NCBI RefSeq assembly: GCF_002847445.1
Contig: NZ_CP025433.1
Span: 1 to 64,000 of the forward strand
Direction of reading: 5' to 3'
From: Paracoccus zhejiangensis
GTDB taxonomy: Bacteria > Pseudomonadota > Alphaproteobacteria > Rhodobacterales > Rhodobacteraceae
Length of the DNA: 64,000 bases
Position 1 is the stretch's first letter. Every line of letters begins with the position of its first letter. The translations under genes and the position numbers were made by a program. The notes under the pieces were generated by a model. The model saw nothing but the letters and a program-made list of their open reading frames with translations, was not told where the DNA came from and did not search any database. Below are positions 1 through 64,000 of this stretch, in pieces.

Positions 1-321
1 GTCCATCAGCGCCGTATCGGCCAGCACCTGACCGGGCGGAAGATCGGCGATCTGGGTGGCCCAATCGGCGCGCGCCGCGTTGGCCTGGGCCACGGCGGCG
101 GTCACCTCGGCCTTCTGATCGGCCCCCAAAAGGCCCTTGGTATAGGTGTTGAGCAGCGGCCAGGTCGGCAGCAGCACCCAGCCAATGACCGAAATCACCG
201 CCGTCACGCCGATGGAAACCCACACGGCACGGGGCACGCGGGTGTTCAGCTCGGTGATGCCGTTCCATTCATGGCCGGTGGTCTGATGCCCGGTCAGCGG
301 ATCGCGTTGCTTTACCGACAT
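1..321 (-). CDS. ccoP: cbb3 cytochrome oxidase diheme subunit CcoP (N-terminal part, runs off window)
   Basis: This is the membrane-anchored cytochrome c subunit that carries electrons into the cbb3 terminal oxidase. Only the first 107 codons are inside the window, starting at an ATG whose complement is 319-321. The N-terminus contains the soluble stretch with HEWNGITELN that is typical of CcoP. A transmembrane helix follows (about residues 31-52, VSIGVTAVISVIGWVLLP). The heme-binding CXXCH motifs lie beyond the window edge and cannot be checked. It overlaps the end of ccoQ by 10 bases, so it is the last visible gene of the ccoNOQP series. Confidence 0.93.
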   Translation of the reverse strand, partial: MSVKQRDPLTGHQTTGHEWNGITELNTRVPRAVWVSIGVTAVISVIGWVLLPTWPLLNTYTKGLLGADQKAEVTAAVAQANAARADWATQIADLPPGQVLADTALMD

Positions 322-482
322 GGTCCGTCCTCATCATCCAGAATGCTGTTGGCGGCCTTGTCGAAGCGGTTTCCCAGTGACGGCCAGAAGGCATAGATCG
401 TGACCGCGATAGACAGCGCGATCAGGTAGAACAGCCCGAAGGATTTCGACAGGCCGGCCAGCAGGTCATGCGTGATTTCCAT
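312..482 (-). CDS. ccoQ: cbb3 oxidase small subunit CcoQ
   Basis: A 56-residue protein between ccoO and ccoP. It starts MEITHDLLAG and has one hydrophobic segment (about residues 14-34, FGLFYLIALSIAVTIYAFWP) followed by a short charged tail ending EDGPCR. CcoQ is the small, poorly conserved helper subunit that stabilises the cbb3 oxidase. Identity rests on position in the operon, length and the single membrane helix. The stop codon lies inside the start of ccoP, which suggests translational coupling. Confidence 0.88.
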   Translation of the reverse strand: MEITHDLLAGLSKSFGLFYLIALSIAVTIYAFWPSLGNRFDKAANSILDDEDGPCR

Positions 483-487
483 CGCGA

Positions 488-1264
488 TTACTCCTTAGCC
501 GTGATTTGGGTCTGATAGGGCAACTCGGTCAGGCGCCCCAGGATCTGCAGATAGGCGACCAGCGCGTCCATTTCGGTCACGCGACCGGGATTGCCGTCGA
601 AGGTGCGGATCTGGGTGGCCTCGCCGTAACGCTCGGCCACGCCAGCGGCACCGTCGCTGTCGGGGCGGGCCTGGCCGATCGCGTCCACGCTGGCCGCCGC
701 GATCTGGTCATTGGTATAGGGCACGCCCACGACCCGCAGCGCGGCCAGCCGGTCGGGCAGGCTTTCGGTTTCCAGCACCGTATCGGCCAGGAAAGCATAG
801 CTGGGCATGATCGAGGCCGGCACCACCGCGCGCGGATCGATAAGGTGGCGGGTCTGCCAGTCATCCGACAGCTTGCCACCCACGCGCGCCAGATCGGGCC
901 CCGTGCGCTTGGACCCCCACAACATCGGGTGGTCATACTGGCTTTCCGCCGCCAGCGAATAGGGGCCGTAACGTTCGACCTCGTCCTGCAGGGTGCGGAT
1001 CATCTGGCTGTGGCAGGCATAGCAGCCCTCGCGGACATAAATGTCGCGCCCGGCCTGCTCCAACGGGGTATAGACCCGCATGTCTGCCGCCGTTTCCACC
1101 GTGTCGTCGATGGTGAACAAGGGCGCGATCTCGACGATGCCGCCGACGCTGGCCACGCCGATGATGCCGATGGTCAGCGCCATGGAATGGCGCTCGGCCT
1201 TGTAATGGGTGCGCGCGTGAAAATCGAAGAAGCGCGCAAAGGGTTTGAGGATTGTTTTCAGCAT
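488..1264 (-). CDS. ccoO: cbb3 oxidase monoheme cytochrome c subunit CcoO
   Basis: A 258-residue membrane-bound cytochrome c. The single heme-binding motif CYACH is preceded by YVREG and followed by SQMIRT, which is the CcoO signature. An N-terminal membrane anchor lies around residues 26-48. The open frame extends 28 codons further upstream, into the end of ccoN. I chose the ATG at 1264 because it begins MLKTILKPF and leaves only a few bases after the ccoN stop. The soluble part passes electrons from CcoP to the CcoN catalytic core. Length is close to the roughly 240 residues usual for the family. Confidence 0.95.
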   Translation of the reverse strand: MLKTILKPFARFFDFHARTHYKAERHSMALTIGIIGVASVGGIVEIAPLFTIDDTVETAADMRVYTPLEQAGRDIYVREGCYACHSQMIRTLQDEVERYGPYSLAAESQYDHPMLWGSKRTGPDLARVGGKLSDDWQTRHLIDPRAVVPASIMPSYAFLADTVLETESLPDRLAALRVVGVPYTNDQIAAASVDAIGQARPDSDGAAGVAERYGEATQIRTFDGNPGRVTEMDALVAYLQILGRLTELPYQTQITAKE

Positions 1265-1268
1265 GGCG

Positions 1269-2921
1269 TCACTCCGCGGCCGGCAGGGCAGGCTCGCCTG
1301 CGTCGGATGAGGTCGGATAATCACGCTCGGGCTGTTTGCGGGGGGCATGGCGCACGGTCATGACCACGTTCCACAGCGCGATGCAGGCCCCGATCAGGAA
1401 CAGCAAACCGCCGAATGCGCGCGCGATGTAATAGGGGTGCATCGCGATCATGCTGTCGAGGAAGGAATAGCGCAGCGTGCCGGTGTCGTTATAGGTGCGC
1501 CACATCAGCCCCTGGATGATGCCGCTGTTCCACATCGCGAAGACGTAGATCACGGTGCCCGCCAGCGCCAACCAGAAGTGCCATTCCACGGCCTTGGCGG
1601 AATACATCCGCTCTCGCCGCCACAGCACAGGGGTCAGCGCATAGATCGAGCCAAAGGTGATCAGCGCGACCCAGCCCATGGCACCGGCATGCACATGGCC
1701 GATGGTCCAGTCGGTATAATGCGACAGCGCATTGACCGGGCGGATGGCCATGAAGGACCCCTCGAAGGTCGACAGGCCATAGAAGACTGCCGCCACCATC
1801 ATGAAGCGCAGCGTGGCATCGTCGCGGACCTTGTGCCAGGCGCCGTTCAGCGTCATCAGCGCGTTCCCCGCCGAGGCCCAGGACGGCACCAGCAGCATGA
1901 CCGAGAAGGTCATCCCAAGCGTCTGCACCCATTGCGGCAGCGCGGTGTAATGCAGGTGGTGCGAGCCGGCCCACATGTAGAAGAAGGTGATGCCCCAGAA
2001 CGACAGGATCGACAGCCGGTAGGAATAGATCGGCCGCTCGGCGCGTTTGGGCAGGAAGTAGTACAGCATCCCCAGGAAACCGGCGGTCAGGAAGAAGGCC
2101 ACCGCGTTATGGCCGTACCACCATTGCGTCATCGCATCCTGCACCCCCGAGAAGGCAGAATAGCTTTTCGCCCCCATGAAGGATGCCGGCACCGCCAGGT
2201 TGTTGATGATATGCAGCATCGCCACGACCAGGATGAAGGCCATGTAATACCAGTTGGCGACATAGATATGCGGCTCGTTCCGGCGCGACAGGGTGCGCAG
2301 GTAAAGGACGAAATAGGCGACCCAGACCACGACCAGCCAGATATCGGCATACCATTCTGGTTCGGCATATTCCTTGGATTGGGTGACGCCCATCAGATAG
2401 CCGGTGGCCGCCACGACGCAGAACAGGTTATAGCCCAGAAGCACGAACCACGGCATCAACTGGCTGGGCATCCGCGCCCGGCAGGTCCGCTGCATCACAT
2501 GGAAGGACGTGGCGATCAGCGCGTTGCCGCCAAAGCCGAAGATCACGCCCGAGGTGTGGATCGGCCTGAGCCGCCCGAACCCGGACCATGCCGCGTCAAA
2601 GCGCAGTTCGGGCCAGGCCAGCAGGGATGCCACCCAGACCCCCATGCCCATGGCGGCCACCGCCCAGATAAGCGCAAGGATGATGCCCACCTTGGTCGGG
2701 TCGTCGTAATAGGTGGCGCTGCGGTCCTCGACAGGCTCGGCGCCGCCGATGCTTGGCATGATCAGCCACAGCATCAGCGCGCCATAGGCGATGACCACCC
2801 AGCCCTGCGCGCCCATCAGGTCACCCTGACCGGCTGCGGCCATGGCGAGGCCAACCAGCACGACCAGAATCGAAATCAGCAGCGCAGACTGTCGTTCACG
2901 GCCGGTCAGACTGGAAATCAT
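1269..2921 (-). CDS. ccoN: cbb3 oxidase catalytic subunit CcoN (subunit I)
   Basis: A 550-residue polytopic membrane protein, the heme-copper oxygen-reducing core of the cbb3 oxidase. Visible family features include RPIHTSGVIFGFGGN near the heme b ligand, the active-site region MTQWWYGHNAVAFFLT (copper and heme ligands), GSHHLHYTALP, and DWTIGHVHAGAMGW. The protein has about twelve hydrophobic segments. It starts at an ATG overlapping the ccoS stop by four bases and is preceded by a purine-rich AGAAGGAA ribosome site. This high-affinity oxidase supports respiration at low oxygen. Confidence 0.97.
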   Translation of the reverse strand: MISSLTGRERQSALLISILVVLVGLAMAAAGQGDLMGAQGWVVIAYGALMLWLIMPSIGGAEPVEDRSATYYDDPTKVGIILALIWAVAAMGMGVWVASLLAWPELRFDAAWSGFGRLRPIHTSGVIFGFGGNALIATSFHVMQRTCRARMPSQLMPWFVLLGYNLFCVVAATGYLMGVTQSKEYAEPEWYADIWLVVVWVAYFVLYLRTLSRRNEPHIYVANWYYMAFILVVAMLHIINNLAVPASFMGAKSYSAFSGVQDAMTQWWYGHNAVAFFLTAGFLGMLYYFLPKRAERPIYSYRLSILSFWGITFFYMWAGSHHLHYTALPQWVQTLGMTFSVMLLVPSWASAGNALMTLNGAWHKVRDDATLRFMMVAAVFYGLSTFEGSFMAIRPVNALSHYTDWTIGHVHAGAMGWVALITFGSIYALTPVLWRRERMYSAKAVEWHFWLALAGTVIYVFAMWNSGIIQGLMWRTYNDTGTLRYSFLDSMIAMHPYYIARAFGGLLFLIGACIALWNVVMTVRHAPRKQPERDYPTSSDAGEPALPAAE

Positions 2922-3121
2922 GGCTTTGGTTCCTTCTCATCAGGCCAGACTTGCGATGTGGATCGGGCCGCCAGGGGTTTGTCGTCATTGTCGAAAAGTA
3001 TGCGTTCTGCATCGCCCGCGAGGTCTTCGTATTGACCGTTGCGCAGACTCCAGAAAAAGGCGGCGAGGCCGATCAGACCCAACACGAGGGACACCGGGAT
3101 CAAATAGGCCAGCACGTTCAT
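2918..3121 (-). CDS. ccoS: cbb3 oxidase maturation protein CcoS
   Basis: A 67-residue protein beginning MNVLAYLIPVSLVLGLIGL. It has one N-terminal membrane helix followed by FFWSLRNGQYEDLAGDAERIL, the conserved CcoS pattern. CcoS is needed to insert heme and copper into the cbb3 enzyme. Its start overlaps the ccoI stop and its stop overlaps the ccoN start, each by four bases, so ccoI, ccoS and ccoN look translationally coupled. The C-terminal part is poorly conserved and proline and charge rich. Confidence 0.93.
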   Translation of the reverse strand: MNVLAYLIPVSLVLGLIGLAAFFWSLRNGQYEDLAGDAERILFDNDDKPLAARSTSQVWPDEKEPKP

Positions 3122-5385
3122 ATGCCGGCCTGCCGGGATTGGCGGCGCGCGACGGCGCGGCGTGGCCTTCGGGTCTGGGCGCGGTTCAGGCGCAGCGAAT
3201 TGCCGATCACGATGACGGATGAGGTCGACATCGCCAACGCGGCGACCAGCGGTGTGACATAGCCCATCACCGCCATCGGCACGGCGATGAAGTTATAGCC
3301 GATGGCGAGGGCGAAATTCTGCCGCACGATCCGCGCCGTTCGATGCGCCAGGCACAGCGCACGCGGCACGGACTCCAGACCGTCGCGCAGGAAGATGAAA
3401 TCGGCTGCCATGCGGCCCGCATCCGAGGCACTGGCGGGCGCCATCGACACATGCGCAGCGGCCAGGGCCGCGGCGTCGTTCAGCCCATCGCCGACCATCA
3501 GCGGGCGATGCCCTTGGGCGCGCAGGTCTTCCAGAAAGGCGATCTTGCCCTCGGGCGTGACGCCGTGGCGGTCCAGATCGATGCCCAGTTCGGTCGCGAT
3601 GCGGCTGACGCGGGCAGCATTGTCGCCCGACAGCAGGGTAACCTGAAGCCCTTCTGCCTGCAGCGCCATGACCGTATGGGCGGCGCCGGGACGCAGGGTC
3701 TCGGTCAGCGGAAAACTGATGGGGCGGCCACCGGCAAAGGCAAAGGCGGGATCGTCATGCAGGGGCGGCGTCCCGGCGATCTGAGCCACCCAATCGCTGC
3801 GACCCAGTCGGGCAGGCTGGCCATCGATGGTGGCGCTGATGCCAAGACCAGGCACTTCCTCGACCCCTTCGATGCTCAGATCGGTGGGCGCAGAGGCCGG
3901 ATCAGGGGTGATTGCGCGCGCCGCCGGATGACCGGAATGCGCCGCCAGCGCCCGCGCCGCGCTGAGGGCCGAGACCTCGCCCGAGACCGGACCGAGCGCG
4001 GGCCGACCCGTCGTCAGGGTGCCGGTCTTGTCAAAGACCGCGCCATCGGCCTCGGCCAGACGCTCCAACGCCGCACCATCCTTCATCAGGATGCCCTGCG
4101 CCATCAGTTGCCCCGCCGCGACCACATGCGCGACCGGCACCGCCAGTCCCAGTGCGCAGGGGCAGGTGATGATCAGCACACTGATCGCGATGAAGGCCGA
4201 TTGCCGCCAATCGCCGCCGGTCGCGATCATCCAGCCGATGAACGTCACCAGCGCTGTCAGATGCACCACCGGCGCATAAAGCCGCGAGGCCCGGTCGGCG
4301 ATGCGCACATAGGTGCCGCGCCCCTGTTCCGCCGCCGATTGCATGCGGATCATCTGCGCCAGGAACGACTCCTCTGCGGCGCGCAGGGTCACGGCCTCGA
4401 TCTGACCGCTGAGGTTCAGAGTTCCCGCCTCCAATACATCGCCCGTACCGGCGGCCACCGGCATCGCCTCGCCGGTGATCAGCGAGCGGTCCAGATCGGT
4501 CGTGCCGTCGGTGATGCGCAGATCGACCGGCACATATTCATTGGCCGAGACCATGACCCGGTCGCCCGGCATGATCTTGTCCAGCGCGGTGAAGATCAGG
4601 CTGCCATCTGGTTGCAGCAGCATCGCGCCACGGGGCGAAAGCCGCGCCAGCCCCGACACCGCGCTGCGCGCCCGCTGGCGCATCATGTGATCCAGATAGC
4701 GCCCGGCCAGCAGGAAGAAGAGCAGCGTGACAGAGGCGTCGAAGAAGACGTGATGGCCGCCCTGAACCAGCTCGAACAGGCTCATCACCGTGCCCAGCAG
4801 TACGCCCAAAGAGATCGGCACGTCCATATTCGTGCGCCAGACCCGCAGCGCCTTCCAAGCCGAGGCGAAGAAGGGCCGCCCGGCATAGGCGACGACCGGC
4901 AGCGCGATCAGGGCGGAAACCAAGTGAAAGGTGTCGCGCGTGGCCGCCTCTGCGCCTGACCAGACGCCGACGGACAACAGCATGATGTTCATCGCGCCAA
5001 AGCCCGCCAGAGCGGTTGCGCGCAGCAATTCTTTTCCCGCCGGGTCGGTGGCCGCATGGTCGCCAGCCGCGGCGGCGCTGGCCTTGAAGCCAAGGCCCGC
5101 CAGCGCGTTGATGATCGGCGCCGGGTCGCTGTCGACGCGCGGCAGCAGCACGCGCACCTGTTTCAGCGTCAGATTGACCCGGGCCGAGACCACATCGGGC
5201 CGCGCATTCAGCGCCCGTTCGATCGAGGCGACGCAGCCGCCGCAGCGGATATCGGGCACGGACAGAACCGACAGCCCATGGGCATCGCCCGCCGCACGCA
5301 TGCCCGACCGGGCCTCGGCATGGTCCAGCGGCGATCCCTCCCCCTTGGGATCCACCCGCCCCACATGTGCCGTCAGATCAGCCAT
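3118..5385 (-). CDS. ccoI: Copper-transporting P-type ATPase CcoI (FixI)
   Basis: A 755-residue P1B-type ATPase. An N-terminal heavy-metal domain carries CGGCVASIERAL (about residues 48-59). The membrane CPC copper motif is in ITCPCALGLAVP, the phosphorylation site is DKTGTLTTG, and the hinge motif is GDGLNDAAAL. The CcoI subfamily exports copper for cbb3 oxidase assembly rather than for detoxification. Adjacent ccoS and ccoNOQP support that role over a CopA role. It begins two bases after the rrf2 stop, so the regulator is probably the first gene of the operon. Confidence 0.95.
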   Translation of the reverse strand: MADLTAHVGRVDPKGEGSPLDHAEARSGMRAAGDAHGLSVLSVPDIRCGGCVASIERALNARPDVVSARVNLTLKQVRVLLPRVDSDPAPIINALAGLGFKASAAAAGDHAATDPAGKELLRATALAGFGAMNIMLLSVGVWSGAEAATRDTFHLVSALIALPVVAYAGRPFFASAWKALRVWRTNMDVPISLGVLLGTVMSLFELVQGGHHVFFDASVTLLFFLLAGRYLDHMMRQRARSAVSGLARLSPRGAMLLQPDGSLIFTALDKIMPGDRVMVSANEYVPVDLRITDGTTDLDRSLITGEAMPVAAGTGDVLEAGTLNLSGQIEAVTLRAAEESFLAQMIRMQSAAEQGRGTYVRIADRASRLYAPVVHLTALVTFIGWMIATGGDWRQSAFIAISVLIITCPCALGLAVPVAHVVAAGQLMAQGILMKDGAALERLAEADGAVFDKTGTLTTGRPALGPVSGEVSALSAARALAAHSGHPAARAITPDPASAPTDLSIEGVEEVPGLGISATIDGQPARLGRSDWVAQIAGTPPLHDDPAFAFAGGRPISFPLTETLRPGAAHTVMALQAEGLQVTLLSGDNAARVSRIATELGIDLDRHGVTPEGKIAFLEDLRAQGHRPLMVGDGLNDAAALAAAHVSMAPASASDAGRMAADFIFLRDGLESVPRALCLAHRTARIVRQNFALAIGYNFIAVPMAVMGYVTPLVAALAMSTSSVIVIGNSLRLNRAQTRRPRRAVARRQSRQAGI

Positions 5386-5387
5386 GC

Positions 5388-5816
5388 TCAGACCACCTTC
5401 CCTTCGAGTCTCAGCGGCTCCAGCGCCACCTCGTCCAGGGTCGTTTCATCCAGCTTGGTCAGGAAGGCCTCGCGCGCGCCGGCCAGTTTCAGCCGCAGCC
5501 GGCAATCTGGGCGCAGCACGCATCGCCCGCCATCCTCGCGTAAGCACTCGACCAGCGCGTGATTGCCCGACAGGACGCGGATGATTTCGCCCAGGGTGAT
5601 CGCTTCGGGTGCGCGGGCCAGCATTGCCCCGCCACCGCCGCCGCGCCGTGTGACAATCAGGCCAGCGCGCGCCAGAGCGGCCATGGATTTGGTCAGGTGG
5701 TTTCTGGGTACCACCAGCTCATCGGCGATCTGGGTCGAGGACAGCGCACCGCCGGGCTCGGTTGCCAGCCGCATCATCGCCCGAAGGCCGTAATCGGTAA
5801 AGCTGGTCAACTGCAT
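5388..5816 (-). CDS. Rrf2-family transcriptional regulator, NsrR-like
   Basis: A 142-residue regulator beginning MQLTSFTDYGLRAMMRLA, the Rrf2 winged-helix start. The wing holds an unusual run of five glycines (RRGGGGGAML). Three cysteines follow with spacing C-x7-C-x5-C (CLREDGGRCVLRPDC), the iron-sulfur cluster pattern of NsrR-type nitric oxide sensors; IscR typically has a shorter first gap. The gene sits directly upstream of ccoI on the same strand and is probably cotranscribed. A role in controlling the oxidase in response to nitric oxide or iron-sulfur status is an inference from position. Confidence 0.88.
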   Translation of the reverse strand: MQLTSFTDYGLRAMMRLATEPGGALSSTQIADELVVPRNHLTKSMAALARAGLIVTRRGGGGGAMLARAPEAITLGEIIRVLSGNHALVECLREDGGRCVLRPDCRLRLKLAGAREAFLTKLDETTLDEVALEPLRLEGKVV

Positions 5817-5997
5817 GGCCGCTATAACCCTCAGACTATACTGCGGCCATGAAATCGCCTTTCCTATACCAATTCAATCCTGTTCGACGATGGATAGTAA
5901 TATTTCGCCAAGTTCACGAACTTAAGAGACATCCGAAAAACCAACCACTTTTGGCGTAATCTGCTGAATTTGGACAATGCCGTCCGGAGGCCTTTCG

Positions 5998-6117
5998 ATG
6001 CCGAAACAGTCTGTCTTTGCCGGTCTGCTCGATGCGATGACGAAGAAGGTGACGCAGCGCGAAAAGTTGCTGGCGGAGAGGGAAGCGAAGTGCCGTGCAA
6101 GCGGTGGGTGGCGCTGA
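5998..6117 (+). CDS. Small open frame of 39 codons, unknown
   Basis: The ATG at 5998 is preceded by a purine-rich GGAGG five bases upstream, a credible ribosome site. The peptide starts MPKQSVFAGLLDAMTKKV and is lysine and arginine rich with a short amphipathic helix. I do not recognise it. It lies immediately upstream of a virB8 remnant, so it could be the surviving start of a decayed plasmid gene rather than a functional protein. Confidence 0.3.
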   Translation: MPKQSVFAGLLDAMTKKVTQREKLLAEREAKCRASGGWR

Positions 6118-6171
6118 TCACACTGCATTGTCCGATGACCGGACGCCCGTCGATGTCGGAATGCACGTGAC

Positions 6172-6317
6172 TGAGGGCGTTCTCGCAAGGGAAATGAGTT
6201 TTGGGGCGAGACGCAGGCTCAGCACGGCTTGGCGTGTTGTGGGTCTTACGAGCCTTATGGCGGAGGGTGAGCTGACAGCGCTGATCCTACTGCTGCCGCC
6301 AAAAGAACCGGTGCAGG
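6172..6317 (+). pseudogene. virB8 remnant (N-terminal membrane region only)
   Basis: The frame through here reads FGARRRLSTAW, VVGLTSLM, then LTALILLLPPKE. This lines up with FGARRSLRTAW, VAGLTSLI and LSALILLLPLKE at the start of the intact virB8 at 60513-61196. The nucleotide sequences also match visibly along about 120 bases. The match stops after the first membrane helix, and no periplasmic domain follows. This is therefore a decayed copy of a type IV secretion gene, left between the cbb3 and PHB clusters. Confidence 0.75.
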
Positions 6318-6368
6318 CCCCCAGGTTGCATGACACCCTCCACGCGTGTGATGCCGCCGTTAGCTCAC

Positions 6369-7142
6369 TCAGATCCCAGACCTGAATCGCATTCGAGCGC
6401 GCTGCTCTCGTCGCTGCAACTCCCGACCACGACGTATTGATTCCTCGACATAGTTCATGTGGTCGCGCGCAGCCTCCTCGGCACGTATAGGATCAGCGGC
6501 CAGAACCGACTCAATGATCTCTATGTGTTGATCGAGAAGCTTGCGTCCGCTGTCATCGATACTGCGGAGGAGATCATGATTGTAGAAGATTCCGCGACGT
6601 GTCAGGTCATAGACCGATGCCATCATGTGGATCAGCGTTGTGTTGTGGCTGGCATCGACCACAGCACGGTGAAGCCGGAAATCGGCTTCGCTTTCCGCCT
6701 CTGCGTCCTGACCAAGCCAGGCCGCTTCGAGTTCTTCCCTGATCGCGGACAGACGCTCCTTGTCCGCAGCTGTCGCGCGCTGCGCGGCAAGGCGGGTCGC
6801 GAAGGCTTCCTGCTCGCGCCGGTATTCGAGATAATCGTAAAAGGCTTCGCCATGGCGCGAATAAAGCGCCAACATGGCCGGCGACATGGCCCTGCCGGTC
6901 AGTTCGGCAATGTAGGTTCCGTCACCGTGGCGGACATGAACGAGGCCGCGAGCCTCGAGCGTCTGCAGCGCTTCACGCAGCTTTGGCCGCGACACCCCGA
7001 AGGCGTCGGCCATTTCGCGCTCCGACGGCAAACGAGCACCGTCCTTCAGAACCCCATCGACGATCATCGTTTCAACCTTGCCGACAACCGTATCGACGAC
7101 TGATGCGTGATCAATCGGCTCAAAAATTTCCGCAGCAATCAT
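6369..7142 (-). CDS. GntR-family regulator, FadR/PdhR/LldR-like
   Basis: A 257-residue regulator with an N-terminal winged helix (LPSEREMADAFGVSRPKLREAL, about residues 36-57) and a C-terminal all-helical FCD ligand domain (FRLHRAVVDAS through DHMNYVEES). The open frame runs 65 codons further upstream. I chose the ATG at 7142 because AAGGAG lies ten bases before it and homology begins there. It is divergent from the phaA-to-phaC series. PdhR (pyruvate) and LldR (lactate) belong to this family, and the target pathway here uses both compounds, so control by lactate or pyruvate is a reasonable inference. Confidence 0.9.
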   Translation of the reverse strand: MIAAEIFEPIDHASVVDTVVGKVETMIVDGVLKDGARLPSEREMADAFGVSRPKLREALQTLEARGLVHVRHGDGTYIAELTGRAMSPAMLALYSRHGEAFYDYLEYRREQEAFATRLAAQRATAADKERLSAIREELEAAWLGQDAEAESEADFRLHRAVVDASHNTTLIHMMASVYDLTRRGIFYNHDLLRSIDDSGRKLLDQHIEIIESVLAADPIRAEEAARDHMNYVEESIRRGRELQRREQRARMRFRSGI

Positions 7143-7366
7143 GGGCGGCGAGCTCCTTAGGGGTGTCGATAGACAGACATCAATATTATTTACCTCATCG
7201 GAGTCTGATTTCAAGGACAGAATCTTCTCCAGTCGTGTGTTTTTCTGTCTGAAAATCAGTATTTTCTTGATATCCATGGAGTTTCCGTTAACCTCACGCT
7301 GCCGAGAGCCCTGCGTTAACCGGCGGCCACTCGTCACAGCATCTCGATCAAAGGTAAATAAACTTG

Positions 7367-7395
7367 TTGACTACGTTAAGTGGTAAAGTTTATAT
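7367..7395 (+). promoter_or_regulatory. Predicted promoter for the phaA operon
   Basis: TTGACT (7367-7372) and TTATAT (7390-7395) are separated by exactly 17 bases, close to the sigma-70 ideal, within an AT-rich island facing phaA. It is the best promoter match in the intergenic region. The start site has not been measured. Confidence 0.6.
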
Positions 7396-7398
7396 ACC
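7382..7398. promoter_or_regulatory. Candidate GntR operator overlapping the -10 box
   Basis: GGTA (7382-7385) and TACC (7395-7398) form an inverted repeat around nine bases and cover the predicted -10 element. FadR-subfamily regulators bind TGGT-N-ACCA type sites, although usually with a shorter centre. The location fits repression by the neighbouring regulator, but the match to the consensus is only partial. Confidence 0.35.
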
Positions 7399-7675
7399 TG
7401 CTATGACGTAGGCGGGACGCTGAGCGCTCCGCCCCAACTCTGGGAGGGGGCGTCCATGCTGCAGCACGAAGCGGTTCGGTCGGACCGCAGGCCGGCTTGG
7501 CCGGTCAATCGCTCGGGTTGTCTCCGCCATGCCGGTCCACGGTGCCGCGCCTCTGACTTCTTGGCCGAGGGGCCATCAAATCGACCATGTCGAGCCGCAT
7601 TGCTTTGTTCTGCCGATGGAACCTGCTCAGCAAACTGACCACCTTTCAAACGACCTTAGGAAAAGGATCGATGCT

Positions 7676-8848
7676 ATGACGAAAGCCGTTATCGTCTCCG
7701 CCGCGCGCACGCCGGTAGGCAGTTTTTTGGGATCTTTCGCCAATGTGCCGGCGCATGACCTGGGCGCGACCGTCCTGAAGGCCGTTGTCGAACGCGCCGG
7801 CGTCGACCCGGCCGAGGTCAGTGAAACCATCCTCGGTCAGGTGCTGACCGCCGCGCAGGGCCAGAACCCCGCGCGTCAGGCCCATATCAATGCCGGCCTG
7901 CCGAAGGAATCGGCCGCCTGGGGGCTCAACCAGGTCTGTGGTTCGGGTCTGCGCGCGGTGGCTCTGGCCGCCCAGCAGGTCAGCCTCGGCGATGCCGATA
8001 TCGTCATCGCCGGCGGTCAGGAAAGCATGTCGCTGTCGCCGCACGCCTCCTACCTGCGCGCCGGTCAGAAAATGGGCGACATGCAAGCCATCGACACGAT
8101 GATCCGCGACGGGCTGTGGGACGCGTTCAACAATTACCACATGGGCCAGACGGCCGAGAACGTGGCCGAGAAATTCCAGATCACCCGCGAGGCGCAGGAC
8201 GAATTCGCCGTCGCCAGCCAGAACAAAGCCGAGGCGGCGCAGAAGGCTGGCAAGTTCGATGATGAGATCGTCGGCTATACCGTCAAGACCCGCAAGGGCG
8301 ACACGATCGTCGACAAGGACGAGTATATCCGCCATGGCGCCACGCTGGAGGCGATGCAGAAGCTGCGCCCCGCCTTCACCCGCGACGGCACCGTGACCGC
8401 CGGCAACGCCTCGGGTCTGAATGACGGCGCTGCCGCCGTGATGGTCATGTCCGAGGAAGAGGCCGCCCGTCGCGGCCTGACCCCGCTGGCACGCATCGCC
8501 TCCTACGCCACCGCCGGCCTTGATCCGGCCATCATGGGCGTGGGTCCGGTCTATGCCAGCCGCAAGGCGCTGGAAAAAGCCGGCTGGAAGGTCGGCGATC
8601 TGGACCTGATCGAGGCGAACGAGGCCTTTGCCGCGCAGGCACTGGCTGTGAACAAGGAGATGGGCTGGGACCCCGAGATCGTGAACGTGAACGGCGGCGC
8701 CATCGCCATCGGCCACCCCATCGGTGCCTCGGGGGCGCGCATCCTGAACACGCTGCTGTTCGAGATGGCGCGCCGCGACGCCAAGAAGGGTCTTGCCACG
8801 CTCTGCATCGGCGGCGGCATGGGCGTCGCCCTCTGCCTCGAGCGCTGA
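7676..8848 (+). CDS. phaA: Acetyl-CoA C-acetyltransferase (beta-ketothiolase) PhaA
   Basis: A 390-residue thiolase that condenses two acetyl-CoA to acetoacetyl-CoA, the first step of PHB synthesis. The acyl-accepting cysteine lies in [11 protein letters not shown], the His motif in [17 protein letters not shown], and the second catalytic cysteine in [11 protein letters not shown]. The ATG at 7676 begins [15 protein letters not shown], the canonical thiolase start. AGGAAAAGGA lies just upstream. phaB follows after about 40 bases, which favours the PHB role over a fatty-acid degradation role. Confidence 0.95.
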
Positions 8849-8889
8849 GGCTCCAGGCCAGAATCGACACAACATCAGAGGAGGGATCA

Positions 8890-9615
8890 ATGTCAAGGGT
8901 TGCACTAGTTACTGGGGGATCGCGCGGCATTGGCGCCGCCATCTCGAAAGCGTTGAAGGAAGCGGGTTATACCGTCGCCGCGAACTATGCCGGCAATGAC
9001 GAGGCCGCCAAGGCCTTCACCGACGAGACCGGCATCAAGACCTACAAGTGGTCGGTCGCCGATTACGATGCCTGCACCGCCGGCATCAAGCAGGTCGAGG
9101 ACGAGCTGGGCCCGATCGCCGTTCTGGTGAATAATGCGGGCATTACCCGCGATGCGATGTTCCACAAGATGACGCCGCAGCAGTGGAAAGAGGTCATGGA
9201 CACCAACCTGACCGGCCTTTTCAACATGACCCATCCGGTCTGGACCGGGATGCGCGACCGCAAGTTCGGCCGCATCGTCAATATCAGCTCGATCAACGGC
9301 CAGAAGGGTCAGGCGGGTCAGGCGAACTATTCGGCGGCGAAGGCCGGGGATCTGGGCTTCACCAAGGCCCTGGCGCAAGAGGGTGCCCGCGCCGGCATCA
9401 CCGTGAACGCCATCTGCCCGGGCTATATCGGCACCGAGATGGTGCGTGCCATCGACGAGAAGGTGCTGAACGAGCGGATCATCCCGCAGATCCCGGTCGG
9501 TCGCTTGGGTGAGCCCGAGGAAATCGCCCGCGCCGTGGTCTTCCTGGCCTCGGGCGATGCCGGCTTCATCACCGGCTCCACCATCTCCGCCAATGGCGGC
9601 CAGTTCTTCGTTTGA
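8890..9615 (+). CDS. phaB: Acetoacetyl-CoA reductase PhaB
   Basis: A 241-residue short-chain dehydrogenase that reduces acetoacetyl-CoA to (R)-3-hydroxybutyryl-CoA with NADPH. It shows the nucleotide-binding TGGSRGIG near the N-terminus, the NNAG motif, the catalytic serine in NISSINGQ, and the YSAAKAG Tyr-Lys pair. The ribosome site is GAGGAGGG, seven bases before the ATG. The gene order phaA-phaB identifies it as PhaB rather than FabG, which is a close relative. Confidence 0.93.
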   Translation: MSRVALVTGGSRGIGAAISKALKEAGYTVAANYAGNDEAAKAFTDETGIKTYKWSVADYDACTAGIKQVEDELGPIAVLVNNAGITRDAMFHKMTPQQWKEVMDTNLTGLFNMTHPVWTGMRDRKFGRIVNISSINGQKGQAGQANYSAAKAGDLGFTKALAQEGARAGITVNAICPGYIGTEMVRAIDEKVLNERIIPQIPVGRLGEPEEIARAVVFLASGDAGFITGSTISANGGQFFV

Positions 9616-9626
9616 GGGAAACACCC

Positions 9627-12281
9627 ATGAGAGACCTCGGTCCCGATATCGACCCGATCGAATCCCGCGAATGGCAGGACGCCATTGCCGACGTGATTGA
9701 ACGCGATGGCCCCAACAGGGCTCATTTCCTGCTCGATAGAGCCGTCGCACAGGCCCGCGCCGCCGGGGCAACGCTGCCGTTCTCTGCAACGACCCCTTAC
9801 CAGAACACGATCCCCGTGGACGATCAGTATGAGTTTCCGGGCGATCTGGACATGGAATGGCGCATCCGCACCATCAACCGCTGGAACGCCATGGCGACGG
9901 TCGTGCGCCGCAACAAGGAATCCAGCGAATACGGCGGGCATATCGCATCCTTCGCCTCCTCGGCGGTGATGTATGACGTCGGGCTGAACCACTTCTGGCG
10001 CGCGCGGTCGGCGATTCACGGCGGCGATCTGGTATTCTTCCAGGGCCATGTGGTGCCCGGCATCTATGCCCGGTCCTTCATGGAAGGCCGCATCACCGAA
10101 GAGCAGATGCTGAACTTCCGGTCCGAGGTCGGGGGCGAGGGGCTGTCGTCCTATCCCCATCCCTGGCTGATGCCGGACTATTGGCAGTTCCCGACCGTCA
10201 GCATGGGACTTGGCCCGCTGATGGCGATCTATCAGGCGCGGTTCATGAAATACATGCACAACCGCGGGCTGATCGATATGGCCGACCGCAAGGTCTGGTG
10301 TTTCCTGGGCGACGGAGAGATGGACGAGCCGGAAAGCCGCGGTGCCATCGACCTGGCCGCGCGCGAGGGTCTCGACAACCTGATCTTCGTCATCAACTGC
10401 AACCTGCAACGCCTGGACGGCCCGGTGCGCGGCAACGGCAAGATCGTGCAGGAGCTGGAAGGCAATTTCCGAGGCGCGGGCTGGAATGTCGTCAAGCTGC
10501 TCTGGGGCAAGGGCTGGGACGATCTGCTGGAAAACGACACCAGCGGCCGGCTGCGCCAGTTGATGGATGAAACGGTGGACGGCGACTATCAGACCTTCAA
10601 GTCCAAGGACGGCGCCTATATCCGCAAGCATTTCTTCGGCAAGTATCCCGAAACTGCGGCCCTGGTCGAGGACTGGTCCGACGATCAGATCTGGTCGCTG
10701 AGCCGGGGCGGCCACGATCCCGAGAAGGTCTATACCGCGTTCCGCAAGGCGACCGACACCAGGGACCAGCCGACCTGCCTGCTGATCAAGACGGTCAAGG
10801 GCTATGGCATGGGATCCGCGGGCGAAGGGCAGAACACCACCCACCAGCAGAAAAAGCTGGCCGAGGAGCAACTGCGCGCGTTCCGAGACCGCTTCAAGAT
10901 CCCCGTGTCCGACGAGGATTTGCCGAAGGCCCCCTTCGTCGCGTTGAACAATGCCCAGAAGGCCTATCTGGCGGACCGGCGCAAGGCCCTGGGTGGCGCG
11001 TTCCCGCAGCGTGTCAGCACCTCGCCCAAGCTGGCAATCCCGCCGCTCGAGGCGTTCAAGGCGCAGCTTCAGAACACGGGCGAGCGCGAGATTTCGACCA
11101 CGATGGCCTTTGTGCGCATCCTTACCACACTTCTGCGCGACAAGGAGCTGGGCAAGCATATCGTGCCGATCGTGCCGGACGAAAGCCGCACCTTCGGCAT
11201 GGAGGGGCTGTTCCGATCCATAGGGATCTACAATCCCGCCGGCCAGCACTATACGCCCGAAGATCGCGAGCAGATGTCCTATTACCGCGAAGCAGCGGAT
11301 GGGCAGGTCTTGCAGGAAGGCATCAACGAGGCCGGTGCCATGGCCGACTGGATCGCGGCGGCGACGTCCTATTCCAATCACGGAGTGCCGATGATCCCGT
11401 TCTTCATCTACTATTCGATGTTCGGGTTCCAGCGGGTGGGCGATCTGGCCTGGGCTGCGGGCGACAGCCGGGCGCGTGGCTTCATGTTGGGCGGCACCGC
11501 CGGGCGCACAACGCTGAACGGCGAGGGCTTGCAGCACGAGGACGGCCACAGCCATATCATCGCGGGCACCGTCCCGAACTGCATCAGCTACGACCCGACC
11601 TTTCAGCACGAAGTGGCGGTGATCGTGCAGCACGGCATGACGCGGATGTATCAGGATCAGGAGGACGTGTATTTCTACATCACCCTGATGAACGAAAACT
11701 ATGCCCATCCCGACATGCCCGCAGGCTGCGAGGAGGGCATCATCCGCGGCCTCTATCGCCTGAAAGAGGTCAAGAAGGCGGGCAAGAATCACGTCAATCT
11801 GCTGGGATCGGGCACGATCCTGATCCAGGCGATCAGGGCCGCCGAGATGCTTGAGGCCGATTTCGGCGTCACCGCCGACATCTGGTCGGCGACCAGCCTG
11901 AACGAACTGGCCCGCGACGGCCAGGACGCAGAACGCTGGAACCGCCTGAACCCGATGGAACCCCCGCGCGAGGCTTTCGTCACGCAAACGCTGTCCAAGG
12001 CCAAGGGACCGGTGATCGCCGCCACCGACTACATGAAGAACTATGCCGAGCAGATCCGGGCCTTCGTGCCGGGCCGCTACACGGTGCTGGGGACCGACGG
12101 GTTCGGCCGGTCCGACAGCCGGGTGAACCTGCGCCGGTTCTTCGAGGTCGATGCCAACCACATCGCCGCCGCAGCCATGGTGGATCTGTTCCGTGACGGG
12201 GCGGTCGACGAGGCGACGCTGAAGGCTGCCCTTGCCAAGTATGACATCGACGGCGCCAAGCCGAACCCCCGGCTGGTCTGA
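9627..12281 (+). CDS. aceE: Pyruvate dehydrogenase E1, homodimeric AceE type
   Basis: An 884-residue thiamine-diphosphate enzyme that decarboxylates pyruvate and acetylates the lipoyl group of E2. Length and start match the enteric AceE type (887 residues in E. coli), not the PdhA/PdhB pair common in alphaproteobacteria. The thiamine motif begins at GDGEMDEPES and ends in VINCNLQRLDGPV. I chose the ATG at 9627 (MRDLGPDIDP); a TTG overlapping the phaB stop in the same frame is less likely. The aceF and lpd genes directly follow, completing the complex. Confidence 0.95.
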   Translation: MRDLGPDIDPIESREWQDAIADVIERDGPNRAHFLLDRAVAQARAAGATLPFSATTPYQNTIPVDDQYEFPGDLDMEWRIRTINRWNAMATVVRRNKESSEYGGHIASFASSAVMYDVGLNHFWRARSAIHGGDLVFFQGHVVPGIYARSFMEGRITEEQMLNFRSEVGGEGLSSYPHPWLMPDYWQFPTVSMGLGPLMAIYQARFMKYMHNRGLIDMADRKVWCFLGDGEMDEPESRGAIDLAAREGLDNLIFVINCNLQRLDGPVRGNGKIVQELEGNFRGAGWNVVKLLWGKGWDDLLENDTSGRLRQLMDETVDGDYQTFKSKDGAYIRKHFFGKYPETAALVEDWSDDQIWSLSRGGHDPEKVYTAFRKATDTRDQPTCLLIKTVKGYGMGSAGEGQNTTHQQKKLAEEQLRAFRDRFKIPVSDEDLPKAPFVALNNAQKAYLADRRKALGGAFPQRVSTSPKLAIPPLEAFKAQLQNTGEREISTTMAFVRILTTLLRDKELGKHIVPIVPDESRTFGMEGLFRSIGIYNPAGQHYTPEDREQMSYYREAADGQVLQEGINEAGAMADWIAAATSYSNHGVPMIPFFIYYSMFGFQRVGDLAWAAGDSRARGFMLGGTAGRTTLNGEGLQHEDGHSHIIAGTVPNCISYDPTFQHEVAVIVQHGMTRMYQDQEDVYFYITLMNENYAHPDMPAGCEEGIIRGLYRLKEVKKAGKNHVNLLGSGTILIQAIRAAEMLEADFGVTADIWSATSLNELARDGQDAERWNRLNPMEPPREAFVTQTLSKAKGPVIAATDYMKNYAEQIRAFVPGRYTVLGTDGFGRSDSRVNLRRFFEVDANHIAAAAMVDLFRDGAVDEATLKAALAKYDIDGAKPNPRLV

Positions 12282-12305
12282 GCGGGAAGAAGGAGGAGAC
12301 ACATC

Positions 12306-13586
12306 ATGCCTGTTGAAGTGAACGTTCCGGACATCGGCGATTTCAAGGATGTCCCGGTCATCACCGTTCTGGTGAAGGTGGGCGACACCGTCGCCGCCGA
12401 GGACCCGTTGATCGAGCTTGAATCCGACAAGGCCACGATGGAGGTGCCAAGCCCCGTCGCCGGCCGCATCGCCTCTATCGTGGTCAAGGAAGGCGACCGG
12501 GTCTCCGAGGGATCGGTGATCCTGACGGTCGAGGCCGAGGGCAGCGACGCCGCAGCCGCCGCATCGGCACCTGCATCGGCGCCCGCCGCCGCGCCTGTCG
12601 CCGCGCCCGCCGCATCGGCTCCGGTCGCGGCAGCCCCCGCAGCCGCCGCCGTCACCGATTCGGGGTTCAACAAGGCCCATGCCTCGCCGTCGATCCGCGC
12701 CTTTGCGCGGCAGTTGGGGATTGATCTGGCCAAGATCAACGGCTCGGGCCGCAAGGGGCGCATCCTGCGCGACGATGTGACGGCGGCGCTGAAGGCCAGC
12801 GCAGTCCCGGCCGCCGCTGCATCGGGCGGCGCGGCGCAGGGCGGCGGCATGGGCATTCCGCCGATTCCGGTGGTGGACTTCTCGAAGTTCGGTCCGGTCG
12901 AAAACGTGGAAATGCCCCGCATCAAGAAGCTGTCCGGCCCGGCGCTGCACCGGTCTTGGCTGAACGTCCCCCATGTCACCCACCAAGAGGAAGCCGACAT
13001 CACCGAGATCGACCAGTTCCGCAAGGAACTGGACGACGAGGCCAAGAAGGACGGCTATCGCGTCACGCTGCTGGCGCTTGTCATCAAGGCCAGCGTGTCC
13101 GCGCTGCGCAAGCACTGGGAGTTCAACTCGTCGATCCATCCCGACGGCGACAAGCTGATCCGCAAGTCCTACTACAACATCGGCTTTGCCGCGGACACGC
13201 CGAACGGGCTGGTGGTCCCGGTCATCAAGGACGCCGACCGCAAGGGGATTGTCGACATCTCGAAGGAACTGGGCGATCTCAGTGCCAAGGCCCGCGCGGG
13301 AGAGCTGAAGTCCCAGGACATGCAGGGCGCGACCTTCACCATCTCGTCGCTGGGGGGCATCGGCGGCACCGCCTTCACCCCCATCGTGAACGCCCCCGAG
13401 GTGGCGATCCTGGGCCTGACGCGCTCGCGGATGGCGCCGGTCTGGGACGGCCAGCAATTCGTGCCGCGCAACATGCTGCCGATGTCGCTCAGCTATGACC
13501 ACCGCGCCATCGACGGGGCGTTGGCCGCGCGCTTTGCCGCGACGCTGAAACACCTGCTCGGCGACGTGCGCCGGATCATGCTGTGA
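12306..13586 (+). CDS. aceF: Dihydrolipoyl acetyltransferase, pyruvate dehydrogenase E2
   Basis: A 426-residue protein with one N-terminal lipoyl domain (lysine in ESDKATMEVPSP, about residue 42). An alanine-proline linker follows (residues 79-117), then a peripheral-subunit-binding domain (SPSIRAFARQLGIDL) and a catalytic acetyltransferase core ending in the SYDHRAIDG active site. It transfers acetyl groups to CoA. E. coli AceF has three lipoyl domains and this one has a single one. The nearly identical lipoyl domain on the next gene, lpd, may supply a second. Confidence 0.95.
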   Translation: MPVEVNVPDIGDFKDVPVITVLVKVGDTVAAEDPLIELESDKATMEVPSPVAGRIASIVVKEGDRVSEGSVILTVEAEGSDAAAAASAPASAPAAAPVAAPAASAPVAAAPAAAAVTDSGFNKAHASPSIRAFARQLGIDLAKINGSGRKGRILRDDVTAALKASAVPAAAASGGAAQGGGMGIPPIPVVDFSKFGPVENVEMPRIKKLSGPALHRSWLNVPHVTHQEEADITEIDQFRKELDDEAKKDGYRVTLLALVIKASVSALRKHWEFNSSIHPDGDKLIRKSYYNIGFAADTPNGLVVPVIKDADRKGIVDISKELGDLSAKARAGELKSQDMQGATFTISSLGGIGGTAFTPIVNAPEVAILGLTRSRMAPVWDGQQFVPRNMLPMSLSYDHRAIDGALAARFAATLKHLLGDVRRIML

Positions 13587-13600
13587 AGGAGGGCCGAAAC

Positions 13601-15397
13601 ATGGACATCAAGGTTCCCGACATCGGCGATTTCAAGGATGTGCCGGTCATCACCCTTCTGGTCGCCGTCGGCGACGAGGTTGCCGAGGAGCAGCCGCTTA
13701 TCGAACTGGAATCCGACAAGGCCACGATGGAGGTGCCCAGCCCCGTCGCAGGCCGGATCACCGCGATCTCGGTCAAGGAAGGCGATCGGGTCTCCGAAGG
13801 ATCGGTGATCCTGACGCTGGATGCCGCCGGCGCCGCCGCAGACCCCGCCAAGGGCGCCGAACCCGCCAAGGGCAACGAGGAGCCGCGCAAGGACAGCAGC
13901 GGCGGTCGTGACAGCAGCCCGGCCGCAGCTCAGCCCGCGGCTCAGCCCGTCCCGGCAGCGCTGCCCGCTTCGGCGCGCGGCGACATCCATGCCGAGCTGG
14001 TCGTGCTCGGTTCGGGTCCGGGCGGCTATACCGCGGCGTTCCGCGCCGCCGACCTGGGCAAGAAGGTCGTGCTCATCGAACGCTATCCGACGCTGGGTGG
14101 GGTCTGCCTGAACGTCGGCTGCATTCCGTCCAAGGCTCTGCTGCACGCCGCCAAGGTCATCTCGGAAGCCGAGGAGATGGGCCATCATGGCCTGCGCTTC
14201 TCGCCACCCGAGGTGGATCTCGACGCGCTGCGCGGCTGGAAGGACTCGGTCGTCAAACAGTTGACGGGCGGTCTCGGCGGTCTGGCCAAGGGACGCAAGG
14301 TTCAGGTCGTGACCGGCTTTGGGACCTTTGCCGGACCCAATATGATCGCGGTCGACAACGACGGGGCGACCTCCACGGTCAGCTTCGACCAGTGCATCAT
14401 CGCCGCCGGGTCCGAACCCGTGACCCTGCCGTTCATTCCCCATGACGATCCCCGCGTGATCGATTCCACCGGCGCGCTGGAACTGGACGGCGTGCCCGCG
14501 CGCCTTCTGGTTCTGGGCGGCGGCATCATCGGGCTGGAAATGGCCTGCGTCTATGACGCGCTGGGGTCCAGCGTGACGGTCGTGGAACTGATGGACCAGA
14601 TCATCCCCGGCGCCGACAAGGACATCGTCAAGCCCCTGCATAAGCGGATCGAGGCCCGATACGAGAAGATCCTGCTCAAGACCAAGGTCACGGCGGTCTC
14701 GGCCGCCGAGGACGGGCTGACCGTCACCTTCGAGGACGACAAGGGCGGCACCACGACCGATCGCTTCGACAAGATCCTGGTGTCGGTCGGGCGTCGGCCC
14801 AACGGCAAGATGCTGAACGCCGGCGCCGCGGGCGTGGCCGTGGACGACCGCGGCTTCATCGCCGTGGACAGCCAGCAGCATACCAATGTTCCCCATATCC
14901 TCGCAATCGGCGACGTGGTGGGTCAGCCGATGCTGGCGCACAAGGCAGTCCATGAAGGCAAGGTCGCCGCCGAGGTTGCTGCCGGGCACAACCGCCACTT
15001 CGACGCCCGCGTGATTCCCTCGGTCGCCTATACCGACCCCGAGGTCGCCTGGGTCGGCGTGACCGAAGCCCAGGCCAAGGCCAGTGGCCTGAAGGTCGGC
15101 AAGGGCGTTTTCCCCTGGGCTGCCTCTGGACGGTCGCTTTCGCTTGGCCGGTCCGAGGGCATCACCAAGCTGATCTTCGACGAAACCGATCAACGCGTCA
15201 TTGGCGCGGCCATCGTCGGCCCGAACGCCGGCGATCTGATCGCCGAGGTGGCCCTGGCAATCGAGATGGGGGCCGATGCGGTCGACCTTGGCCACACCAT
15301 CCACCCGCATCCTACCCTGAGTGAGACGGTGAACTTCGCTGCCGAAATGTTCGAGGGCACGATCACCGACCTGATTCCGCCGAAGAAGCGTCACTGA
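13601..15397 (+). CDS. lpd: Dihydrolipoamide dehydrogenase with N-terminal lipoyl domain (E3)
   Basis: A 598-residue flavoprotein that reoxidises the lipoyl arm, passing electrons to NAD. Residues 1-75 are a lipoyl domain almost the same as that of AceF (about 85 percent identical by eye). A proline-alanine linker joins it to a full E3: the FAD motif GSGPGGYTAAF, the redox pair in GGVCLNVGCIPSK, the NAD motif GGGIIGLEM and the HPHPTLSE catalytic histidine. Lipoyl-E3 fusions are known in Neisseria and Ralstonia. The ATG at 13601 follows AGGAGGG. Confidence 0.95.
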   Translation: MDIKVPDIGDFKDVPVITLLVAVGDEVAEEQPLIELESDKATMEVPSPVAGRITAISVKEGDRVSEGSVILTLDAAGAAADPAKGAEPAKGNEEPRKDSSGGRDSSPAAAQPAAQPVPAALPASARGDIHAELVVLGSGPGGYTAAFRAADLGKKVVLIERYPTLGGVCLNVGCIPSKALLHAAKVISEAEEMGHHGLRFSPPEVDLDALRGWKDSVVKQLTGGLGGLAKGRKVQVVTGFGTFAGPNMIAVDNDGATSTVSFDQCIIAAGSEPVTLPFIPHDDPRVIDSTGALELDGVPARLLVLGGGIIGLEMACVYDALGSSVTVVELMDQIIPGADKDIVKPLHKRIEARYEKILLKTKVTAVSAAEDGLTVTFEDDKGGTTTDRFDKILVSVGRRPNGKMLNAGAAGVAVDDRGFIAVDSQQHTNVPHILAIGDVVGQPMLAHKAVHEGKVAAEVAAGHNRHFDARVIPSVAYTDPEVAWVGVTEAQAKASGLKVGKGVFPWAASGRSLSLGRSEGITKLIFDETDQRVIGAAIVGPNAGDLIAEVALAIEMGADAVDLGHTIHPHPTLSETVNFAAEMFEGTITDLIPPKKRH

Positions 15398-15402
15398 CCG
15401 TG

Positions 15403-15430
15403 ATCGGGCGGCCACAGCTGATCGCCCGAT
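15403..15430 (+). other. Stem-loop between lpd and the phasin gene
   Basis: ATCGGGCG (15403-15410) and CGCCCGAT (15423-15430) form a perfect 8-bp stem around a 12-base loop, six bases after the lpd stop. No T-run follows, so it is more likely an RNA processing or stability element than a full terminator. Confidence 0.4.
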
Positions 15431-15462
15431 GCCTTCCGTCAGCACAGCAACAGGAGCCTGCA

Positions 15463-15927
15463 ATGACCGACAAGAAGCCCACCATGGATTTCAACGAAGC
15501 GCTCAAGGCGTTTGATCCGACCTCCCTGTTTCCGTTCATGAACTCTCAGGGCATGGCGGACTGGTTCCGCCGTCAGAATGTTGACGGCCTCGATCCCGCC
15601 TCGATGCTGAAGATGTGGCAGAAACGGCTGGATGCCCTGGCCAGTGCCAACGAGCACGCAAGATCCCTCTACCGGTTGCAGATCGAGCGCCAGTTCCAGA
15701 TTTTCGACGAGATGACGGCTGCCGCAACAGACAGCAGGAAGCGGCTCGACACATCCGTGCGCTCCGAGGCGCCCGGGAACAATCTCAAGATTCTCTCGAA
15801 CGCGGCCGACAAGGCTCTCGAGCTGATGCAGCGGCTTTCGGAGGAATCGCTGGTGGCGATGACCGAAACTCAGAAGCGGTTCGCAGTCGAGGTGGATGCG
15901 GCCGTCAAGGACTTGCGCGGCGGCTGA
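15463..15927 (+). CDS. Phasin family protein (PHB granule-associated)
   Basis: A 154-residue helical protein beginning MTDKKPTMDFNEALKAFD, with the phasin-type stretch FRRQNVDGLDPASMLKMWQKRLDAL split over two helices. Long amphipathic helices follow without cysteine. Phasins coat polyhydroxyalkanoate granules and set their number and size. Its place between the PHB precursor genes and the later phaC supports this. CAGGAG precedes the ATG at 15463. The family is diverse, so the exact phasin subtype is not assigned. Confidence 0.85.
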   Translation: MTDKKPTMDFNEALKAFDPTSLFPFMNSQGMADWFRRQNVDGLDPASMLKMWQKRLDALASANEHARSLYRLQIERQFQIFDEMTAAATDSRKRLDTSVRSEAPGNNLKILSNAADKALELMQRLSEESLVAMTETQKRFAVEVDAAVKDLRGG

Positions 15928-16115
15928 GCGAGGAGGTTGGGAAGACCCCCGTCCCTTACCGCGGTGCGCGCAAGAGCATCGCCGCGCCCGTGCCCGTGAT
16001 CGACTGATCGACCCGGACCATGGTGCGCCACGAATCCGGCACGCCCGAGAATATCGGCTGCGTTGTCAAAGACCCCCACAGGGCCGGATCGGCCCGACGC
16101 TTCTGAGGAGGAAAG
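15928..16115. other. Gap between phasin gene and lactate permease
   Basis: 188 bases without a supported gene. A small GGGCCG-GAT-CGGCCC hairpin lies at 16081-16095, just upstream of the permease ribosome site. A second promoter may lie here, but I see no convincing -35/-10 pair. Confidence 0.4.
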
Positions 16116-17885
16116 ATGTCCCAAGTCTTCACATTCGTCTTGGCGCTGCTGCCAATCGCCACCGTGTTTCTGCTCTTGGTGGTGCTCGCACGCTCGGCCA
16201 AGCTTTCGATGGGCGTTGCCTATCTGGTCACGGCCGCGACCGCGCTTCTGGTCTGGGGCACGGACCTCAACAAAATTCTTGGCGCCACCGTGAACGGTGC
16301 CGTGACTGCGGTCAGCCTGCTCTACATCATCTTCGGTGCGATCCTGATGCTCTATACGCTGGAGGAAAGCGGCGGCATCCGGTCGATCCGGGCAGGGTTC
16401 ACCAGCATTTCGCCTGACCGGCGGGTACAGGCGATCATCATCGCCTGGTTGTTCGGATCGCTGATCGAGGGGGCGTCCGGGTTCGGAACGCCCGCGGCCA
16501 TCGCCGCGCCACTGCTGGTTGCCATCGGCTTTCCGGCCATGGCGGCGGTGCTGGTAACGCTGATCATTCAGTCCACGCCTGTGTCATTCGGGGCAGTCGG
16601 CACGCCGATTCTTGTCGGTGTCAATACCGGGCTTTCGGGTCAGGCGATTGTCGAACAGACCATCGCACCGATGGCCTTCGCTGACTATCTGGTCGAGATT
16701 GCTGTCAAGGTTGCCACGCTGCATGGCCTGATCGGCTTTCTGATCCCGTTGATCATGATCGGCATGATGACGCGGTTCTTCGGTTCCCGGCGGTCCTTCG
16801 CCGAAGGGTTCCGCATCTGGAAATTCGCGCTGTTCGCCGGGCTTGCCTTCACCGTTCCCTACTGGATCATTGCCAGCCTGCTTGGCCCGGAATTTCCGTC
16901 CCTGGTGGGCGGCATCATCGGGCTGCTGATCGTCGTTCCCGCCGCACGGGCCGGCTTCCTGATTCCGAAGGAGGTCTTCGACTTTCCGCCCCGCGAACAA
17001 TGGGACGGAAAATGGGTCGGCAAGCTGGACGATCTGGAGGATCACCGTGCCGGGCTTGAGATGATGCCGTTGCTCAAGGCCTGGGCGCCCTACATATTCG
17101 TGGTTCTTCTGCTGGTCGCGACGCGCACGATTCCCGATTTCAAGGCCTGGCTGACCGCCCCGGAACGGACCATGGCCTTCGATGATCTATTCGGGTCGGG
17201 CATCAATGCCCGCGTGCAATGGCTGTATCTGCCTGGAACGGTGCTGATCCTCGCTTCGCTGTTCACCTTCCTGTTCCATCGAATGCGTCCGGCCGATTAC
17301 GGCAAGGCATTGCGTACGTCGGGATCGACAATGATCGCGGCGGCCCCGGCACTGCTGTTGGCGGTGCCGATGGTGCAGGTGTTCATCAACTCTGCCTCGG
17401 ACACGATGGCGTCGATGCCGATCGTGCTCGCCGAAAGCGTCTCGGCCGTGGTCGGCAGTGCCTGGCCGATGTTCGCGCCGCTGATCGGGTCGATGGGCGC
17501 CTTCGTCGCCGGATCGAACACGATTTCGAACATGATGTTCTCGTTGTTCCAGTTCTCGACCGCTGAACAGATCGGTCTGGGCGCGGCCGGGGCGGGATTG
17601 GTTGTTGCGCTGCAGGCCATCGGCGGTGCGGCAGGCAATATGATCTGCGTGCACAACGTGGTGTCAGCCTCGGCCACGGTGGGACTTGTGGACCGCGAGG
17701 GCGAAATCATCCGCATGACCCTGATCCCGATGTTCTATTATATCGTCCAGGGCGGCTTTCTTGGTCTTGCTATCCTGGCGGGCGGACTGAACCTGTGGTG
17801 GATCGCCGTGTTGATCTGGCCGGCCACCGTGCTTTTCCTGATGTCGCGCAATCGCGGGGCTGTTCCCGCCACCCAAAAACGCTGA
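16116..17885 (+). CDS. lctP: L-lactate permease (LctP/LldP family)
   Basis: A 589-residue integral membrane protein with about 13-14 hydrophobic segments, matching the lactate permease family in length. Characteristic stretches are [37 protein letters not shown] and [18 protein letters not shown]. It imports lactate, probably with protons. GAGGAGGAAAG lies before the ATG. The three lactate-oxidation genes follow immediately, which fixes the substrate more firmly than sequence alone, since glycolate permeases belong to the same family. Confidence 0.93.
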
Positions 17886-17892
17886 GGTCGTC

Positions 17893-18660
17893 ATGTCCGG
17901 ACAGCCAAACCCCCGCGTCGGTCTTTTCGTGACCTGTCTCGTGGATGCCATCCGCCCCAGCATCGGGTTTTCCGCCATCCAGCTTCTGGAAGAGGCCGGA
18001 TGCCGGGTCGAGGTGCCGCAGGCGCAGACCTGTTGCGGGCAACCGGCCCTGAACAGCGGGGACGAAAAGGATGCAGCTGCACTGGCGCGACAGACCATCG
18101 CTGCTTTCGAGGGCTTCGACTATATTGTCCTGCCCTCGGGATCCTGCGCGGGAACCATCGTGCACGGCTATCCGAACCTGTTGGCCAACGATCCGGTCTG
18201 GGCGCCCCGCGCCCAAGCCATGGCTGCGAAAACCCACGAGATTACCAGCTTTCTGGTGGATGTCATGGGCTTCCACACCAAGGGCCGCCGCCTGGAGGCG
18301 ACGGCCACCTATCACGACAGTTGCGCAGGGCTGCGCGAACTGGGCATCGCTGCGCAACCCCGTGCGCTTCTGGCGGAAGTCGAGGGCCTGGAGATGCGGG
18401 GACTGGAAGGCAATGATGTCTGCTGCGGCTTTGGCGGCACGTTCTGCGTCAAGTATTCCGACATCTCGAACGCGATCGTCACCGAAAAGGCCGAGGCGAT
18501 CGAGCGCACCGAGGCCGACCTGCTTCTTGCGGGAGATCTGGGATGCCTGATGAACATGGCAGGCAAGCTGAACCGGCGGAGCGCAAGGACGCGCTGTTTC
18601 CACACCATCGAGGTTCTGGCGGGCCGGGCCGGCGGTCCAGCCATCGGCGAGGAGGGCTGA
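17893..18660 (+). CDS. lldE: Lactate utilisation protein LldE/LutA (CCG-domain iron-sulfur subunit)
   Basis: A 255-residue protein with two cysteine-rich CCG domains: TCCGQPALNSG near residue 47 and DVCCGFGGTFCVKY near residue 176, each supported by earlier cysteines (FVTCLVD, YHDSCAGLREL). With LldF and LldG it forms the membrane-associated complex that oxidises L-lactate to pyruvate. It begins seven bases after the permease stop and ends a few bases before lldF. Confidence 0.93.
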   Translation: MSGQPNPRVGLFVTCLVDAIRPSIGFSAIQLLEEAGCRVEVPQAQTCCGQPALNSGDEKDAAALARQTIAAFEGFDYIVLPSGSCAGTIVHGYPNLLANDPVWAPRAQAMAAKTHEITSFLVDVMGFHTKGRRLEATATYHDSCAGLRELGIAAQPRALLAEVEGLEMRGLEGNDVCCGFGGTFCVKYSDISNAIVTEKAEAIERTEADLLLAGDLGCLMNMAGKLNRRSARTRCFHTIEVLAGRAGGPAIGEEG

Positions 18661-18665
18661 GAATC

Positions 18666-20099
18666 ATGAGCGCACCAGAGGCATCAGTGCAGGTTTCGTT
18701 CAAGAACCGAGCCAAGACGGCACTGGCGGACCGGACGCTGAAGATCGCCATCGACCGCACCACCGGCACGGCCGAGGCCAAGCGCGCGGTGGCGGTGGCG
18801 GCGTTTCCCGAATTCCAGGACGCCCGCGCCCGCGGGCGCGCGATCAAGGATCACGTGATCGCCTATCTGGACCATTATCTTGAACAGTTCGAGCGCAACG
18901 CCACCGCATCTGGCGCGAAGGTCCACTGGGCATCCGACGATGCCGAGGCGCGGGCGATCATCACCCGCATCTGCCTGGATGCAAAGGCCAGGCTGGTGAC
19001 GCGGTCGAAATCCATGCTGGGCGAGGAAATCGGTCTGCCGCATGCCTTGGCCGATGCCGGGATCGAGCGGGTCGAGACCGACCTGGCCGAACACATCATC
19101 CAGCTTGCCGGAGAGGCCCCCTCCCACATCGTCTGGCCCGCGATGCACCGCACCCGCGAACAGGTGGCGGAACTGTTCAAGATAGCTCATCACCCGCCGC
19201 CCGCCGCCGACGATCCGGCCACCATGGTGCAAAGCGCGCGGCGCGAATTGCGCGCCAAGTTTCTGGGGGCCGACATCGGTATTTCGGGGTCGAACTTCCT
19301 GGTGGCCGATACGGGTGCCACCTGCACAGTGACGAATGAAGGCAATGCTGAACTGACCACCACGCCGCCGCGCATTCATATCGTGACGGCGGGGATCGAG
19401 AAGATCGTGCCGACCACCGCCCATGCCCTGTCCCTGCTGCGCCTGCTGGTGCGGTCGGCCACGGGTGGCGAACTGACGCAATACACCACTTTCCACTGTG
19501 GACCCAAACGTCCTGGCGACGCCGATGGTCCCGAGGAGATGCACATCGTGCTGGTGGACAACGGCCGCACCAGGATGCTGGCCAATGAGTTTCGCGAGAT
19601 GCTGCGCTGCATCCGCTGTGGTGCCTGCATGAACCATTGCGTGGTCTATCGTCAGATCGGCGGGCACGCCTATGGCGGCACCTATCCCGGACCGATGGGT
19701 TCGGTACTGACGCCGGTGCTGAACGGGCTGGCCGGATCGCGCGACCTGCCCAATGCGTGCACCATGAACGGCCGCTGCGCCGAAGTTTGCCCGGTCGAGA
19801 TTCCTATCCCCACACTGCTGCGCGCCTGGCGGATACGCAGTTGGCGAGAAAGGCTGGAACCGGGAAGCCTTCGCGCCGGTATCGGTGTCTGGGCCGTTCT
19901 GGCCCGGCGGCCCGGTCTTTACCGGCTAGCCAGCCGGATCGGCGTGCGCGCCATCCGGCTATTCGGCAAGGGGGGCTGGATCACCCGCCTGCCACTGGCG
20001 GGCGGCTGGACGGCTCATCGCGACCTGCCGCGCCCGACGGGCCGCACCTTCATGGACCAGTATCGCGCCCAGCAGGCAGATAAGGGGGACCGCCCATGA
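18666..20099 (+). CDS. lldF: Lactate utilisation protein LldF/LutB (ferredoxin-like subunit)
   Basis: A 477-residue protein combining a LUD domain (SKSMLGEEIGL and NFLVADTGATCTVTNEGN) with two 4Fe-4S motifs near residue 316 (CIRCGACMNHC) and residue 367 (CTMNGRCAEVCPVEIP). It passes electrons from lactate oxidation toward quinone. I chose the ATG at 18666, five bases after the lldE stop, because the family begins at that position; the frame is open further upstream only inside lldE. Confidence 0.93.
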   Translation: MSAPEASVQVSFKNRAKTALADRTLKIAIDRTTGTAEAKRAVAVAAFPEFQDARARGRAIKDHVIAYLDHYLEQFERNATASGAKVHWASDDAEARAIITRICLDAKARLVTRSKSMLGEEIGLPHALADAGIERVETDLAEHIIQLAGEAPSHIVWPAMHRTREQVAELFKIAHHPPPAADDPATMVQSARRELRAKFLGADIGISGSNFLVADTGATCTVTNEGNAELTTTPPRIHIVTAGIEKIVPTTAHALSLLRLLVRSATGGELTQYTTFHCGPKRPGDADGPEEMHIVLVDNGRTRMLANEFREMLRCIRCGACMNHCVVYRQIGGHAYGGTYPGPMGSVLTPVLNGLAGSRDLPNACTMNGRCAEVCPVEIPIPTLLRAWRIRSWRERLEPGSLRAGIGVWAVLARRPGLYRLASRIGVRAIRLFGKGGWITRLPLAGGWTAHRDLPRPTGRTFMDQYRAQQADKGDRP

Positions 20100-20743
20100 C
20101 CGCCCGCGACCGCATCCTGTCGGCGATCCGCGCCGCCCTGCCCCAGGAACACCCGGCGCCCGACGCCATCGCCGCCGAGGCCATGGCCCTGTTGGCCGAT
20201 CCCGACACCAGCCGCCCCCGGCTGGTCGCCGAGGGGCTGGTCGATGCCTTCATCCTGAAGGCCGAGGCGATCGGCACGACCATCGATCGGGTTGGCGGCA
20301 CGGAAGCCGTTCCCGACGCCGTGCGGCGCTATCTTTCGGGATACGGCCTGTCCCTGTCCCTGGCCCTGGAACCGACGCCAGCGCTGACCTCGCTCGACTG
20401 GACAGGCCTTGACACCGGCACCACCCTTGCACCGGACCAGCCGGTAGCGCTCGGCAAGGCGCTTTGGGGTATTGCCGAAAGCGGGTCCATGATCGTGCAT
20501 TCGGGCGCCGATACGCCGATCTTGCTGTCTTTCCTGCCCCTGCATCATATCTTGGTGCTGCGGGAATCCGATGTCCTGTCCCATCTCGAGGACTATGCTG
20601 CGCAGTTGGCCGCGCGGCCCCATCCGCGCAACGCGATCGTGATCACCGGACCCAGCGGCACGACCGATATCGAAGGGAGCTATGTGCGCGGGGCGCATGG
20701 ACCGGGCTTCCTGCATGTGATCCTTGTTGCAAGCGCAGACTGA
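20096..20743 (+). CDS. lldG: Lactate utilisation protein LldG/LutC
   Basis: A 215-residue LUD-domain protein. Typical stretches are WGIAESGSMIVHSG, FLPLHHILVL and ITGPSGTTDIEGSYVRGAHGP. It is the third component of the LutABC lactate oxidase. The ATG overlaps the lldF stop by four bases, indicating coupling. phaC starts 83 bases after its stop. Confidence 0.92.
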   Translation: MTARDRILSAIRAALPQEHPAPDAIAAEAMALLADPDTSRPRLVAEGLVDAFILKAEAIGTTIDRVGGTEAVPDAVRRYLSGYGLSLSLALEPTPALTSLDWTGLDTGTTLAPDQPVALGKALWGIAESGSMIVHSGADTPILLSFLPLHHILVLRESDVLSHLEDYAAQLAARPHPRNAIVITGPSGTTDIEGSYVRGAHGPGFLHVILVASAD

Positions 20744-20826
20744 CAACCTGCCGGTTGCCAATCCCCACCACCGCCGGCCGTTGCCAGCAGAGCCGGTCGT
20801 CCTATCTACGCCCAAGGAGACCCGGA

Positions 20827-22581
20827 ATGGACCAAAGCGAGATTGCCGAACAGACCGCCGAATTCGCCAACCTGATGCAGCGCGCGCAGGGGCTGGTGCA
20901 AAGCAGCAGCGCCAATGCCATGGCCAAGGCGACGGGGCGCGAATTCTCGGTGCTGGATTCGGGGACCGTGGCGCAGGCCTATGCCCGCGCGGGGATGAAG
21001 CTGGCGCAGAACCCCTTTGCGCTGGCGCAGTTCCAGATCGATCTGTGGGCCGACAGCGCTAAGGCATGGGCCGGTGCATGGTCGGGCGAGGGCGAGGACA
21101 GCAAGGATCGCCGCTTCCGCGATGGCCGCTGGACCACCGATCCGGTAAGCCGGGGCCTGCGCGACGTGCATCTGGCCATCGAGGGCGCGGCGGACCGGCT
21201 GATCGAGACCCTGCCCGAGGGTGACAAGGACAGTCTGCGGGTACGGTTCTATACCCGGCAATTGCTTAGCGCGCTGTCGCCCAGCAATTACCTGGCGCTG
21301 AACCCCGCTGCCCGCGAGCGTTTCCTTGAAACCGATGGCCGCAGCCTGCTGGACGGGTTCCGCAACCTGCTGGACGATCTGGAGCGCGGCGACGGGCGGC
21401 TGGACATCAACATGACCGACCGCTCGGCCTTCGAGGTCGGGCGCGATCTGGCGACCACGCCGGGGCAGGTGATCTATCAGAACGAATTGATCCAGTTGAT
21501 CCATTACGAGCCGCTGACCAAGACCCAGTTCAAGCGCCCGCTGCTGTTCGTGCCGCCCTGGATCAACAAATACTACATCTTCGACATGAAGCCCGAAAAC
21601 AGCCTGGTCCGCTATATGCTGGAACAGGGGCACAGCGTCTTCCTGATTTCCTGGGTCAACCCGACCAAGCAGCACGCGACCCTCAGCTTCGAGGATTACA
21701 TGCGCCTCGGTCCGCTGACCGCGCTGGACGCGATCACCGAGGCGACCGGCGAGGATGAGTTCGACATTCTCGGCTTCTGCATCGGCGGGATTCTGGTGAC
21801 GGCGACGCTGGCCTATATGGCGGCCAAGGGCGACAAGCGGGTCAAGACGGCGACGACGCTGGCGACGATGGTGGATTTCACCGATGTCGGTGAAATCGGC
21901 GTCTTCATCGATCGCGACCGGCTGCAGGTGCTGCGCGAGCATATGGCCGAAAAGGGCTATCTGGAAAACCACCACCTGCAGGACATGTTCTCGATGATCC
22001 GGGAAAACGACCTGATCTGGTCCTTCCATGTGATGAACTACCTGATGGGCCGCAAGCCGCCTGCGTTCGATCTGCTGTTCTGGAACGGCGACAGCACCCG
22101 TCTGCCTGCCGCCATGCTGCTGTGGTATCTGGAAAAGATCTATATCGAGAACGGCTTGCGCCAGCCTGGCCATCTGACCATGGACGGCGTGCCCATTGAT
22201 ATCAGCAAGATTGACATCCCCTTCTATGTCTTTGCGACGAAGGAAGATCACATCGCGCCGTGGAACTCGATCTATCCGACGACCGGCTTGCTGGGGGGCG
22301 ATACCACCTTTGTTCTGGGCGGTTCGGGCCATATCGCTGGCGTGATCAACCCGCCTGCGAAACGGCCGAAATACGGGTTCTGGACCAGCGCGGCTGCCTA
22401 TCCCGCCGATCCCCAGGACTGGCTGGCCAAGGCCACGCCGCATCAGGGCTCGTGGTGGCCGAACTGGGCCGAATGGATCGAGAGCCACAGCAAGGGCAAG
22501 AAGGTTCCCGCCTATGTGCCCGGCAGCGGCAAGCTGAAGGCGATCGAGCCTGCGCCGGGCAGTTATGTGCGGGCGGGATAG
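20827..22581 (+). CDS. phaC: Polyhydroxyalkanoate synthase, class I PhaC
   Basis: A 584-residue polymerase that joins (R)-3-hydroxyacyl-CoA into PHB. The lipase-like box is GFCIGG, with the nucleophilic cysteine; the catalytic aspartate is in KEDHIAPW and the histidine in GGSGHIAGV. The conserved tryptophan-rich ends PPWINKYYI and GSWWPNWAEW are present. Length fits class I, which works without PhaE or PhaR. It is intact, ending PAPGSYVRAG. IS66 debris begins right after its stop. Confidence 0.95.
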   Translation: MDQSEIAEQTAEFANLMQRAQGLVQSSSANAMAKATGREFSVLDSGTVAQAYARAGMKLAQNPFALAQFQIDLWADSAKAWAGAWSGEGEDSKDRRFRDGRWTTDPVSRGLRDVHLAIEGAADRLIETLPEGDKDSLRVRFYTRQLLSALSPSNYLALNPAARERFLETDGRSLLDGFRNLLDDLERGDGRLDINMTDRSAFEVGRDLATTPGQVIYQNELIQLIHYEPLTKTQFKRPLLFVPPWINKYYIFDMKPENSLVRYMLEQGHSVFLISWVNPTKQHATLSFEDYMRLGPLTALDAITEATGEDEFDILGFCIGGILVTATLAYMAAKGDKRVKTATTLATMVDFTDVGEIGVFIDRDRLQVLREHMAEKGYLENHHLQDMFSMIRENDLIWSFHVMNYLMGRKPPAFDLLFWNGDSTRLPAAMLLWYLEKIYIENGLRQPGHLTMDGVPIDISKIDIPFYVFATKEDHIAPWNSIYPTTGLLGGDTTFVLGGSGHIAGVINPPAKRPKYGFWTSAAAYPADPQDWLAKATPHQGSWWPNWAEWIESHSKGKKVPAYVPGSGKLKAIEPAPGSYVRAG

Positions 22582-22599
22582 TCACTTTCAATTTCTGTC

Positions 22600-23664
22600 G
22601 AGATCGTTTGACGGTAAGCGCAACGGCGTGACCTACGCCCTGATCGAGACGGCCAAGCTCAACGGAGTCGATCCCAACGCTTGGCTCGCCGACATGCGGA
22701 TCGTAGCGGAGAGCTTTCTCGCGCACCGCCAGGTCTCAGCGACGGCGCGGCGGCATGGTGTGTCGCGCTCGTTGCTGACGATATGGCGGCGGCAGTATCG
22801 CGACGGTCAGCTTGGCAACGAGGCGCCGCCTTCGTTTTTCCCGCTGAGAGTTTCGCCCAAGGCGCCTGCGGCAGTGTCCGTTACGGCACAGGAGGCGCCG
22901 CGCGACACCCCGGACGTCCAGCTCGAGATCGTGCTCAGGAACGGGCGGCGGCTTCTGGTCCCGTCTTCGGTGGACCCGGAGATTTTTGCGCGGCTGCTAG
23001 CCCACCTGCCGCGCTGTTCCACTTCTCCCGCGACTGCGGCATGGCCAACCCCAACCGGCATCTCGCCGGATGGCAGGGCATCCTGCAAGCCGATGCCTAT
23101 GGCGGCTACAATGACCTCTACCGCACCGACCGCGATCCGGGGCCAGTCGAGTCAGCGCTGTGCTGGAGCCATGCCCGGCGCAAGTTCTTCGACATCGAGC
23201 GCGGGATCAATGGCCTGACGGCTGCGGGCCGTCAGGTGGCCAAGCACCAGCTGTCCCGGCCTCTGATCGAGGGGCTTCAGGGCTGGCTACGCGCCGAGCG
23301 CGACCGGCTGTCGAAGCACAACCCGGTCGCCAAGGCGATCGACTACATGTTCAAGGCGGAGCGCTGGCCCACCTTCACCCGGTTCCTCGACGATGGCAGG
23401 GTCTGCCCGACGAACAATGCGGCGGAGCGTGCGCTGCGCGGTGTCGCGCTTGGCCGGAAGTCCTGGCTCTTCGCTGGCTCCGAGCGTGGTGGTGACCGCG
23501 CCGCCTTTATGTATTCCCAGATCGTCACAGCGAAGATGAACGATGTCGATCCTCAAGCCTGGCTCGCCGATGTCCTGGCCAGACTGCCCGGGACGACAGC
23601 TTCTCGGGTGCCGGATCTCTTGCCCGGGAATTGGAAGGCGTCCGAACTTCGCCGAGCGGCCTAA
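22600..23664 (+). mobile_element. IS66-family remnants (TnpC tail, TnpA fragment, TnpC C-terminal half)
   Basis: Three pieces are joined. About 22620-22693 encodes a TnpC tail (ETAKLNGVDPNAWLAD). 22694-23008 encodes most of TnpA (RRHGVSRSLLTIWRRQYRDG). From about 23015, in another frame, 23664 closes a TnpC C-terminal half (WQGILQADAYGGYNDLY, CPTNNAAERALRGVALGRKS, and again AKMNDVDPQAWLAD). The TnpB gene, the TnpC N-terminus and the TnpA start are missing. The two TnpC tails show that at least two IS66 copies recombined here. It is not mobile by itself. Confidence 0.85.
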
Positions 23665-23857
23665 ACCGCGGCCCACGCCGGATGGTTACGGCTGATATGG
23701 GCCCATCGCTGCTTGTGTCGCCAAAATGAAACACTTCTCATGCCCTGTGAGGAGGTGACCTTCCATATCCGCTACATGGCGTCGAAAGGTGCATTTGCAA
23801 GCCTTGCCGGCCTGCCCAAAGTTAGTTTTCCGCCCCGTTTCCATCCCGGGAAAGACT

Positions 23858-24745
23858 ATGTTCTATACGCCGGATTTGCTACGACTGATTGCGACCATCT
23901 TCATCGCGGTGACCTGTGTTGTGATCGGGGATACGGCCGGCAAGCTGTTAACCGGCGGCAGGGTGGACCCCTTCATCGTGGCATGGTCGCGATTCTTCTT
24001 GGGCGCGCTGATGCTTCTTCCCTTCAGCAGATTGACTCCGCGGGAACTGCCGGCATTGCTGAACCGGAGCGTCCTGCTGAGGGCGGTATTCATCATTTGC
24101 GGCATATGCTGCATCCTGACGGCCCTAAAGACCGAACCGATCGCCAATGTCTTCGGGGCCTTCTTCGTCGGGCCGGTCGTGTCCTATATCCTGGCGATCG
24201 TGTTCCTGGGCGAACGGCCATCGATACAGAGAAATCTCTTGCTAGCGATCGGATTTGCCGGCGTGATGCTTGTGGTGAAACCCGGTTTCGACAGCTCTGC
24301 CGGCATGGCTTACGCCTTGGCTGCGGGGACATTCTACGGCGCCTATTTGGTTATGACCCGCGCCATGGCGGGAAGTTTCCGGCCGCGATTTCTGCTGATC
24401 TCGCAACTGCTGATCGGAGCTGTCGTACTGGCACCCTTCGGACTGAGATCTAATTTTCCAGTACCGGACATGCCCTTGTTCGCTCTTCTTCTGATCAGCG
24501 CCGTCGGTTCCGCTTTGGGCAACTATTTGATGGTCATGGCCAGCAGGAAGGCCGAGGCCAGCCTGATCGCGCCTTTGGTCTATAGCCAGTTGATTTCGGC
24601 CACGGGGCTGGGAATCGTCGTCTTCAGCGATTGGCCCGATCTCATTTCACTGGCGGGTCTGATTCTGATCGCCGTTTCAGGGCTGGGGTCACTGCTGGTC
24701 CACCAACGCGCCGGCAAGGAACGACTGTCAAGGATGAGTGCTTAG
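23858..24745 (+). CDS. DMT-superfamily (EamA) transporter
   Basis: A 295-residue protein with about ten hydrophobic helices arranged as two EamA repeats (around residues 6-140 and 150-285). The conserved LGERPSIQRNLLLAIGFAGVMLVV stretch is split by a short loop. Such proteins export or import small metabolites, and the substrate cannot be predicted. I chose the ATG at 23858 (MFYTPDLLRL), which has GGGAAAG upstream, over an in-frame ATG 23 codons earlier. It stands alone between IS66 debris and a degraded region. Confidence 0.8.
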   Translation: MFYTPDLLRLIATIFIAVTCVVIGDTAGKLLTGGRVDPFIVAWSRFFLGALMLLPFSRLTPRELPALLNRSVLLRAVFIICGICCILTALKTEPIANVFGAFFVGPVVSYILAIVFLGERPSIQRNLLLAIGFAGVMLVVKPGFDSSAGMAYALAAGTFYGAYLVMTRAMAGSFRPRFLLISQLLIGAVVLAPFGLRSNFPVPDMPLFALLLISAVGSALGNYLMVMASRKAEASLIAPLVYSQLISATGLGIVVFSDWPDLISLAGLILIAVSGLGSLLVHQRAGKERLSRMSA

Positions 24746-25197
24746 GCTCAGGACTTCGGTAACGGGTCCCCGTCCGTCAAGCGATTTCGGTCAAGAGATC
24801 CAATCCCGATTGCGGGTTGCTTTGGTGCAATTACTTCGATTGCCTCGTCGCGGCTCGTGTTCAAGGTCCTTCGGGAACGTGCTTCGGTCCGTGGTCCGCC
24901 TGCGGACTGCCGACGAGATGCTGGTTCGATGCAGTTCCGGAGTGTCCATCTCATAGGCGTGCTCAGCCAAGCTGACGACGGTCCTGACCACAACATCACG
25001 GGAACCGGGCCCCTTCGGGATCTCGAGAGCCTGCAGCGAGGCAGGCGGTACGTGTCGTGTCAGATCGTAGCTTCCATCCTGAAGCTTTTGCAACATGGGT
25101 GGCCCAAGTCCGAAGCGGGTTGCCTCGACCTCTATTCAGCATGCGCACGCCAGCGGGCGAAGAGCTGTGGTGGTCAGCGGCCGCGGGACAGCGATAG

Positions 25198-25444
25198 ATG
25201 GTCCGGGACAAACCCCGCGCCGATCTCCCCGGGCCGCGCAAGCTTGGGCCCTATCCGGATCGCGAACTCGACTGCCAGGAAGTCTTGGAAAAAGGCTTGC
25301 TGGCGCTCGTCGAGAAGGCGGAAGCGGCGGGATGGGATGCCTGGATGAGCGGGATTGCGGCGGATGAGCGGGATTGCGGCGGATGAGTTGGAGCGTCCGC
25401 TGGCCGATGGAGCGCTGATGCTGATCGACGAGGACGACACCTAA
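25198..25444 (+). pseudogene. Small gene broken by a 19-base tandem duplication
   Basis: The frame reads from an ATG at 25198 through DRELDCQEVLEKGLLALVEK to AADE, then shifts and stops shortly after at 25386. If one copy of the 19-base repeat at 25344-25381 is removed, it continues as LERPLADGALMLIDEDDT to a stop at 25442, giving about 75 residues. The protein is acidic, helical and unrecognised. The duplication looks recent because the two copies are identical. Confidence 0.55.
25344..25381. repeat. Perfect 19-base tandem duplication
   Basis: GATGAGCGGGATTGCGGCG occurs at 25344-25362 and again at 25363-25381, followed by a third partial GATGAG. Nineteen is not a multiple of three, so the duplication shifts the frame of the overlapping gene. 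Confidence 0.95.
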
Positions 25445-25552
25445 GGCCGTCGATCCGACCGGGACGCCGCACCGGGCGGTGCGGCTGCGCGAAGCGCCGG
25501 GCCGGGTTGGCCTCGGCCAGGGTCGGGGCCGGCCCGGTCAACTGGGCCACCA

Positions 25553-26038
25553 TTACCACCACCAGCGCCCTGCCTTATAGGCCCGGCCAAGATCCCGGTA
25601 TTCGACCAGTTCGCCAGTCAGATCGACAATTCGCGCGAGGATTTCGCCGATTTCGCCGGGCTGTGCGTCATGGACGATCAGCCACTCCATCGCCTCGCGG
25701 TCGAAGCCATAGATGGACCAGAAGGCGTGTCCACCCGGATCGCAAACCTCGATGCTGCCGCCCATGTCCCGAACGGGCGAAACCCGGAAGCCCGAGAAGT
25801 CAAAGATGGTCATGCCGGCACAGAAGCCGTTGAAGGATTGCGCCAGCGCAGCCTCATCAAGCCGCTGTCCAGCGCGGCGATATTGCCCCGCGCTCATCCA
25901 TTTTCCCGCTTCCTCGGCCTTCAGCCGCAGTTCATCCAGCGTAAAAGTGCCGAGATATTCGCCGGTCACATCGAACGCCGCCCAGAGATTGAGCCAGCGC
26001 CCCTCATTCCGGGCCAGCGTGTCAAAATTGCGGATCAT
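25553..26038 (-). CDS. Hypothetical protein, 161 residues
   Basis: An intact open frame starting MIRNFDTLARNEGRWLNLWA and ending in a tryptophan-rich tail (YKAGRWWW). It is acidic, with tryptophan and phenylalanine clusters (GHAFWSIYGFDREAMEWL) and no membrane helix or cysteine motif. Its base composition matches neighbouring real genes. I do not recognise the family. It stands alone on the minus strand. Confidence 0.6.
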   Translation of the reverse strand: MIRNFDTLARNEGRWLNLWAAFDVTGEYLGTFTLDELRLKAEEAGKWMSAGQYRRAGQRLDEAALAQSFNGFCAGMTIFDFSGFRVSPVRDMGGSIEVCDPGGHAFWSIYGFDREAMEWLIVHDAQPGEIGEILARIVDLTGELVEYRDLGRAYKAGRWWW

Positions 26039-26355
26039 GCTGTAGAGCCTCCTTTTTGCGACGGTCCCGCCTTGGTCTGCGTCTCGGTCGGGGTGCCCAT
26101 AATCGGGCGGGTTTTCAGGCGAGGACGCGGGAGCCGCGCGACGTGGCCCTCAAAGGGCAGGTGCGTTCGGAGCCGCAGGCGAAGAATCCCCCTGCTGGCG
26201 CAGCCCGCGCCTTTGGCGCGGGCTTCAGCTGATCTTCTTCACCCTCACAGCACGGGCTGACGCTCGATCCTTGATGGGATGGATGCCCCTCCCGCGTCTC
26301 GCGCCCAGCCCGCGCCCGCGTCAGGGATCGTCACCCGTCCGGGCCGTGATCGGCG
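26039..26355. other. Intergenic stretch with a strong hairpin
   Basis: About 320 bases with no supported gene. It includes a perfect hairpin, GCCCGCGCC-TTT-GGCGCGGGC, at 26203-26223. Confidence 0.5.
26203..26223. terminator. Possible terminator hairpin
   Basis: A perfect 9-bp GC stem with a TTT loop. There is no long T-run on either side, so termination is possible but not certain. Confidence 0.4.
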
Positions 26356-27416
26356 GGAAATGACATTGTTGAAGGTGGCGCCGGCATCGACACGCTGCGC
26401 GGCGGGGCTGGCAATGACAGCCTGAGCGGCGGCGCCGACAAAGACCGGCTCGAGGGCGGGGCGGGCACGGACAGCGTGACCGGGGCGAGGGCTTGGACAC
26501 CTTCCTTGCCGGCGATGCCGACATCATCACCGATTTCAACACCGCGACCGAACAGGACATCGCCGATGGCGATCAGGCGAATAACGATTTCATCGATCTG
26601 AGCGGCTATTACAACGCCGCCAATCTGGCCGCCTATAACCTGGCGAATGGGACGAATTATGCCACGCCGCTTGGCTGGCTTCGGGCCAATCAGGCCGATG
26701 GCGTTCTGCAATCCGCAGGCGGGCTGATCATCCGCAATGGCGGCGCAGCTGTGGCGGGGTCGAAACTGACCTGGGACAACGCCAATGTTCTCTGCCTTGC
26801 CGCCGATGCCGGCATCCGCACCGCCTCGGGCGAGGTGGCGGCGGGTGATCTGAAGGTCGGCGATCTGGTCGAGACGCGGGATGCCGGGCTGCAGGCGATC
26901 CGCTGGATCGGCGCGCGCCGGCTGGACGCTGCGATGCTGGCCGCGCATCCGAAGCTGCGCCCGATCCGCATCCGCAAAGGGGCGCTTGGCGCGGACCGGC
27001 CAACGGCGGATCTGGTCGTCTCGCCGCAGCACCGGATTCTGGTGCGCTCGCGCATCGCCCGGACCATGTTCGGCGCGGACGAGGTGCTGGTTGCCGCCAA
27101 GCAGCTGTGCCAGATCGAGGGCATAGACGTTGCGGAGGACCTGGGCGGGGTTAGCTATGTCCATTTCCTCTTCGACGCCCACCAGATCGTCCTAGCCAAT
27201 GGCGCGGAAACGGAATCGCTCTATACCGGCGCCGAGGCGCTGCGATCGCTCGGTCCGGCGGCCTACGAGGAAGTGCTTGGCCTCTTTCCCGAACTTGCCC
27301 TTGCCGGAGATGATCCGGTTCCGGCGCGCGAACTGGTGTCAGGCCGGCAAGGCCGGAAGCTGGCCTGGCGGCATCTGCAGAACGGCAAGCCGCTGGTGGG
27401 AGAGGTCCGGGGATAA
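26356..27416 (+). pseudogene. RTX-repeat / Hint-domain secreted protein fragment, frameshifted
   Basis: The first part (26356-26484) reads [26 protein letters not shown] split over several calcium-binding RTX nonapeptides, with a stop just upstream and no start codon. Around 26483-26487 one base appears to be missing; adding a G would join it to [18 protein letters not shown]. The 3-prime part (26493-27416) holds a Hint domain starting at VLCLAADAGIRTASGEV and including VVSPQHRILVRSRIA. Such Rhodobacteraceae proteins are normally exported by type I secretion. The 5-prime end is lost. Confidence 0.75.
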
Positions 27417-27801
27417 GGCAGGACCGTGCGGTCGTTCGCGAAGGTGCGGCGGAATTCTCACGGCTCGAGCGCGATCTCGGCAGCGGATGCGCCCCCCTCA
27501 TCTCGCAACTGGGGTAGTGATTGAGTTGGCCGTGCGGTGATCTCGGGTGCCAGAGGAACCTCATGTTCGGGAACTCACCGCCCGACCCGGACCGATCTGT
27601 CAGAGTCCAACTTCAAACCTCGATCAATCGCACCTCCCAACTGAACCCTCGAAAATGAAAATGCCCCGCCAATTCAGGCGGGGCATACTCGTTCCTCGGG
27701 GGGGCAGGAACATATGACTGCACTATGGAATCGATGAGACCTTATGTAAACTTATCTGTTTAGATAGACCATGCGCCAACCTGCCTCGTTTCCCCTGCAG
27801 A
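27417..27801. other. Intergenic stretch containing a terminator
   Basis: About 385 bases with no gene that I can support, apart from the terminator-like hairpin at 27661-27686. Confidence 0.5.
27650..27686 (-). terminator. Rho-independent terminator for minus-strand transcription
   Basis: ATGCCCCGCC (27661-27670) and GGCGGGGCAT (27677-27686) form a perfect 10-bp stem. Read on the minus strand it is followed by TTTTCATTTTC, a good T-rich tract. No intact minus-strand gene lies just upstream, so it probably served a gene since replaced by the IS elements. Confidence 0.6.
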
Positions 27802-27890
27802 GGGGCTCTGTTGCACAAAACCGGTGAGGGATTCATCTCGTGAATCGCGCGTGGTAGCTGCGGAGCATGAGCAGACCCACACCCCCCGCC
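27802..27890 (+). mobile_element. IS5-family left end (inverted repeat plus first codons)
   Basis: GGGCTCTGTTGCACAAAA starting near 27803 is the typical end of an IS5-type element. After 60 bases an ATG opens MSRPTPPA, the usual IS5 transposase start. At about 27891 the sequence switches to an IS21 IstA gene, so the rest of this IS5 element is gone. Confidence 0.6.
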
Positions 27891-28496
27891 TTCGATGGCT
27901 TTGTCGAGCAAAGCAAGCGCGTCTCACCGACCTGCCTGATCAGCTTCGAGCGCAATCGCTACAGCGTGCCGGCGTCTTTTGCCAATCGCCCTGTGAGCCT
28001 CAGGATCTATCCCGAGCGCCTGGTCATTGCCGCCGAAGGGCAGATTTTGTGCGAGCATGAGCGGGTGATCGAGCGCTCGCACCACCTGCCGCCGCGCACC
28101 ATCTACGATTGGCGACATTACCTTGCTGTCATCCAGCGCAAGCCCGGTGCCCTGCGCAACGGGGCACCATTCGAGGAATTGCCGCCTGCCTTCAAGCAGT
28201 TGCAGGAGCATATGTTGCGGCGGACCGGAGGCGATCGCGAGATGGTCGATATCCTCGCCTTGGTTCTGCAGCACGACGAACAGGCGGTGCTGACCGCGGT
28301 TGAACTTGCCCTGTCCGAGGGCGTCGCGACCAAGACTCATGTGCTGAACATCTTGCACCGCCTGATCGATGGCAAGACCGACACCCCACCCGTCGACACG
28401 CCCCAGGCGCTGCACCTGCGTCGCGAGCCCAAGGCCAATGTCGAACGCTATGATGGCCTCCGGGCTCACATGAGCGGAGGCCGCCATGCGTCATGA
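27867..28496 (+). pseudogene. istA: IS21-family transposase IstA, C-terminal part, fused to IS5 start codons
   Basis: From codon 9 the protein reads FDGFVEQSKRVSPTCLISF and SFANRPVSLRIYPERLVI, the C-terminal region of an IS21 IstA. The N-terminal helix-turn-helix and DDE core (about 300 residues) are missing. The first eight codons belong to an IS5 transposase. The element cannot move on its own. The stop overlaps the istB start, as is usual in IS21. Confidence 0.8.
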
Positions 28497-29280
28497 TCCT
28501 GCCAGCGGTGCCATCGTGATCATGCTCCGCAGCCTCAAGATGCATGGCATGTCGCAAGCCGTCACCGATCTGATCGAGCAAGGCGCACCAGCCTTCGAAA
28601 GCGCCGTGCCGATCCTCACCCAACTGCTGAAGGCCGAAATGGCCGAGCGAGAAGTTCGCTCAGTCGCCTATCACATGAAGATCGCCCGCTTTCCCGCCTA
28701 TAAGGACCTGTCAGGCTTCGACTTCTCGGCCAGCGAAGTCAATGAGGCGACGGTGCGCCAGCTGCATCGCTGCGAGTTCATGGGCGGCGCCGAGAACATT
28801 GTCCTGATCGGCGGCCCAGGCACCGGGAAGACCCATGTCGCAACCGCCATTGGCATTCAGGCCATCGAGCATCATCGCCGTAAGGTCCGGTTCTTCTCGA
28901 CCATAGAACTGGTCAACACGCTCGAGCAGGAGAAAGCGAGAGGCAGGACCGGCCAACTGGCTGAAACCCTGATGCGGCTGGATCTCGTGATCCTGGACGA
29001 GTTGGGATACCTGCCGTTCAGCGCATCAGGCGGCGCATTGCTCTTTCACCTGCTGAGCAAGCTTTACGAACGCACAAGCGTCATCATCACCACCAATCTC
29101 AGCTTCAGCGAATGGGCCACCGTGTTCGGCGACGCGAAGATGACTACAGCGCTGCTCGATCGTCTGACCCACCGTTGTCACATCCTGGAAACCGGCAATG
29201 ACAGCTTCCGCTTCAAGGCAAGCTCGGCTGCTGCGACCAGAAAAAAGAAGGAGACCTCTGATGTCTTGACCCGGTCATGA
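28486..29280 (+). CDS. istB: IS21-family helper ATPase IstB
   Basis: A 264-residue AAA+ protein with Walker [10 protein letters not shown] (about residue 105) and Walker [13 protein letters not shown]. The sensor region ends [15 protein letters not shown]. IstB directs target choice for the IstA transposase. The gene looks intact, but its partner istA is truncated. It differs from the IstB at 56632-57396, so the two IS21 elements are different. Confidence 0.92.
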
Positions 29281-29355
29281 CCCGACCAAGATAATCTCAA
29301 GGTGGGTCAATTCTCGATGGAAAACCCGGGTCAGTTCTAGTTGGAAATCAACAAC
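29281..29355 (+). mobile_element. Right end of the truncated IS21 element
   Basis: Two similar blocks, GGGTCAATTCTCGATGGAAA (from about 29303) and GGGTCAGTTCTAGTTGGAAA (from about 29327), are the repeated terminal sequences typical of IS21. The outer edge is near 29352-29355, where the interrupted dehydrogenase gene begins. Confidence 0.65.
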
Positions 29356-29657
29356 TGACTGTTCGCGCCAGGGCGTGTGATGGATCCGGCATAGAAAACC
29401 TCGTCGCCGACGGCGAAGCCTTGGGTCTCGGGCCCGACCTCGGCCACCCGGCCGACCGCATCCCAGCCAAGCACCTTCCAGTCGCCCTCGGTCGGGGTGG
29501 CGCTTTTGCGCACCTTTGTGTCCACCGGGTTGACCGACACCGCCGCCACCTCGACCAGCAGGTCATGGCCGGTGGCGGTCGGACGCGGCAGGTCGATGTC
29601 CTGCAGCGCATTCGCGCGGTCGATGGGTCCGGGTATCTTGTAGCCGATGGCCTTCAT
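29337..29657 (-). pseudogene. Zinc-type alcohol dehydrogenase / quinone oxidoreductase, truncated by IS21
   Basis: The first 100 codons read as the GroES-like domain of a zinc-binding alcohol dehydrogenase: MKAIGYKIPGPIDRANAL, VEVAAVSVNPVDTKVR and VLGWDAVGRVAEVGPE. The family is normally about 335 residues. Here the frame runs into the IS21 end after GANS and stops within ten codons. The Rossmann domain is gone, so the enzyme is dead. It is divergent from an HxlR regulator, a pairing common for this enzyme. Confidence 0.85.
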
Positions 29658-29761
29658 GAGATCGCTCCACTGTTTCGTTTACGTCAAGGCGAAACTGGTC
29701 TTACTTTTGGGTTGCGACAATACGCACAAACAATGCACATAGTGTCGAAAAGGATACTGTC

Positions 29762-30208
29762 ATAGCCAAGGCCCGCCATTCCCGCTTCGACTGCACGCCC
29801 GGCTGTTCGGTCGAGGCGGCAATCGGGCTGATCGACGGCAAGTGGAAGTCGATCATCCTGTGGCACCTGCTGTCCGGCACACTGCGCTTTAACGAGATCC
29901 GCCGCCACATGCAGAACTGCACGCCGCGCATGCTGACCAATCAGTTGCGCGAGATGGAGGAGGTTGGGCTGATCACCCGCAAGGTTTACGCCCAGGTGCC
30001 GCCCAAGGTAGAATACTCCTTGTCCGATCTGGGGCGCACAATGGAGCCGATGCTGCGTGCCCTGAAGACTTGGGGCGACGAAAACATCGGCCTTTATGGC
30101 AAGCCGGTTGGACACGATCCACGCGACACGGCCCGACCCTCAGCCCTTGGGCAGATGTCCGGTCGGCAGGGCCGTGGTGTATTTCACCTGATCCAGGGCG
30201 AAGCTTGA
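29762..30208 (+). CDS. HxlR-family transcriptional regulator with a doubtful start codon
   Basis: The frame encodes AKARHSRFDCTPGCSVEAAIGLIDGKW split over the first helices, then RFNEIRRHMQNCTPRMLTNQLREME, the HxlR winged helix. At the expected start position (29762) the codon is ATA rather than ATG. The next in-frame ATG, at 29909, would remove half of the DNA-binding domain. The gene is divergent from the truncated dehydrogenase. The 3-prime end overlaps the convergent Lrp fragment. It may be expressed poorly or not at all. Confidence 0.7.
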   Translation: MAKARHSRFDCTPGCSVEAAIGLIDGKWKSIILWHLLSGTLRFNEIRRHMQNCTPRMLTNQLREMEEVGLITRKVYAQVPPKVEYSLSDLGRTMEPMLRALKTWGDENIGLYGKPVGHDPRDTARPSALGQMSGRQGRGVFHLIQGEA

Positions 30209-30526
30209 CCGGATGTTGGCCACGCCCGGGATCTGGGTCAGGACGTTCATCACCAGATCCTGATAGCGCAGCAGATCCTCGACTACCACGCGCAGCATGA
30301 AATCTTCGGAACCGGTCATCCGGTAGCATTCCATCACCTCGGGCCGGTCCTTGATGGCGTTGGTGAACGTCCCGAGCGAGGCCTTGTCCTGACGTGCCAG
30401 CGTGACATGGACAAACACGTTGACCAGCAGGCCCAGCTTGACTGGATCGACCAAGGCGACCGAGCCGCGGATCACCCCGCGCTCACGCATGTCGGCCACG
30501 CGCCGCCAGCAGGGCGAAGCCGACAG
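30140..30526 (-). pseudogene. Lrp/AsnC-family regulator lacking its N-terminus
   Basis: The frame reads LSASPCWRRVADMRERGVI (recognition helix region) and then a full RAM ligand domain (DFMLRVVVEDLLRYQDLVMNVLTQIPGV, split). The first roughly 30 residues of the helix-turn-helix are replaced by unrelated sequence upstream of 30526, although the frame stays open to 30766. An intact Lrp would start LDxxDRxIL, which I cannot find in any frame. DNA binding is therefore doubtful. Confidence 0.7.
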
Positions 30527-30872
30527 GTTTGCGTGTCGGCCCTGTGCATAGCGCTCATGGAGCGTCGGCCAAAAAGCGTTAAAGACTGTCGAAAGCGGCC
30601 TGTCGCCGCGCATGCCAAAGATATTGCTTGCCGCTACATGCGGCCGCATGAGGAACTGTGGGATAGCCGCTATGTCTAGCCCTCGCCGGAGTGATCGATG
30701 CGGCTGAGCCCTAACGGGCGAGGAAATTTTGGCTACACATCGACGCCGGGACGAACTGCTGGGCATCTGGACGATTCCTCAGAGCTGCCGGTTCTACCTG
30801 ATGGTCTGGGCAGAGTGTGAGGTGACGGGGCGGGAAGAGCTTTTCGTACTACGCCGGCCCAACCGCGTCTCG

Positions 30873-32159
30873 TCACCTCAGCCGGAACAGACCGGCATCC
30901 GGGTCTTTTTCGCCAGCGATGCCAGCCGAAACAATCTGGGCGGCGATCATCGAGAAGGTGATGCCGTTTCCCCCGAAACCCATCACGGCCCAGACCCGGT
31001 CGTGTCCCTTGACCCGGTCGATGATCGGCAACCCGTCATCCGTGACACTGAATGGTGCGGACCAGGCGAATTCCGCCGGTCCGACAGCCAGACCCGTCAG
31101 CTTTTCCAACTTGGCCAAGATGGTCCTGGATTTGCGCGCCAGCAGTTTCGGATCGCTGTTTCTCTCTGATGCGTCCTCATCCTCGCCCCCCGCGATGATC
31201 CGACCAGAGGGGTCGCTGCGGAAATACAGATAAGGATCGGACGCTTCCCAGACGATGGTGTCTTTCAACCAGCTTGGTATGTGCTTGACCTTGCCCGTTG
31301 CGAGCGCCCAGGTCGATGTGACGTGGTGCGATTTCGTCTGCATCTGTGGCAGGAATTCGTAGCCTGTGCAGAATACCGCGTGATCTGCCGTCAGCACCCG
31401 GCCGTCACTGGTGGCCAGCGCCACGCCGCCCGGCAGTTCAGCCATATCGGTAACTTCGACAGGCGCCGCAATCAGCGCACCGCGCGCCTTGCACGCGCGC
31501 AGCAATCCCGCCGTCAACTGCGCAGGGTTCGCGCTTGCGGAATCCGGCGACAAAATCGCGGCTGCGCGCGAGATGCTGTAAACGGACCGAAGCCTTGCGC
31601 GGTCGATCAGGCTGGCCTTGATGCCGATCTTGCGCCTCGCTTCCACTTCCGCTGCCAGATTATCACCGTCCATCTGATTGCCGGCCAGATAAAGCGCGGG
31701 CTTGCGCTGCATCTGGCAGTTGATCTTCAGGCGCTCGACCAGTTCGACCAGGTCATTCACGGCGGCTACGGACCGACGCCAAGCGGCGTTTGCCGCGCGC
31801 GCGCCGCGTTGCGCCTGAAGCTCGGTCAGCGGCACGTCGATTTCATGCTGGATCATCGCGGTCGAAGCCGGGGTTGACCCGCTGACGGGCGAACGGCGAT
31901 CAAGGATCAGCACCTTGCGTCCCTGCTGCGTCAACGCCTCGGCCGTCAGCGCGCCACTGATACCTGCGCCCACGACAACCACATCAAAGCGGTCCCGGCC
32001 CGGATCGGCGCGGTGGGGCACAGAAATGCCGCGGGTGGTCAGCCAGTAGGGCTTGCCCGTACGCAGGTCATCCTTGCGGGTTTCGGCATCCTTGGCGTTC
32101 GTCATCTTTGAGTGTCCATTGAGATGGGGCCGCCTGATCCAGCGGCCCATAAGGGTCAT
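30873..32159 (-). CDS. FAD-dependent oxidoreductase (DAO family)
   Basis: A 428-residue flavoenzyme. The FAD-binding motif VVVGAGISGALTAEAL lies near residue 60, and the C-terminal FAD contact is in WAVMGFGGNGITFSM. The family oxidises amines or amino acids and often releases hydrogen peroxide; the substrate is unknown. The ATG at 32159 overlaps the catalase stop by four bases. A second possible start (MTNAKDAETR) is at 32105. Coupling to a catalase fits an enzyme that makes peroxide. Confidence 0.85.
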   Translation of the reverse strand: MTLMGRWIRRPHLNGHSKMTNAKDAETRKDDLRTGKPYWLTTRGISVPHRADPGRDRFDVVVVGAGISGALTAEALTQQGRKVLILDRRSPVSGSTPASTAMIQHEIDVPLTELQAQRGARAANAAWRRSVAAVNDLVELVERLKINCQMQRKPALYLAGNQMDGDNLAAEVEARRKIGIKASLIDRARLRSVYSISRAAAILSPDSASANPAQLTAGLLRACKARGALIAAPVEVTDMAELPGGVALATSDGRVLTADHAVFCTGYEFLPQMQTKSHHVTSTWALATGKVKHIPSWLKDTIVWEASDPYLYFRSDPSGRIIAGGEDEDASERNSDPKLLARKSRTILAKLEKLTGLAVGPAEFAWSAPFSVTDDGLPIIDRVKGHDRVWAVMGFGGNGITFSMIAAQIVSAGIAGEKDPDAGLFRLR

Positions 32160-34216
32160 GCGAGATCACGGACCTTTGGCTCTCGGTCCCAATAGCGTTT
32201 GCTTGCGGCGGCCACGAAGTCCTCATTCTTGACGACGCCCTCATCTGCCTCGATGTGGCAGTGATCCAGCAGCTCCTTGGACCCCGGGCAATGACCGATG
32301 GCCTTGAGATGCGCATAGGCGTCGCTGACCCAGGCCTTCGCGGCGGCGTCCTTTTTCAGTTTTTCGACCTGTTCGGGCATCAAGACCATCGCAACCGCAT
32401 CAAAGATGACAGAGGGGCTGCCGGCCAGCTGACCGTCAGCGGCAAGCGTACCACCCTTGACCTCCATCTCGCCCACCTTGGGGGCGACCAGCATGACGCT
32501 TCCGCCCTTCGCCTCGACATCGGATTTCAGCTTGTCGATGGTCGCCTTGTCTGACCCTTCGGCAAACAGGATGCCGACCTTCCGGCCTTCCAGCGTGTCT
32601 TTCCAGTTCTTCTGGATCGACAACGCATCCGAGGGTGCAAGCTCGACCGGCTCCCGGAAGGGCTTTGCCGCCTTGGGCAGATCAATGCCCAGCCCATCGG
32701 CCACGCGCCGGCCAAGATCGGGGTGGATGTTCTGGATGACCGATACCACCCGATCGCGCACATGCGGCAGGCTGACCTTGGACAGTTCAAAGGTGATGGC
32801 GCTGGCGATATGGGCACGTTCGTTATCAGTCTGGCTGAGCCAGAACTGGCGCGGCTGGCTGTAGTGATCGCCGAACGTCTCGTCTCGCTTGCGCAGTTTT
32901 TCCGATGGTTCGTTGCCGAGCTCGGTGTTGTCCTCATAAGTATGGAAGACCGTGCCGGTTTCGCGCGGGCCAGCATCTTCGCCCGCCTCATCGAGACTGT
33001 TTGGTTCGTAATTCGCACGCCCCTTGGGGATCATTGTCTGCATCATGCCGTCGCGCTGCATGTTCGCGAAGGGGCATTTCGGAGCGTTGACCGGAATCTG
33101 GTGGAAATTGGTGGTCCCTAGACGGGATTTCTGCGTGTCCAGATAGCTGAACAAGCGCCCCTGCAGCAGCGGGTCATTGGTGAAGTCGATCCCCGGCACC
33201 ACGTTCGACGGCAGAAACGCCGATTGCTCGGTCTCGGCGAAGAAGTTGTCCGGCCAGCGGTCCAGCACCATCCGGCCCACGACCCGCAGCGGGGCGTCCT
33301 CTTCCGGAACGATCTTCGTGGCGTCCAGCACCGAATAGGGCAGGCTTTCGGCCAGCTCGTCGCTGATGATCTGAATGGCCAATTCCCATTCCGGGTAATC
33401 GCCCGCCTCGATTGCCTCGAACAGGTCGCGGCGGTGAAAGTCGTTATCCGCGCCCTGCAGCTTTGCACTTTCGTCCCAAACCAGCGACTGGACACCCAGC
33501 TTGGGCGTCCAATGGAACTTGACGAATGTAGATTTCCCTTCGGCATTGACTAGCCTGAAGGTGTGCACACCAAAACCCTGCATCATCCGCAGGCTACGGG
33601 GAATGGCACGGTCCGACATGGCCCAGATCAAGGTGTTCATCGTTTCGGGCATCAGCGAGATGAAGTCCCAGAATGTATCATGCGCGGAAGCTGCCTGCGG
33701 ATAGCCGCGATCCGCCTCCATCTTCACGGAATGAATAAGGTCGGGAAATTTGATCGCATCCTGAATGAAGAAGACCGGAATGTTGTTACCGACCAGATCC
33801 CAGTTGCCTTCATCAGTATAGAATTTGACCGCAAAGCCCCGCACATCGCGCGGCGTATCAACACTGCCTGCCCCGCCCGCAACGGTCGAAAAGCGGGTGA
33901 AAACCGGAGTCCGCTTTCCCTTTTCGGCAAAGAGGCTGGCAATGGACAGGTCCGGGATCGCATCGGTGCACTCGAAATAGCCGTGCGCCGCGCTGCCGCG
34001 AGCATGGACGATCCGTTCCGGGATACGCTCGTGGTCGAAATGAAAGATCTTCTCGCGCAGAACGAAGTCTTCCAACAGCGTCGGCCCGTTGGACCCCGCT
34101 TTCAGGCTGTTCTGGTTATCCGACACCGGAACGCCGTGATTGGTTGTCAGCTGTTGATCATCACCCGCGCGCTGATGCGTTTCGCCTGCATTTCCTGTCT
34201 GGGCCTTCTTGTCCAT
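32156..34216 (-). CDS. katE: Large-subunit monofunctional catalase (KatE/HPII type)
   Basis: A 686-residue catalase that converts hydrogen peroxide to water and oxygen. The active-site histidine is in [14 protein letters not shown], the asparagine region is in [13 protein letters not shown], and the heme-ligand tyrosine is in [15 protein letters not shown]. An extra C-terminal flavodoxin/DJ-1-like domain ([18 protein letters not shown] onward) marks the large-subunit clade. It starts at 34216 with [12 protein letters not shown]. Position upstream of the oxidoreductase suggests a two-gene operon. Confidence 0.96.
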
Positions 34217-34376
34217 GGTCGTCTCCGCTAGCTGGAAAATTCTGATCGCGGCGAAAGCCGCGCGTTCTTGCTACAGTTCTGTCACCCGGGAAAGCAGAGG
34301 CCGGCCCCGCAGCCGCCCAAGTGGGCAATCAGACGCGTCGGCCTATTCTACCACCCTTCTTGCAGAGGCTGCAGGT
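34217..34376. other. Upstream region of katE
   Basis: 160 bases between the stress-protein stop and the katE start. A CGCGGC-GAAA-GCCGCG hairpin with a GNRA tetraloop lies at 34247-34262 and would sit in the katE leader. I looked for an EcfG-type GGAAC/CGTT promoter and did not find one. Confidence 0.4.
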
Positions 34377-34784
34377 TCACAATTCCACGACGCCGTCGCC
34401 CGGCTTGCCCCAGCATTCCGCGCGGCTGGCGGCCACTTCGATCAACGTCAGGCCGGGCGTGTCGATCCCCTGTTCAAACCACTGGTCAAGTTCGTCCGTC
34501 CAATGCTTCTTGAACAGCGCTTTATCATCTTGATGAAGCTTTGCTTCGCCCGACAGCACGATCCAGGTATCCTGTCCTTGACAGGTGAGCTCGGTTGCAG
34601 GGTTCTCACTGAGTTCTTGAACCTTGCGGGTTTCGCCATTGCTGAAAAACCAGTTGCTGCCATCCCATTCGACCTGAGAATTATTCGACATCGGTCGGGA
34701 CGATACGCCCCCGTCCTTCGCAACAGTGGACATAAAGCACAGATCCATGTCGCGCATCGCCTCAACAATAGTTTTCTTTTCCAT
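34377..34784 (-). CDS. General stress protein, pyridoxamine 5-phosphate oxidase fold
   Basis: A 135-residue split-barrel flavin-binding protein beginning MEKKTIVEAMRDMDLCFMST. The stretches SRPMSNNSQVEWDGSNWFFS and WIVLSGEAKLHQDD match the general-stress-protein-26 group of this fold. These proteins bind FMN or FAD, and their exact role is unclear. Neighbouring katE on the same strand supports an oxidative-stress context. The protein looks complete. Confidence 0.85.
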   Translation of the reverse strand: MEKKTIVEAMRDMDLCFMSTVAKDGGVSSRPMSNNSQVEWDGSNWFFSNGETRKVQELSENPATELTCQGQDTWIVLSGEAKLHQDDKALFKKHWTDELDQWFEQGIDTPGLTLIEVAASRAECWGKPGDGVVEL

Positions 34785-35080
34785 GTCAGTTCATCCCATA
34801 ATGTAGACCGGCTGTCTCTCTGAGGGCGCGTTGGAGTTCTGAACCGGACGGCCCAGTCCAAAGCCTGATTCAAGACTTGCCTTCCATCGGACCCAAACGA
34901 AACGGAGCTTTGCGGGTTCCGCCAGGCAGCCTTTGTTTATGCTTTCGGGTAATGCCCACCGGCACACCTCCTCCCTACTTCCGCCCCCTTCCGCCTCCCC
35001 GCCAGTCCCCGCGTCCATGTATGACTTGCCATGTGCGCGAGGCTGAGCCTCATGTGGGATACAAGAAGGAGGCGCCGGGC
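34785..35080. other. Intergenic stretch, nothing recognised
   Basis: About 300 bases between the stress protein start and the integrase remnant. No gene, hairpin or repeat stands out. Confidence 0.5.
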
Positions 35081-35413
35081 ATGGTGAAGCGGTTGAGGTT
35101 GAACGAAAAATCGGTGCGCGAGGCGGCACCGGAGCCGGGTCGGGACTATCAGATTTTTGATAGCGAGGTGAGGGGATTTGCGATCTGCATCTACCGCTAG
35201 GGCAACCGGGCCTTCACGCTGGACTATCGCCATGCCGGGCGGCAGCGGCGGATGACGCTGGGGCGCTGGCCGGAATGGTCGACGGCGGCGGCGCGGGAGC
35301 GGGCCAAGGAGTTGCGGCGCGACATCGATGAGTGTGGTGCAGATTGGTTGCAGTCGCAGGAGATGCCGCGTGTTGCGGAGGCGAAGCCTAGCAAAACGCC
35401 GGGGCGGGCATGA
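35081..35413 (+). pseudogene. Tyrosine integrase remnant with an in-frame stop
   Basis: The frame begins MVKRLRLNEKSVREAAPEPG and continues with YQIFDSEVRGFAICIYR, then a TAG stop at 35198-35200. It goes on in the same frame with GNRAFTLDYRHAGRQRRMTL and GRWPEWSTAAARERAKELRR. This is the arm-DNA-binding domain (DUF4102) of a phage or island tyrosine integrase. The core-binding and catalytic domains are absent. The gene is dead through both nonsense mutation and truncation. Confidence 0.8.
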
Positions 35414-35718
35414 ACGCCATGACACCAATGTCTGCGGCAGATCGCAGTTCCGCTATCGATAACCCCTGCCCGGCCGAATGGCCTGCCCAACGCCTGGCTG
35501 AAGCCCGTAGCATCGTCGCCGATTTCGTCCATCAACCGGACAGTCTGATCATCCTCGCCTGCCGCGCCATCGCCGCGCATAGCCAGCCTGCTTTGTTTCG
35601 TAGGTGTTGGCCATGTCAGTTATCCTCCACCGTGAACACGAGGGTTTCGCCCTCGATGGTGAATGGCACACGCTTGATCAGCAGCTGTTCCATGGCCGTC
35701 TGGGGGACGCCGGGATAG
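35410..35718 (+). CDS. Small hypothetical open frame, doubtful
   Basis: Begins MNAMTPMSAADRSSAIDNPC at an ATG overlapping the integrase-remnant stop. The first 60 codons have credible composition (QRLAEARSIVADFVHQPDSL). The last 34 codons lie antisense to the small gene at 35616-35843, so at least the end is not genuine as a coding region. It may be a truncated N-terminus of a plasmid gene. Confidence 0.3.
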   Translation: MNAMTPMSAADRSSAIDNPCPAEWPAQRLAEARSIVADFVHQPDSLIILACRAIAAHSQPALFRRCWPCQLSSTVNTRVSPSMVNGTRLISSCSMAVWGTPG

Positions 35719-35843
35719 GTCTCGGTCATGATCTTCATGATGCCGGGGCGATAGTCCTCGAAAAGGCAAGCATTCGTGGCCCATGCCACGAGGCCGGGCG
35801 TGTGAACGAGGGACGAGGAGGCGAGGCGATAGGTCGTTGCCAT
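35616..35843 (-). CDS. Small plasmid-type hypothetical protein, 75 residues
   Basis: Reads MATTYRLASSSLVHTPGLVA and ends EGETLVFTVEDN. It starts one base after the stop of the DUF1419 gene on the same strand, so the two are probably cotranscribed. No known domain. Its compact length and clean composition support a real gene. Confidence 0.6.
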   Translation of the reverse strand: MATTYRLASSSLVHTPGLVAWATNACLFEDYRPGIMKIMTETYPGVPQTAMEQLLIKRVPFTIEGETLVFTVEDN

Positions 35844-35844
35844 G

Positions 35845-36180
35845 TCACACCGTCCTTTCTGCGAAGGCCAGATGGTCTCGGAAGGCGCGCACGGCGTTGG
35901 TGAAATCGCCGCTGCGTTCCCGGTTGATGGACAGATAGAAAAACCGCCCCCCGTGCCGCAGAAAAGCGTCCGTCAGGCTGCCGGTGGCGAATTCGGACAT
36001 GCTGAACCCGTCTGCCGTGTAATCCATCGGCGGCAGGATGTTCAGGAAATTGTCATAGATCTCTGCCGTGGTTTCGAACCACTGGCCGGCGCTACGGGTC
36101 TCGGCGCTGAAGCCGCGATTGATCAGCGCATAGGACTGATCGTGCCCGGCGATGCCGTCATGCAGTTTCTCGAATTTCAT
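35845..36180 (-). CDS. DUF1419 family protein
   Basis: A 111-residue protein with the family pattern YDNFLNILPPMDYTADGFSM and SMSEFATGSLTDAFLRHGGRFF (read as neighbouring stretches). DUF1419 proteins are small, of unknown function, and are frequently found on alphaproteobacterial plasmids. The start is at 36180. The next gene follows without a gap. Confidence 0.75.
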   Translation of the reverse strand: MKFEKLHDGIAGHDQSYALINRGFSAETRSAGQWFETTAEIYDNFLNILPPMDYTADGFSMSEFATGSLTDAFLRHGGRFFYLSINRERSGDFTNAVRAFRDHLAFAERTV

Positions 36181-36651
36181 GGGCGTGGCCCTCCATTGTG
36201 GTGATGCGGCGGGGTTCTGTGGCCCCTTCCGCCGATGGGCGAAGCCTTTCCTCTTTGCTGTCGAAAGGCCCCGTGCCTTTCGGACGGCAAAGCGGGAAGG
36301 GCGCAGCCCTGCCCGCGGCCCTGGGGCTGACTGTCAAGGGGTCGGGAAGGTGGGGTGGTGCGGCCCGCAGCGCGGCACGCGCGAGGACACGGCCCGGCGG
36401 CCCGACGACGCGCTTGCGCGGCGCTGGCCCCTTGACCGGCAGACGCAGGGATGCGTGGCGGACAAGACAAACAGGAAAGTCGTCGGAATGGGGGTGAGCC
36501 GGGCCTGCCCGGTCGATCCCCCGGCCCGTCCGCAGATCATTTGGGCCCGCGCCCACGCGCGGGCTGCCAGCGAACTCTCCGGGCCGGAGGCCGTCGCGCA
36601 AGCGACCGGAGGAAAACGGCGAAGGGGCGGCTTGCGCCGCCCCTTGCCGGT
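36181..36651. other. GC-rich intergenic stretch ending in a terminator
   Basis: About 470 bases with no supported gene; long open frames here are GC-driven shadows. The right end carries the terminator of the next minus-strand gene. Confidence 0.5.
36612..36645 (-). terminator. Rho-independent terminator after the 63-residue gene
   Basis: AAGGGGCGGC (36622-36631) and GCCGCCCCTT (36636-36645) make a perfect 10-bp stem with a TTGC loop. On the minus strand it is followed shortly by GTTTTCC. It lies just past the stop of the gene at 36652-36843. Confidence 0.6.
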
Positions 36652-36843
36652 TCACTCCTGGTCGTCGTCCCGTTTCGGGAAGGCGACCATATCGAGGCCG
36701 GGGAACATGTTGTGGCGGACCTGGATCGAGGTGATCTCGCCGGCGGCGTTGCGGTTGATGAAGAGGACGCCGCAGCTGTCCCAGAAGTTCTTGCCGTCCT
36801 TCTCGCCGGTTTTGACGCGGAGCTTCATGCTTTCGTTGGCCAT
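36652..36843 (-). CDS. Small plasmid-type hypothetical protein, 63 residues
   Basis: Reads MANESMKLRVKTGEKDGKNF, then WDSCGVLFINRNAAGEITSI and a tail FPKRDDDQE. AGGAAAGGAACCTCC precedes the ATG at 36843. It looks like a compact beta-rich protein of the kind common on Rhodobacteraceae plasmids. No function is known to me. Confidence 0.6.
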   Translation of the reverse strand: MANESMKLRVKTGEKDGKNFWDSCGVLFINRNAAGEITSIQVRHNMFPGLDMVAFPKRDDDQE

Positions 36844-37677
36844 TGGAGGTTCCTTTCCTGCTTGGCGTTTCGATGAAACCCCTGGGGACAGGGCAGACCA
36901 GGCGGCTGTCAAAGGCGAATTTGGGCCGCGAGGAATGGCCAGAGGCCAGGGGAAATTCGCCCTTGAAGGCCGAAGGCCGCCAGCCGCGCTGCCCTGTCAT
37001 GGTTCATCGGTAACAAACGCCCCTTGCAGGACGGAAACCAGCTGGCCAGAGCAGCAAAGCGATCCGCGGACCGGCAGCGAGAGGGACGGCAGAGACTGGG
37101 ACCGGCAGAGAGGTGACCGGATCAACCGCCGCGCCGCTGGCAGGGCCCGCACCCATTGCCTGCAACCCTGTTCTCGGCGGGATTTTAGCCCTTGGACAAG
37201 GCTGGTCGACCGGGGACTGGCGGGGGCGGTGCAAGCCTGCCCGATGATCCGGTGGCTCGCGCGACGACCTCCGGCCTTCCCGCGCAATGTGACCGTCACC
37301 CGGATGGGCCGAGACGGGCGGAGCAGGGCGGTCAGGACCGGCGCGCGAGGACTTGGCTCGGGACGAGACAGACCGCAGGTGCCGCAGCCGACCGCTTCGC
37401 CCGGACTGGCTCGGGTCCGGCCGGAGGCCGGACGAGGGCACGGTCGCCGGCTTGCCGGCGATGCGCCCAGACAGATGACAGCATTGTCCTGACTCTAGCT
37501 CAGCGCGACGCCGCCGGTCGGCCGTGAGCCCAAACTACCGCACTGTGCCGGCGCGACGTTCTGCGTAAGGCAGCGAAGGAGCCACGGGAAAGCCGACCCC
37601 AAGCAGCCTTCCGGTGGCTACTAACAAAGTTGCGGATGCAGCCTGCATTGCTGGCTGACCTTCCTGATGCCGCATTG
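36844..37677. other. GC-rich region without a recognised gene
   Basis: About 830 bases. Open frames are long only because of base composition. It contains one copy of a 63-base repeat (37406-37468) that recurs at 38124-38186. Confidence 0.5.
37406..37468 (+). repeat. Dispersed 63-base repeat, copy A
   Basis: Starts CTGGCTCGGGTCCGGCC and contains GACGAGGGCACGGTCG and TGCGCCC. It matches copy B at 38124-38186 at about 57 of 63 positions. Its origin is unknown. Confidence 0.8.
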
Positions 37678-37995
37678 TCAGAAGGAGAATTCAGGGTTAT
37701 TGCTCTCATACCATTCCCGGATGGTTCTGTTCAGGTTTGAGAGCGCAAGTCCACGGCTCATGCGTATATCGAGCAATGCAAAGTCTTCCGTGAACTTTGC
37801 TGCATCGTCACCAGAAGCCGTGAATTCAAAACGCCCTCCAGAGCATTCGTCGTCTGGATCATCGCCGACAACGCGCCAACTACCGATGACTTCTCCGTCG
37901 CGAGTAATGACCTCACCCTGTGACAGACGCGGGTCATACCCGCTCTGCATCCACTCATCGTAGCCGACGAAGTTGATTGGATAAATCAGTGCCAT
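37678..37995 (-). CDS. Hypothetical protein, 105 residues, lower GC
   Basis: Reads MALIYPINFVGYDEWMQSGY and ends NNPEFSF. Acidic, with EVITRDGEVIGSWRVVGDD suggesting a small beta-sheet protein, possibly immunity-like. The gene is noticeably less GC-rich than its flanks and sits between the two copies of the 63-base repeat. This suggests separate acquisition. No family recognised. Confidence 0.55.
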   Translation of the reverse strand: MALIYPINFVGYDEWMQSGYDPRLSQGEVITRDGEVIGSWRVVGDDPDDECSGGRFEFTASGDDAAKFTEDFALLDIRMSRGLALSNLNRTIREWYESNNPEFSF

Positions 37996-38302
37996 CCCTC
38001 GACTTTGTCCGCAATGACCCTGCGACGCAAGTCGTCAAAAACAGTCAATTACATGCATCTTCGGCCCGCATTGGACTACGACGCGCCCGCGCGCCGCCCG
38101 GCCATTCACCGACGCGCGAGGATCTGGCTCGGGTCCGGCCAGCGGCCTGACGAGGGCACGGTCGTCGGCCTGCCGGCTATGCGCCCGACAAATATCGGAC
38201 CTTCTCAATTTCTTGCGGATATAGCACCGGCCTTCCTGGACTATAAGGTCGCTTTGAACACCAAGATAACTGAAACGTGGGCACTCTCGTCGGACCAGCG
38301 AT
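37996..38302. other. Intergenic stretch with repeat copy B
   Basis: About 300 bases between the 105-residue gene and the restriction-enzyme fragment. It has no supported gene. The second copy of the 63-base repeat lies inside. Confidence 0.5.
38124..38186 (+). repeat. Dispersed 63-base repeat, copy B
   Basis: The same orientation as copy A at 37406-37468, with about six mismatches. The two copies flank the low-GC hypothetical gene. Confidence 0.8.
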
Positions 38303-38775
38303 TCAGGTTTTGGATCCGGCGGGCATGGCAAGCGCATTCATCAACTGAGTCCGCACCTCCTTCGGGTCGCCACGCTCCATCGTCGCGATAACGAACACCG
38401 CCTTGCGGCCGGACGCCTTCGCCCAAGCCTGACCGATCTGCTCTTTCTCCCGACTATCGCGGCTTTCCTCTGGCGAACGGTCCTTGCCCTTGTATTCGAC
38501 CACCAGAAGGCGGCCATCCTCCATGACGGCCACGAAATCCGGATAGAACTTGTCGGTCGAGGTCGGCAGCGAGAAGGAATTGGGATGTCTGCTGACGTTG
38601 CGGGTCCAGTATTTCAGACCCGGCAGGGAATCCAGCGCGAGGGCGCACTTTACCTCTTCGCCGCCATCCTTGCTGTCGAAGGTCGGCACCTCGTCCGGCC
38701 CCATGAAGTGGCGCTTGAACTTGTACATGCCGCGATACTTGGTCACATCGATATACATCTCGTCGAAGAACCGGA
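38303..38775 (-). pseudogene. C-terminal fragment of a type III restriction enzyme-like (Res) protein
   Basis: The frame reads KYWTRNVSRHPNSFSLPTST, then KFYPDFVAVMEDGRLLVVEYKG and ends in NALAMPAGSKT. The D and E-x-K pattern in FYPDF...VVEYKGK is the nuclease core found at the C-terminus of type III Res subunits and related helicases. The helicase part (several hundred residues) is missing. The fragment is joined at about 38776 to the end of an unrelated regulator gene. Confidence 0.7.
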
Positions 38776-39411
38776 TCCGGGTCCAGCCGCACCGCCCGCT
38801 CGGCCATTTCGATGGCCAGGACCCGATCCGCCTCGGCGCTTTCGCCCCAGCCGAACCGCGAAGAGAAATCGTACATGTTGGCGAGGCGGGAATAGGCCTC
38901 GGTATAACCGGGGTCCATGTCGAGCGCACGGCGGTAGAGCGAAATCGCGCGGGTGACGCCTGGACGGTCAAGCGAGGCCTCGAAGTGACGCCCCTGCAGG
39001 AGCAGGTCGTAGGCCGAGACGTCTGAGGTGCCTGCGCTCAGCAGACGTTCCTGCTCTTGCGGCGCGAGCCTCACGGCAAGCGCGTCGATGATCTTGGAGC
39101 GGACGTCGTCCTGGATGTCGAAAAGGTCGCCAAGCTGCCGGTCGTAGCGCTGCGCCCAGACATTGGAACCGGTCGTCAGTTGTACCAGCTGAACGCTAAT
39201 CCTGATCTGCTCGCCTTCGCGCTGAACGCTACCATCCACCATGTGGGTGGCTCCGAAATGTTTCATCGTGTCGGCGACAGTTTCGGGTGAGCTGCGTAGC
39301 ACGAAAGTCGTGTTTCGCGACAGGACATTCACCGCTCCGATGCGGGACAGGTCGGTCAAAAGATCCTCCGCCAGCCCTGATGACAGATAATCCTGTTCCG
39401 GATCACTGCTA
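38776..39411 (-). pseudogene. CadC-like regulator, C-terminal half (separated by IS5)
   Basis: Continues the gene whose first half is at 40262-40817. It reads SSDPEQDYLSSGLAEDLLTD, then HMVDGSVQREGEQIRISVQL (TolB-like/adenylate-cyclase-associated region) and TPR repeats (AISLYRRALDMDPGYTEAYS). It breaks off after AVRLDPDP at about 38776, where restriction-enzyme sequence begins. Removing the IS and one TA restores ENLSSDPEQDYL across the junction. Confidence 0.85.
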
Positions 39412-39489
39412 GGCGGGATCGACATTCAGGATTTCCAATGGGGGATTTGAGTGATTCATAGGGTTCCATGTTTGGACATGGAGCCGATG

Positions 39490-39864
39490 ATGGCCACGAA
39501 GCGCTATGAGTTGAACGACGCGCAGTGGGAGAGGATCGCCACGCTTTTGCCGGGTAAAGCGGGCGATCCGGGGCGGTCTGGCCTGGATAACCGCTTGTTT
39601 GTGAATGGTTGTCTCTGGGTTCTGCGGTCAGGTGCACATTGGTGCGACCTGCCGGAGCGCTATGGCAAGTGGAAATCCGTGCATCGCCGCTTCAGCCGCT
39701 GGTGTCATGCCGGGGTCTGGGAACGGGTGTTCGAGAGCCTGACGCAGGACCGTGACAACCAGTATCTGATGATCGACTCGACCATCGTGCGTGCCCATCA
39801 ACAGGCGGCCAGTGGAAAAGGGGGGCGCGGGATCAGGCGCTGGGGCGTTCCCGAGGTGGACTGA
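39490..39864 (+). CDS. IS5-family transposase, first frame (OrfA)
   Basis: Reads MATKRYELNDAQWERIATLL, then GSGAHWCDLPERYGKW-like DUF4096 sequence (RSGAHWCDLPERYGKWKSVH) and the first catalytic aspartate in MIDSTIVRAHQQAASGKGG. A slippery AAAAGGGGGG at 39816-39825 would shift ribosomes by -1 into OrfB, as in other IS427-group elements. An in-frame ATG 13 codons upstream exists but lies in the IS leader. Confidence 0.88.
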   Translation: MATKRYELNDAQWERIATLLPGKAGDPGRSGLDNRLFVNGCLWVLRSGAHWCDLPERYGKWKSVHRRFSRWCHAGVWERVFESLTQDRDNQYLMIDSTIVRAHQQAASGKGGRGIRRWGVPEVD

Positions 39865-39878
39865 CCACAAAGATCCAT

Positions 39879-40247
39879 ATGCTTGCCGATGCGCTCGGGC
39901 GGCCCTTGCGGTTCCTCATCACGCCGGGCCAGACAGGCGACGTCACCGCGGCACCCATCCTGCTGGAGGGGCAGGAAGGCCGCGCGGTGCTGGCGGATAA
40001 AGCATATGACAGCAATGCCTTACGGGCGGTGATCGCGGATATGGGTGCACAGGTCGTGATCCCATCGAAACGCAGTCGCAAGATCATCATCCCTCACGAC
40101 GCCATCATCTACCGCCAGAGAAACAACATCGAACGCTGCTTCGGTCGTCTCAAACACTTCCGACGCTTCGCAACCCGCTATGACCGACGCACCATCCACT
40201 TCTCAGGCTTTGTCCTGCTTGCCGCAGCTATGATCTGGTTGAGCTGA
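39879..40247 (+). CDS. IS5-family transposase, second frame (OrfB)
   Basis: The frame reads MLADALGRPLRFLITPGQTG, then LADKAYDSNALRA (second catalytic aspartate) and QRNNIERCFGRLKHFRRFAT (catalytic glutamate). It is the -1 frame relative to OrfA and is open upstream to the slippery site, so the working protein is probably an OrfAB fusion. The ATG at 39879 need not be used. Confidence 0.88.
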   Translation: MLADALGRPLRFLITPGQTGDVTAAPILLEGQEGRAVLADKAYDSNALRAVIADMGAQVVIPSKRSRKIIIPHDAIIYRQRNNIERCFGRLKHFRRFATRYDRRTIHFSGFVLLAAAMIWLS

Positions 40248-40261
40248 ATGTCGATCCGGCC

Positions 40262-40817
40262 TAAGATTCTCGAAGGGTAGTACAGCAATTGTAACCGGCT
40301 CTTGCGGTGCCGCATCGCGTCCAAGGAACGTTTCGGCAGCGGCGACGACAATGAAGAGAGCGACGACCGTCGCAACGAGGGCCACGATCACCCGGAGCCC
40401 GGGTCGCCGCCGGGTGTACTCTTGCCCCGGCAAAACCAACACAGCGGACGGAGGCGCGTCATCGGGCGCCGGAGCCGCCGTGAGCCGATAGCCTTGCTTG
40501 GGCACTGTCGTCAGCCGCTTCGCGTCTTCCCCGCCGAGCGCACGCCGTATCTCCGAAATGCATTGGACGAGGCTGTCGTCAGTGACGTGCGTGTCGGGCC
40601 AGACCTCCCGCATCAGCGATTCCTTCGTGACGAGCCTCCCGCGATTTTGGGCCAAAAGGCGCAATACGCGTGCCGTCTGCGGCCGAAGAGGAACCTTCGT
40701 GCCATCGGGCGAGGTCAATTCCTCGTTTTCGGAATTGAATCTAAATGCACCGATCAAAAGGGTTTTTCGAGCTTTCGTCAAATTTCGGGCCAGCCTTCGT
40801 GACTTTCGTGGCCGCAA
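40262..40817 (-). pseudogene. CadC-like winged-helix regulator, N-terminal half (split by IS5)
   Basis: An OmpR/CadC-type winged helix (PLRPQTARVLRLLAQNRGRL through RLTTVPKQGYRLTA) is followed by one membrane helix (LRVIVALVATVVALFIVVAA) and the start of the periplasmic domain, TIAVLPFENL. No ATG fits the N-terminus; a TTG (near 40757 or 40817) would be needed. The IS5 interrupts it after ENL. The intact protein would be a membrane-bound regulator with TolB-like and TPR regions. Confidence 0.82.
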
Positions 40818-40893
40818 ACGAGCTTGCTGACTTCAGGCGCTTCGATTGGCGCTGTAACCCGCACCAAACCAATTCCCAACCACGGAGACCATT

Positions 40894-41148
40894 ATGTTCA
40901 GGGCAACCATCATTTCCACCATTTTCGCCGTCGGCGCCTTCCAAGTCTCGGCAGACCCGACCAACGACTATGACCTGTCGATCCTTCCTGCGGACGTCGC
41001 CGCACGTGTCATCGAGATGCAGAAACATGGCGACCGGTTCGAAGCGACGATCCGGGCGATCTTCGTTGAAGCAATGAAACCAGACTGGACCTTCGAAGAC
41101 TCCGGTCAGGAGTCCGCCGACATCACGGTCGCGGACCAGAAAGACTGA
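40894..41148 (+). CDS. Small secreted protein, 84 residues
   Basis: Begins MFRATIISTIFAVGAFQVSA, a convincing signal peptide with cleavage near VSA-DP. The mature part is short and acidic (DYDLSILPADVAARVIEMQK) with no cysteine. GGAGACC precedes the ATG. It is divergent from the CadC-like regulator gene and might have been its target. Function unknown. Confidence 0.65.
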   Translation: MFRATIISTIFAVGAFQVSADPTNDYDLSILPADVAARVIEMQKHGDRFEATIRAIFVEAMKPDWTFEDSGQESADITVADQKD

Positions 41149-41380
41149 TCAACAGTACCGCATAAACGGCGGAGCCGGTTGCATTGACGCAAACTTATCG
41201 GCTCCACCGAACTATGCGTGAGGAACGATCTGTATTGTCGTGCAACGGACCCCGCCGGTCATCGGATAAAGTAAGTTTGATGGCATCGTCGGTTGCCGGC
41301 GGCGCTCCTCTTCCGACGCGCCGCCATGGTCGCGCAGGTCCGGGCGATATGGGATCGAAGGACCGACTGAGACTTCCCCT

Positions 41381-41548
41381 TTAACCGCCTTCCAGAATGT
41401 ACCCGCGATATTTCGCGCCCTTGAAGCGATGCTGGACGACTTCCTGGTAGGCGGGGTTGAAGTACCAGTCGCGCGCCGCCAGCATGCCGGGGTATTCGAG
41501 GATGACAGCTCCTTCGATGTCGGGGCCCTCGAGCACTTCGAACGCCCC
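41381..41548 (-). pseudogene. DUF1330 protein, C-terminal fragment
   Basis: Reads GAFEVLEGPDIEGAVILEYP, then MLAARDWYFNPAYQEVVQHR and ends YRGYILEGG, the C-terminal half of a DUF1330 dimeric ferredoxin-like protein. Its N-terminus is replaced by the truncated IS6 transposase; the frame happens to stay open through the junction at 41548/41549, creating a chimeric open frame. Confidence 0.75.
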
Positions 41549-42044
41549 GTTGCTGTGCGCCTTGTCAGTGACGATGGTCAGGGGATGATACAGACGAACG
41601 GTCTCTCGGGCTTGCCGCAGAAACGCCCTTGCAGCCTTGGCATCTCGCCGCGCCGTTAGCCGAAAATCGATCAACTGGTTGAGCTGGTCCACGGCGCGCC
41701 ATAGATAACACCGGCGTCCGCCGACGCGGATGTAGGTCTCATCGACATGCCACTGCAGCCCGCGCCAGGAACGATGGCCACCATAGGCCCGTTTGCGGAT
41801 CTCGGGGCCGAACTTCCTGACCCAGCGGGGACGGTGGAGGCATCGACCGTCACCCCGCGCTCGGCCAGCAAATCGCGGACGTCGCGGCACGACAGCGGGT
41901 AGCGACAGTACCAGCGCACCGCCAAAAGGATAACCTCCCGAGGAAAACGATGCCGCTTGAACGGATTCTTGCGCTGTGCCATCGGATCCCCATCGTTACC
42001 AACCCAAGGAACTTGCTGTGGTCGGGCAGTAAATGCAACGGACC
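41549..42044 (-). mobile_element. Truncated IS6-family element, copy 1
   Basis: Starts at the right (42044) with the IS6-type end GGTCCGTTGCATTT and an ATG at 41982 (MAQRKNPFKRHRFPREVILL). It breaks off after TDKAHSN at 41549. A frameshift near 41838, after GVTVDASTV, splits the transposase; the second part resumes RWVRKFGPEIRKRAYGGHRS. It matches copy 2 (51727-52222) essentially perfectly in inverted orientation, including the frameshift. The right end of the element is missing. Confidence 0.88.
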
Positions 42045-42317
42045 CGTCACCCGCGTCAGTTCACGCTTCAGACGCCGGATCTCAGCATCCTTCTCCGTCT
42101 CGCCCGACGACGCTCTCTCGAACTTGCGCTTCCATGGGTAAAGAGAGTGCGCGCTCACCCCGAGCCGCTGCGAAACCTCCGAAACCGGATAGCCGCGTTC
42201 GGTGATCTGCGCGACCGCGTTTCGCTTGAGCTTGTCGCTGAAATTGCCTTTGCCCATCCTGGCCTCCTTGCCTCAAAATTAGCGAAGAGGGCGTCTGCGA
42301 ACCTACGGGCTATTCAC
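42045..42317 (-). mobile_element. IS3-family fragment (OrfA start and left end), cut by IS6
   Basis: An ATG at 42257 opens MGKGNFSDKLKRNAVAQITE, then YPVSEVSQRLGVSAHSLYPW and KDAEIRRLKRELTRVT, the helix-turn-helix and leucine zipper of an IS3 OrfA. It stops at the IS6 end. The probable IS3 terminus TGAATAGCCC lies at about 42308-42317. OrfB is absent. Confidence 0.8.
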
Positions 42318-42329
42318 TGTGGTGCCGTT

Positions 42330-42490
42330 TTCCCGAAGGCGTCGATACCGGCGCGATCGCGCAGACCTGCGTGGAGGGCAACGTCGTGCTTGCCCCGGCA
42401 ATGTCTTCAGCCCCTCGCAAGGCGCGGCCGTCTTCATGCGCTTCAATGTGGCGCAGATGGCGGATCTGCGAGTCTACGATGCGCTGGAAC
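42330..42490 (+). pseudogene. PLP-dependent aminotransferase, C-terminal remnant
   Basis: One frame reads EGVDTGAIAQTCVEGNVVLAP, and after a missing base the next reads GNVFSPSQGAAVFMRFNVAQ and VYDALERAM. Together these resemble the end of a MocR/2-aminoadipate-type aminotransferase (lacking one G near 42398). It is a dead fragment between the IS3 piece and malK. Confidence 0.65.
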
Positions 42491-42522
42491 GCGCCATGCG
42501 ATGGCGCGGCCGCGCGATCCGG

Positions 42523-43605
42523 TCAGCGGGCGATGCGATCCGTCGTCGCGGCATCGAACAGCGAGACCTTGCTGCGGTCGATGGCGAGGCCGATGCGGTC
42601 GAGATTGGTTTCATCCATCCGGCCGGGCAGCTTGGCGGTCAGCGACCGGTCGCCGATCTCGAACAGCACATAGCATTCCGAGCCAGTATTCTCGATCATG
42701 GTCGGCGTCACCAGCAGGTCGGGCGTATCGCTGAGCACCAGATGCTCGGGGCGGACACCGAAGATCACGTCGCGGGGCAGGTCGGCCCCGAAACCGGCAT
42801 CCATCTGCACCAGATGCTGACCCATGCGGACGGCATCGCCCTCGATGATGGCGGGGCACAGGTTCATGGGCGGGCTGCCCATGAAATCCGCGACGAATGT
42901 ATTCGCCGGGTGCTCATAGATCTCCTGCGGGGTGCCGATCTGCTGAACATAGCCGCCCTTCAGCACGACGATCCGGCTGGCCAGCGTCATCGCCTCGATC
43001 TGGTCATGGGTCACATAGACGATCGAGGCATGGGTGCTGCGGTGCAGTCGCTTTATCTCGGCCCGCATCTCGACCCGCAGTTTGGCGTCGAGATTCGACA
43101 GCGGCTCGTCGAACAGGAACAGCTTGGGGTCGCGGACCAGCGCCCGGCCCATCGCCACGCGCTGCCGCTGGCCGCCCGACAGCTGGCTGGGGCGGCGGTC
43201 CAGCAGATGGTCGATCTGCAACAGCTTTGCGACCTCGGTGATCTTGTCCCGCGCCTGCGCCTTGGGCACGCGGCGGATCTTCATGCCGAAGCCGATATTC
43301 TCGCCCACGCTCATGGTCGGATAAAGGGCATAGGACTGGAACACCATTGCGATGTCGCGGTCCTTGGGCGGCTCGTTGGTCACATCGCGCCCGCCGATGG
43401 TCAGGGTGCCGCTGGTGATTTCTTCCAGACCGGCGATGCAGTTCAGCAGCGTGGACTTGCCGCAGCCCGAGGGGCCGACCAGCACGAGGAACTCGCCCTG
43501 CGCCATTTCGATGTTGATGTCATGCAGGATCTCGACGGCGCCATAGGCCTTCTTGAGGCTGCGCGTTTCCAGCGCCGTTGCGGCGGGGGTCGTGTCTAGG
43601 GCCAT
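42523..43605 (-). CDS. malK: Maltose/sugar ABC transporter ATP-binding protein MalK
   Basis: A 360-residue ATPase. Walker A is GPSGCGKST, the signature LSGGQRQR and Walker B LFLFDEPLSNLD; a C-terminal regulatory TOBE domain follows (VIFGVRPEHLVL). It powers the MalFG permease encoded on the opposite strand. Close relatives (UgpC, AglK) share this layout, so the name rests on the cluster. It is cotranscribed with the LacI-type regulator, whose last ten bases overlap its start. Confidence 0.9.
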   Translation of the reverse strand: MALDTTPAATALETRSLKKAYGAVEILHDINIEMAQGEFLVLVGPSGCGKSTLLNCIAGLEEITSGTLTIGGRDVTNEPPKDRDIAMVFQSYALYPTMSVGENIGFGMKIRRVPKAQARDKITEVAKLLQIDHLLDRRPSQLSGGQRQRVAMGRALVRDPKLFLFDEPLSNLDAKLRVEMRAEIKRLHRSTHASIVYVTHDQIEAMTLASRIVVLKGGYVQQIGTPQEIYEHPANTFVADFMGSPPMNLCPAIIEGDAVRMGQHLVQMDAGFGADLPRDVIFGVRPEHLVLSDTPDLLVTPTMIENTGSECYVLFEIGDRSLTAKLPGRMDETNLDRIGLAIDRSKVSLFDAATTDRIAR

Positions 43606-44645
43606 GCTGTGTCTCCTTGGTCGGGCGCGGGGCCGGTCGAGTCGCGAACGATCAACTCGGCGCGGTTCAGGGTTTGAAGAGATCTCGGGTCTGCCCCGCC
43701 GATCAGGTCGATCAACGCATTGGCCAACGGGGCGCAGGCGTCGCGCAGGGGCGCGCGGGTCACGGTCAGCGAGGGCGAGAAATTGATCGCGTCCAGCAGG
43801 GGCAGAGAATCGTCATGGGCCATGATCGACACATCCCGAGGCACCGACAGGCCGCGGTCCCGGACAGCATGCATCACGCCCTCGGCCAGTAGCATCGAGC
43901 TGCAGATGAAGGCGGTTGGCGGCGCGCCCCGCTGTCCGGCCAGAAGCGAGAGTGCCTGCCGGTATCCGGCGGCCTCGGAGGGCGTGTCATGGGTCAGCGC
44001 GCCCTCGACCACCGGCAGCCCTGCCTCGGCCATCGCGGCCAGAAAGCCGTCGCGGCGGCGAGTCGCATAGCTGTAGCCTTCGGCGCCGTTCAGATAGGCG
44101 ATGCGCTTGTGGCCAAGCGCGGTCAGAAGCTGAACCGATTCGGCCGCGAGGGCGAAATTGTCGATGGTGAAGAAGGGATAGTCGGCATCCAGCCGGTCGC
44201 GGCCATGCACGACGAAGGGGATGCCGCGTTCTCGCAGGAAGACGACGCGCGGATCGTTCGGTGCCGGAGCATTCAGGATGAACCCGTCCAGCAGGTCACG
44301 ATCCAGCATCCGACGATAGGCCTTGACCGGGTCGCGACCCTGATCGACGGCAAGGACCAGGTCGGTGTCGCGCGCCGCAAGCGCGGCCGACAGGCCGACC
44401 AGAATTTCCAGGAATGTCTGGTCGGCGCGCAGATCGGCACTGGTCTTGACGATCATGCCGACCATCCCCGCCCGCCCGGTCACCAGCCTCTGTGCGCTGC
44501 GATTGGCGCGATATCCCATTTGTTCGGCCATCTCCCGCACACGTTTGCGGGTCTTCTCCGAAACCTCGGGAAAGTCGTTCAGGGCGCGGCTGACCGTCGC
44601 CGGCGAGAGGCCGAGATGGTCCGCAATGTCCTTCAGTGTCGCCAT
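43596..44645 (-). CDS. LacI-family repressor of the maltose cluster
   Basis: A 349-residue regulator. The N-terminal helix-turn-helix is MATLKDIADHLGLSPATVSR with ALNDFPEVSEKTRKRV after it, and a periplasmic-binding-like sugar domain follows. The frame is open 31 codons further upstream, but the ATG at 44645 gives the standard LacI start. It faces the alpha-glucosidase gene across a 160-base region holding a perfect LacI-type operator. Enteric maltose systems use MalT instead, so this is a different control logic. Maltose or a related sugar is the likely inducer (inference). Confidence 0.92.
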   Translation of the reverse strand: MATLKDIADHLGLSPATVSRALNDFPEVSEKTRKRVREMAEQMGYRANRSAQRLVTGRAGMVGMIVKTSADLRADQTFLEILVGLSAALAARDTDLVLAVDQGRDPVKAYRRMLDRDLLDGFILNAPAPNDPRVVFLRERGIPFVVHGRDRLDADYPFFTIDNFALAAESVQLLTALGHKRIAYLNGAEGYSYATRRRDGFLAAMAEAGLPVVEGALTHDTPSEAAGYRQALSLLAGQRGAPPTAFICSSMLLAEGVMHAVRDRGLSVPRDVSIMAHDDSLPLLDAINFSPSLTVTRAPLRDACAPLANALIDLIGGADPRSLQTLNRAELIVRDSTGPAPDQGDTAWP

Positions 44646-44732
44646 GGTCCGATCTTCTGCAAGATTTCTGTAAGTTTCCGATTTCTCTGAAGAATGCACG
44701 AAATTTTCCCGCTTGCATAGAGTTTTTTGTTG

Positions 44733-44750
44733 ATTCAAAACGTTTTGAAT
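44733..44750. promoter_or_regulatory. LacI-type operator, perfect 18-bp palindrome
   Basis: ATTCAAAACGTTTTGAAT is a perfect palindrome with the central CG expected of LacI-family operators. It lies between the divergent repressor and alpha-glucosidase genes. Confidence 0.85.
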
Positions 44751-44772
44751 ATTTTTGCATGGCTGCTATGTT
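44745..44772 (+). promoter_or_regulatory. Predicted promoter for aglA-malEFG-lamB
   Basis: TTGAAT (44745-44750) and TATGTT (44767-44772) are 16 bases apart. The -35 box overlaps the right half of the operator, so repressor binding would block the polymerase. Confidence 0.5.
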
Positions 44773-44807
44773 GGCGCCGAATCGAATCCACGGCTGGAGT
44801 GACTCCG

Positions 44808-46448
44808 ATGCAAGAATGGTGGCGCGACGCGATCATCTACCAAATCTATCCCCGGTCCTTTCAGGACAGTTCCGGCGACGGCATCGGCGATCTGAAAGGG
44901 ATCACCAGCAGGCTGCCGCATATCGCCTCGCTGGGGGTGGACTGCATCTGGCTGTCGCCGATCTTCATGTCGCCGCAGAAGGACATGGGCTATGACGTGT
45001 CGGACTACTGCGATGTCGATCCGATCTTCGGCACGTTGGTCGATTTCGATGCCCTCATCGCCACCGCCCATGATCTGGGCCTGAAGGTGATCTCCGATCA
45101 GGTCCTCAGCCACACCTCGGACCAGCATCCCTGGTTCAAGGAAAGCCGAGCCGACCGCGACAATCCCAAGGCCGATTGGTATGTCTGGGCCGATCCGCTG
45201 CCCGATGGCTCGCCCCCCAGCAACTGGCACAGCCATTTCGGCGGGCCGGCCTGGGAATTCGATGCCACCCGCCGGCAGTATTACCTGCACAATTTCCTGG
45301 CCTCGCAGCCGGACCTGAACTTCCACAACACCGACGTTCAGGACGCCATTCTGGATACCTGCGAATTCTGGCTGAAGCGCGGGTTGGACGGGTTCCGGCT
45401 GGATACCGTTAACTACTACTTTCACGATGACGAACTGCGCTCGAACCCGGCGGCGAAATCCGCGCATCAGGTCATGGCGACCGATCTCTACGGGATGCAG
45501 CAAAACATCTACAACAAGACCCGGCCCGAGAATCTGGGATTTCTGCAAAGATTGCGCACGCTGACCGACCGTTATGGTGATATCATGATGGTCGGGGAAG
45601 TGGGCGAGATGGGCGACCGCTCGATCGAGATCATGGCGGAATACACCGCCGGAACCGACCGGCTGCATATGTGCTATTCCTTCGCCATGTTGTCAGAGGT
45701 CTTCACAGCCGAGCATTTCCGCCGCTGCATCGCGGGTTTCCAGAAGGGCGCGCCGGACGGCCATCCCTATTGGTCCTTCTCGAATCATGACGTGATGCGC
45801 CACCCGTCGCGTTGGGCCGATCACGCCGTCAGCCATGACGCGATCGCCCGGCTGAGCTGCGCCATGCTGATGGCCTTCGAGGGCACCATCGGCATCTATC
45901 AGGGCGAGGAACTAGGCCAGGAAGAGACGGTCATGCAGTTCCACGAACTGACCGATCCGCCCGCACTGCGCTTCTGGCCCGCCGTCAAGGGTCGCGATGG
46001 CTGCCGCACGCCGATGGTCTGGGACGCGGCCGAACCCCATGCGGGCTTCAGCATCGGCACCCCCTGGCTGCCGGTCAAGGCGCCGCAGAAGGCCCGCGCC
46101 GTCGATGCGCAAGAAGCCTCGGCGGACAGCATCCTGAAATTCTATCGCAAGGTCATCGCCTTCCGGAAGGCCAGCCCGGCGCTGACCGTCGGCAAGACCA
46201 CCTTCCTCGACGTGCCCGAGCCGGTCCTGGGCTTCCGTCGCGAGGCGCCGGGCCAGGTGCTGACCTGCCTGTTCAACCTGTCGGCCGAGCCGGTCGCGTT
46301 CCGGCTGGGCGGCAAGGCCGCGATCACCGGCCCCGCCGAGGCCGGGCTGGACGGCGGCACGCTGACGCTGCCCGGCAACGGCTTTGTCTATCTGCAGCAT
46401 GACGGGGCGCTGTCCCTGACCGCCGCGACGTTTGAAACCACATCCTGA
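44808..46448 (+). CDS. Alpha-glucosidase, glycoside hydrolase family 13
   Basis: A 546-residue enzyme that releases glucose from maltose and short maltodextrins. Nucleophile aspartate in DGFRLDTVNYY, acid/base glutamate in IMMVGEVGEM, third aspartate in WSFSNHDVMR. No signal peptide, so it acts in the cytoplasm after uptake. The ATG at 44808 begins MQEWWRDAIIYQIYPRSF, the classic GH13 start; the frame is open upstream only over the operator. malE follows 25 bases later. Confidence 0.93.
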   Translation: MQEWWRDAIIYQIYPRSFQDSSGDGIGDLKGITSRLPHIASLGVDCIWLSPIFMSPQKDMGYDVSDYCDVDPIFGTLVDFDALIATAHDLGLKVISDQVLSHTSDQHPWFKESRADRDNPKADWYVWADPLPDGSPPSNWHSHFGGPAWEFDATRRQYYLHNFLASQPDLNFHNTDVQDAILDTCEFWLKRGLDGFRLDTVNYYFHDDELRSNPAAKSAHQVMATDLYGMQQNIYNKTRPENLGFLQRLRTLTDRYGDIMMVGEVGEMGDRSIEIMAEYTAGTDRLHMCYSFAMLSEVFTAEHFRRCIAGFQKGAPDGHPYWSFSNHDVMRHPSRWADHAVSHDAIARLSCAMLMAFEGTIGIYQGEELGQEETVMQFHELTDPPALRFWPAVKGRDGCRTPMVWDAAEPHAGFSIGTPWLPVKAPQKARAVDAQEASADSILKFYRKVIAFRKASPALTVGKTTFLDVPEPVLGFRREAPGQVLTCLFNLSAEPVAFRLGGKAAITGPAEAGLDGGTLTLPGNGFVYLQHDGALSLTAATFETTS

Positions 46449-46473
46449 TTGAAGACCCCAAGGGAGGAAAACC

Positions 46474-47634
46474 ATGACGAAATTCTTTGGCCTGACGGGC
46501 CTGCTGCTGTGCACGGCCATGCCGGCCTTCGCCTTCGAGGACGGCAAGATCCTGATCTGGACCGGCGCGAACCGCGACAAGGCCGCGCTGGAAGCCGCGG
46601 TGAAACCCTTCACCGAGGAATACGGCGTCGATGTCTCGGTCGAGGTCGTGGACCCCGATCTGGCGCAGAAATTCCAGCAAGCCGCTTCGACCGGCGACGG
46701 CCCCGACATCGTGATGTGGGCGCATGACCGCTTTGGCGAATGGGCCTCGGGCGGATTGATCAGGTCGGTCCAGCCTTCGGCGGAATGGAGCGACGGCGTG
46801 CTGGCCTCGGCCATGGACGCGGTGCGGTTCGACAATGTGACCTGGGGCTATCCGGTCAGCGTCGAGGCGGTGCACCTGATCTATAACACCGACCTGATCG
46901 AGACCCCGCCATCGTCCTTCGAGGATCTGATCGCGATGAGCTATGACGGTCAGAAGATCCTGTGGGACTATAACAACGCTTATTTCACCATGCCGCTGCT
47001 GATGGCGAATGGCGGTTTTGCCTTCCAAAAGATCGACGGTTCCTATGACGGATCGAAGACCGGCGTGAACAATGAAGGCGCGATCAAGGGCGCGACCATG
47101 CTGAAACGCCTGATCGACGAGGGCCTGATGCCCTCGGGCGTCGATTACGGCGTGATGGACGGTGCGATGAACAAGGGCGAGGTCGCGATGGTCCTGAACG
47201 GACCCTGGGCCTGGCCGTCGCTGACCGAGTCCGGGATTAATTTCGGCGTCGCGCCGATCCCCAGTGTTGACGGCGCCGTTTCGACGCCCTTCCTGGGCGT
47301 GTTGGCGATGGCGGTGAACGCGGCGACCCCGAATGCCGATCTCGCGGTCGAGTTGCTGGAAAACTATCTGCTGACCGATGAGGGGCTGGCCACCTGGAAC
47401 GCCACCGGGGCGCTTGGCGCACTCGCCGATGTTTCGGCCGCCGCGGCGCAGGACGATCCTCATGTCTCTGGCATGCTCAAGACGGCCGAGACCGCGGTGC
47501 CGATGCCCTCGAACCCCGAGATGGGCGCCTATTGGGCGGCGATGGCTCCGGCACTGACGAACATCACCACCGGTGCGCAAGACCCCGCAACGGCCCTGAA
47601 CGACGCCGCCGCGCGCATTCTGGGCGGGAACTGA
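46474..47634 (+). CDS. malE: Maltose/maltodextrin-binding protein MalE
   Basis: A 386-residue periplasmic binding protein with signal peptide MTKFFGLTGLLLCTAMPAFA. The mature start FEDGKILIWTGANRDKAAL and GDGPDIVMWAHDRFGEWASG closely parallel enteric MalE ([21 protein letters not shown]). Length matches too (E. coli 396). It delivers maltodextrins to MalFG. AGGGAGGAAAA precedes the ATG. Two strong hairpins lie after its stop. Confidence 0.93.
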   Translation: MTKFFGLTGLLLCTAMPAFAFEDGKILIWTGANRDKAALEAAVKPFTEEYGVDVSVEVVDPDLAQKFQQAASTGDGPDIVMWAHDRFGEWASGGLIRSVQPSAEWSDGVLASAMDAVRFDNVTWGYPVSVEAVHLIYNTDLIETPPSSFEDLIAMSYDGQKILWDYNNAYFTMPLLMANGGFAFQKIDGSYDGSKTGVNNEGAIKGATMLKRLIDEGLMPSGVDYGVMDGAMNKGEVAMVLNGPWAWPSLTESGINFGVAPIPSVDGAVSTPFLGVLAMAVNAATPNADLAVELLENYLLTDEGLATWNATGALGALADVSAAAAQDDPHVSGMLKTAETAVPMPSNPEMGAYWAAMAPALTNITTGAQDPATALNDAAARILGGN

Positions 47635-47645
47635 TCTCCTCCGTC

Positions 47646-47704
47646 AGGCGGCGGCAGCGCGCCGCCGCCTGCGAACGGCCCCGGGCTTTCCCTCGCCCGG
47701 GGCC
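47646..47704 (+). other. Two tandem stem-loops between malE and malF
   Basis: First: AGGCGGCGGC-AGCGC-GCCGCCGCCT at 47646-47670, a perfect 10-bp stem. Second: GGCCCCGGGC, 8-base loop, GCCCGGGGCC at 47677-47704, also perfect. There is no T-run. Such structures can protect the upstream message and lower downstream expression, as REP elements do between malE and malF in E. coli. Confidence 0.85.
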
Positions 47705-47735
47705 ACCAATCCCGATGACCCATGCGGAGGACCCC

Positions 47736-49259
47736 ATGAGCGTGACCCATGATCTGCCCAAGCCCAGGCCGCTGCCGCGCCTGCTGGTGGTGGGCCTCGT
47801 TTCAGCGGCACTCCTGTGGGGGGCCTTCTCGCTCTATTCCATGGGTCAGCCGCTGTTCGGCGCGATCCTGCTGGGGCTGGCGACCTGCTTTGCCGTGGTC
47901 TTCGGGTCCGAACGCTTCTATGGCAGCCGCTTCATCTTTCCGGGCATCGCCGCCGTCCTGATCTTCATCGCCTTCCCGGTGATCTATACGATCTGGATCG
48001 GCTTTACCAATTTCAGTTCGTTCAACCTGCTGACATATGAACGCACGATCGAGGTGCTGACCTCGCGCGGGACGGTCGATCAGGCGACCGAACAGCCCTT
48101 CGCAGTCGCATCCGATGGCGAAGCCTATCGCATCTGGCTGCCCGACAGCGGGCTTTTGTCTGATCCGGTCTCGCTGACGGCCGAGGAAACCGCCGCCCTT
48201 TCGCCCGCCGCGGCGCCCGCGACCCTGCTGGAGCGTCGCGAAGCGATCAAGCTGCGCGAGGGGCTGGGCCTGCTGACGCTGGAGACGCCGGACGGGCAGA
48301 TGATCCGCAATACCGGGCTGCGCAGCTTTGCCTCGGTCGTGCCGGAATATGTGCGGACCGATACCGATCACCTGACCCGCAAGGACGGTACCGTCCTGAC
48401 CGCCAATCACGAAAAAGGCTTCTTCGAGACCGAGGCCGGCGAACAGGTGCCGCCCGGCTGGCGCGTCAATATCGGCTTCGACAATTTCAAGCGTATCTTC
48501 GCCTCGGAAGGAATCCGGGGACCGACCCTGTCGATCTTCGTCTGGACCTTCGCCTTTGCCGGGCTGTCGGTGCTGGCCTGCTTTTCGGTCGGGTTGCTGC
48601 TGGCCGTGATCTTGCAATGGGAGCATCTGCGCTTCAAATCCGTCTATCGCGTTCTGCTGATCCTGCCCTATGCGGTGCCGTCCTTCATCTCGATCCTTGT
48701 GTTCAAGGGCCTGTTCAACCAGAATTTCGGCGAGATCAACCTGATCATCGAAGCCCTGTTCGGCATCCGCCCGAACTGGTTCACCGATGCGACGCTGGCC
48801 CGGACAATGGTGGTGATAGTGAACACGTGGCTCGGCTATCCCTACATGATGCTGCTGGCGATGGGCTTTCTTCAGGCGGTGCCCGAGGACCACAAGAAGG
48901 CGGCCGCACTTGAGGGCGCTTCGGCGCTGCGGGTGTTTTTCACCATCACCCTGCCGCAGATCATCCCGCCCTTCCTGCCGCTGCTGATCGCCGCCTTCGC
49001 GTTCAACTTCAACAATCTGGTGCTGATCTTTCTGCTGACGCGGGGCCTGCCGGATATTCCCGGCACGGTGATCCCGGCGGGCCAGACCGACATTCTGGCC
49101 TCGTTCACCTATCGCCTCGCCTTCGACAATGCCGGCCAGCAATTCGGCCTTGCCGGGGCGATCACGCTGATCATCTTCCTGGTCGTCGCCGCGATCAGCT
49201 ACGCCAACTTCGTCGCGATGCGTCGGGCGGCTCAGCGCCGCTCGGGCCGCCCGGTCTGA
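47736..49259 (+). CDS. malF: Maltose transporter permease MalF
   Basis: A 507-residue permease with about eight helices and a large periplasmic loop (roughly residues 95-250), the P2 domain specific to MalF. Conserved stretches: VYRVLLILPYAVPSFISIL, VNTWLGYPYMM and the EAA loop region AAALEGASALRVFFTITLPQ. Length nearly equals E. coli MalF (514). With MalG it forms the maltose channel. CGGAGG precedes the ATG. Confidence 0.95.
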   Translation: MSVTHDLPKPRPLPRLLVVGLVSAALLWGAFSLYSMGQPLFGAILLGLATCFAVVFGSERFYGSRFIFPGIAAVLIFIAFPVIYTIWIGFTNFSSFNLLTYERTIEVLTSRGTVDQATEQPFAVASDGEAYRIWLPDSGLLSDPVSLTAEETAALSPAAAPATLLERREAIKLREGLGLLTLETPDGQMIRNTGLRSFASVVPEYVRTDTDHLTRKDGTVLTANHEKGFFETEAGEQVPPGWRVNIGFDNFKRIFASEGIRGPTLSIFVWTFAFAGLSVLACFSVGLLLAVILQWEHLRFKSVYRVLLILPYAVPSFISILVFKGLFNQNFGEINLIIEALFGIRPNWFTDATLARTMVVIVNTWLGYPYMMLLAMGFLQAVPEDHKKAAALEGASALRVFFTITLPQIIPPFLPLLIAAFAFNFNNLVLIFLLTRGLPDIPGTVIPAGQTDILASFTYRLAFDNAGQQFGLAGAITLIIFLVVAAISYANFVAMRRAAQRRSGRPV

Positions 49260-49269
49260 GGAGCCCGCC

Positions 49270-50160
49270 ATGATCGTCGAACGTCCCCGCGACCTGCGCA
49301 CCAAGAAGATTCTTGCCCATGGCTTCCTGCTGATCTTCCTGGTGCTGATCATGTTCCCCTTCATGATGGTGCTGTCGATCAGCTTCCGCGAGGGGAACTT
49401 CTCGGTCGGCTCGCTGATCCCGGAAAATCCGACTCTGGAACATTGGGTTCTGGCCTTCGGCTTCGACTATACCCGCCCCGGCGGCGAGGTCGTCTCGCCC
49501 CCCTATCCGGTGCTGATCTGGATGTGGAACTCGATCAAGATCGGGGTTATCGCCGGGCTGGGCGTTCTGGCCATCGCCACCATCTCGGCCTATTCCTTCA
49601 GCCGAATCCGCATTCGCGGCAAGGCGGCGATGCTGGACGGGCTGTTTCTGATCCAGATGTTCCCGACCACGCTGGCGCTGGTCGCAATCTTCGCGATCTT
49701 CGACGCGCTGGGCGAGGTCACGCCGCTTCTGGGGCTGGACAGTCATGTCGCGCTGATCCTGATCTACCTGTCGGGCGTCACGCTGCATATCTGGACGATC
49801 AAGGGCTATTTCGACTCGATTGACCCTGCGCTGGACAACGCGGCGGCCATCGACGGGGCAACGCCCTGGCAGACCTTCCGCTTTGTCTTCCTGCCACTGG
49901 CGGTACCGATCATGGCGGTGGTCTTCGTGCTGGCCTTCATCGGCTTCATCAACGACTACCCGATCGCCTCGGTCCTGATCCGGTCGGAAAACAAGATGAC
50001 GCTGGCGGTCGGCGCACGGCTGTATCTGAACGAGTTCCGCTATCTCTGGGGCGATTTCGCGGCGGCGGCCATCCTATCGGGCCTGCCCATCACGGTCGTC
50101 TTCCTGATCGCGCAGCGATACCTGGTCAAGGGCCTCAGCGACGGCGCCGTGAAAGGCTGA
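49270..50160 (+). CDS. malG: Maltose transporter permease MalG
   Basis: A 296-residue permease, the same length as E. coli MalG, with six helices. Conserved features: FMMVLSISFREGNFSVGSLI, FLIQMFPTTLALVAIF and the EAA loop NAAAIDGATPWQTFRFVFLP. It begins ten bases after malF and pairs with it, with MalK binding the EAA loops. Confidence 0.95.
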   Translation: MIVERPRDLRTKKILAHGFLLIFLVLIMFPFMMVLSISFREGNFSVGSLIPENPTLEHWVLAFGFDYTRPGGEVVSPPYPVLIWMWNSIKIGVIAGLGVLAIATISAYSFSRIRIRGKAAMLDGLFLIQMFPTTLALVAIFAIFDALGEVTPLLGLDSHVALILIYLSGVTLHIWTIKGYFDSIDPALDNAAAIDGATPWQTFRFVFLPLAVPIMAVVFVLAFIGFINDYPIASVLIRSENKMTLAVGARLYLNEFRYLWGDFAAAAILSGLPITVVFLIAQRYLVKGLSDGAVKG

Positions 50161-50288
50161 TCCGGACCAGAGCCCCCGCCCCCGATTTCTGCAACATCCG
50201 TGCTCGCTTCCGACCGCCTCAGCGCAGGTCGGTCGGGCGAGGCACGCCAAACGTCAACATCACAACACTGGTTCAAGAGGAGAAACAC

Positions 50289-51470
50289 ATGAAACCATTG
50301 TTCACTGCGGCCGCCGTATCGGCCATGCTGGCAGGCGGCATCGCACATGCCGATCCCGTCTTCACCACCTCGGGCTATCTGCGCATCGGCGTCGGCGAAA
50401 GCAACGACGGCGACATGGCTGCGATGGGACTGAATGGCGCCTGGTCGAAATATCGTCTGGGCAACGAAGACGATTTCTATGGCGAGTTCGGTGTCGGCCT
50501 GAACCAAGATCTGGGCAATGGCAGCGCCGTGGTCGGCGGAATCCGCTATCACGTCGCGGGCGACAGCAACGACCTGACCGACAACGGCAATTTCGATGCC
50601 GATCTGGCCCTGCGCGAAGCCTGGGTCGGGGTGAAGGGTCTGGGTGCCGGTGCCCTCGCGGAATCGACCGTCTGGGCCGGCCGGCGCTACTACAAGCGCA
50701 AAGACATCCACATCAATGACTTCTACTACGAGAACTACTCGAACTGGAACGGCTATGGCGCCGGGGTCGAGGACATCAAGCTGAGCTTCGGCAAGCTCTC
50801 GCTGGCGGGTTTCTTCGAGCGTGACGGCCGCGTCCACACCTGGGACGCGCGGGTCGAGGACATCAAGCTGAGCGAAGACTGGACCGGCGAAGTTGGCGTC
50901 GCCTACGCCACCGTGCATGGCGATGCGACCGGCGACAACGGCATCGCGCTGCGCGGCCATGTGCAGAAGAACAACTTCTACGGTGGCTTCCTGAAGGCCA
51001 GCCTGATGTACAGCAACGGCGCCGCCTTCGGCTTCGCGGCCGACGGCTCGCCCGATACCAGCAAGGACCACTCGCTGACCCGCGCGCAGGTCCACGGCCT
51101 CGTGCCGCTGGGGGACAAGACCGAACTGTTCTTCGTCGGCCTGCACCAGATCGACGACAATGACGGCGACAAGTCGAAATGGACCTCGGTCGGTGTACGT
51201 CCGCACTACACGATCAACGACAATTTCGCCGTCGAGGCCGAACTTGGCTATGATCATGTCAAGGACAGCAGCGGCAGCCGCGATCTGACCAAGCTGACGC
51301 TGGCCGGGATCTATACCTTCGGCAAGAGCGGCTTCTGGGAACGCCCGCAACTGCGTGCCTATGCGACCCACGGCTCGTGGAGCGATGTCGGCGCGATCTC
51401 GAAACAGGCGGCCTACGGCACCGACACCTCGGGCACGACCGTCGGCCTGCAATTCGAGACCTGGTTCTGA
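50289..51470 (+). CDS. lamB: Maltoporin LamB
   Basis: A 393-residue outer-membrane porin with signal peptide MKPLFTAAAVSAMLAGGIAHA. Hallmarks shared with enteric LamB: GYLRIGVG near the N-terminus, SKYRLGNE, STVWAGRRYYKRKDIHINDF and YGAGVEDIKLSFGKLSLAGF, ending in an aromatic residue (FETWF) for BAM assembly. It allows maltodextrin passage. AAGAGGAGAAA precedes the ATG. LamB is unusual in alphaproteobacteria. Confidence 0.93.
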   Translation: MKPLFTAAAVSAMLAGGIAHADPVFTTSGYLRIGVGESNDGDMAAMGLNGAWSKYRLGNEDDFYGEFGVGLNQDLGNGSAVVGGIRYHVAGDSNDLTDNGNFDADLALREAWVGVKGLGAGALAESTVWAGRRYYKRKDIHINDFYYENYSNWNGYGAGVEDIKLSFGKLSLAGFFERDGRVHTWDARVEDIKLSEDWTGEVGVAYATVHGDATGDNGIALRGHVQKNNFYGGFLKASLMYSNGAAFGFAADGSPDTSKDHSLTRAQVHGLVPLGDKTELFFVGLHQIDDNDGDKSKWTSVGVRPHYTINDNFAVEAELGYDHVKDSSGSRDLTKLTLAGIYTFGKSGFWERPQLRAYATHGSWSDVGAISKQAAYGTDTSGTTVGLQFETWF

Positions 51471-51500
51471 GAACATCGTTTTCAGCCTGAGAATAGTCGG

Positions 51501-51527
51501 GGGCGGAGGGCCGGTGGCCTTCCGCCC
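51501..51527 (+). terminator. Terminator-like hairpin after lamB
   Basis: GGGCGGAGGGCC-GGT-GGCCTTCCGCCC gives a 12-bp stem with one G-T wobble, 30 bases after the lamB stop. Only TTAT follows, so it may be a partial terminator. Confidence 0.6.
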
Positions 51528-51530
51528 TTA

Positions 51531-51726
51531 TGTCACCCGCGCCCTGCCCTTGCGCAGGTTGCTTGTCCGCGATCAGTTTGACGACGGCGGCATCTCCGGC
51601 ACGGCGCTGAAGCGGCCCGGCCTGAAACGCCTGATGGTCAATATCGAGGACGGGTCGATCGACGCTGTCGTGGTCTACACGATCGACCGCCTCCCGCTCG
51701 CTGGTCGACTTTGCCAATCTGGTAGG
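51531..51726 (+). pseudogene. Serine recombinase (resolvase) fragment
   Basis: Reads VRDQFDDGGISGTALKRPGL, then RLMVNIEDGSIDAVVVYTIDRL, the middle of a large-serine-recombinase catalytic domain. A frameshift follows IDRL (the other frame gives RSLVDFANL). The element is cut at 51727 by the IS6 end. The catalytic N-terminal serine and the DNA-binding part are missing. Confidence 0.75.
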
Positions 51727-52300
51727 GGTCCGTTGCATTAACTGCCCGACCACAGCAAGTTCCTTGGGTTGGTAACGATGGGGATCCGATGGCACAGCGC
51801 AAGAATCCGTTCAAGCGGCATCGTTTTCCTCGGGAGGTTATCCTTTTGGCGGTGCGCTGGTACTGTCGCTACCCGCTGTCGTGCCGCGACGTCCGCGATT
51901 TGCTGGCCGAGCGCGGGGTGACGGTCGATGCCTCCACCGTCCCCGCTGGGTCAGGAAGTTCGGCCCCGAGATCCGCAAACGGGCCTATGGTGGCCATCGT
52001 TCCTGGCGCGGGCTGCAGTGGCATGTCGATGAGACCTACATCCGCGTCGGCGGACGCCGGTGTTATCTATGGCGCGCCGTGGACCAGCTCAACCAGTTGA
52101 TCGATTTTCGGCTAACGGCGCGGCGAGATGCCAAGGCTGCAAGGGCGTTTCTGCGGCAAGCCCGAGAGACCGTTCGTCTGTATCATCCCCTGACCATCGT
52201 CACTGACAAGGCGCACAGCAACGCCAAGGTGATCGGCGAGATAAACGACCGGCTCGGGCCGGAGCGCACAATCCGCCATGTCGATCGCAAGTATCCGTAC
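51727..52300 (+). mobile_element. Truncated IS6-family element, copy 2
   Basis: Begins GGTCCGTTGCATTAACTG and has an ATG at 51789 (MAQRKNPFKRHRFPREVILL). The same frameshift as in copy 1 follows GVTVDASTV; the second frame gives RWVRKFGPEIRKRAYGGHRS and VTDKAHSNAKVIGEINDR. It extends about 75 bases further than copy 1, to HVDRKY near 52297, then joins ThiF sequence. The catalytic C-terminus and right end are missing. Confidence 0.88.
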
Positions 52301-52660
52301 GTGCCGGCTGCTCGGCGCGACGGTCGCGGTGATCGGCTGCGGTTCGGTCGGGGCGCCGGTCGCCTGCGCGCTGGCCCAAGCGGGCGTCGGCCGCCTTATC
52401 CTGGTCGATTCCGAAACGCTGACGTGGCCCAACGTGGGACGCCATCCGCTCGGCGCCACGACCGTGGGGCGCAATAAGGCCGAAGCCTTGGCCGAACGGC
52501 TGCGGGCCGACTTTCCACATCTGAAAGTCGAACATCGCGCTTGCGGCCTACATCAGCTGATCGTGCACGACGAGGATCAGCTCGCAGCGGCCGATATGAT
52601 CGTCGCTGCGACCGGAAGCTGGGTCGCCGAAAGCGCGCTCATCCTGTGCTGGCCAGATCC
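52301..52660 (+). pseudogene. ThiF/E1-like adenylyltransferase fragment
   Basis: Reads LLGATVAVIGCGSVGAPVAC, then LILVDSETLTWPNVGRHPLG and VGRNKAEALAERLRADFPHL, an E1-type nucleotide-binding domain with the GxGxxG motif. Proteins with TWxNVGRHxLG occur in ubiquitin-like conjugation operons of bacteria, including antiphage ones. The 5-prime end is lost at the IS6 junction, and the 3-prime end runs antisense into the DUF1173 gene from about 52650. It is a dead fragment. Confidence 0.75.
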
Positions 52661-53819
52661 AGGCTGGATAGACGCCTTCTCTGGCGATCTCGACCAGTTC
52701 GCGTTCGAGTTCGGGTTCGAGTGATTGCGACGAACAATAGAGCGCGGTGGGGGGCGAGGTATCGAGCATCACGGCGTTGGCGATCGGCGCATCTGCCCGC
52801 AAATTGTAGCGCAGGCTCTTGGAGAAATGGCGATCACGCATCGCCTCGATCAGGCGCAGTTCTCGATCATGATCGAAGGGTATCCATTGCGCGGTGACGG
52901 GCATGACGGCGATCTGCCGGATCTCGGCATAGTTGCCATGCATGTTGAAGGTGGCGATGATGATCAGATGGGCACCCTCGACAGCTTCCACGTCGCGGAT
53001 CTTTTCGCCGGCGATCTTGTCGAAACGCGCACACAGATCCTCGTCCATGAAGAAGGCCATGTCGGGCAGGTGCTTGAACCGGATTTTCCGCCCATATTGC
53101 GACGGTTCCATGTCCTTCAGCTCGGCCACAATCACGCCCAGGGGCATGGGCTTGCCCTTGACCGGCTGAAGATGATGCAGGAAGCGCCGCCGGGCCGCCG
53201 CCAGCTCCTCTTTCTTGTCGGCGGAAAACATGGGCGGGACCAAGAGCACCGAGGACAGCGGCATGGATTTCGCGTTTGCCCGCTCGGCCGCAGCGGTCAG
53301 CTCGCGATGAACGATCCACCAGGACCGGCGCACATAGGCCGGTCGCCACATGGTCAGGCCAGCGGCATCCCAGAGGAAATGCAGCAAGCCGAGCAGTCCC
53401 AGCTTGCTCGAGCTTGCCTCGGCCACGGTGGGTTCGTGATCGCCGGCATCCGGGGCGACGCCCCGCCGGCCACGGACGGAGAGGGGAAAATCCAGCTTGA
53501 GGGTAGTCTCGCCGCTGTCATCGGTGGTGATGGCCTTGCCTTCGACCTGGCCGAGACCTGACAGTTCCGGCGGCATGGCGAAGCTGTCGCAGGAGGGGTC
53601 ATGGGCGTGTCCGGTGCCGGGCATCCGCTTCAGGTAATACTCGCCCTGGATCTTGGCCACATACATGAGCGGGGATGCTGGTGAACAGAGGCAGGCCGGC
53701 CGGGCCTTGTTCTGATGGGCTGTTGCGAGGATGCCTTGCCAGTTCGGCGATGCGGCATCGAATGTTTCCGGGCCGAGCTGATAGCGGCTGGCGGGGACGG
53801 CAACATCGACTGAACGCAT
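52548..53819 (-). CDS. DUF1173 family protein, C-terminus altered
   Basis: A 423-residue plasmid-type protein. It has an N-terminal cysteine/histidine region (RPACLCSPASPLMYVAKI, MPGTGHAHDPSCDSF) that could bind zinc, and a long helical domain ending LEREIVEI-like (LERELVEIAREGVYPAWIW). After PAWIW (about 52660-52690) the last 35-40 codons are antisense to the ThiF fragment, so the natural C-terminus has probably been replaced. I preferred the ATG at 53819 over a GTG at 53828. Function unknown. Confidence 0.75.
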   Translation of the reverse strand: MRSVDVAVPASRYQLGPETFDAASPNWQGILATAHQNKARPACLCSPASPLMYVAKIQGEYYLKRMPGTGHAHDPSCDSFAMPPELSGLGQVEGKAITTDDSGETTLKLDFPLSVRGRRGVAPDAGDHEPTVAEASSSKLGLLGLLHFLWDAAGLTMWRPAYVRRSWWIVHRELTAAAERANAKSMPLSSVLLVPPMFSADKKEELAAARRRFLHHLQPVKGKPMPLGVIVAELKDMEPSQYGRKIRFKHLPDMAFFMDEDLCARFDKIAGEKIRDVEAVEGAHLIIIATFNMHGNYAEIRQIAVMPVTAQWIPFDHDRELRLIEAMRDRHFSKSLRYNLRADAPIANAVMLDTSPPTALYCSSQSLEPELERELVEIAREGVYPAWIWPAQDERAFGDPASGRSDDHIGRCELILVVHDQLM

Positions 53820-53909
53820 AAAGATCACCTGTCGAAAATCACTGACCTCGGGAATTGCGGAAATCTATCTTGATGTGTATATACCGATCATACATCAGAG
53901 GATATACGC

Positions 53910-54155
53910 ATGGCAATCCTGATCAGAGGCGACGAGATCGACGCATTGGTCGAGAAATACTGTGCCATGACGGGCCAGAGCAACAAGAGCGAGGCGGTGC
54001 GCCGCGCGCTGGCGGCACAGATCGAGGCGCTGGCGGCCAAGGAAAGCTTGGCGGACCGGGTTGCGAAGATTCAGCGGCAGGCGGCTGACGGCGGATTTGT
54101 CGCCCCGAAAAGCTCCGACAAGGCATTCATGGATGAGATGTGGGGCGAAGGCTGA
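53910..54155 (+). CDS. vapB: VapB-type antitoxin
   Basis: An 81-residue protein: an N-terminal ribbon-helix-helix (MAILIRGDEIDALVEKYCAM, SNKSEAVRRALAAQIEAL) followed by a toxin-neutralising tail ending DKAFMDEMWGEG. It matches the PSK-type VapB family. It overlaps vapC by one base (TGATG), the standard antitoxin-first order, and probably represses its own promoter. Confidence 0.88.
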   Translation: MAILIRGDEIDALVEKYCAMTGQSNKSEAVRRALAAQIEALAAKESLADRVAKIQRQAADGGFVAPKSSDKAFMDEMWGEG

Positions 54156-54580
54156 TGTTTCTCGATGCCAGCGCGCTGGTCGCGGTGCTGCTGAAGGAAT
54201 CTGACGGCACCGCGCTTCTGAAGGCGATGGAGGCCGCACGCGGCAGGCTGCGGTTTTCGCCGGTGGTGCGGATGGAGGCGGTTCTGGCGCTGGTGCGCGC
54301 GCGGATCGAGACGCGCGGCAAGGGACCAGCAACCGGCGCCGACAATGCCGATGCGACGGGGCTGGTCGATCAGCTGCTGGAAGCCCTGGAAGCGCAAGAA
54401 ATGCCGATCACCAGCGAGATCGGCAAGGCTGCGATCGCGGCCCTGGCGATCTATGGCAAGCAAGTCGGGCATCCGGCGCAGCTGAACATGGGCGATGCGC
54501 TGTCCTATGCCTGCGCCAAGGCCGAAGGGATTCCGCTGCTCTACAAGGGGCGGGATTTCAGCGAAACGGATTTGGCGTAG
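54155..54580 (+). CDS. vapC: VapC-type PIN-domain toxin
   Basis: A 141-residue ribonuclease of the PIN fold. Likely metal-binding acids: the aspartate in MFLDASALVAVLL, the glutamate in VVRMEAVLAL and the aspartate in LNMGDALSYACAK. VapC toxins cleave tRNA or rRNA to stop growth when the antitoxin is lost, so the pair stabilises the replicon. I chose the ATG at 54155; one 15 bases upstream lies inside vapB. Confidence 0.9.
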   Translation: MFLDASALVAVLLKESDGTALLKAMEAARGRLRFSPVVRMEAVLALVRARIETRGKGPATGADNADATGLVDQLLEALEAQEMPITSEIGKAAIAALAIYGKQVGHPAQLNMGDALSYACAKAEGIPLLYKGRDFSETDLA

Positions 54581-54600
54581 TAAGATAGATGGGGTTGCCT

Positions 54601-54888
54601 ATGACTAATACCGCTCCAGTGATCATCTCACTGTTTGCGCTTGGGGTATCGGGGGCCGCGCTCTGGGGACAGATACAAAGCTCATCCGAGACGAATGAAA
54701 GAGGGCAGCTTGTCGCGCTGATCAACGCATGCGTGGCTTTGTCACAGCATCACTATAGCCCTCGTGTTGGTAACGACGGTGGGCCATGGGCAGACAAAAC
54801 GAGGGCACTGGCGCTATGCCTTTCCAGCCCGGACCCATCGGCCTGCAGACTCGAAGTTAATGAAGCTGATGATAATGACCTGTGCTGA
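54601..54888 (+). CDS. Small membrane-anchored hypothetical protein
   Basis: Begins MTNTAPVIISLFALGVSGAA, a membrane anchor, followed by a soluble part with three cysteines (NACVALSQHH, ALALCLSSPDPSACRL). About 95 residues. An in-frame ATG at 54589 gives four more residues. Function unknown; it follows vapC closely but may not belong to the operon. Confidence 0.5.
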   Translation: MTNTAPVIISLFALGVSGAALWGQIQSSSETNERGQLVALINACVALSQHHYSPRVGNDGGPWADKTRALALCLSSPDPSACRLEVNEADDNDLC

Positions 54889-54923
54889 CGATCAACGCAT
54901 CAGCGGCTTATACGATGTGCGTC

Positions 54924-54950
54924 AAAGAAAAGGACCGCCCGAGGGCGGCC
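54924..54950 (-). terminator. Rho-independent terminator after the methylase-like gene
   Basis: On the minus strand GGCCGCCCTCGGGCGGTCC forms a GC stem followed by TTTTCTTT. It lies about 95 bases past the stop of the gene at 55044-55838. Confidence 0.75.
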
Positions 54951-55043
54951 CAAGTGAACCTTCGTCGCAGAAGGAAACCCTGAAAAGTGGGATCTTTGAT
55001 CCCCTTTCGTTCTCGGTCAGAATAGGCAACGCAATGGCCTGCG

Positions 55044-55838
55044 TCAATCGCATTGCCAGACAGCGCGAGCCTGGACCGGCGCGGTGCTGCGCAGCAGCTC
55101 GCGCGCTCGGGCGCGGGCCTCTTCGTAGGCCTGCGCGGCACGGCGGGCGGCATCCTTCTGCTTCGAGAACGGATCGCCATGCAGACCGAAGAACACCGGC
55201 GCAGCCGCTGTATAGGCCTGCTCGAACACTTCCAGCGAAAGGCTGTTGCCATTGATGACGCCGCCGGCGATCCCGCGTGTGCTGATCTGGATATAGGCCA
55301 TGTGGTAGGTGCTGCGGGACAACTCTACCGCTTCCACCCAGATATGCCGTGCCGGGTCAAAGCCCTGGCTTTCCAGCGCATCGGCGAGCGCCAGAACCAT
55401 GCCGCCCGCACCGGCCGCGGGTTCTGACACAGTGATGAAACCCTGCGCCTCGATCTGTGCGCGGGCATCGCCAAGGCTCATATCGGCGATCAAGCGGCTG
55501 ACCTCATAGGGCGTGAAAAACTGCCCGAGGCCCGCATCAAGCGCACCGATCTCGGCCGCGACCTGGCCGATGAAGTCGATGCCGCCGCCGGCAATGGCCT
55601 CGATGGAGAGGGCCATCATTTCAGGCATGCGCCGCACATCGTCCTTGTTCGGGAACCTGCCGACGCAGGCCATATAGTCCGCTTCCAGCCTGTCCCGCTG
55701 ATCGGCGAAAGGTGTGGCGCGCTTGGCAAGGGCGCAATAGGCCATTTCGCAGAACAGGCGGAAGATCTCGGTGCGGGTTTTCGAGCGGTCGAACTGGTCG
55801 AGGGCGCGCAGGAATGCGGTGACGGCGGGATGGGTCAT
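55044..55838 (-). CDS. N-6 DNA methylase-like protein without visible NPPY motif
   Basis: A 264-residue protein. GQFFTPYEVSRLIADM and EPAAGAGGMVLALADAL are the start and the SAM-binding motif of HsdM-type adenine methylases. The catalytic motif IV (N/D-PP-Y/F) is not visible; where it should come, the chain reads GVINGNSLSLEVFEQ and then turns into a lysine and alanine rich helix (RRAAQAYEEARARARELL). It may bind DNA or SAM without methylating. It heads a group of small plasmid genes. Confidence 0.75.
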   Translation of the reverse strand: MTHPAVTAFLRALDQFDRSKTRTEIFRLFCEMAYCALAKRATPFADQRDRLEADYMACVGRFPNKDDVRRMPEMMALSIEAIAGGGIDFIGQVAAEIGALDAGLGQFFTPYEVSRLIADMSLGDARAQIEAQGFITVSEPAAGAGGMVLALADALESQGFDPARHIWVEAVELSRSTYHMAYIQISTRGIAGGVINGNSLSLEVFEQAYTAAAPVFFGLHGDPFSKQKDAARRAAQAYEEARARARELLRSTAPVQARAVWQCD

Positions 55839-55897
55839 GTCAAAATCCTTGTGGGAATGGGGTAGGGTGCCGCGCCGTCAGGCGCGGCGCGCGGGCA

Positions 55898-56212
55898 TCA
55901 CTGGTTGCGCGCTTGGCTCAGGGCCAGCATGATCGCGGTCCTGTTGGCGGCCACATCATTGCTGATCTGGTCATAGGGCTTCGACCAGTCGACCGGCGTT
56001 TGCAGAAGGGCGTCCATGATCGCGAAAGCGCCTCTCCGGGTGCGGCGATCGCCGCCCCGTCCGCCGCCGATGCACATGCCTGATGCGACATGAACGACCT
56101 GCCAGCGTTTGTGCTGCTTGAAAACGCCAAGCCCCGACCGGCAATAGGCGGTCACGGTCTGGTCGCCATAGAGGCTGTTCGGGATCGTGATCATCTGTTG
56201 TGCATGGGTCAT
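55898..56212 (-). CDS. Plasmid-type hypothetical protein, 104 residues
   Basis: Reads MTHAQQMITIPNSLYGDQTV, then SGLGVFKQHKRWQVVHVASG and ends LALSQARNQ. A glycine-rich loop (CIGGGRGGDRRTRRG) stands out. It lies upstream of the methylase-like gene on the same strand and may share its transcript. Function unknown. Confidence 0.6.
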   Translation of the reverse strand: MTHAQQMITIPNSLYGDQTVTAYCRSGLGVFKQHKRWQVVHVASGMCIGGGRGGDRRTRRGAFAIMDALLQTPVDWSKPYDQISNDVAANRTAIMLALSQARNQ

Positions 56213-56277
56213 CGAACTGATCCTTGAATGTCAGGGGATGCGGTTGCCGCCGCGCCATCCGGCGCGGCGCTGTCGGG

Positions 56278-56510
56278 TCAGATGCGGGTCCAGTCGCGGG
56301 ACATGATGTTGCTGATGGAATAGCGCCCGCCGGTTTCGGTGCTGATGAACACCGTGCGGTTGCTGCGCCCCCATTTTTCCTTTGCGACGCGGAAGGTCTG
56401 CAACTCAGCGCCATCCGAAAACCGCAAGGGCGTCGTCAGGTGGATCACGTCACCGGGTTTCAGTCGCCGATTGCTGCGTGCGGCATGGTCGCGGCAGCGC
56501 TGCCGCCAAG
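56278..56510 (-). pseudogene. Plasmid-type hypothetical protein, C-terminal fragment cut by IS21
   Basis: Reads RRLKPGDVIHLTTPLRFSDG, FRVAKEKWGRSNRTVFISTE and ends SRDWTRI. The 5-prime end is lost at the IS21 boundary (56511), although an ATG inside the IS keeps the frame open. The surviving part looks like a small beta-barrel. I do not know the family with certainty. Confidence 0.55.
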
Positions 56511-56567
56511 TGTCAACGGCGGAGCAAAAACCGGCCACGGGGCGGCGCAAAAGCAGGCCACTTTCTT

Positions 56568-56620
56568 GCGCGCTTGAGCCCGCCGGGAGGGCGTAGCCCG
56601 AGCGGCGGGCTCAAGCGCGC
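56568..56620. terminator. Long hairpin in the istB-side end of IS21
   Basis: An 18-bp perfect stem (GCGCGCTTGAGCCCGCCG at 56568-56585 pairs with 56603-56620) around a 17-base loop, just past the istB stop. It may end istAB transcription or block read-through into the IS. Confidence 0.7.
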
Positions 56621-56631
56621 GTTGCGGTTTT

Positions 56632-57396
56632 CTATGGGGTCTGGCCGGCGTTTCGGGCCCGACTTTGCGCGAGCCTGTAGCTCTCGCCATTCATCTCGAG
56701 GATGTTGACGTGGTGGGTCAGGCGGTCGAGCAGAGCGCCGGTCAGCCGCTCTGTTCCGAAGGTCTCGGTCCATTCGTCGAACGGCAGGTTGCTGGTGATG
56801 AGCGTGGCGCCGCGCTCGTAGCGTTGCGAGATCATCTCGAAGAGTAGCTCGGCGCCGGTCTTTGACAGAGGCACGAAGCCCAGTTCATCGATGATGAGCA
56901 GTTTGACCGAAGCCAGCTGCTTCTGGAGCCGCAGGAGGCGGCGCTCGTCGCGGGCTTCCATCAACTCGTTGACCAGTGCCGCGGCCGTAGTGAAGCTGAC
57001 CGACATTCCTTTCTGACAAGCGGCCAGTCCCAGCCCCAGAGCAACATGCGTCTTGCCCGTGCCACTCGGTCCGAGCGCAATGACGTTTTCGCGCCGCTCG
57101 ATCCATTCGCAACGGGCAAGGTCCAGCACCTGCATCTTGTTGAGCTTCGGGATCGCCTTGAAGTCGAAGCTGTCCAGGCTCTTCTTGGCGGGGAACTTTG
57201 CAACCTTGATCCGGCGTTCGATCATCCGTCCCTCGCGGTCGATCAGTTCCAGTTCGACCAGTCGGGCGAGGAACTGGACGTGGTCCAGGCCCTCGGCTGC
57301 ACATTGGCGCGCCAGCTTCTCGTGCTCCCGCAAGAAGGTCGGGAGCTTCAGCGTCTTCAGGTGATGAGCAAGCAGGATCTGCGGCGCACCGGTCAT
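56632..57396 (-). CDS. istB: IS21-family helper ATPase IstB
   Basis: A 254-residue AAA+ ATPase. Walker A in [15 protein letters not shown], Walker B in LLIIDELGFVPLSKTG, and the C-terminal LLDRLTHHVNILEMNGESYR. Its start overlaps the istA stop by four bases. It is clearly different in sequence from the IstB at 28486-29280. Confidence 0.95.
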   Translation of the reverse strand: MTGAPQILLAHHLKTLKLPTFLREHEKLARQCAAEGLDHVQFLARLVELELIDREGRMIERRIKVAKFPAKKSLDSFDFKAIPKLNKMQVLDLARCEWIERRENVIALGPSGTGKTHVALGLGLAACQKGMSVSFTTAAALVNELMEARDERRLLRLQKQLASVKLLIIDELGFVPLSKTGAELLFEMISQRYERGATLITSNLPFDEWTETFGTERLTGALLDRLTHHVNILEMNGESYRLAQSRARNAGQTP

Positions 57397-58880
57397 GCCG
57401 CGTCTCCCGACAGCAGAGACATGTAGCTTGCCGCCGAGGTGGTCCCCACGTTGGCCCGCGGCAGGTAGGGATAGACATCGAGGTCCAGCTTCGGCGGCCG
57501 TTTCTCAACATGGCAGAGAGCGAGGTGCTTCACGGCATCGAAGCCGACAGCGCCCAATTGCAGGGCCTTCTTCACGGCCGCGTGGAGATCATCGATGTCG
57601 AAGGTTTCCAGCAGGCGCAAAACCTGCACATATTCCCGGCGTCCCGCCTTGATCATCCGCGCCTCCATCAGGCGGCGCAGGGTTGCGAACTCCGGCGGCA
57701 GGTTCCATTCGGCAAGAGGCGCGGCCTGATCCAAAGCATTGATCTTCCTCTCGATGAGCGGGAGGTAATGCACCGGATCGAACACCATGTCCTCGCGGTC
57801 ATAGCAGCGGGGGTGGCGTGCGATGAGCTCGCCACCGCAGCCGATCACAACCTCGTCGACATAGCCCCTGATCCAGACATCGCGGTGGCCGTAGGCGACC
57901 GGCACCGAGTAATCGTTGGTCTTGTAGCGCACCAGCGCTTGGGAACTGACTCGCCCGGTGGCTTGGTCGCAGGCATCGAACGGCGCGGGTGGCAGATCAG
58001 ACATCACGACCAGATCTCGCACGAGGCGTTCCCCGATGGTCTCGGACTGGCCGCGCAGAACATCCGCCTGACGTTTGCGACACTGCTCCTCCAGATAGGC
58101 GTTGAACGAAGCCCAACTCACAAACCGCGGGACCGGGACCATGAAGTTGCGGCGGGAATAGCCGACCAATCCTTCCGCGTTGCCCTTGTCGTTCCCCTTG
58201 CCGGGGCGGCCATAGCGGTCTCGGAACAGGTAGTGGGACAGGAACCCGCTGAAGAGCGTGGCCCGCTGACGTGTGCCGTCCGCCAGGATCTTCGCAACAA
58301 GACAGCGATCGTTGTCGTAGAGGACCGATACCGGCACCCTGCCGAAGAAGGCGAAGGCGTGGACGTGGCCGTCTACCCAGGCTTCCGCTGTCGCCGCGGG
58401 ATAGGCGCGCACGAAGCAGGCATCACTGTGCGGCAAGTCCATAACGAAGAAGTGCGCCTTCTGCTCGACGCCGCCGATGACGACCACAGCCTCGCCGAAG
58501 TCGGCCTGGGCATGTCCTGGCGGATGGGCTAGCGGCACGAAAATCTCTCGGCCGCGCCGCTCGCGCTCCCGCATATAGTCCTTGATGATCGTATAGCCGC
58601 CGGTGAAGCCATGCTCATCGCGAAGCCGCTCGAATACCCGCTTCGCCGTGTGCCGTTGCTTTCGATGGACCTCGCGATCCCCCTCCAGCCAGCCATCGAT
58701 GATCTCGGTGAACCCATCCAGCTTCGGCCGCTTCACCGGCGCCGTCCGCCGGTATCCAGGCGGAACCGAGAACGCCAACATCTTCCGAACGCTGTCGCGG
58801 GAAACCCCAAACTGACGCGCAGCCTCGCGCTGGCTCATGCCTTCTGAACAAGCCAGGCGAACCTTCCGATACAAATCCAC
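57393..58880 (-). CDS. istA: IS21-family transposase IstA
   Basis: A 495-residue transposase. Helix-turn-helix MSQREAARQFGVSRDSVRKM near the N-terminus, then the DDE core with PPGHAQADFGEAVVVIGG, SVLYDNDRCLVAKIL and GNDKGNAEGLVGYSRRNFMV. It appears intact, so the element could be active. Confidence 0.95.
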   Translation of the reverse strand: MDLYRKVRLACSEGMSQREAARQFGVSRDSVRKMLAFSVPPGYRRTAPVKRPKLDGFTEIIDGWLEGDREVHRKQRHTAKRVFERLRDEHGFTGGYTIIKDYMRERERRGREIFVPLAHPPGHAQADFGEAVVVIGGVEQKAHFFVMDLPHSDACFVRAYPAATAEAWVDGHVHAFAFFGRVPVSVLYDNDRCLVAKILADGTRQRATLFSGFLSHYLFRDRYGRPGKGNDKGNAEGLVGYSRRNFMVPVPRFVSWASFNAYLEEQCRKRQADVLRGQSETIGERLVRDLVVMSDLPPAPFDACDQATGRVSSQALVRYKTNDYSVPVAYGHRDVWIRGYVDEVVIGCGGELIARHPRCYDREDMVFDPVHYLPLIERKINALDQAAPLAEWNLPPEFATLRRLMEARMIKAGRREYVQVLRLLETFDIDDLHAAVKKALQLGAVGFDAVKHLALCHVEKRPPKLDLDVYPYLPRANVGTTSAASYMSLLSGDAA

Positions 58881-58998
58881 GGTGAAAATCCTCCCGCCCT
58901 CCCTGTCGCCAGAAAGGGTAAAGGTGGACGACTTTTACGCCGCCCGCAGCGGGCTCATCCCGCCGCTACCGTGGTCGACTTTCTCACCGCCGTTCTCA

Positions 58999-59442
58999 GC
59001 CGGGCTGGACGAGATGTTCAACGAGCCCGGTCCCGATCCCGGCATGATGGAAGAGGACGTGCAGGCCGAGGACGATTACCTGCGTATTTCGCCGCCGGCG
59101 GGTGAGGCCGACGATGTGCCCGAGGCGCTGACCGAGAACGTGCCTTACGAAACTTGCGAGAAGGTGCCGGAAGCAAAGACGCAAGAATTCTTCAGGGGAA
59201 CGCCGGACGCCTATGCCAATCGCATGTTCTACGATTTTGCGCGCTATGAGCGGGTATTGACGACGAAAGACTGCACCTGCGCCGGCAAAGTCGCGCCTTT
59301 CGATACGGTGCAAGAGATCAGGGATCAGATCACGGCGGAACAGGGCGAGGACTGGAACCGTCTCATCATCGGTGGTGACTACGAAACCGCAGGAAACAAA
59401 CTGCGCGATCAGGTCGAGGCCATGTGCGGAGGCAGGTTCTGA
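58999..59442 (+). pseudogene. Unnamed type IV secretion-linked gene, 5-prime truncated by IS21
   Basis: The frame is open from the IS21 boundary and reads TQEFFRGTPDAYANRMFYDF, then RVLTTKDCTCAGKVAPFDTV and ends QVEAMCGGRF. A conserved CxC pair and acidic N-terminus are visible; no signal peptide survives. An internal ATG at 59014 could start a shortened protein. It overlaps virB6 by one base. It may be a VirB5-associated or entry-exclusion protein, which I cannot decide. Confidence 0.6.
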
Positions 59443-60473
59443 TGGGCATTGTCACCGACATCCTGACCACCATCGACACCAGCGTCATGACCGCCGGCGA
59501 ACGGTTTTTTGAAAGCACCGCCGCGGGCATGTTGCCGGTCATGACCATCGCGACCACCATCCTGCTCATCCTGGTTGGCATGAACATGGCGCTCGGGGTC
59601 TACCAGATGACGGCGCGGGACTCGCTCCAGCTCACGGTGCGGATCGTCATGGTCTATCTCTTCGCCTTCAGCTGGTCGAGCTTCGGCACGATCTACGATG
59701 CCTTCGCCACTGCCAGCGGCGACATGGCCATGCGCTTCTTCGACATTGCCGCGACCACCGGGGAACGCAGCACCTATGAGGCGATGGACAGGTTTGCCTC
59801 CCAGATGGCGGATACGGCCGATGGTGTGGCCAAGTCGCAGGGCTCGATCCTGCGGGGTGTGCTCGGCGCCTTCTTCTTCGCATTGCTGGCGCTCCTGATG
59901 GGCATCTATGTCCTCATCGTCGGCTTTGCCAAGATCATGCTGGCCTTCCTGATCGGCATCGCCCCGATCGCCATGGTGGCAACCCTCTTCGAGCGGACGA
60001 AGAACATGTTCGAGGCCTGGCTCAGCAGCTTCGTCGGCTACCTGATCTACCCGATTGCCGCCTCGGCCGTGATCGCCACCATCGTGGCCGTGGCCAGGCA
60101 GCAATTCGTGCGCCAAGAGAATGTGGACACGATCAGCCAGATCATCGGCTTCCTGGTCATCGTCTTCGTCGGCATCTTTGCGCTGAAAGCCATCCCGTCC
60201 GCAGCATCGAACATCACCGGGCATTTCCACCTGGCCAATATCACGCCGCAGGCGCTGCGCCTCGGACAGGGCGGGCTCGGCGTCGCGGCGCGGAACCTGC
60301 CCGGCAGCTCGACGATCCGCGACGCGGCGACCATCGCCAGCGCGATCCGCACGGGCAGCGCCGATGATCCGAGGCTGCAGGCCCAGAGGCGCGACCGCGA
60401 GCTGCGCGAGCGCGGCGCGGCGATCCGGCAGAAGTTCAACGACATCCGCCTGCTGCGCGGCGGCAAGGACTGA
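59442..60473 (+). CDS. virB6: Type IV secretion inner-membrane protein VirB6
   Basis: A 343-residue protein with about six membrane helices, including MLPVMTIATTILLILVGMNM, FAKIMLAFLIGIAPIAMVAT and SQIIGFLVIVFVGIFALKAI, typical of the VirB6/TrbL superfamily. The C-terminal 80 residues are charged and arginine rich. It forms part of the DNA channel. GGAGGCAGG precedes the ATG at 59442, which overlaps the previous stop. Confidence 0.88.
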   Translation: MGIVTDILTTIDTSVMTAGERFFESTAAGMLPVMTIATTILLILVGMNMALGVYQMTARDSLQLTVRIVMVYLFAFSWSSFGTIYDAFATASGDMAMRFFDIAATTGERSTYEAMDRFASQMADTADGVAKSQGSILRGVLGAFFFALLALLMGIYVLIVGFAKIMLAFLIGIAPIAMVATLFERTKNMFEAWLSSFVGYLIYPIAASAVIATIVAVARQQFVRQENVDTISQIIGFLVIVFVGIFALKAIPSAASNITGHFHLANITPQALRLGQGGLGVAARNLPGSSTIRDAATIASAIRTGSADDPRLQAQRRDRELRERGAAIRQKFNDIRLLRGGKD

Positions 60474-60512
60474 ACAGAGCGGGCCCAAGCGCCAGCTTCA
60501 GGAGGTGAGGGA

Positions 60513-61196
60513 ATGACAGACCGCCTGTCTGAACAAAAGACGATTCTCGAAAGCGAGCTGATTTTCGGGGCCAGGCGCAGCCTGCGCACGGCTTGGGGGG
60601 TGGCCGGCCTTACCAGCCTGATCGCACTGGGCGCGCTGAGTGCGCTGATCCTCTTGCTGCCGCTGAAGGAGACCCAGGCCTACCTGACCATCGTGGACCG
60701 CGACACAGGCATTGCCGAACGCGCGGTCGCGATCGAGAAGGCGACGATTGAACAGGCCGATGCGGTCAAGCAGAGTCTCGTCTTCAATTACGTCATGGAT
60801 CGCGAGACCTATGATGCCAATGACAATGAGCGGCGCATCCTCAAGGTCTATCGCCAGTCGGCGGGCCTCGCGCAGCAGGGGCTTCGCGCGCTCTGGACCG
60901 AGGGCAATGCCGATTATCCACCCGATCTTTATGGGACGACGGGCAAGATCTCGATCGAGGTGTTGAGCGTCAACCCGATCGACGAGGACACGGTGCAGCT
61001 GCGCTTCACCAAGACCCTGACCCGTCCCGGCGAGGATGACCGGATCGGCAATTTCTACGCCACCGTCACCTGGCAGTTCGTGCCCACCCAGCAATCGGCG
61101 GTCGAGCTGGTCTGGGAAAACCCCTTCGGCTTCACCGTGACGGATTACCGGGTGAGCGCCGAATCTCTCGAAGCCCAGCAGGACGGAGGCAAGTGA
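60513..61196 (+). CDS. virB8: Type IV secretion protein VirB8
   Basis: A 227-residue bitopic protein. One helix at residues 30-52 (VAGLTSLIALGALSALILLL) is followed by a periplasmic NTF2-like domain with VMDRETYDANDNERR and RFTKTLTRPGEDD. It nucleates assembly of the secretion core. GGAGGTGAGGG precedes the ATG. The same N-terminal sequence recurs as a decayed copy near 6172-6317. Confidence 0.92.
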   Translation: MTDRLSEQKTILESELIFGARRSLRTAWGVAGLTSLIALGALSALILLLPLKETQAYLTIVDRDTGIAERAVAIEKATIEQADAVKQSLVFNYVMDRETYDANDNERRILKVYRQSAGLAQQGLRALWTEGNADYPPDLYGTTGKISIEVLSVNPIDEDTVQLRFTKTLTRPGEDDRIGNFYATVTWQFVPTQQSAVELVWENPFGFTVTDYRVSAESLEAQQDGGK

Positions 61197-61927
61197 TGCT
61201 GAAATCGACCTATGGCGCGGCCGCGCTGGCCGCATATCTCGCCCTGCCGGGCCTTGTTCATGCCGAAGCGCGACCGCAATCGGGCGCGCGCGATCATCGC
61301 GTGACCTATGCCACCTACCAGGAGGGGCAGGTCTATACCGTCGCGACCCGCCTGCGCAACGTCACCCTGATCGAGCTTGGCGCTGGCGAGCGCATCCAGT
61401 CCATCGCCATCGGCGACAGTGAAAGCTTCCAGGTCGACAAGCTGGAAGGCGCCAATGTCTTCACCGTGAAGCCGGTGATCCAGGGGGCCGCGACCAATAT
61501 GACCGTGGAGACCAACCGGAGGTTCTATTTTGTGAACCTGGTCGAGACGAGCCGCGGCACGCCGAGCTGGTCGGTCAAGTTCACCGTGCCGGGCGAGAGC
61601 GGTGGCCCGCGCGCAGCGGGTGCCGCCGCGAGGGTGGCGGCCGCGACCCTGCCGCCGATGCGCTATGCGGTCACGCGCAGGGTGAATGGCGCCACATTCG
61701 CGCCGACCGGCGTCTCCGATGACGGCAACAGGACGTATTTCCAGATCCCGCCCGGCGCGCCGATGCCAAGCGTCTTCCGGGTCGATGGCAAGGGGCTCGA
61801 ATATGCGGTCAACAGCACGACGAAGGGCACCGTCATCACCGTGGCCGGCCGCTCGGAACGCTGGGTGCTGCGCTACGGCGATCATTCTGTCTGCGTGACC
61901 GGCAGGGTCGCGCGGGCCGGGTCGTAA
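61196..61927 (+). CDS. virB9: Type IV secretion protein VirB9
   Basis: A 243-residue exported protein with signal peptide MLKSTYGAAALAAYLALPGLVHA. The N-terminal domain (LIELGAGERIQSIAIGDSES) and C-terminal domain (RYAVTRRVNGATFAPTGVSD, GRSERWVLRYGDHSVCVTG) match VirB9. It joins VirB7 and VirB10 in the outer-membrane core complex. The ATG overlaps the virB8 stop by one base; a GTG just upstream is less likely. Confidence 0.93.
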   Translation: MLKSTYGAAALAAYLALPGLVHAEARPQSGARDHRVTYATYQEGQVYTVATRLRNVTLIELGAGERIQSIAIGDSESFQVDKLEGANVFTVKPVIQGAATNMTVETNRRFYFVNLVETSRGTPSWSVKFTVPGESGGPRAAGAAARVAAATLPPMRYAVTRRVNGATFAPTGVSDDGNRTYFQIPPGAPMPSVFRVDGKGLEYAVNSTTKGTVITVAGRSERWVLRYGDHSVCVTGRVARAGS

Positions 61928-61937
61928 GGAGGCCGCG

Positions 61938-63269
61938 ATGGCGAAGGAGAGCGATGAGAGCGGCATCGAGGAGCGGTTGCAGCGCCTGCAGCGCAAGCCT
62001 GGACGGGTGAGCCGCTGGAAACCCTGGGCGATCGGCGCCGGCACCTTCACCGCCGGTGCGGCGCTCGCCAGCTACGCCTTCCTGAGCGCGACCGATGCGC
62101 CGCCGCAAGGGACATCGCTGAACCTGCCCACCTCGCAGGTGACGGATTTCCAGGACGGCAGCGGTCTCGACGGCTTCACCATTACCCGGCCGAGGCCCGG
62201 GTCGCAGGCGCCCGAGGCCGCCGATCCGCCGGCCACGCGCACCCAAACCGTGGAGGTGGTCGATCAGGCCCGGATCGACGAGTTGGCGGCCGAGCTCGAA
62301 GGGCTGCAGTTGAAGCTGACCGAGGGCGAGACGGCCCGCGACGCGCTTCTGGCGGAACTGGACGAGATGAAGGGCGATGCGGTGCTGAAGGACGAGGCAC
62401 TCGCCGAGGCCGAGCGGGAAATGCTGCGGCTGCAATCGCAACTGGAAACCCAGGACCAGCTTTTTGGCGAAGAGGAGGCCGCGGCCGCGCTGGCCGCGGA
62501 GCGCCGGGCGGCCTACGAGGCCCGCCGGGCCGAAGAGGAAGCCCGCCGGCAGGCGCAGATCGCCTCGCCCATGGTGGCCTGGCGCGCCAGCGGCGGGTCT
62601 GGAGCGGCGTCGGGCGAAGGCGGCGAGACAGGCGATTACGCCGCCGGCGATAACTTCCTCAGGGCCGGGGCGAATACGGCACGGGTGAGCCAGAGCGAGG
62701 TCATCGGCAGCCCGTCGAACACCATCATCCAGGGCACGCTGATCGAGGCGACGCTGGAGACGGCGATCAGCAGCCAGCTGCCCGGCAATGTCGCGGCCAA
62801 TGTCAGCTATGATGTCTGGTCCATGGACATGAGCCAGGTGCTGATCCCCCGTGGCTCGAAGCTCTATGGCCGCTATGATGCGCAGATCGAGCGCGGACAG
62901 CGCCGGGTGATGATTGCCTGGGACCGACTGGTCACGTCCGATGGCCAATCGGTGCAGCTCGAAGGCTATGGCACAGACCGGATCGGCCGCGCCGGCATGA
63001 CCGGCAAGGTCAACAATCATACGCTGGCCCGCTTCGGATCGGCCGCGGCCGTGTCGATCATCGGCGCGCTGCCAGAGATTGCCGTCGCCAGGATCGAGGA
63101 GCATGACGGCAGCGAGACCACGCGCGATACGGTCGAGAGCATCGGCCAGGATGCCTCTGACGCCCTCGATAACGTCATGGCGGACTATCTCGACATACCG
63201 GCGACGATCTCGGTCGACCAGGGCGCCGTGGTCATGGTCCGGGTGAATGCGGATCTCGAGATGTTCTGA
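61938..63269 (+). CDS. virB10: Type IV secretion protein VirB10
   Basis: A 443-residue protein spanning both membranes. One N-terminal helix (AIGAGTFTAGAALASYAFLS), then a long coiled-coil (about residues 95-200, RIDELAAELEGLQLKLTEGE) in place of the usual proline-rich region. The conserved C-terminal beta-barrel domain includes IIQGTLIEATLETAISSQLP and VLIPRGSKLYGRYDAQIERG. It senses energy from VirB11 and VirD4. Confidence 0.95.
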   Translation: MAKESDESGIEERLQRLQRKPGRVSRWKPWAIGAGTFTAGAALASYAFLSATDAPPQGTSLNLPTSQVTDFQDGSGLDGFTITRPRPGSQAPEAADPPATRTQTVEVVDQARIDELAAELEGLQLKLTEGETARDALLAELDEMKGDAVLKDEALAEAEREMLRLQSQLETQDQLFGEEEAAAALAAERRAAYEARRAEEEARRQAQIASPMVAWRASGGSGAASGEGGETGDYAAGDNFLRAGANTARVSQSEVIGSPSNTIIQGTLIEATLETAISSQLPGNVAANVSYDVWSMDMSQVLIPRGSKLYGRYDAQIERGQRRVMIAWDRLVTSDGQSVQLEGYGTDRIGRAGMTGKVNNHTLARFGSAAAVSIIGALPEIAVARIEEHDGSETTRDTVESIGQDASDALDNVMADYLDIPATISVDQGAVVMVRVNADLEMF

Positions 63270-64000
63270 TGGCAGGTTATCTCGATCATTACCTGAAGCG
63301 GCTGGATCCGATCCTGGGCGATCCATCGACGATCGAACTGGCGATCAATGGCGATGCCGGCCTCTGGGTCGAGAAAGCCGGCGCCGCCCATATGAGCCGC
63401 TTCGACGGGATCAGCATGAGCCCATCGGATGTGACCGACCTGGCCCGGCAGATCGCCAATGCCGCCGAGCAACCGCTGACGGCCGCATCGCCGATGATCT
63501 CGACCACCGTCCCCTATGGCCGGGCGACGCTGCGGGTGCAGGCGATCATCGCCCCGGCAGCCTTCGGCGGCACGGTGCTCTCCGTCAGGCTATTCCGCCA
63601 GCGCCGGCCCTCCGAGGCGCCGAAGAGATTCGGCTTCCTCCGCCCGCAGGGCATCTCGCTCGAAACCGAACGACTGGCGAAGATCGAGACGATCCAGCGC
63701 CTCGCGGCCGGTCTCGGGCTGGGCGGCGATGCCGATGCGCTCCTCAAAGCCTGCATCGATCTGAAGCTGAACCTGATCCTCTCCGGCCCGACCTCGGCCG
63801 GCAAGACCGAACTCGCACGCCGGCTGATCTGGATGATCCCCGATACCGAACGCCTGGTTCTGATCGAGGATTCGGCCGAGGCCCTGCCGCATCAGCCAAA
63901 CCATGTCAGCCTGATCGCCGCGCGCGATGACGCCTCACCGCGCTCTGCCGACAAGCTCTTGCAGGCCACCCTTCGGCTGCGGCCCGACAGGATCATCCTG
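63269..64000 (+). CDS. virB11: Type IV secretion ATPase VirB11 (cut by window end)
   Basis: The first 244 codons of a hexameric secretion ATPase. N-terminal domain MAGYLDHYLKRLDPILGDPS, then Walker A LSGPTSAGKTELARRLI and the Asp-box region DTERLVLIEDSAEALPHQPN, followed by TLRLRPDRIIL. The C-terminus lies beyond the window. The start overlaps the virB10 stop by one base. Confidence 0.95.
   Translation, partial: MAGYLDHYLKRLDPILGDPSTIELAINGDAGLWVEKAGAAHMSRFDGISMSPSDVTDLARQIANAAEQPLTAASPMISTTVPYGRATLRVQAIIAPAAFGGTVLSVRLFRQRRPSEAPKRFGFLRPQGISLETERLAKIETIQRLAAGLGLGGDADALLKACIDLKLNLILSGPTSAGKTELARRLIWMIPDTERLVLIEDSAEALPHQPNHVSLIAARDDASPRSADKLLQATLRLRPDRIIL

Follow-up and report, generated by a model that had tools for sequence, protein, structure and literature searches.

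Why would a bacterium line up genes for taking up and oxidizing lactate, for a pyruvate dehydrogenase (PDH), and for making the storage polymer PHB? In the first 64,000 nucleotides of contig NZ_CP025433.1 of Paracoccus zhejiangensis (the window), positions 6369-22581 contain a GntR-type regulator on the minus strand and, divergent from it, eleven plus-strand genes (about 16 kb) in the order phaA-phaB-aceE-aceF-lpd-phasin-lctP-lldE-lldF-lldG-phaC. An earlier note on this DNA had described the same genes as a single series on one strand that faces a GntR regulator, and we found all eleven genes and the divergent regulator as it stated. Storage polymer genes are usually viewed as a general sink under the control of the nutrient state. 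Here, one substrate's whole path to the polymer is apparently bundled behind an operator for that substrate and transferred between species. We think it likely that the block is a mobile, lactate-controlled metabolic cassette whose eleven genes are co-transcribed and which converts lactate carbon to PHB.

None of the eleven frames contains an internal stop. (We refined several starts: GntR, probably 7142; aceE, 9627; lpd, probably 13601; lldF, 18666; and phaC, 20827.) For lactate entry, LctP (16116-17885) is a putative L-lactate permease: it passes the cut-off of TIGR00795 (344.3 vs. 341.15 bits), it contains PF02652, and the genome has no other Lactate_perm match. Between the phasin gene and lctP lie 188 bp, which could house a second promoter. 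LctP is followed by LldE (LutA type, 17893-18660; CCG domains, PF02754), LldF (LutB type, 18666-20099; LUD and 4Fe-4S domains, PF02589, PF13183, and PF11870), and LldG (LutC type, 20096-20743; LUD domain, PF02589). This tandem of a CCG protein, a LUD protein with 4Fe-4S and LutB_C domains, and another LUD protein, all above the Pfam cut-offs, is that expected for LutABC/LldEFG; LldF falls just under the NCBIfam cut-off for LutB/LldF (TIGR00273, 435.5 vs. 444.8 bits).

The predicted PDH is an AceE-type complex, with each of its three components above the cut-off of its family. AceE (9627-12281), a homodimeric E1, scores 1440.9 bits against TIGR00759 (cut-off 859.9) and aligns along the length of a solved AceE (1l8a). 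AceF (12306-13586) is the E2 component (TIGR01348), and Lpd (13601-15397) is an E3 component that bears a lipoyl domain (TIGR01350; Biotin_lipoyl and Pyr_redox domains). The GTG start that was listed for lpd, at 13583, would overlap aceF by 4 bp.

For PHB synthesis, PhaA (7676-8848) is a putative acetyl-CoA acetyltransferase that passes the general thiolase model TIGR01930 and scores below the PhaA equivalog NF042967 (359.4 vs. 740 bits). Similarly, PhaB (8890-9615) is a putative acetoacetyl-CoA reductase that passes TIGR01829 (373.2 bits; cut-off 302.1) and is below the PhaB equivalog NF042966 (220.8 vs. 436 bits); its top match among solved structures is the acetoacetyl-CoA reductase 4kms. 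PhaC (20827-22581) scores as a class I PHA synthase (TIGR01838, 657.2 bits; cut-off 622.65), and its GFCIGG, EDH, and GHIAG motifs, which we take to hold the active-site Cys, Asp, and His, align with structure 5hz2. The phasin-like protein (15463-15927, 154 amino acids) has no match in Pfam or NCBIfam. A profile comparison does relate it to a family of four proteins (hhalign probability 99.2, E = 1.8e-19), one of which, L036, hits Pfam's Phasin_2. (Its predicted structure is all-helical with low confidence, pLDDT 69.5, and we do not take this as proof.)

What would control these genes? The divergent regulator (6369-7142, minus strand; a longer form with a GTG start at 7337 is possible) has Pfam GntR and FCD domains. 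The earlier note had placed it in the PdhR/LldR family. It faces the module and is PdhR/LldR/GlcC-like, but it passes neither curated cut-off (PdhR NF007001, its best NCBIfam model, 182.6 vs. 330 bits; LldR NF007741, 155.8 vs. 311 bits), and it is 36-39% identical to canonical lactate regulators. Upstream of phaA, at 7382-7398, is an operator-like dyad, GGTAAA-N5-TATACC, which matches GGTAAA-N5-TTTACC at 11 of 12 positions. This is the best score across the 64 kb (the next best is 9/12). We first noticed the dyad as a perfect repeat in a Geminicoccaceae locus (L051) and then in the window, so these two sites are not independent tests of it. Two held-out sites are available. Across the 150-kb contig, only one other site scores at least 11/12, and this site (12/12) lies before the D-lactate dehydrogenase gene dld; two sites this good arose in 0 of 100 Markov-1 simulations. 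Next to dld lies a regulator with 78% identity to the regulator of the lactate operon of Paracoccus ferrooxidans, and the intergenic region of that operon carries the second held-out site, GGTAAA-N5-TTTACC at 12/12. Because the dyad at 7382 is shared with these lactate sites, the PDH and PHB genes appear to sit under a predicted lactate operator. Sites of at least 11/12 were also found at 9 of 29 lactate-linked AceE loci vs. 1 of 101 non-linked loci (P = 3.9e-6, which overstates the evidence because near-identical Paracoccus copies were counted separately and L051 and the window were included).

We also considered TTGGTNNNACCAA, which we take to be the E. coli-type PdhR box; no match above 7/10 was found in the intergenic regions beside GntR, and we preferred the GGTAAA dyad. 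A TTGACT hexamer, read by eye, immediately precedes the dyad. A consensus scan reported 5 promoter sites (3.0 expected), none of them at the 7382 operator, and 11 terminator sites (11.2 expected). No RNA family reached its gathering threshold in positions 1-30000 of the window.

We infer the control and the carbon flow as follows. When lactate (or pyruvate) is present, a GntR/FCD repressor would come off the 7382 operator, and all eleven genes would be transcribed together. LctP would import lactate; LldEFG would oxidize L-lactate to pyruvate; and from pyruvate, the dedicated AceEF-Lpd complex would make acetyl-CoA, which PhaA and PhaB would convert to (R)-3-hydroxybutyryl-CoA. PhaC, together with the phasin, would polymerize this to PHB granules, for a net flux of lactate into PHB. 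Elsewhere on the contig, dld has a matching operator and would probably be co-induced. Because uptake, oxidation, the block's own PDH, and all PHB steps are joined behind one lactate-type site, carbon from lactate probably ends up stored in the cell as polymer.

The earlier note had made its reading depend on whether other genomes keep the gene order. We found the full order in 6 of 125 Paracoccus genomes, including the window's, and a seventh copy is truncated at a contig boundary. In all five of the other full-order genomes, the homologous stretch begins at 6362 and runs out between 22609 and 22703; given these common edges, the order and edges exceed chance. At the 3' edge are IS66 remnants (22632-23664, plus strand; NF047595 and NF033517 over cut-off), followed by an EamA/DMT transporter (23789-24745, plus strand) whose relatives, about 50% identical, adjoin the module in other Paracoccus. 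The full-order block is located on a named plasmid and also on a chromosome-sized contig. At the nucleotide level, aceE is 98% identical to that of G116, G016, G020, and G046 and 89% identical to that of G112, and lctP is 97-99% identical, where chromosomal phaA is 79-86% identical. These aceE identities, compared to chromosomal phaA, indicate that the block is a horizontally moving cassette. The contig that carries it (C4) is probably a plasmid, and not certainly so, because RepC (PF03428) was not found on it (RepC matches are on contigs C3 and C5), its RepA-type match (124923-125897) is just 31% identical, and its ends do not overlap. The suggestion of a new module thus stands in that this is one conserved unit with a strong lactate-type operator before its first gene, but the full order was seen only in some Paracoccus.

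Relatives of the block also bear on whether the PHB genes matter. Five loci of the P. yeei type (G121, G110, G058, G062, and G027) have GntR divergent from aceEF-lpd-lctP-lldEFG, with no pha matches. At the G009 locus, only a 51-amino-acid match to phaB is retained; at G109, there is no phaB match; and phaC was not found in the examined stretch of G009, G049, or G109. Thus, as judged from these loci, the lactate-PDH core can do without the PHB genes. (In G009 and G049, pntAB sits between phasin and lctP and is a possible source of NADPH for PhaB.) Nor is the island the sole route: the host genome also has chromosomal pdhABC, phaAB, and phaC, an FMN L-lactate dehydrogenase-type gene, and dld. 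An alternative is a lactate-catabolic operon whose own PDH feeds the TCA cycle, with the pha genes as passengers or gene-dosage copies of little effect on flux. The pha-free loci and the reduced or missing phaB fit this alternative, as does the similarity of the island's phaAB to the chromosomal copies (93-95% nucleotide identity; 93% for phaA), and the phaA copies of the islands do not group into a single clade. On the other hand, the island's phaC is only 37% identical to the chromosomal phaC, and of the 9 module genomes that carry phaA and have the downstream side in view, 6 have both phaC and the phasin along with phaAB (G087 is cut); the phaA of the full-order copies seems to have been replaced, not lost. 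Also, in a survey of AceE contexts (identical AceE merged; 157 rows, of which 27 for lactate and 28 for PHB were unclassed because of short flanks), 30 of the 129 loci that could be classified had PHB-type genes close to AceE, where any phasin match counted as PHB and nine of the 30 rested on that match alone. We consider this alternative unlikely.

It is quite improbable that phaAB, the PDH genes, the lactate genes, and phaC are independent, adjacent transcription units. Gaps between the genes are -4 to 83 bp, except for the one before lctP; the widest of these, the 83 bp between lldG and phaC, and the 188 bp ahead of lctP fit such a division. But neither gap has a terminator-like site (such sites are at chance level in the region), the region upstream of phaA is the only one with an operator that scores 11/12 or better, and the gene order is kept while the sequences recombine. 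That PhaC polymerizes lactate itself into a lactate-containing polyester, and not only 3-hydroxybutyrate, is hardly credible: the synthase diverges from the chromosomal one and adjoins lactate genes, but none of the twelve genes would form lactyl-CoA, PhaA and PhaB would yield the usual monomer, and PhaC scores as ordinary class I.

If the lactate-to-PHB reading is correct, the block is a natural, ready-made pathway from lactate to bioplastic, and it becomes testable whether gene organization is a level at which bacteria dedicate particular foods to storage. The earlier note knew of no description of the full combination; our searches of an open-access library turned up none of a combined lactate-PDH-PHB unit, but related and different arrangements do occur elsewhere. 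In the phaCAB operon of Cupriavidus necator, phaC, phaA, and phaB are together, as in the block; to our knowledge, it contains no PDH or substrate-entry genes. The lactate operon on plasmid pFER4 of P. ferrooxidans (P. denitrificans group) has an FCD regulator divergent from D-lactate dehydrogenase-lctP-lldEFG. Its LctP, LldE, and LldF are 81-83% identical to the block's and the dyad is common to both, but the annotated stretch has no PDH or PHB genes, the D-lactate dehydrogenase gene is within the operon, and the regulator is 36% identical. Plasmid pTT13-3 of P. yeei has the identical aceEF-lpd-lctP-lldEFG order, facing an 81%-identical GntR, but it lacks phaA, phaB, phasin, and phaC, and the operator is 9/12 in the five such genomes tested. 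A P. sanguinis plasmid has a lactate-PDH operon like that of P. yeei, in view from aceF on. In Shewanellaceae, one GntR regulator (PdhR) controls both aceEF-lpd and lldP-dld (PMC5343134); unlike the block, this regulon is not a single cassette, and the passage that describes it names no PHB genes. A plasmid of Skermanella mucosa joins a PDH and a complete PHB pathway on one strand, as in the block (aceEF-lpd-malic enzyme-symporter-phaAB-cydAB-phaC), but its front end is of the malate type, and the stretch carries no annotated lactate genes.

More broadly, other Alphaproteobacteria also have AceE-type PDH genes next to genes for lactate or PHB: they are joined to both in a Geminicoccaceae MAG, and malic enzyme, PDH, and PHB genes are joined in four loci. 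It is conceivable, though we hold the idea only tentatively, that AceE-type PDH in Alphaproteobacteria is storage-directed and has become part of pyruvate-to-PHB modules time and again, with front ends that can be exchanged. Each module would be controlled by its substrate and would thereby commit that food to polymer, with PHB serving also as an electron sink at low oxygen. Under this proposal, the front ends would be L- or D-lactate (Paracoccus and Geminicoccaceae) or malate via malic enzyme (Skermanella, a Rhodobacteraceae MAG, G566, and G873), and some modules would have added pntAB or respiratory oxidase genes.

An earlier note had proposed that the block at 6369-22581 of the window forms one lactate-to-PHB unit. 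In terms of genome organisation, this reading has good support; as physiology, it remains putative. A GntR regulator on the - strand faces eleven genes on the + strand, phaA-phaB-aceE-aceF-lpd-phasin-lctP-lldE-lldF-lldG-phaC. We located these genes and checked their families, and the gene content, order, and strand that had been described are right. None of the eleven frames contains an internal stop, and the gaps between the genes are, from 5' to 3', 41, 11, 24, ~14, 65, 188, 7, 5, -4, and 83 bp (the phaB-aceE gap of 11 and the aceF-lpd gap of ~14 assume starts at 9627 and 13601; other starts give 14 and -4). Every part of the block belongs to a known enzyme family. Curated NCBIfam cut-offs are exceeded by PhaA (at the thiolase level), PhaB (at the level of the acetoacetyl-CoA reductase subfamily), AceE, AceF, Lpd, LctP, and PhaC; the PhaA and PhaB equivalog cut-offs are not reached. 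The lactate-oxidation proteins exceed their Pfam cut-offs, and LldF falls below the NCBIfam cut-off for LutB/LldF (435.5 vs. 444.8). The phasin has no family match; profile comparison links it to a family one of whose members is a Phasin_2 protein, and a search of ~5.8 billion proteins returned 7 homologues, none of them named as a phasin. The facing regulator had been assigned to the PdhR/LldR family; the protein misses both the PdhR and the LldR NCBIfam cut-offs.

The host genome (4.64 Mb in 5 contigs) has parallel routes. Contig C1 (3.99 Mb) encodes pdhABC (E1 alpha, E1 beta, and E2, each over its cut-off), the 2-oxoglutarate dehydrogenase complex, a class I PhaC that is 37% identical to the island's PhaC, and a phaAB pair that is 93-95% identical in nucleotides to the island's, with the similarity limited to the coding regions. 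LUD and LctP genes are found in the island only. A D-lactate dehydrogenase gene (dld; equivalog NF008387, 917 vs. 391 bits) faces a second FCD regulator at 144850-146682 of C4, the 150,390-bp contig whose positions 1-64000 form the window, and C1 has an FMN-dependent L-lactate dehydrogenase-type gene (over the cut-off for subfamily NF008398, under that for LldD, NF033901). Thus, the island is not the sole route but adds a second, complete set.

We searched 125 genomes of the genus for AceE (E <= 1e-100) and found it in 26 of them, at 27 places; we examined the gene contexts of the 26 places besides the window's. The earlier note had asked whether the order is conserved, and the full order is indeed present in 6 of the 125 genomes: the window's, G116 (P. 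tegillarcae), G016 (P. aurantiacus), G020, G046 (P. lutimaris), and G112. In G087, phaA to lpd are visible and then the contig ends. G049 and G009 have phaA-(phaB)-aceEF-lpd-phasin-pntAB-lctP-lldEFG, with phaC absent from the stretch examined (the phaB of G009 is a 51-amino-acid match); at these loci (L154 and L150), the pntAB transhydrogenase genes are inserted between the module's phasin and lctP. G109 has phaA-aceEF-lpd-lctP-lldEFG, and the AceE loci of the P. yeei-type genomes (G121, G110, G058, G062, and G027) have no pha match. Contig ends cut short the contexts in G107, G111, G093, and the second place in G087. G084 has a D-LDH gene alone near AceE, and seven places (L157-L163; AceE at 53-58% identity) have no lactate or PHB matches nearby except weak ones to TRAP transporters.

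Homology to the window begins at 6362 in all five of the other full-order genomes; its 3' limit is 22609 in P. aurantiacus, 22633 in two genomes, and 22703 in the other two. The window's aceE is 98% identical in nucleotides to those of G116, G016, G020, and G046 (89% for G112) while chromosomal phaA, for comparison, is 79-86% identical, which implies horizontal transfer of the block. Because the G112 copy sits on a 3.63-Mb contig and the P. tegillarcae copy is on plasmid pBM151, both chromosome and plasmid probably serve as carriers. Within the block, phaA is 80% and aceE 98% identical between the window and P. tegillarcae. The island copies do not form one clade in the phaA tree, which requires six changes, at least three of them forced by starred branches; repeated replacement of phaA is therefore probable.

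As to the surroundings, IS66 accessory and transposase remnants (22632-23664) adjoin the 3' edge of the block and are followed by an EamA/DMT transporter gene, relatives of which adjoin the module in other genomes. A Mu-type transposase domain (PF22483) lies on the same contig (57393-58880, - strand). Directly upstream of the block (488-5816, - strand) are cbb3 ccoO and ccoN, a heavy-metal P-type ATPase, and an Rrf2 regulator.

Beyond the genus, a search for AceE at E <= 1e-200 gave matches in 74 of the 394 genomes of the family set and in 11 of the 385 of the class set. We read the contexts of 76 of the 78 family places and 10 of the 12 class places (in each set, the remaining two are the window's own and one whose context was already included) and added 80 named GTDB loci, the best 80 of 586 matches listed; the named and unnamed sets overlap. 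Our context counts use 157 distinct AceE sequences, including loci from these best 80 of 586 and leaving out the class places. Lactate genes are near AceE in 29 of 130 classifiable loci. For PHB-type genes the count is 30 of 129, nine of which qualify solely through a phasin match. Both kinds are present in 10 of 126 classifiable loci and neither in 84 of 126, so the linkage is recurrent, not universal. On an AceE tree (FastTree, given modest weight), having both requires four changes, at least two of which are forced by starred branches: Paracoccus and L051, a Geminicoccaceae MAG. In L051, a GntR regulator faces TRAP transporter-D-LDH-phaA-phaB-aceEF-lpd-lldEFG, and the opposite strand has a match to phaC.

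Other combinations also occur. Four separate loci combine malic enzyme, PDH, and PHB genes: L010 (malic enzyme-phaAB-aceEF-lpd-phasin-phaC), L084 (Skermanella), L272 in G566, and L274 in G873. In each, phaA-phaB, aceEF-lpd, and malic enzyme share a strand within 20 kb. The cydAB genes lie inside the Skermanella cluster; in the window, the cbb3 oxidase genes are directly upstream of the block. PDH is found with pntAB and without lactate genes in several MAGs and other loci, among them those of Neomegalonema, which also have phaA and phaB. The loci of Shimia and its relatives (L012, L013, L018, L055, L056, L169, L177, and others) have this kind of PDH downstream of genes of the urate/allantoin type (Xan_ur_permease, OHCU decarboxylase), and in class-level genomes of 1.2-1.3 Mb (L275, L276), a phaA-like thiolase (51-53%) is immediately 5' of aceE.

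An operator-like dyad of the type GGTAAA-N5-TTTACC lies before phaA at 7382. It scores 11/12, the highest in the window (the runner-up scores 9/12), and directly follows a TTGACT hexamer, a placement that would suit a repressor; a consensus promoter scan called no promoter at this dyad. Just one other site of at least 11 occurs on all 150,390 bp of C4: a 12/12 site at 144861, between dld and its regulator. Two such sites arose in 0 of 100 first-order Markov simulations of C4. The regulator beside dld shares 78% identity with its FCD counterpart in the P. ferrooxidans lactate operon, and that operon has a 12/12 dyad between its regulator and D-LDH genes. Diverged relatives whose intergenic regions fail to align with the window's have dyads as well (G049, 11; G109, 12; G009, 10), although the five P. 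yeei-type genomes peak at 9/12. Dyads of at least 11 are found in 9 of 29 lactate-linked AceE loci vs. 1 of 101 non-linked loci, counts that include near-copies as well as L051 and the window, which defined the motif. The island GntR is only 36-39% identical to canonical lactate regulators, so it is no more than a candidate for the protein that binds the dyad.

In titles and abstract openings from the open-access literature, we found no description of a combined lactate-PDH-PHB unit, in which one cassette takes in the entire route to PHB. Co-control of PDH and lactate genes is the known part: according to passages from two papers, PdhR in Shewanellaceae covers lldP-dld and LldR is found in 55 genomes (PMC5343134), and P. 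denitrificans GlcR falls in a cluster that also holds GlcC, PdhR, and LldR (PMC11323563). These passages imply that PDH-lactate co-control was already known, as a regulon.
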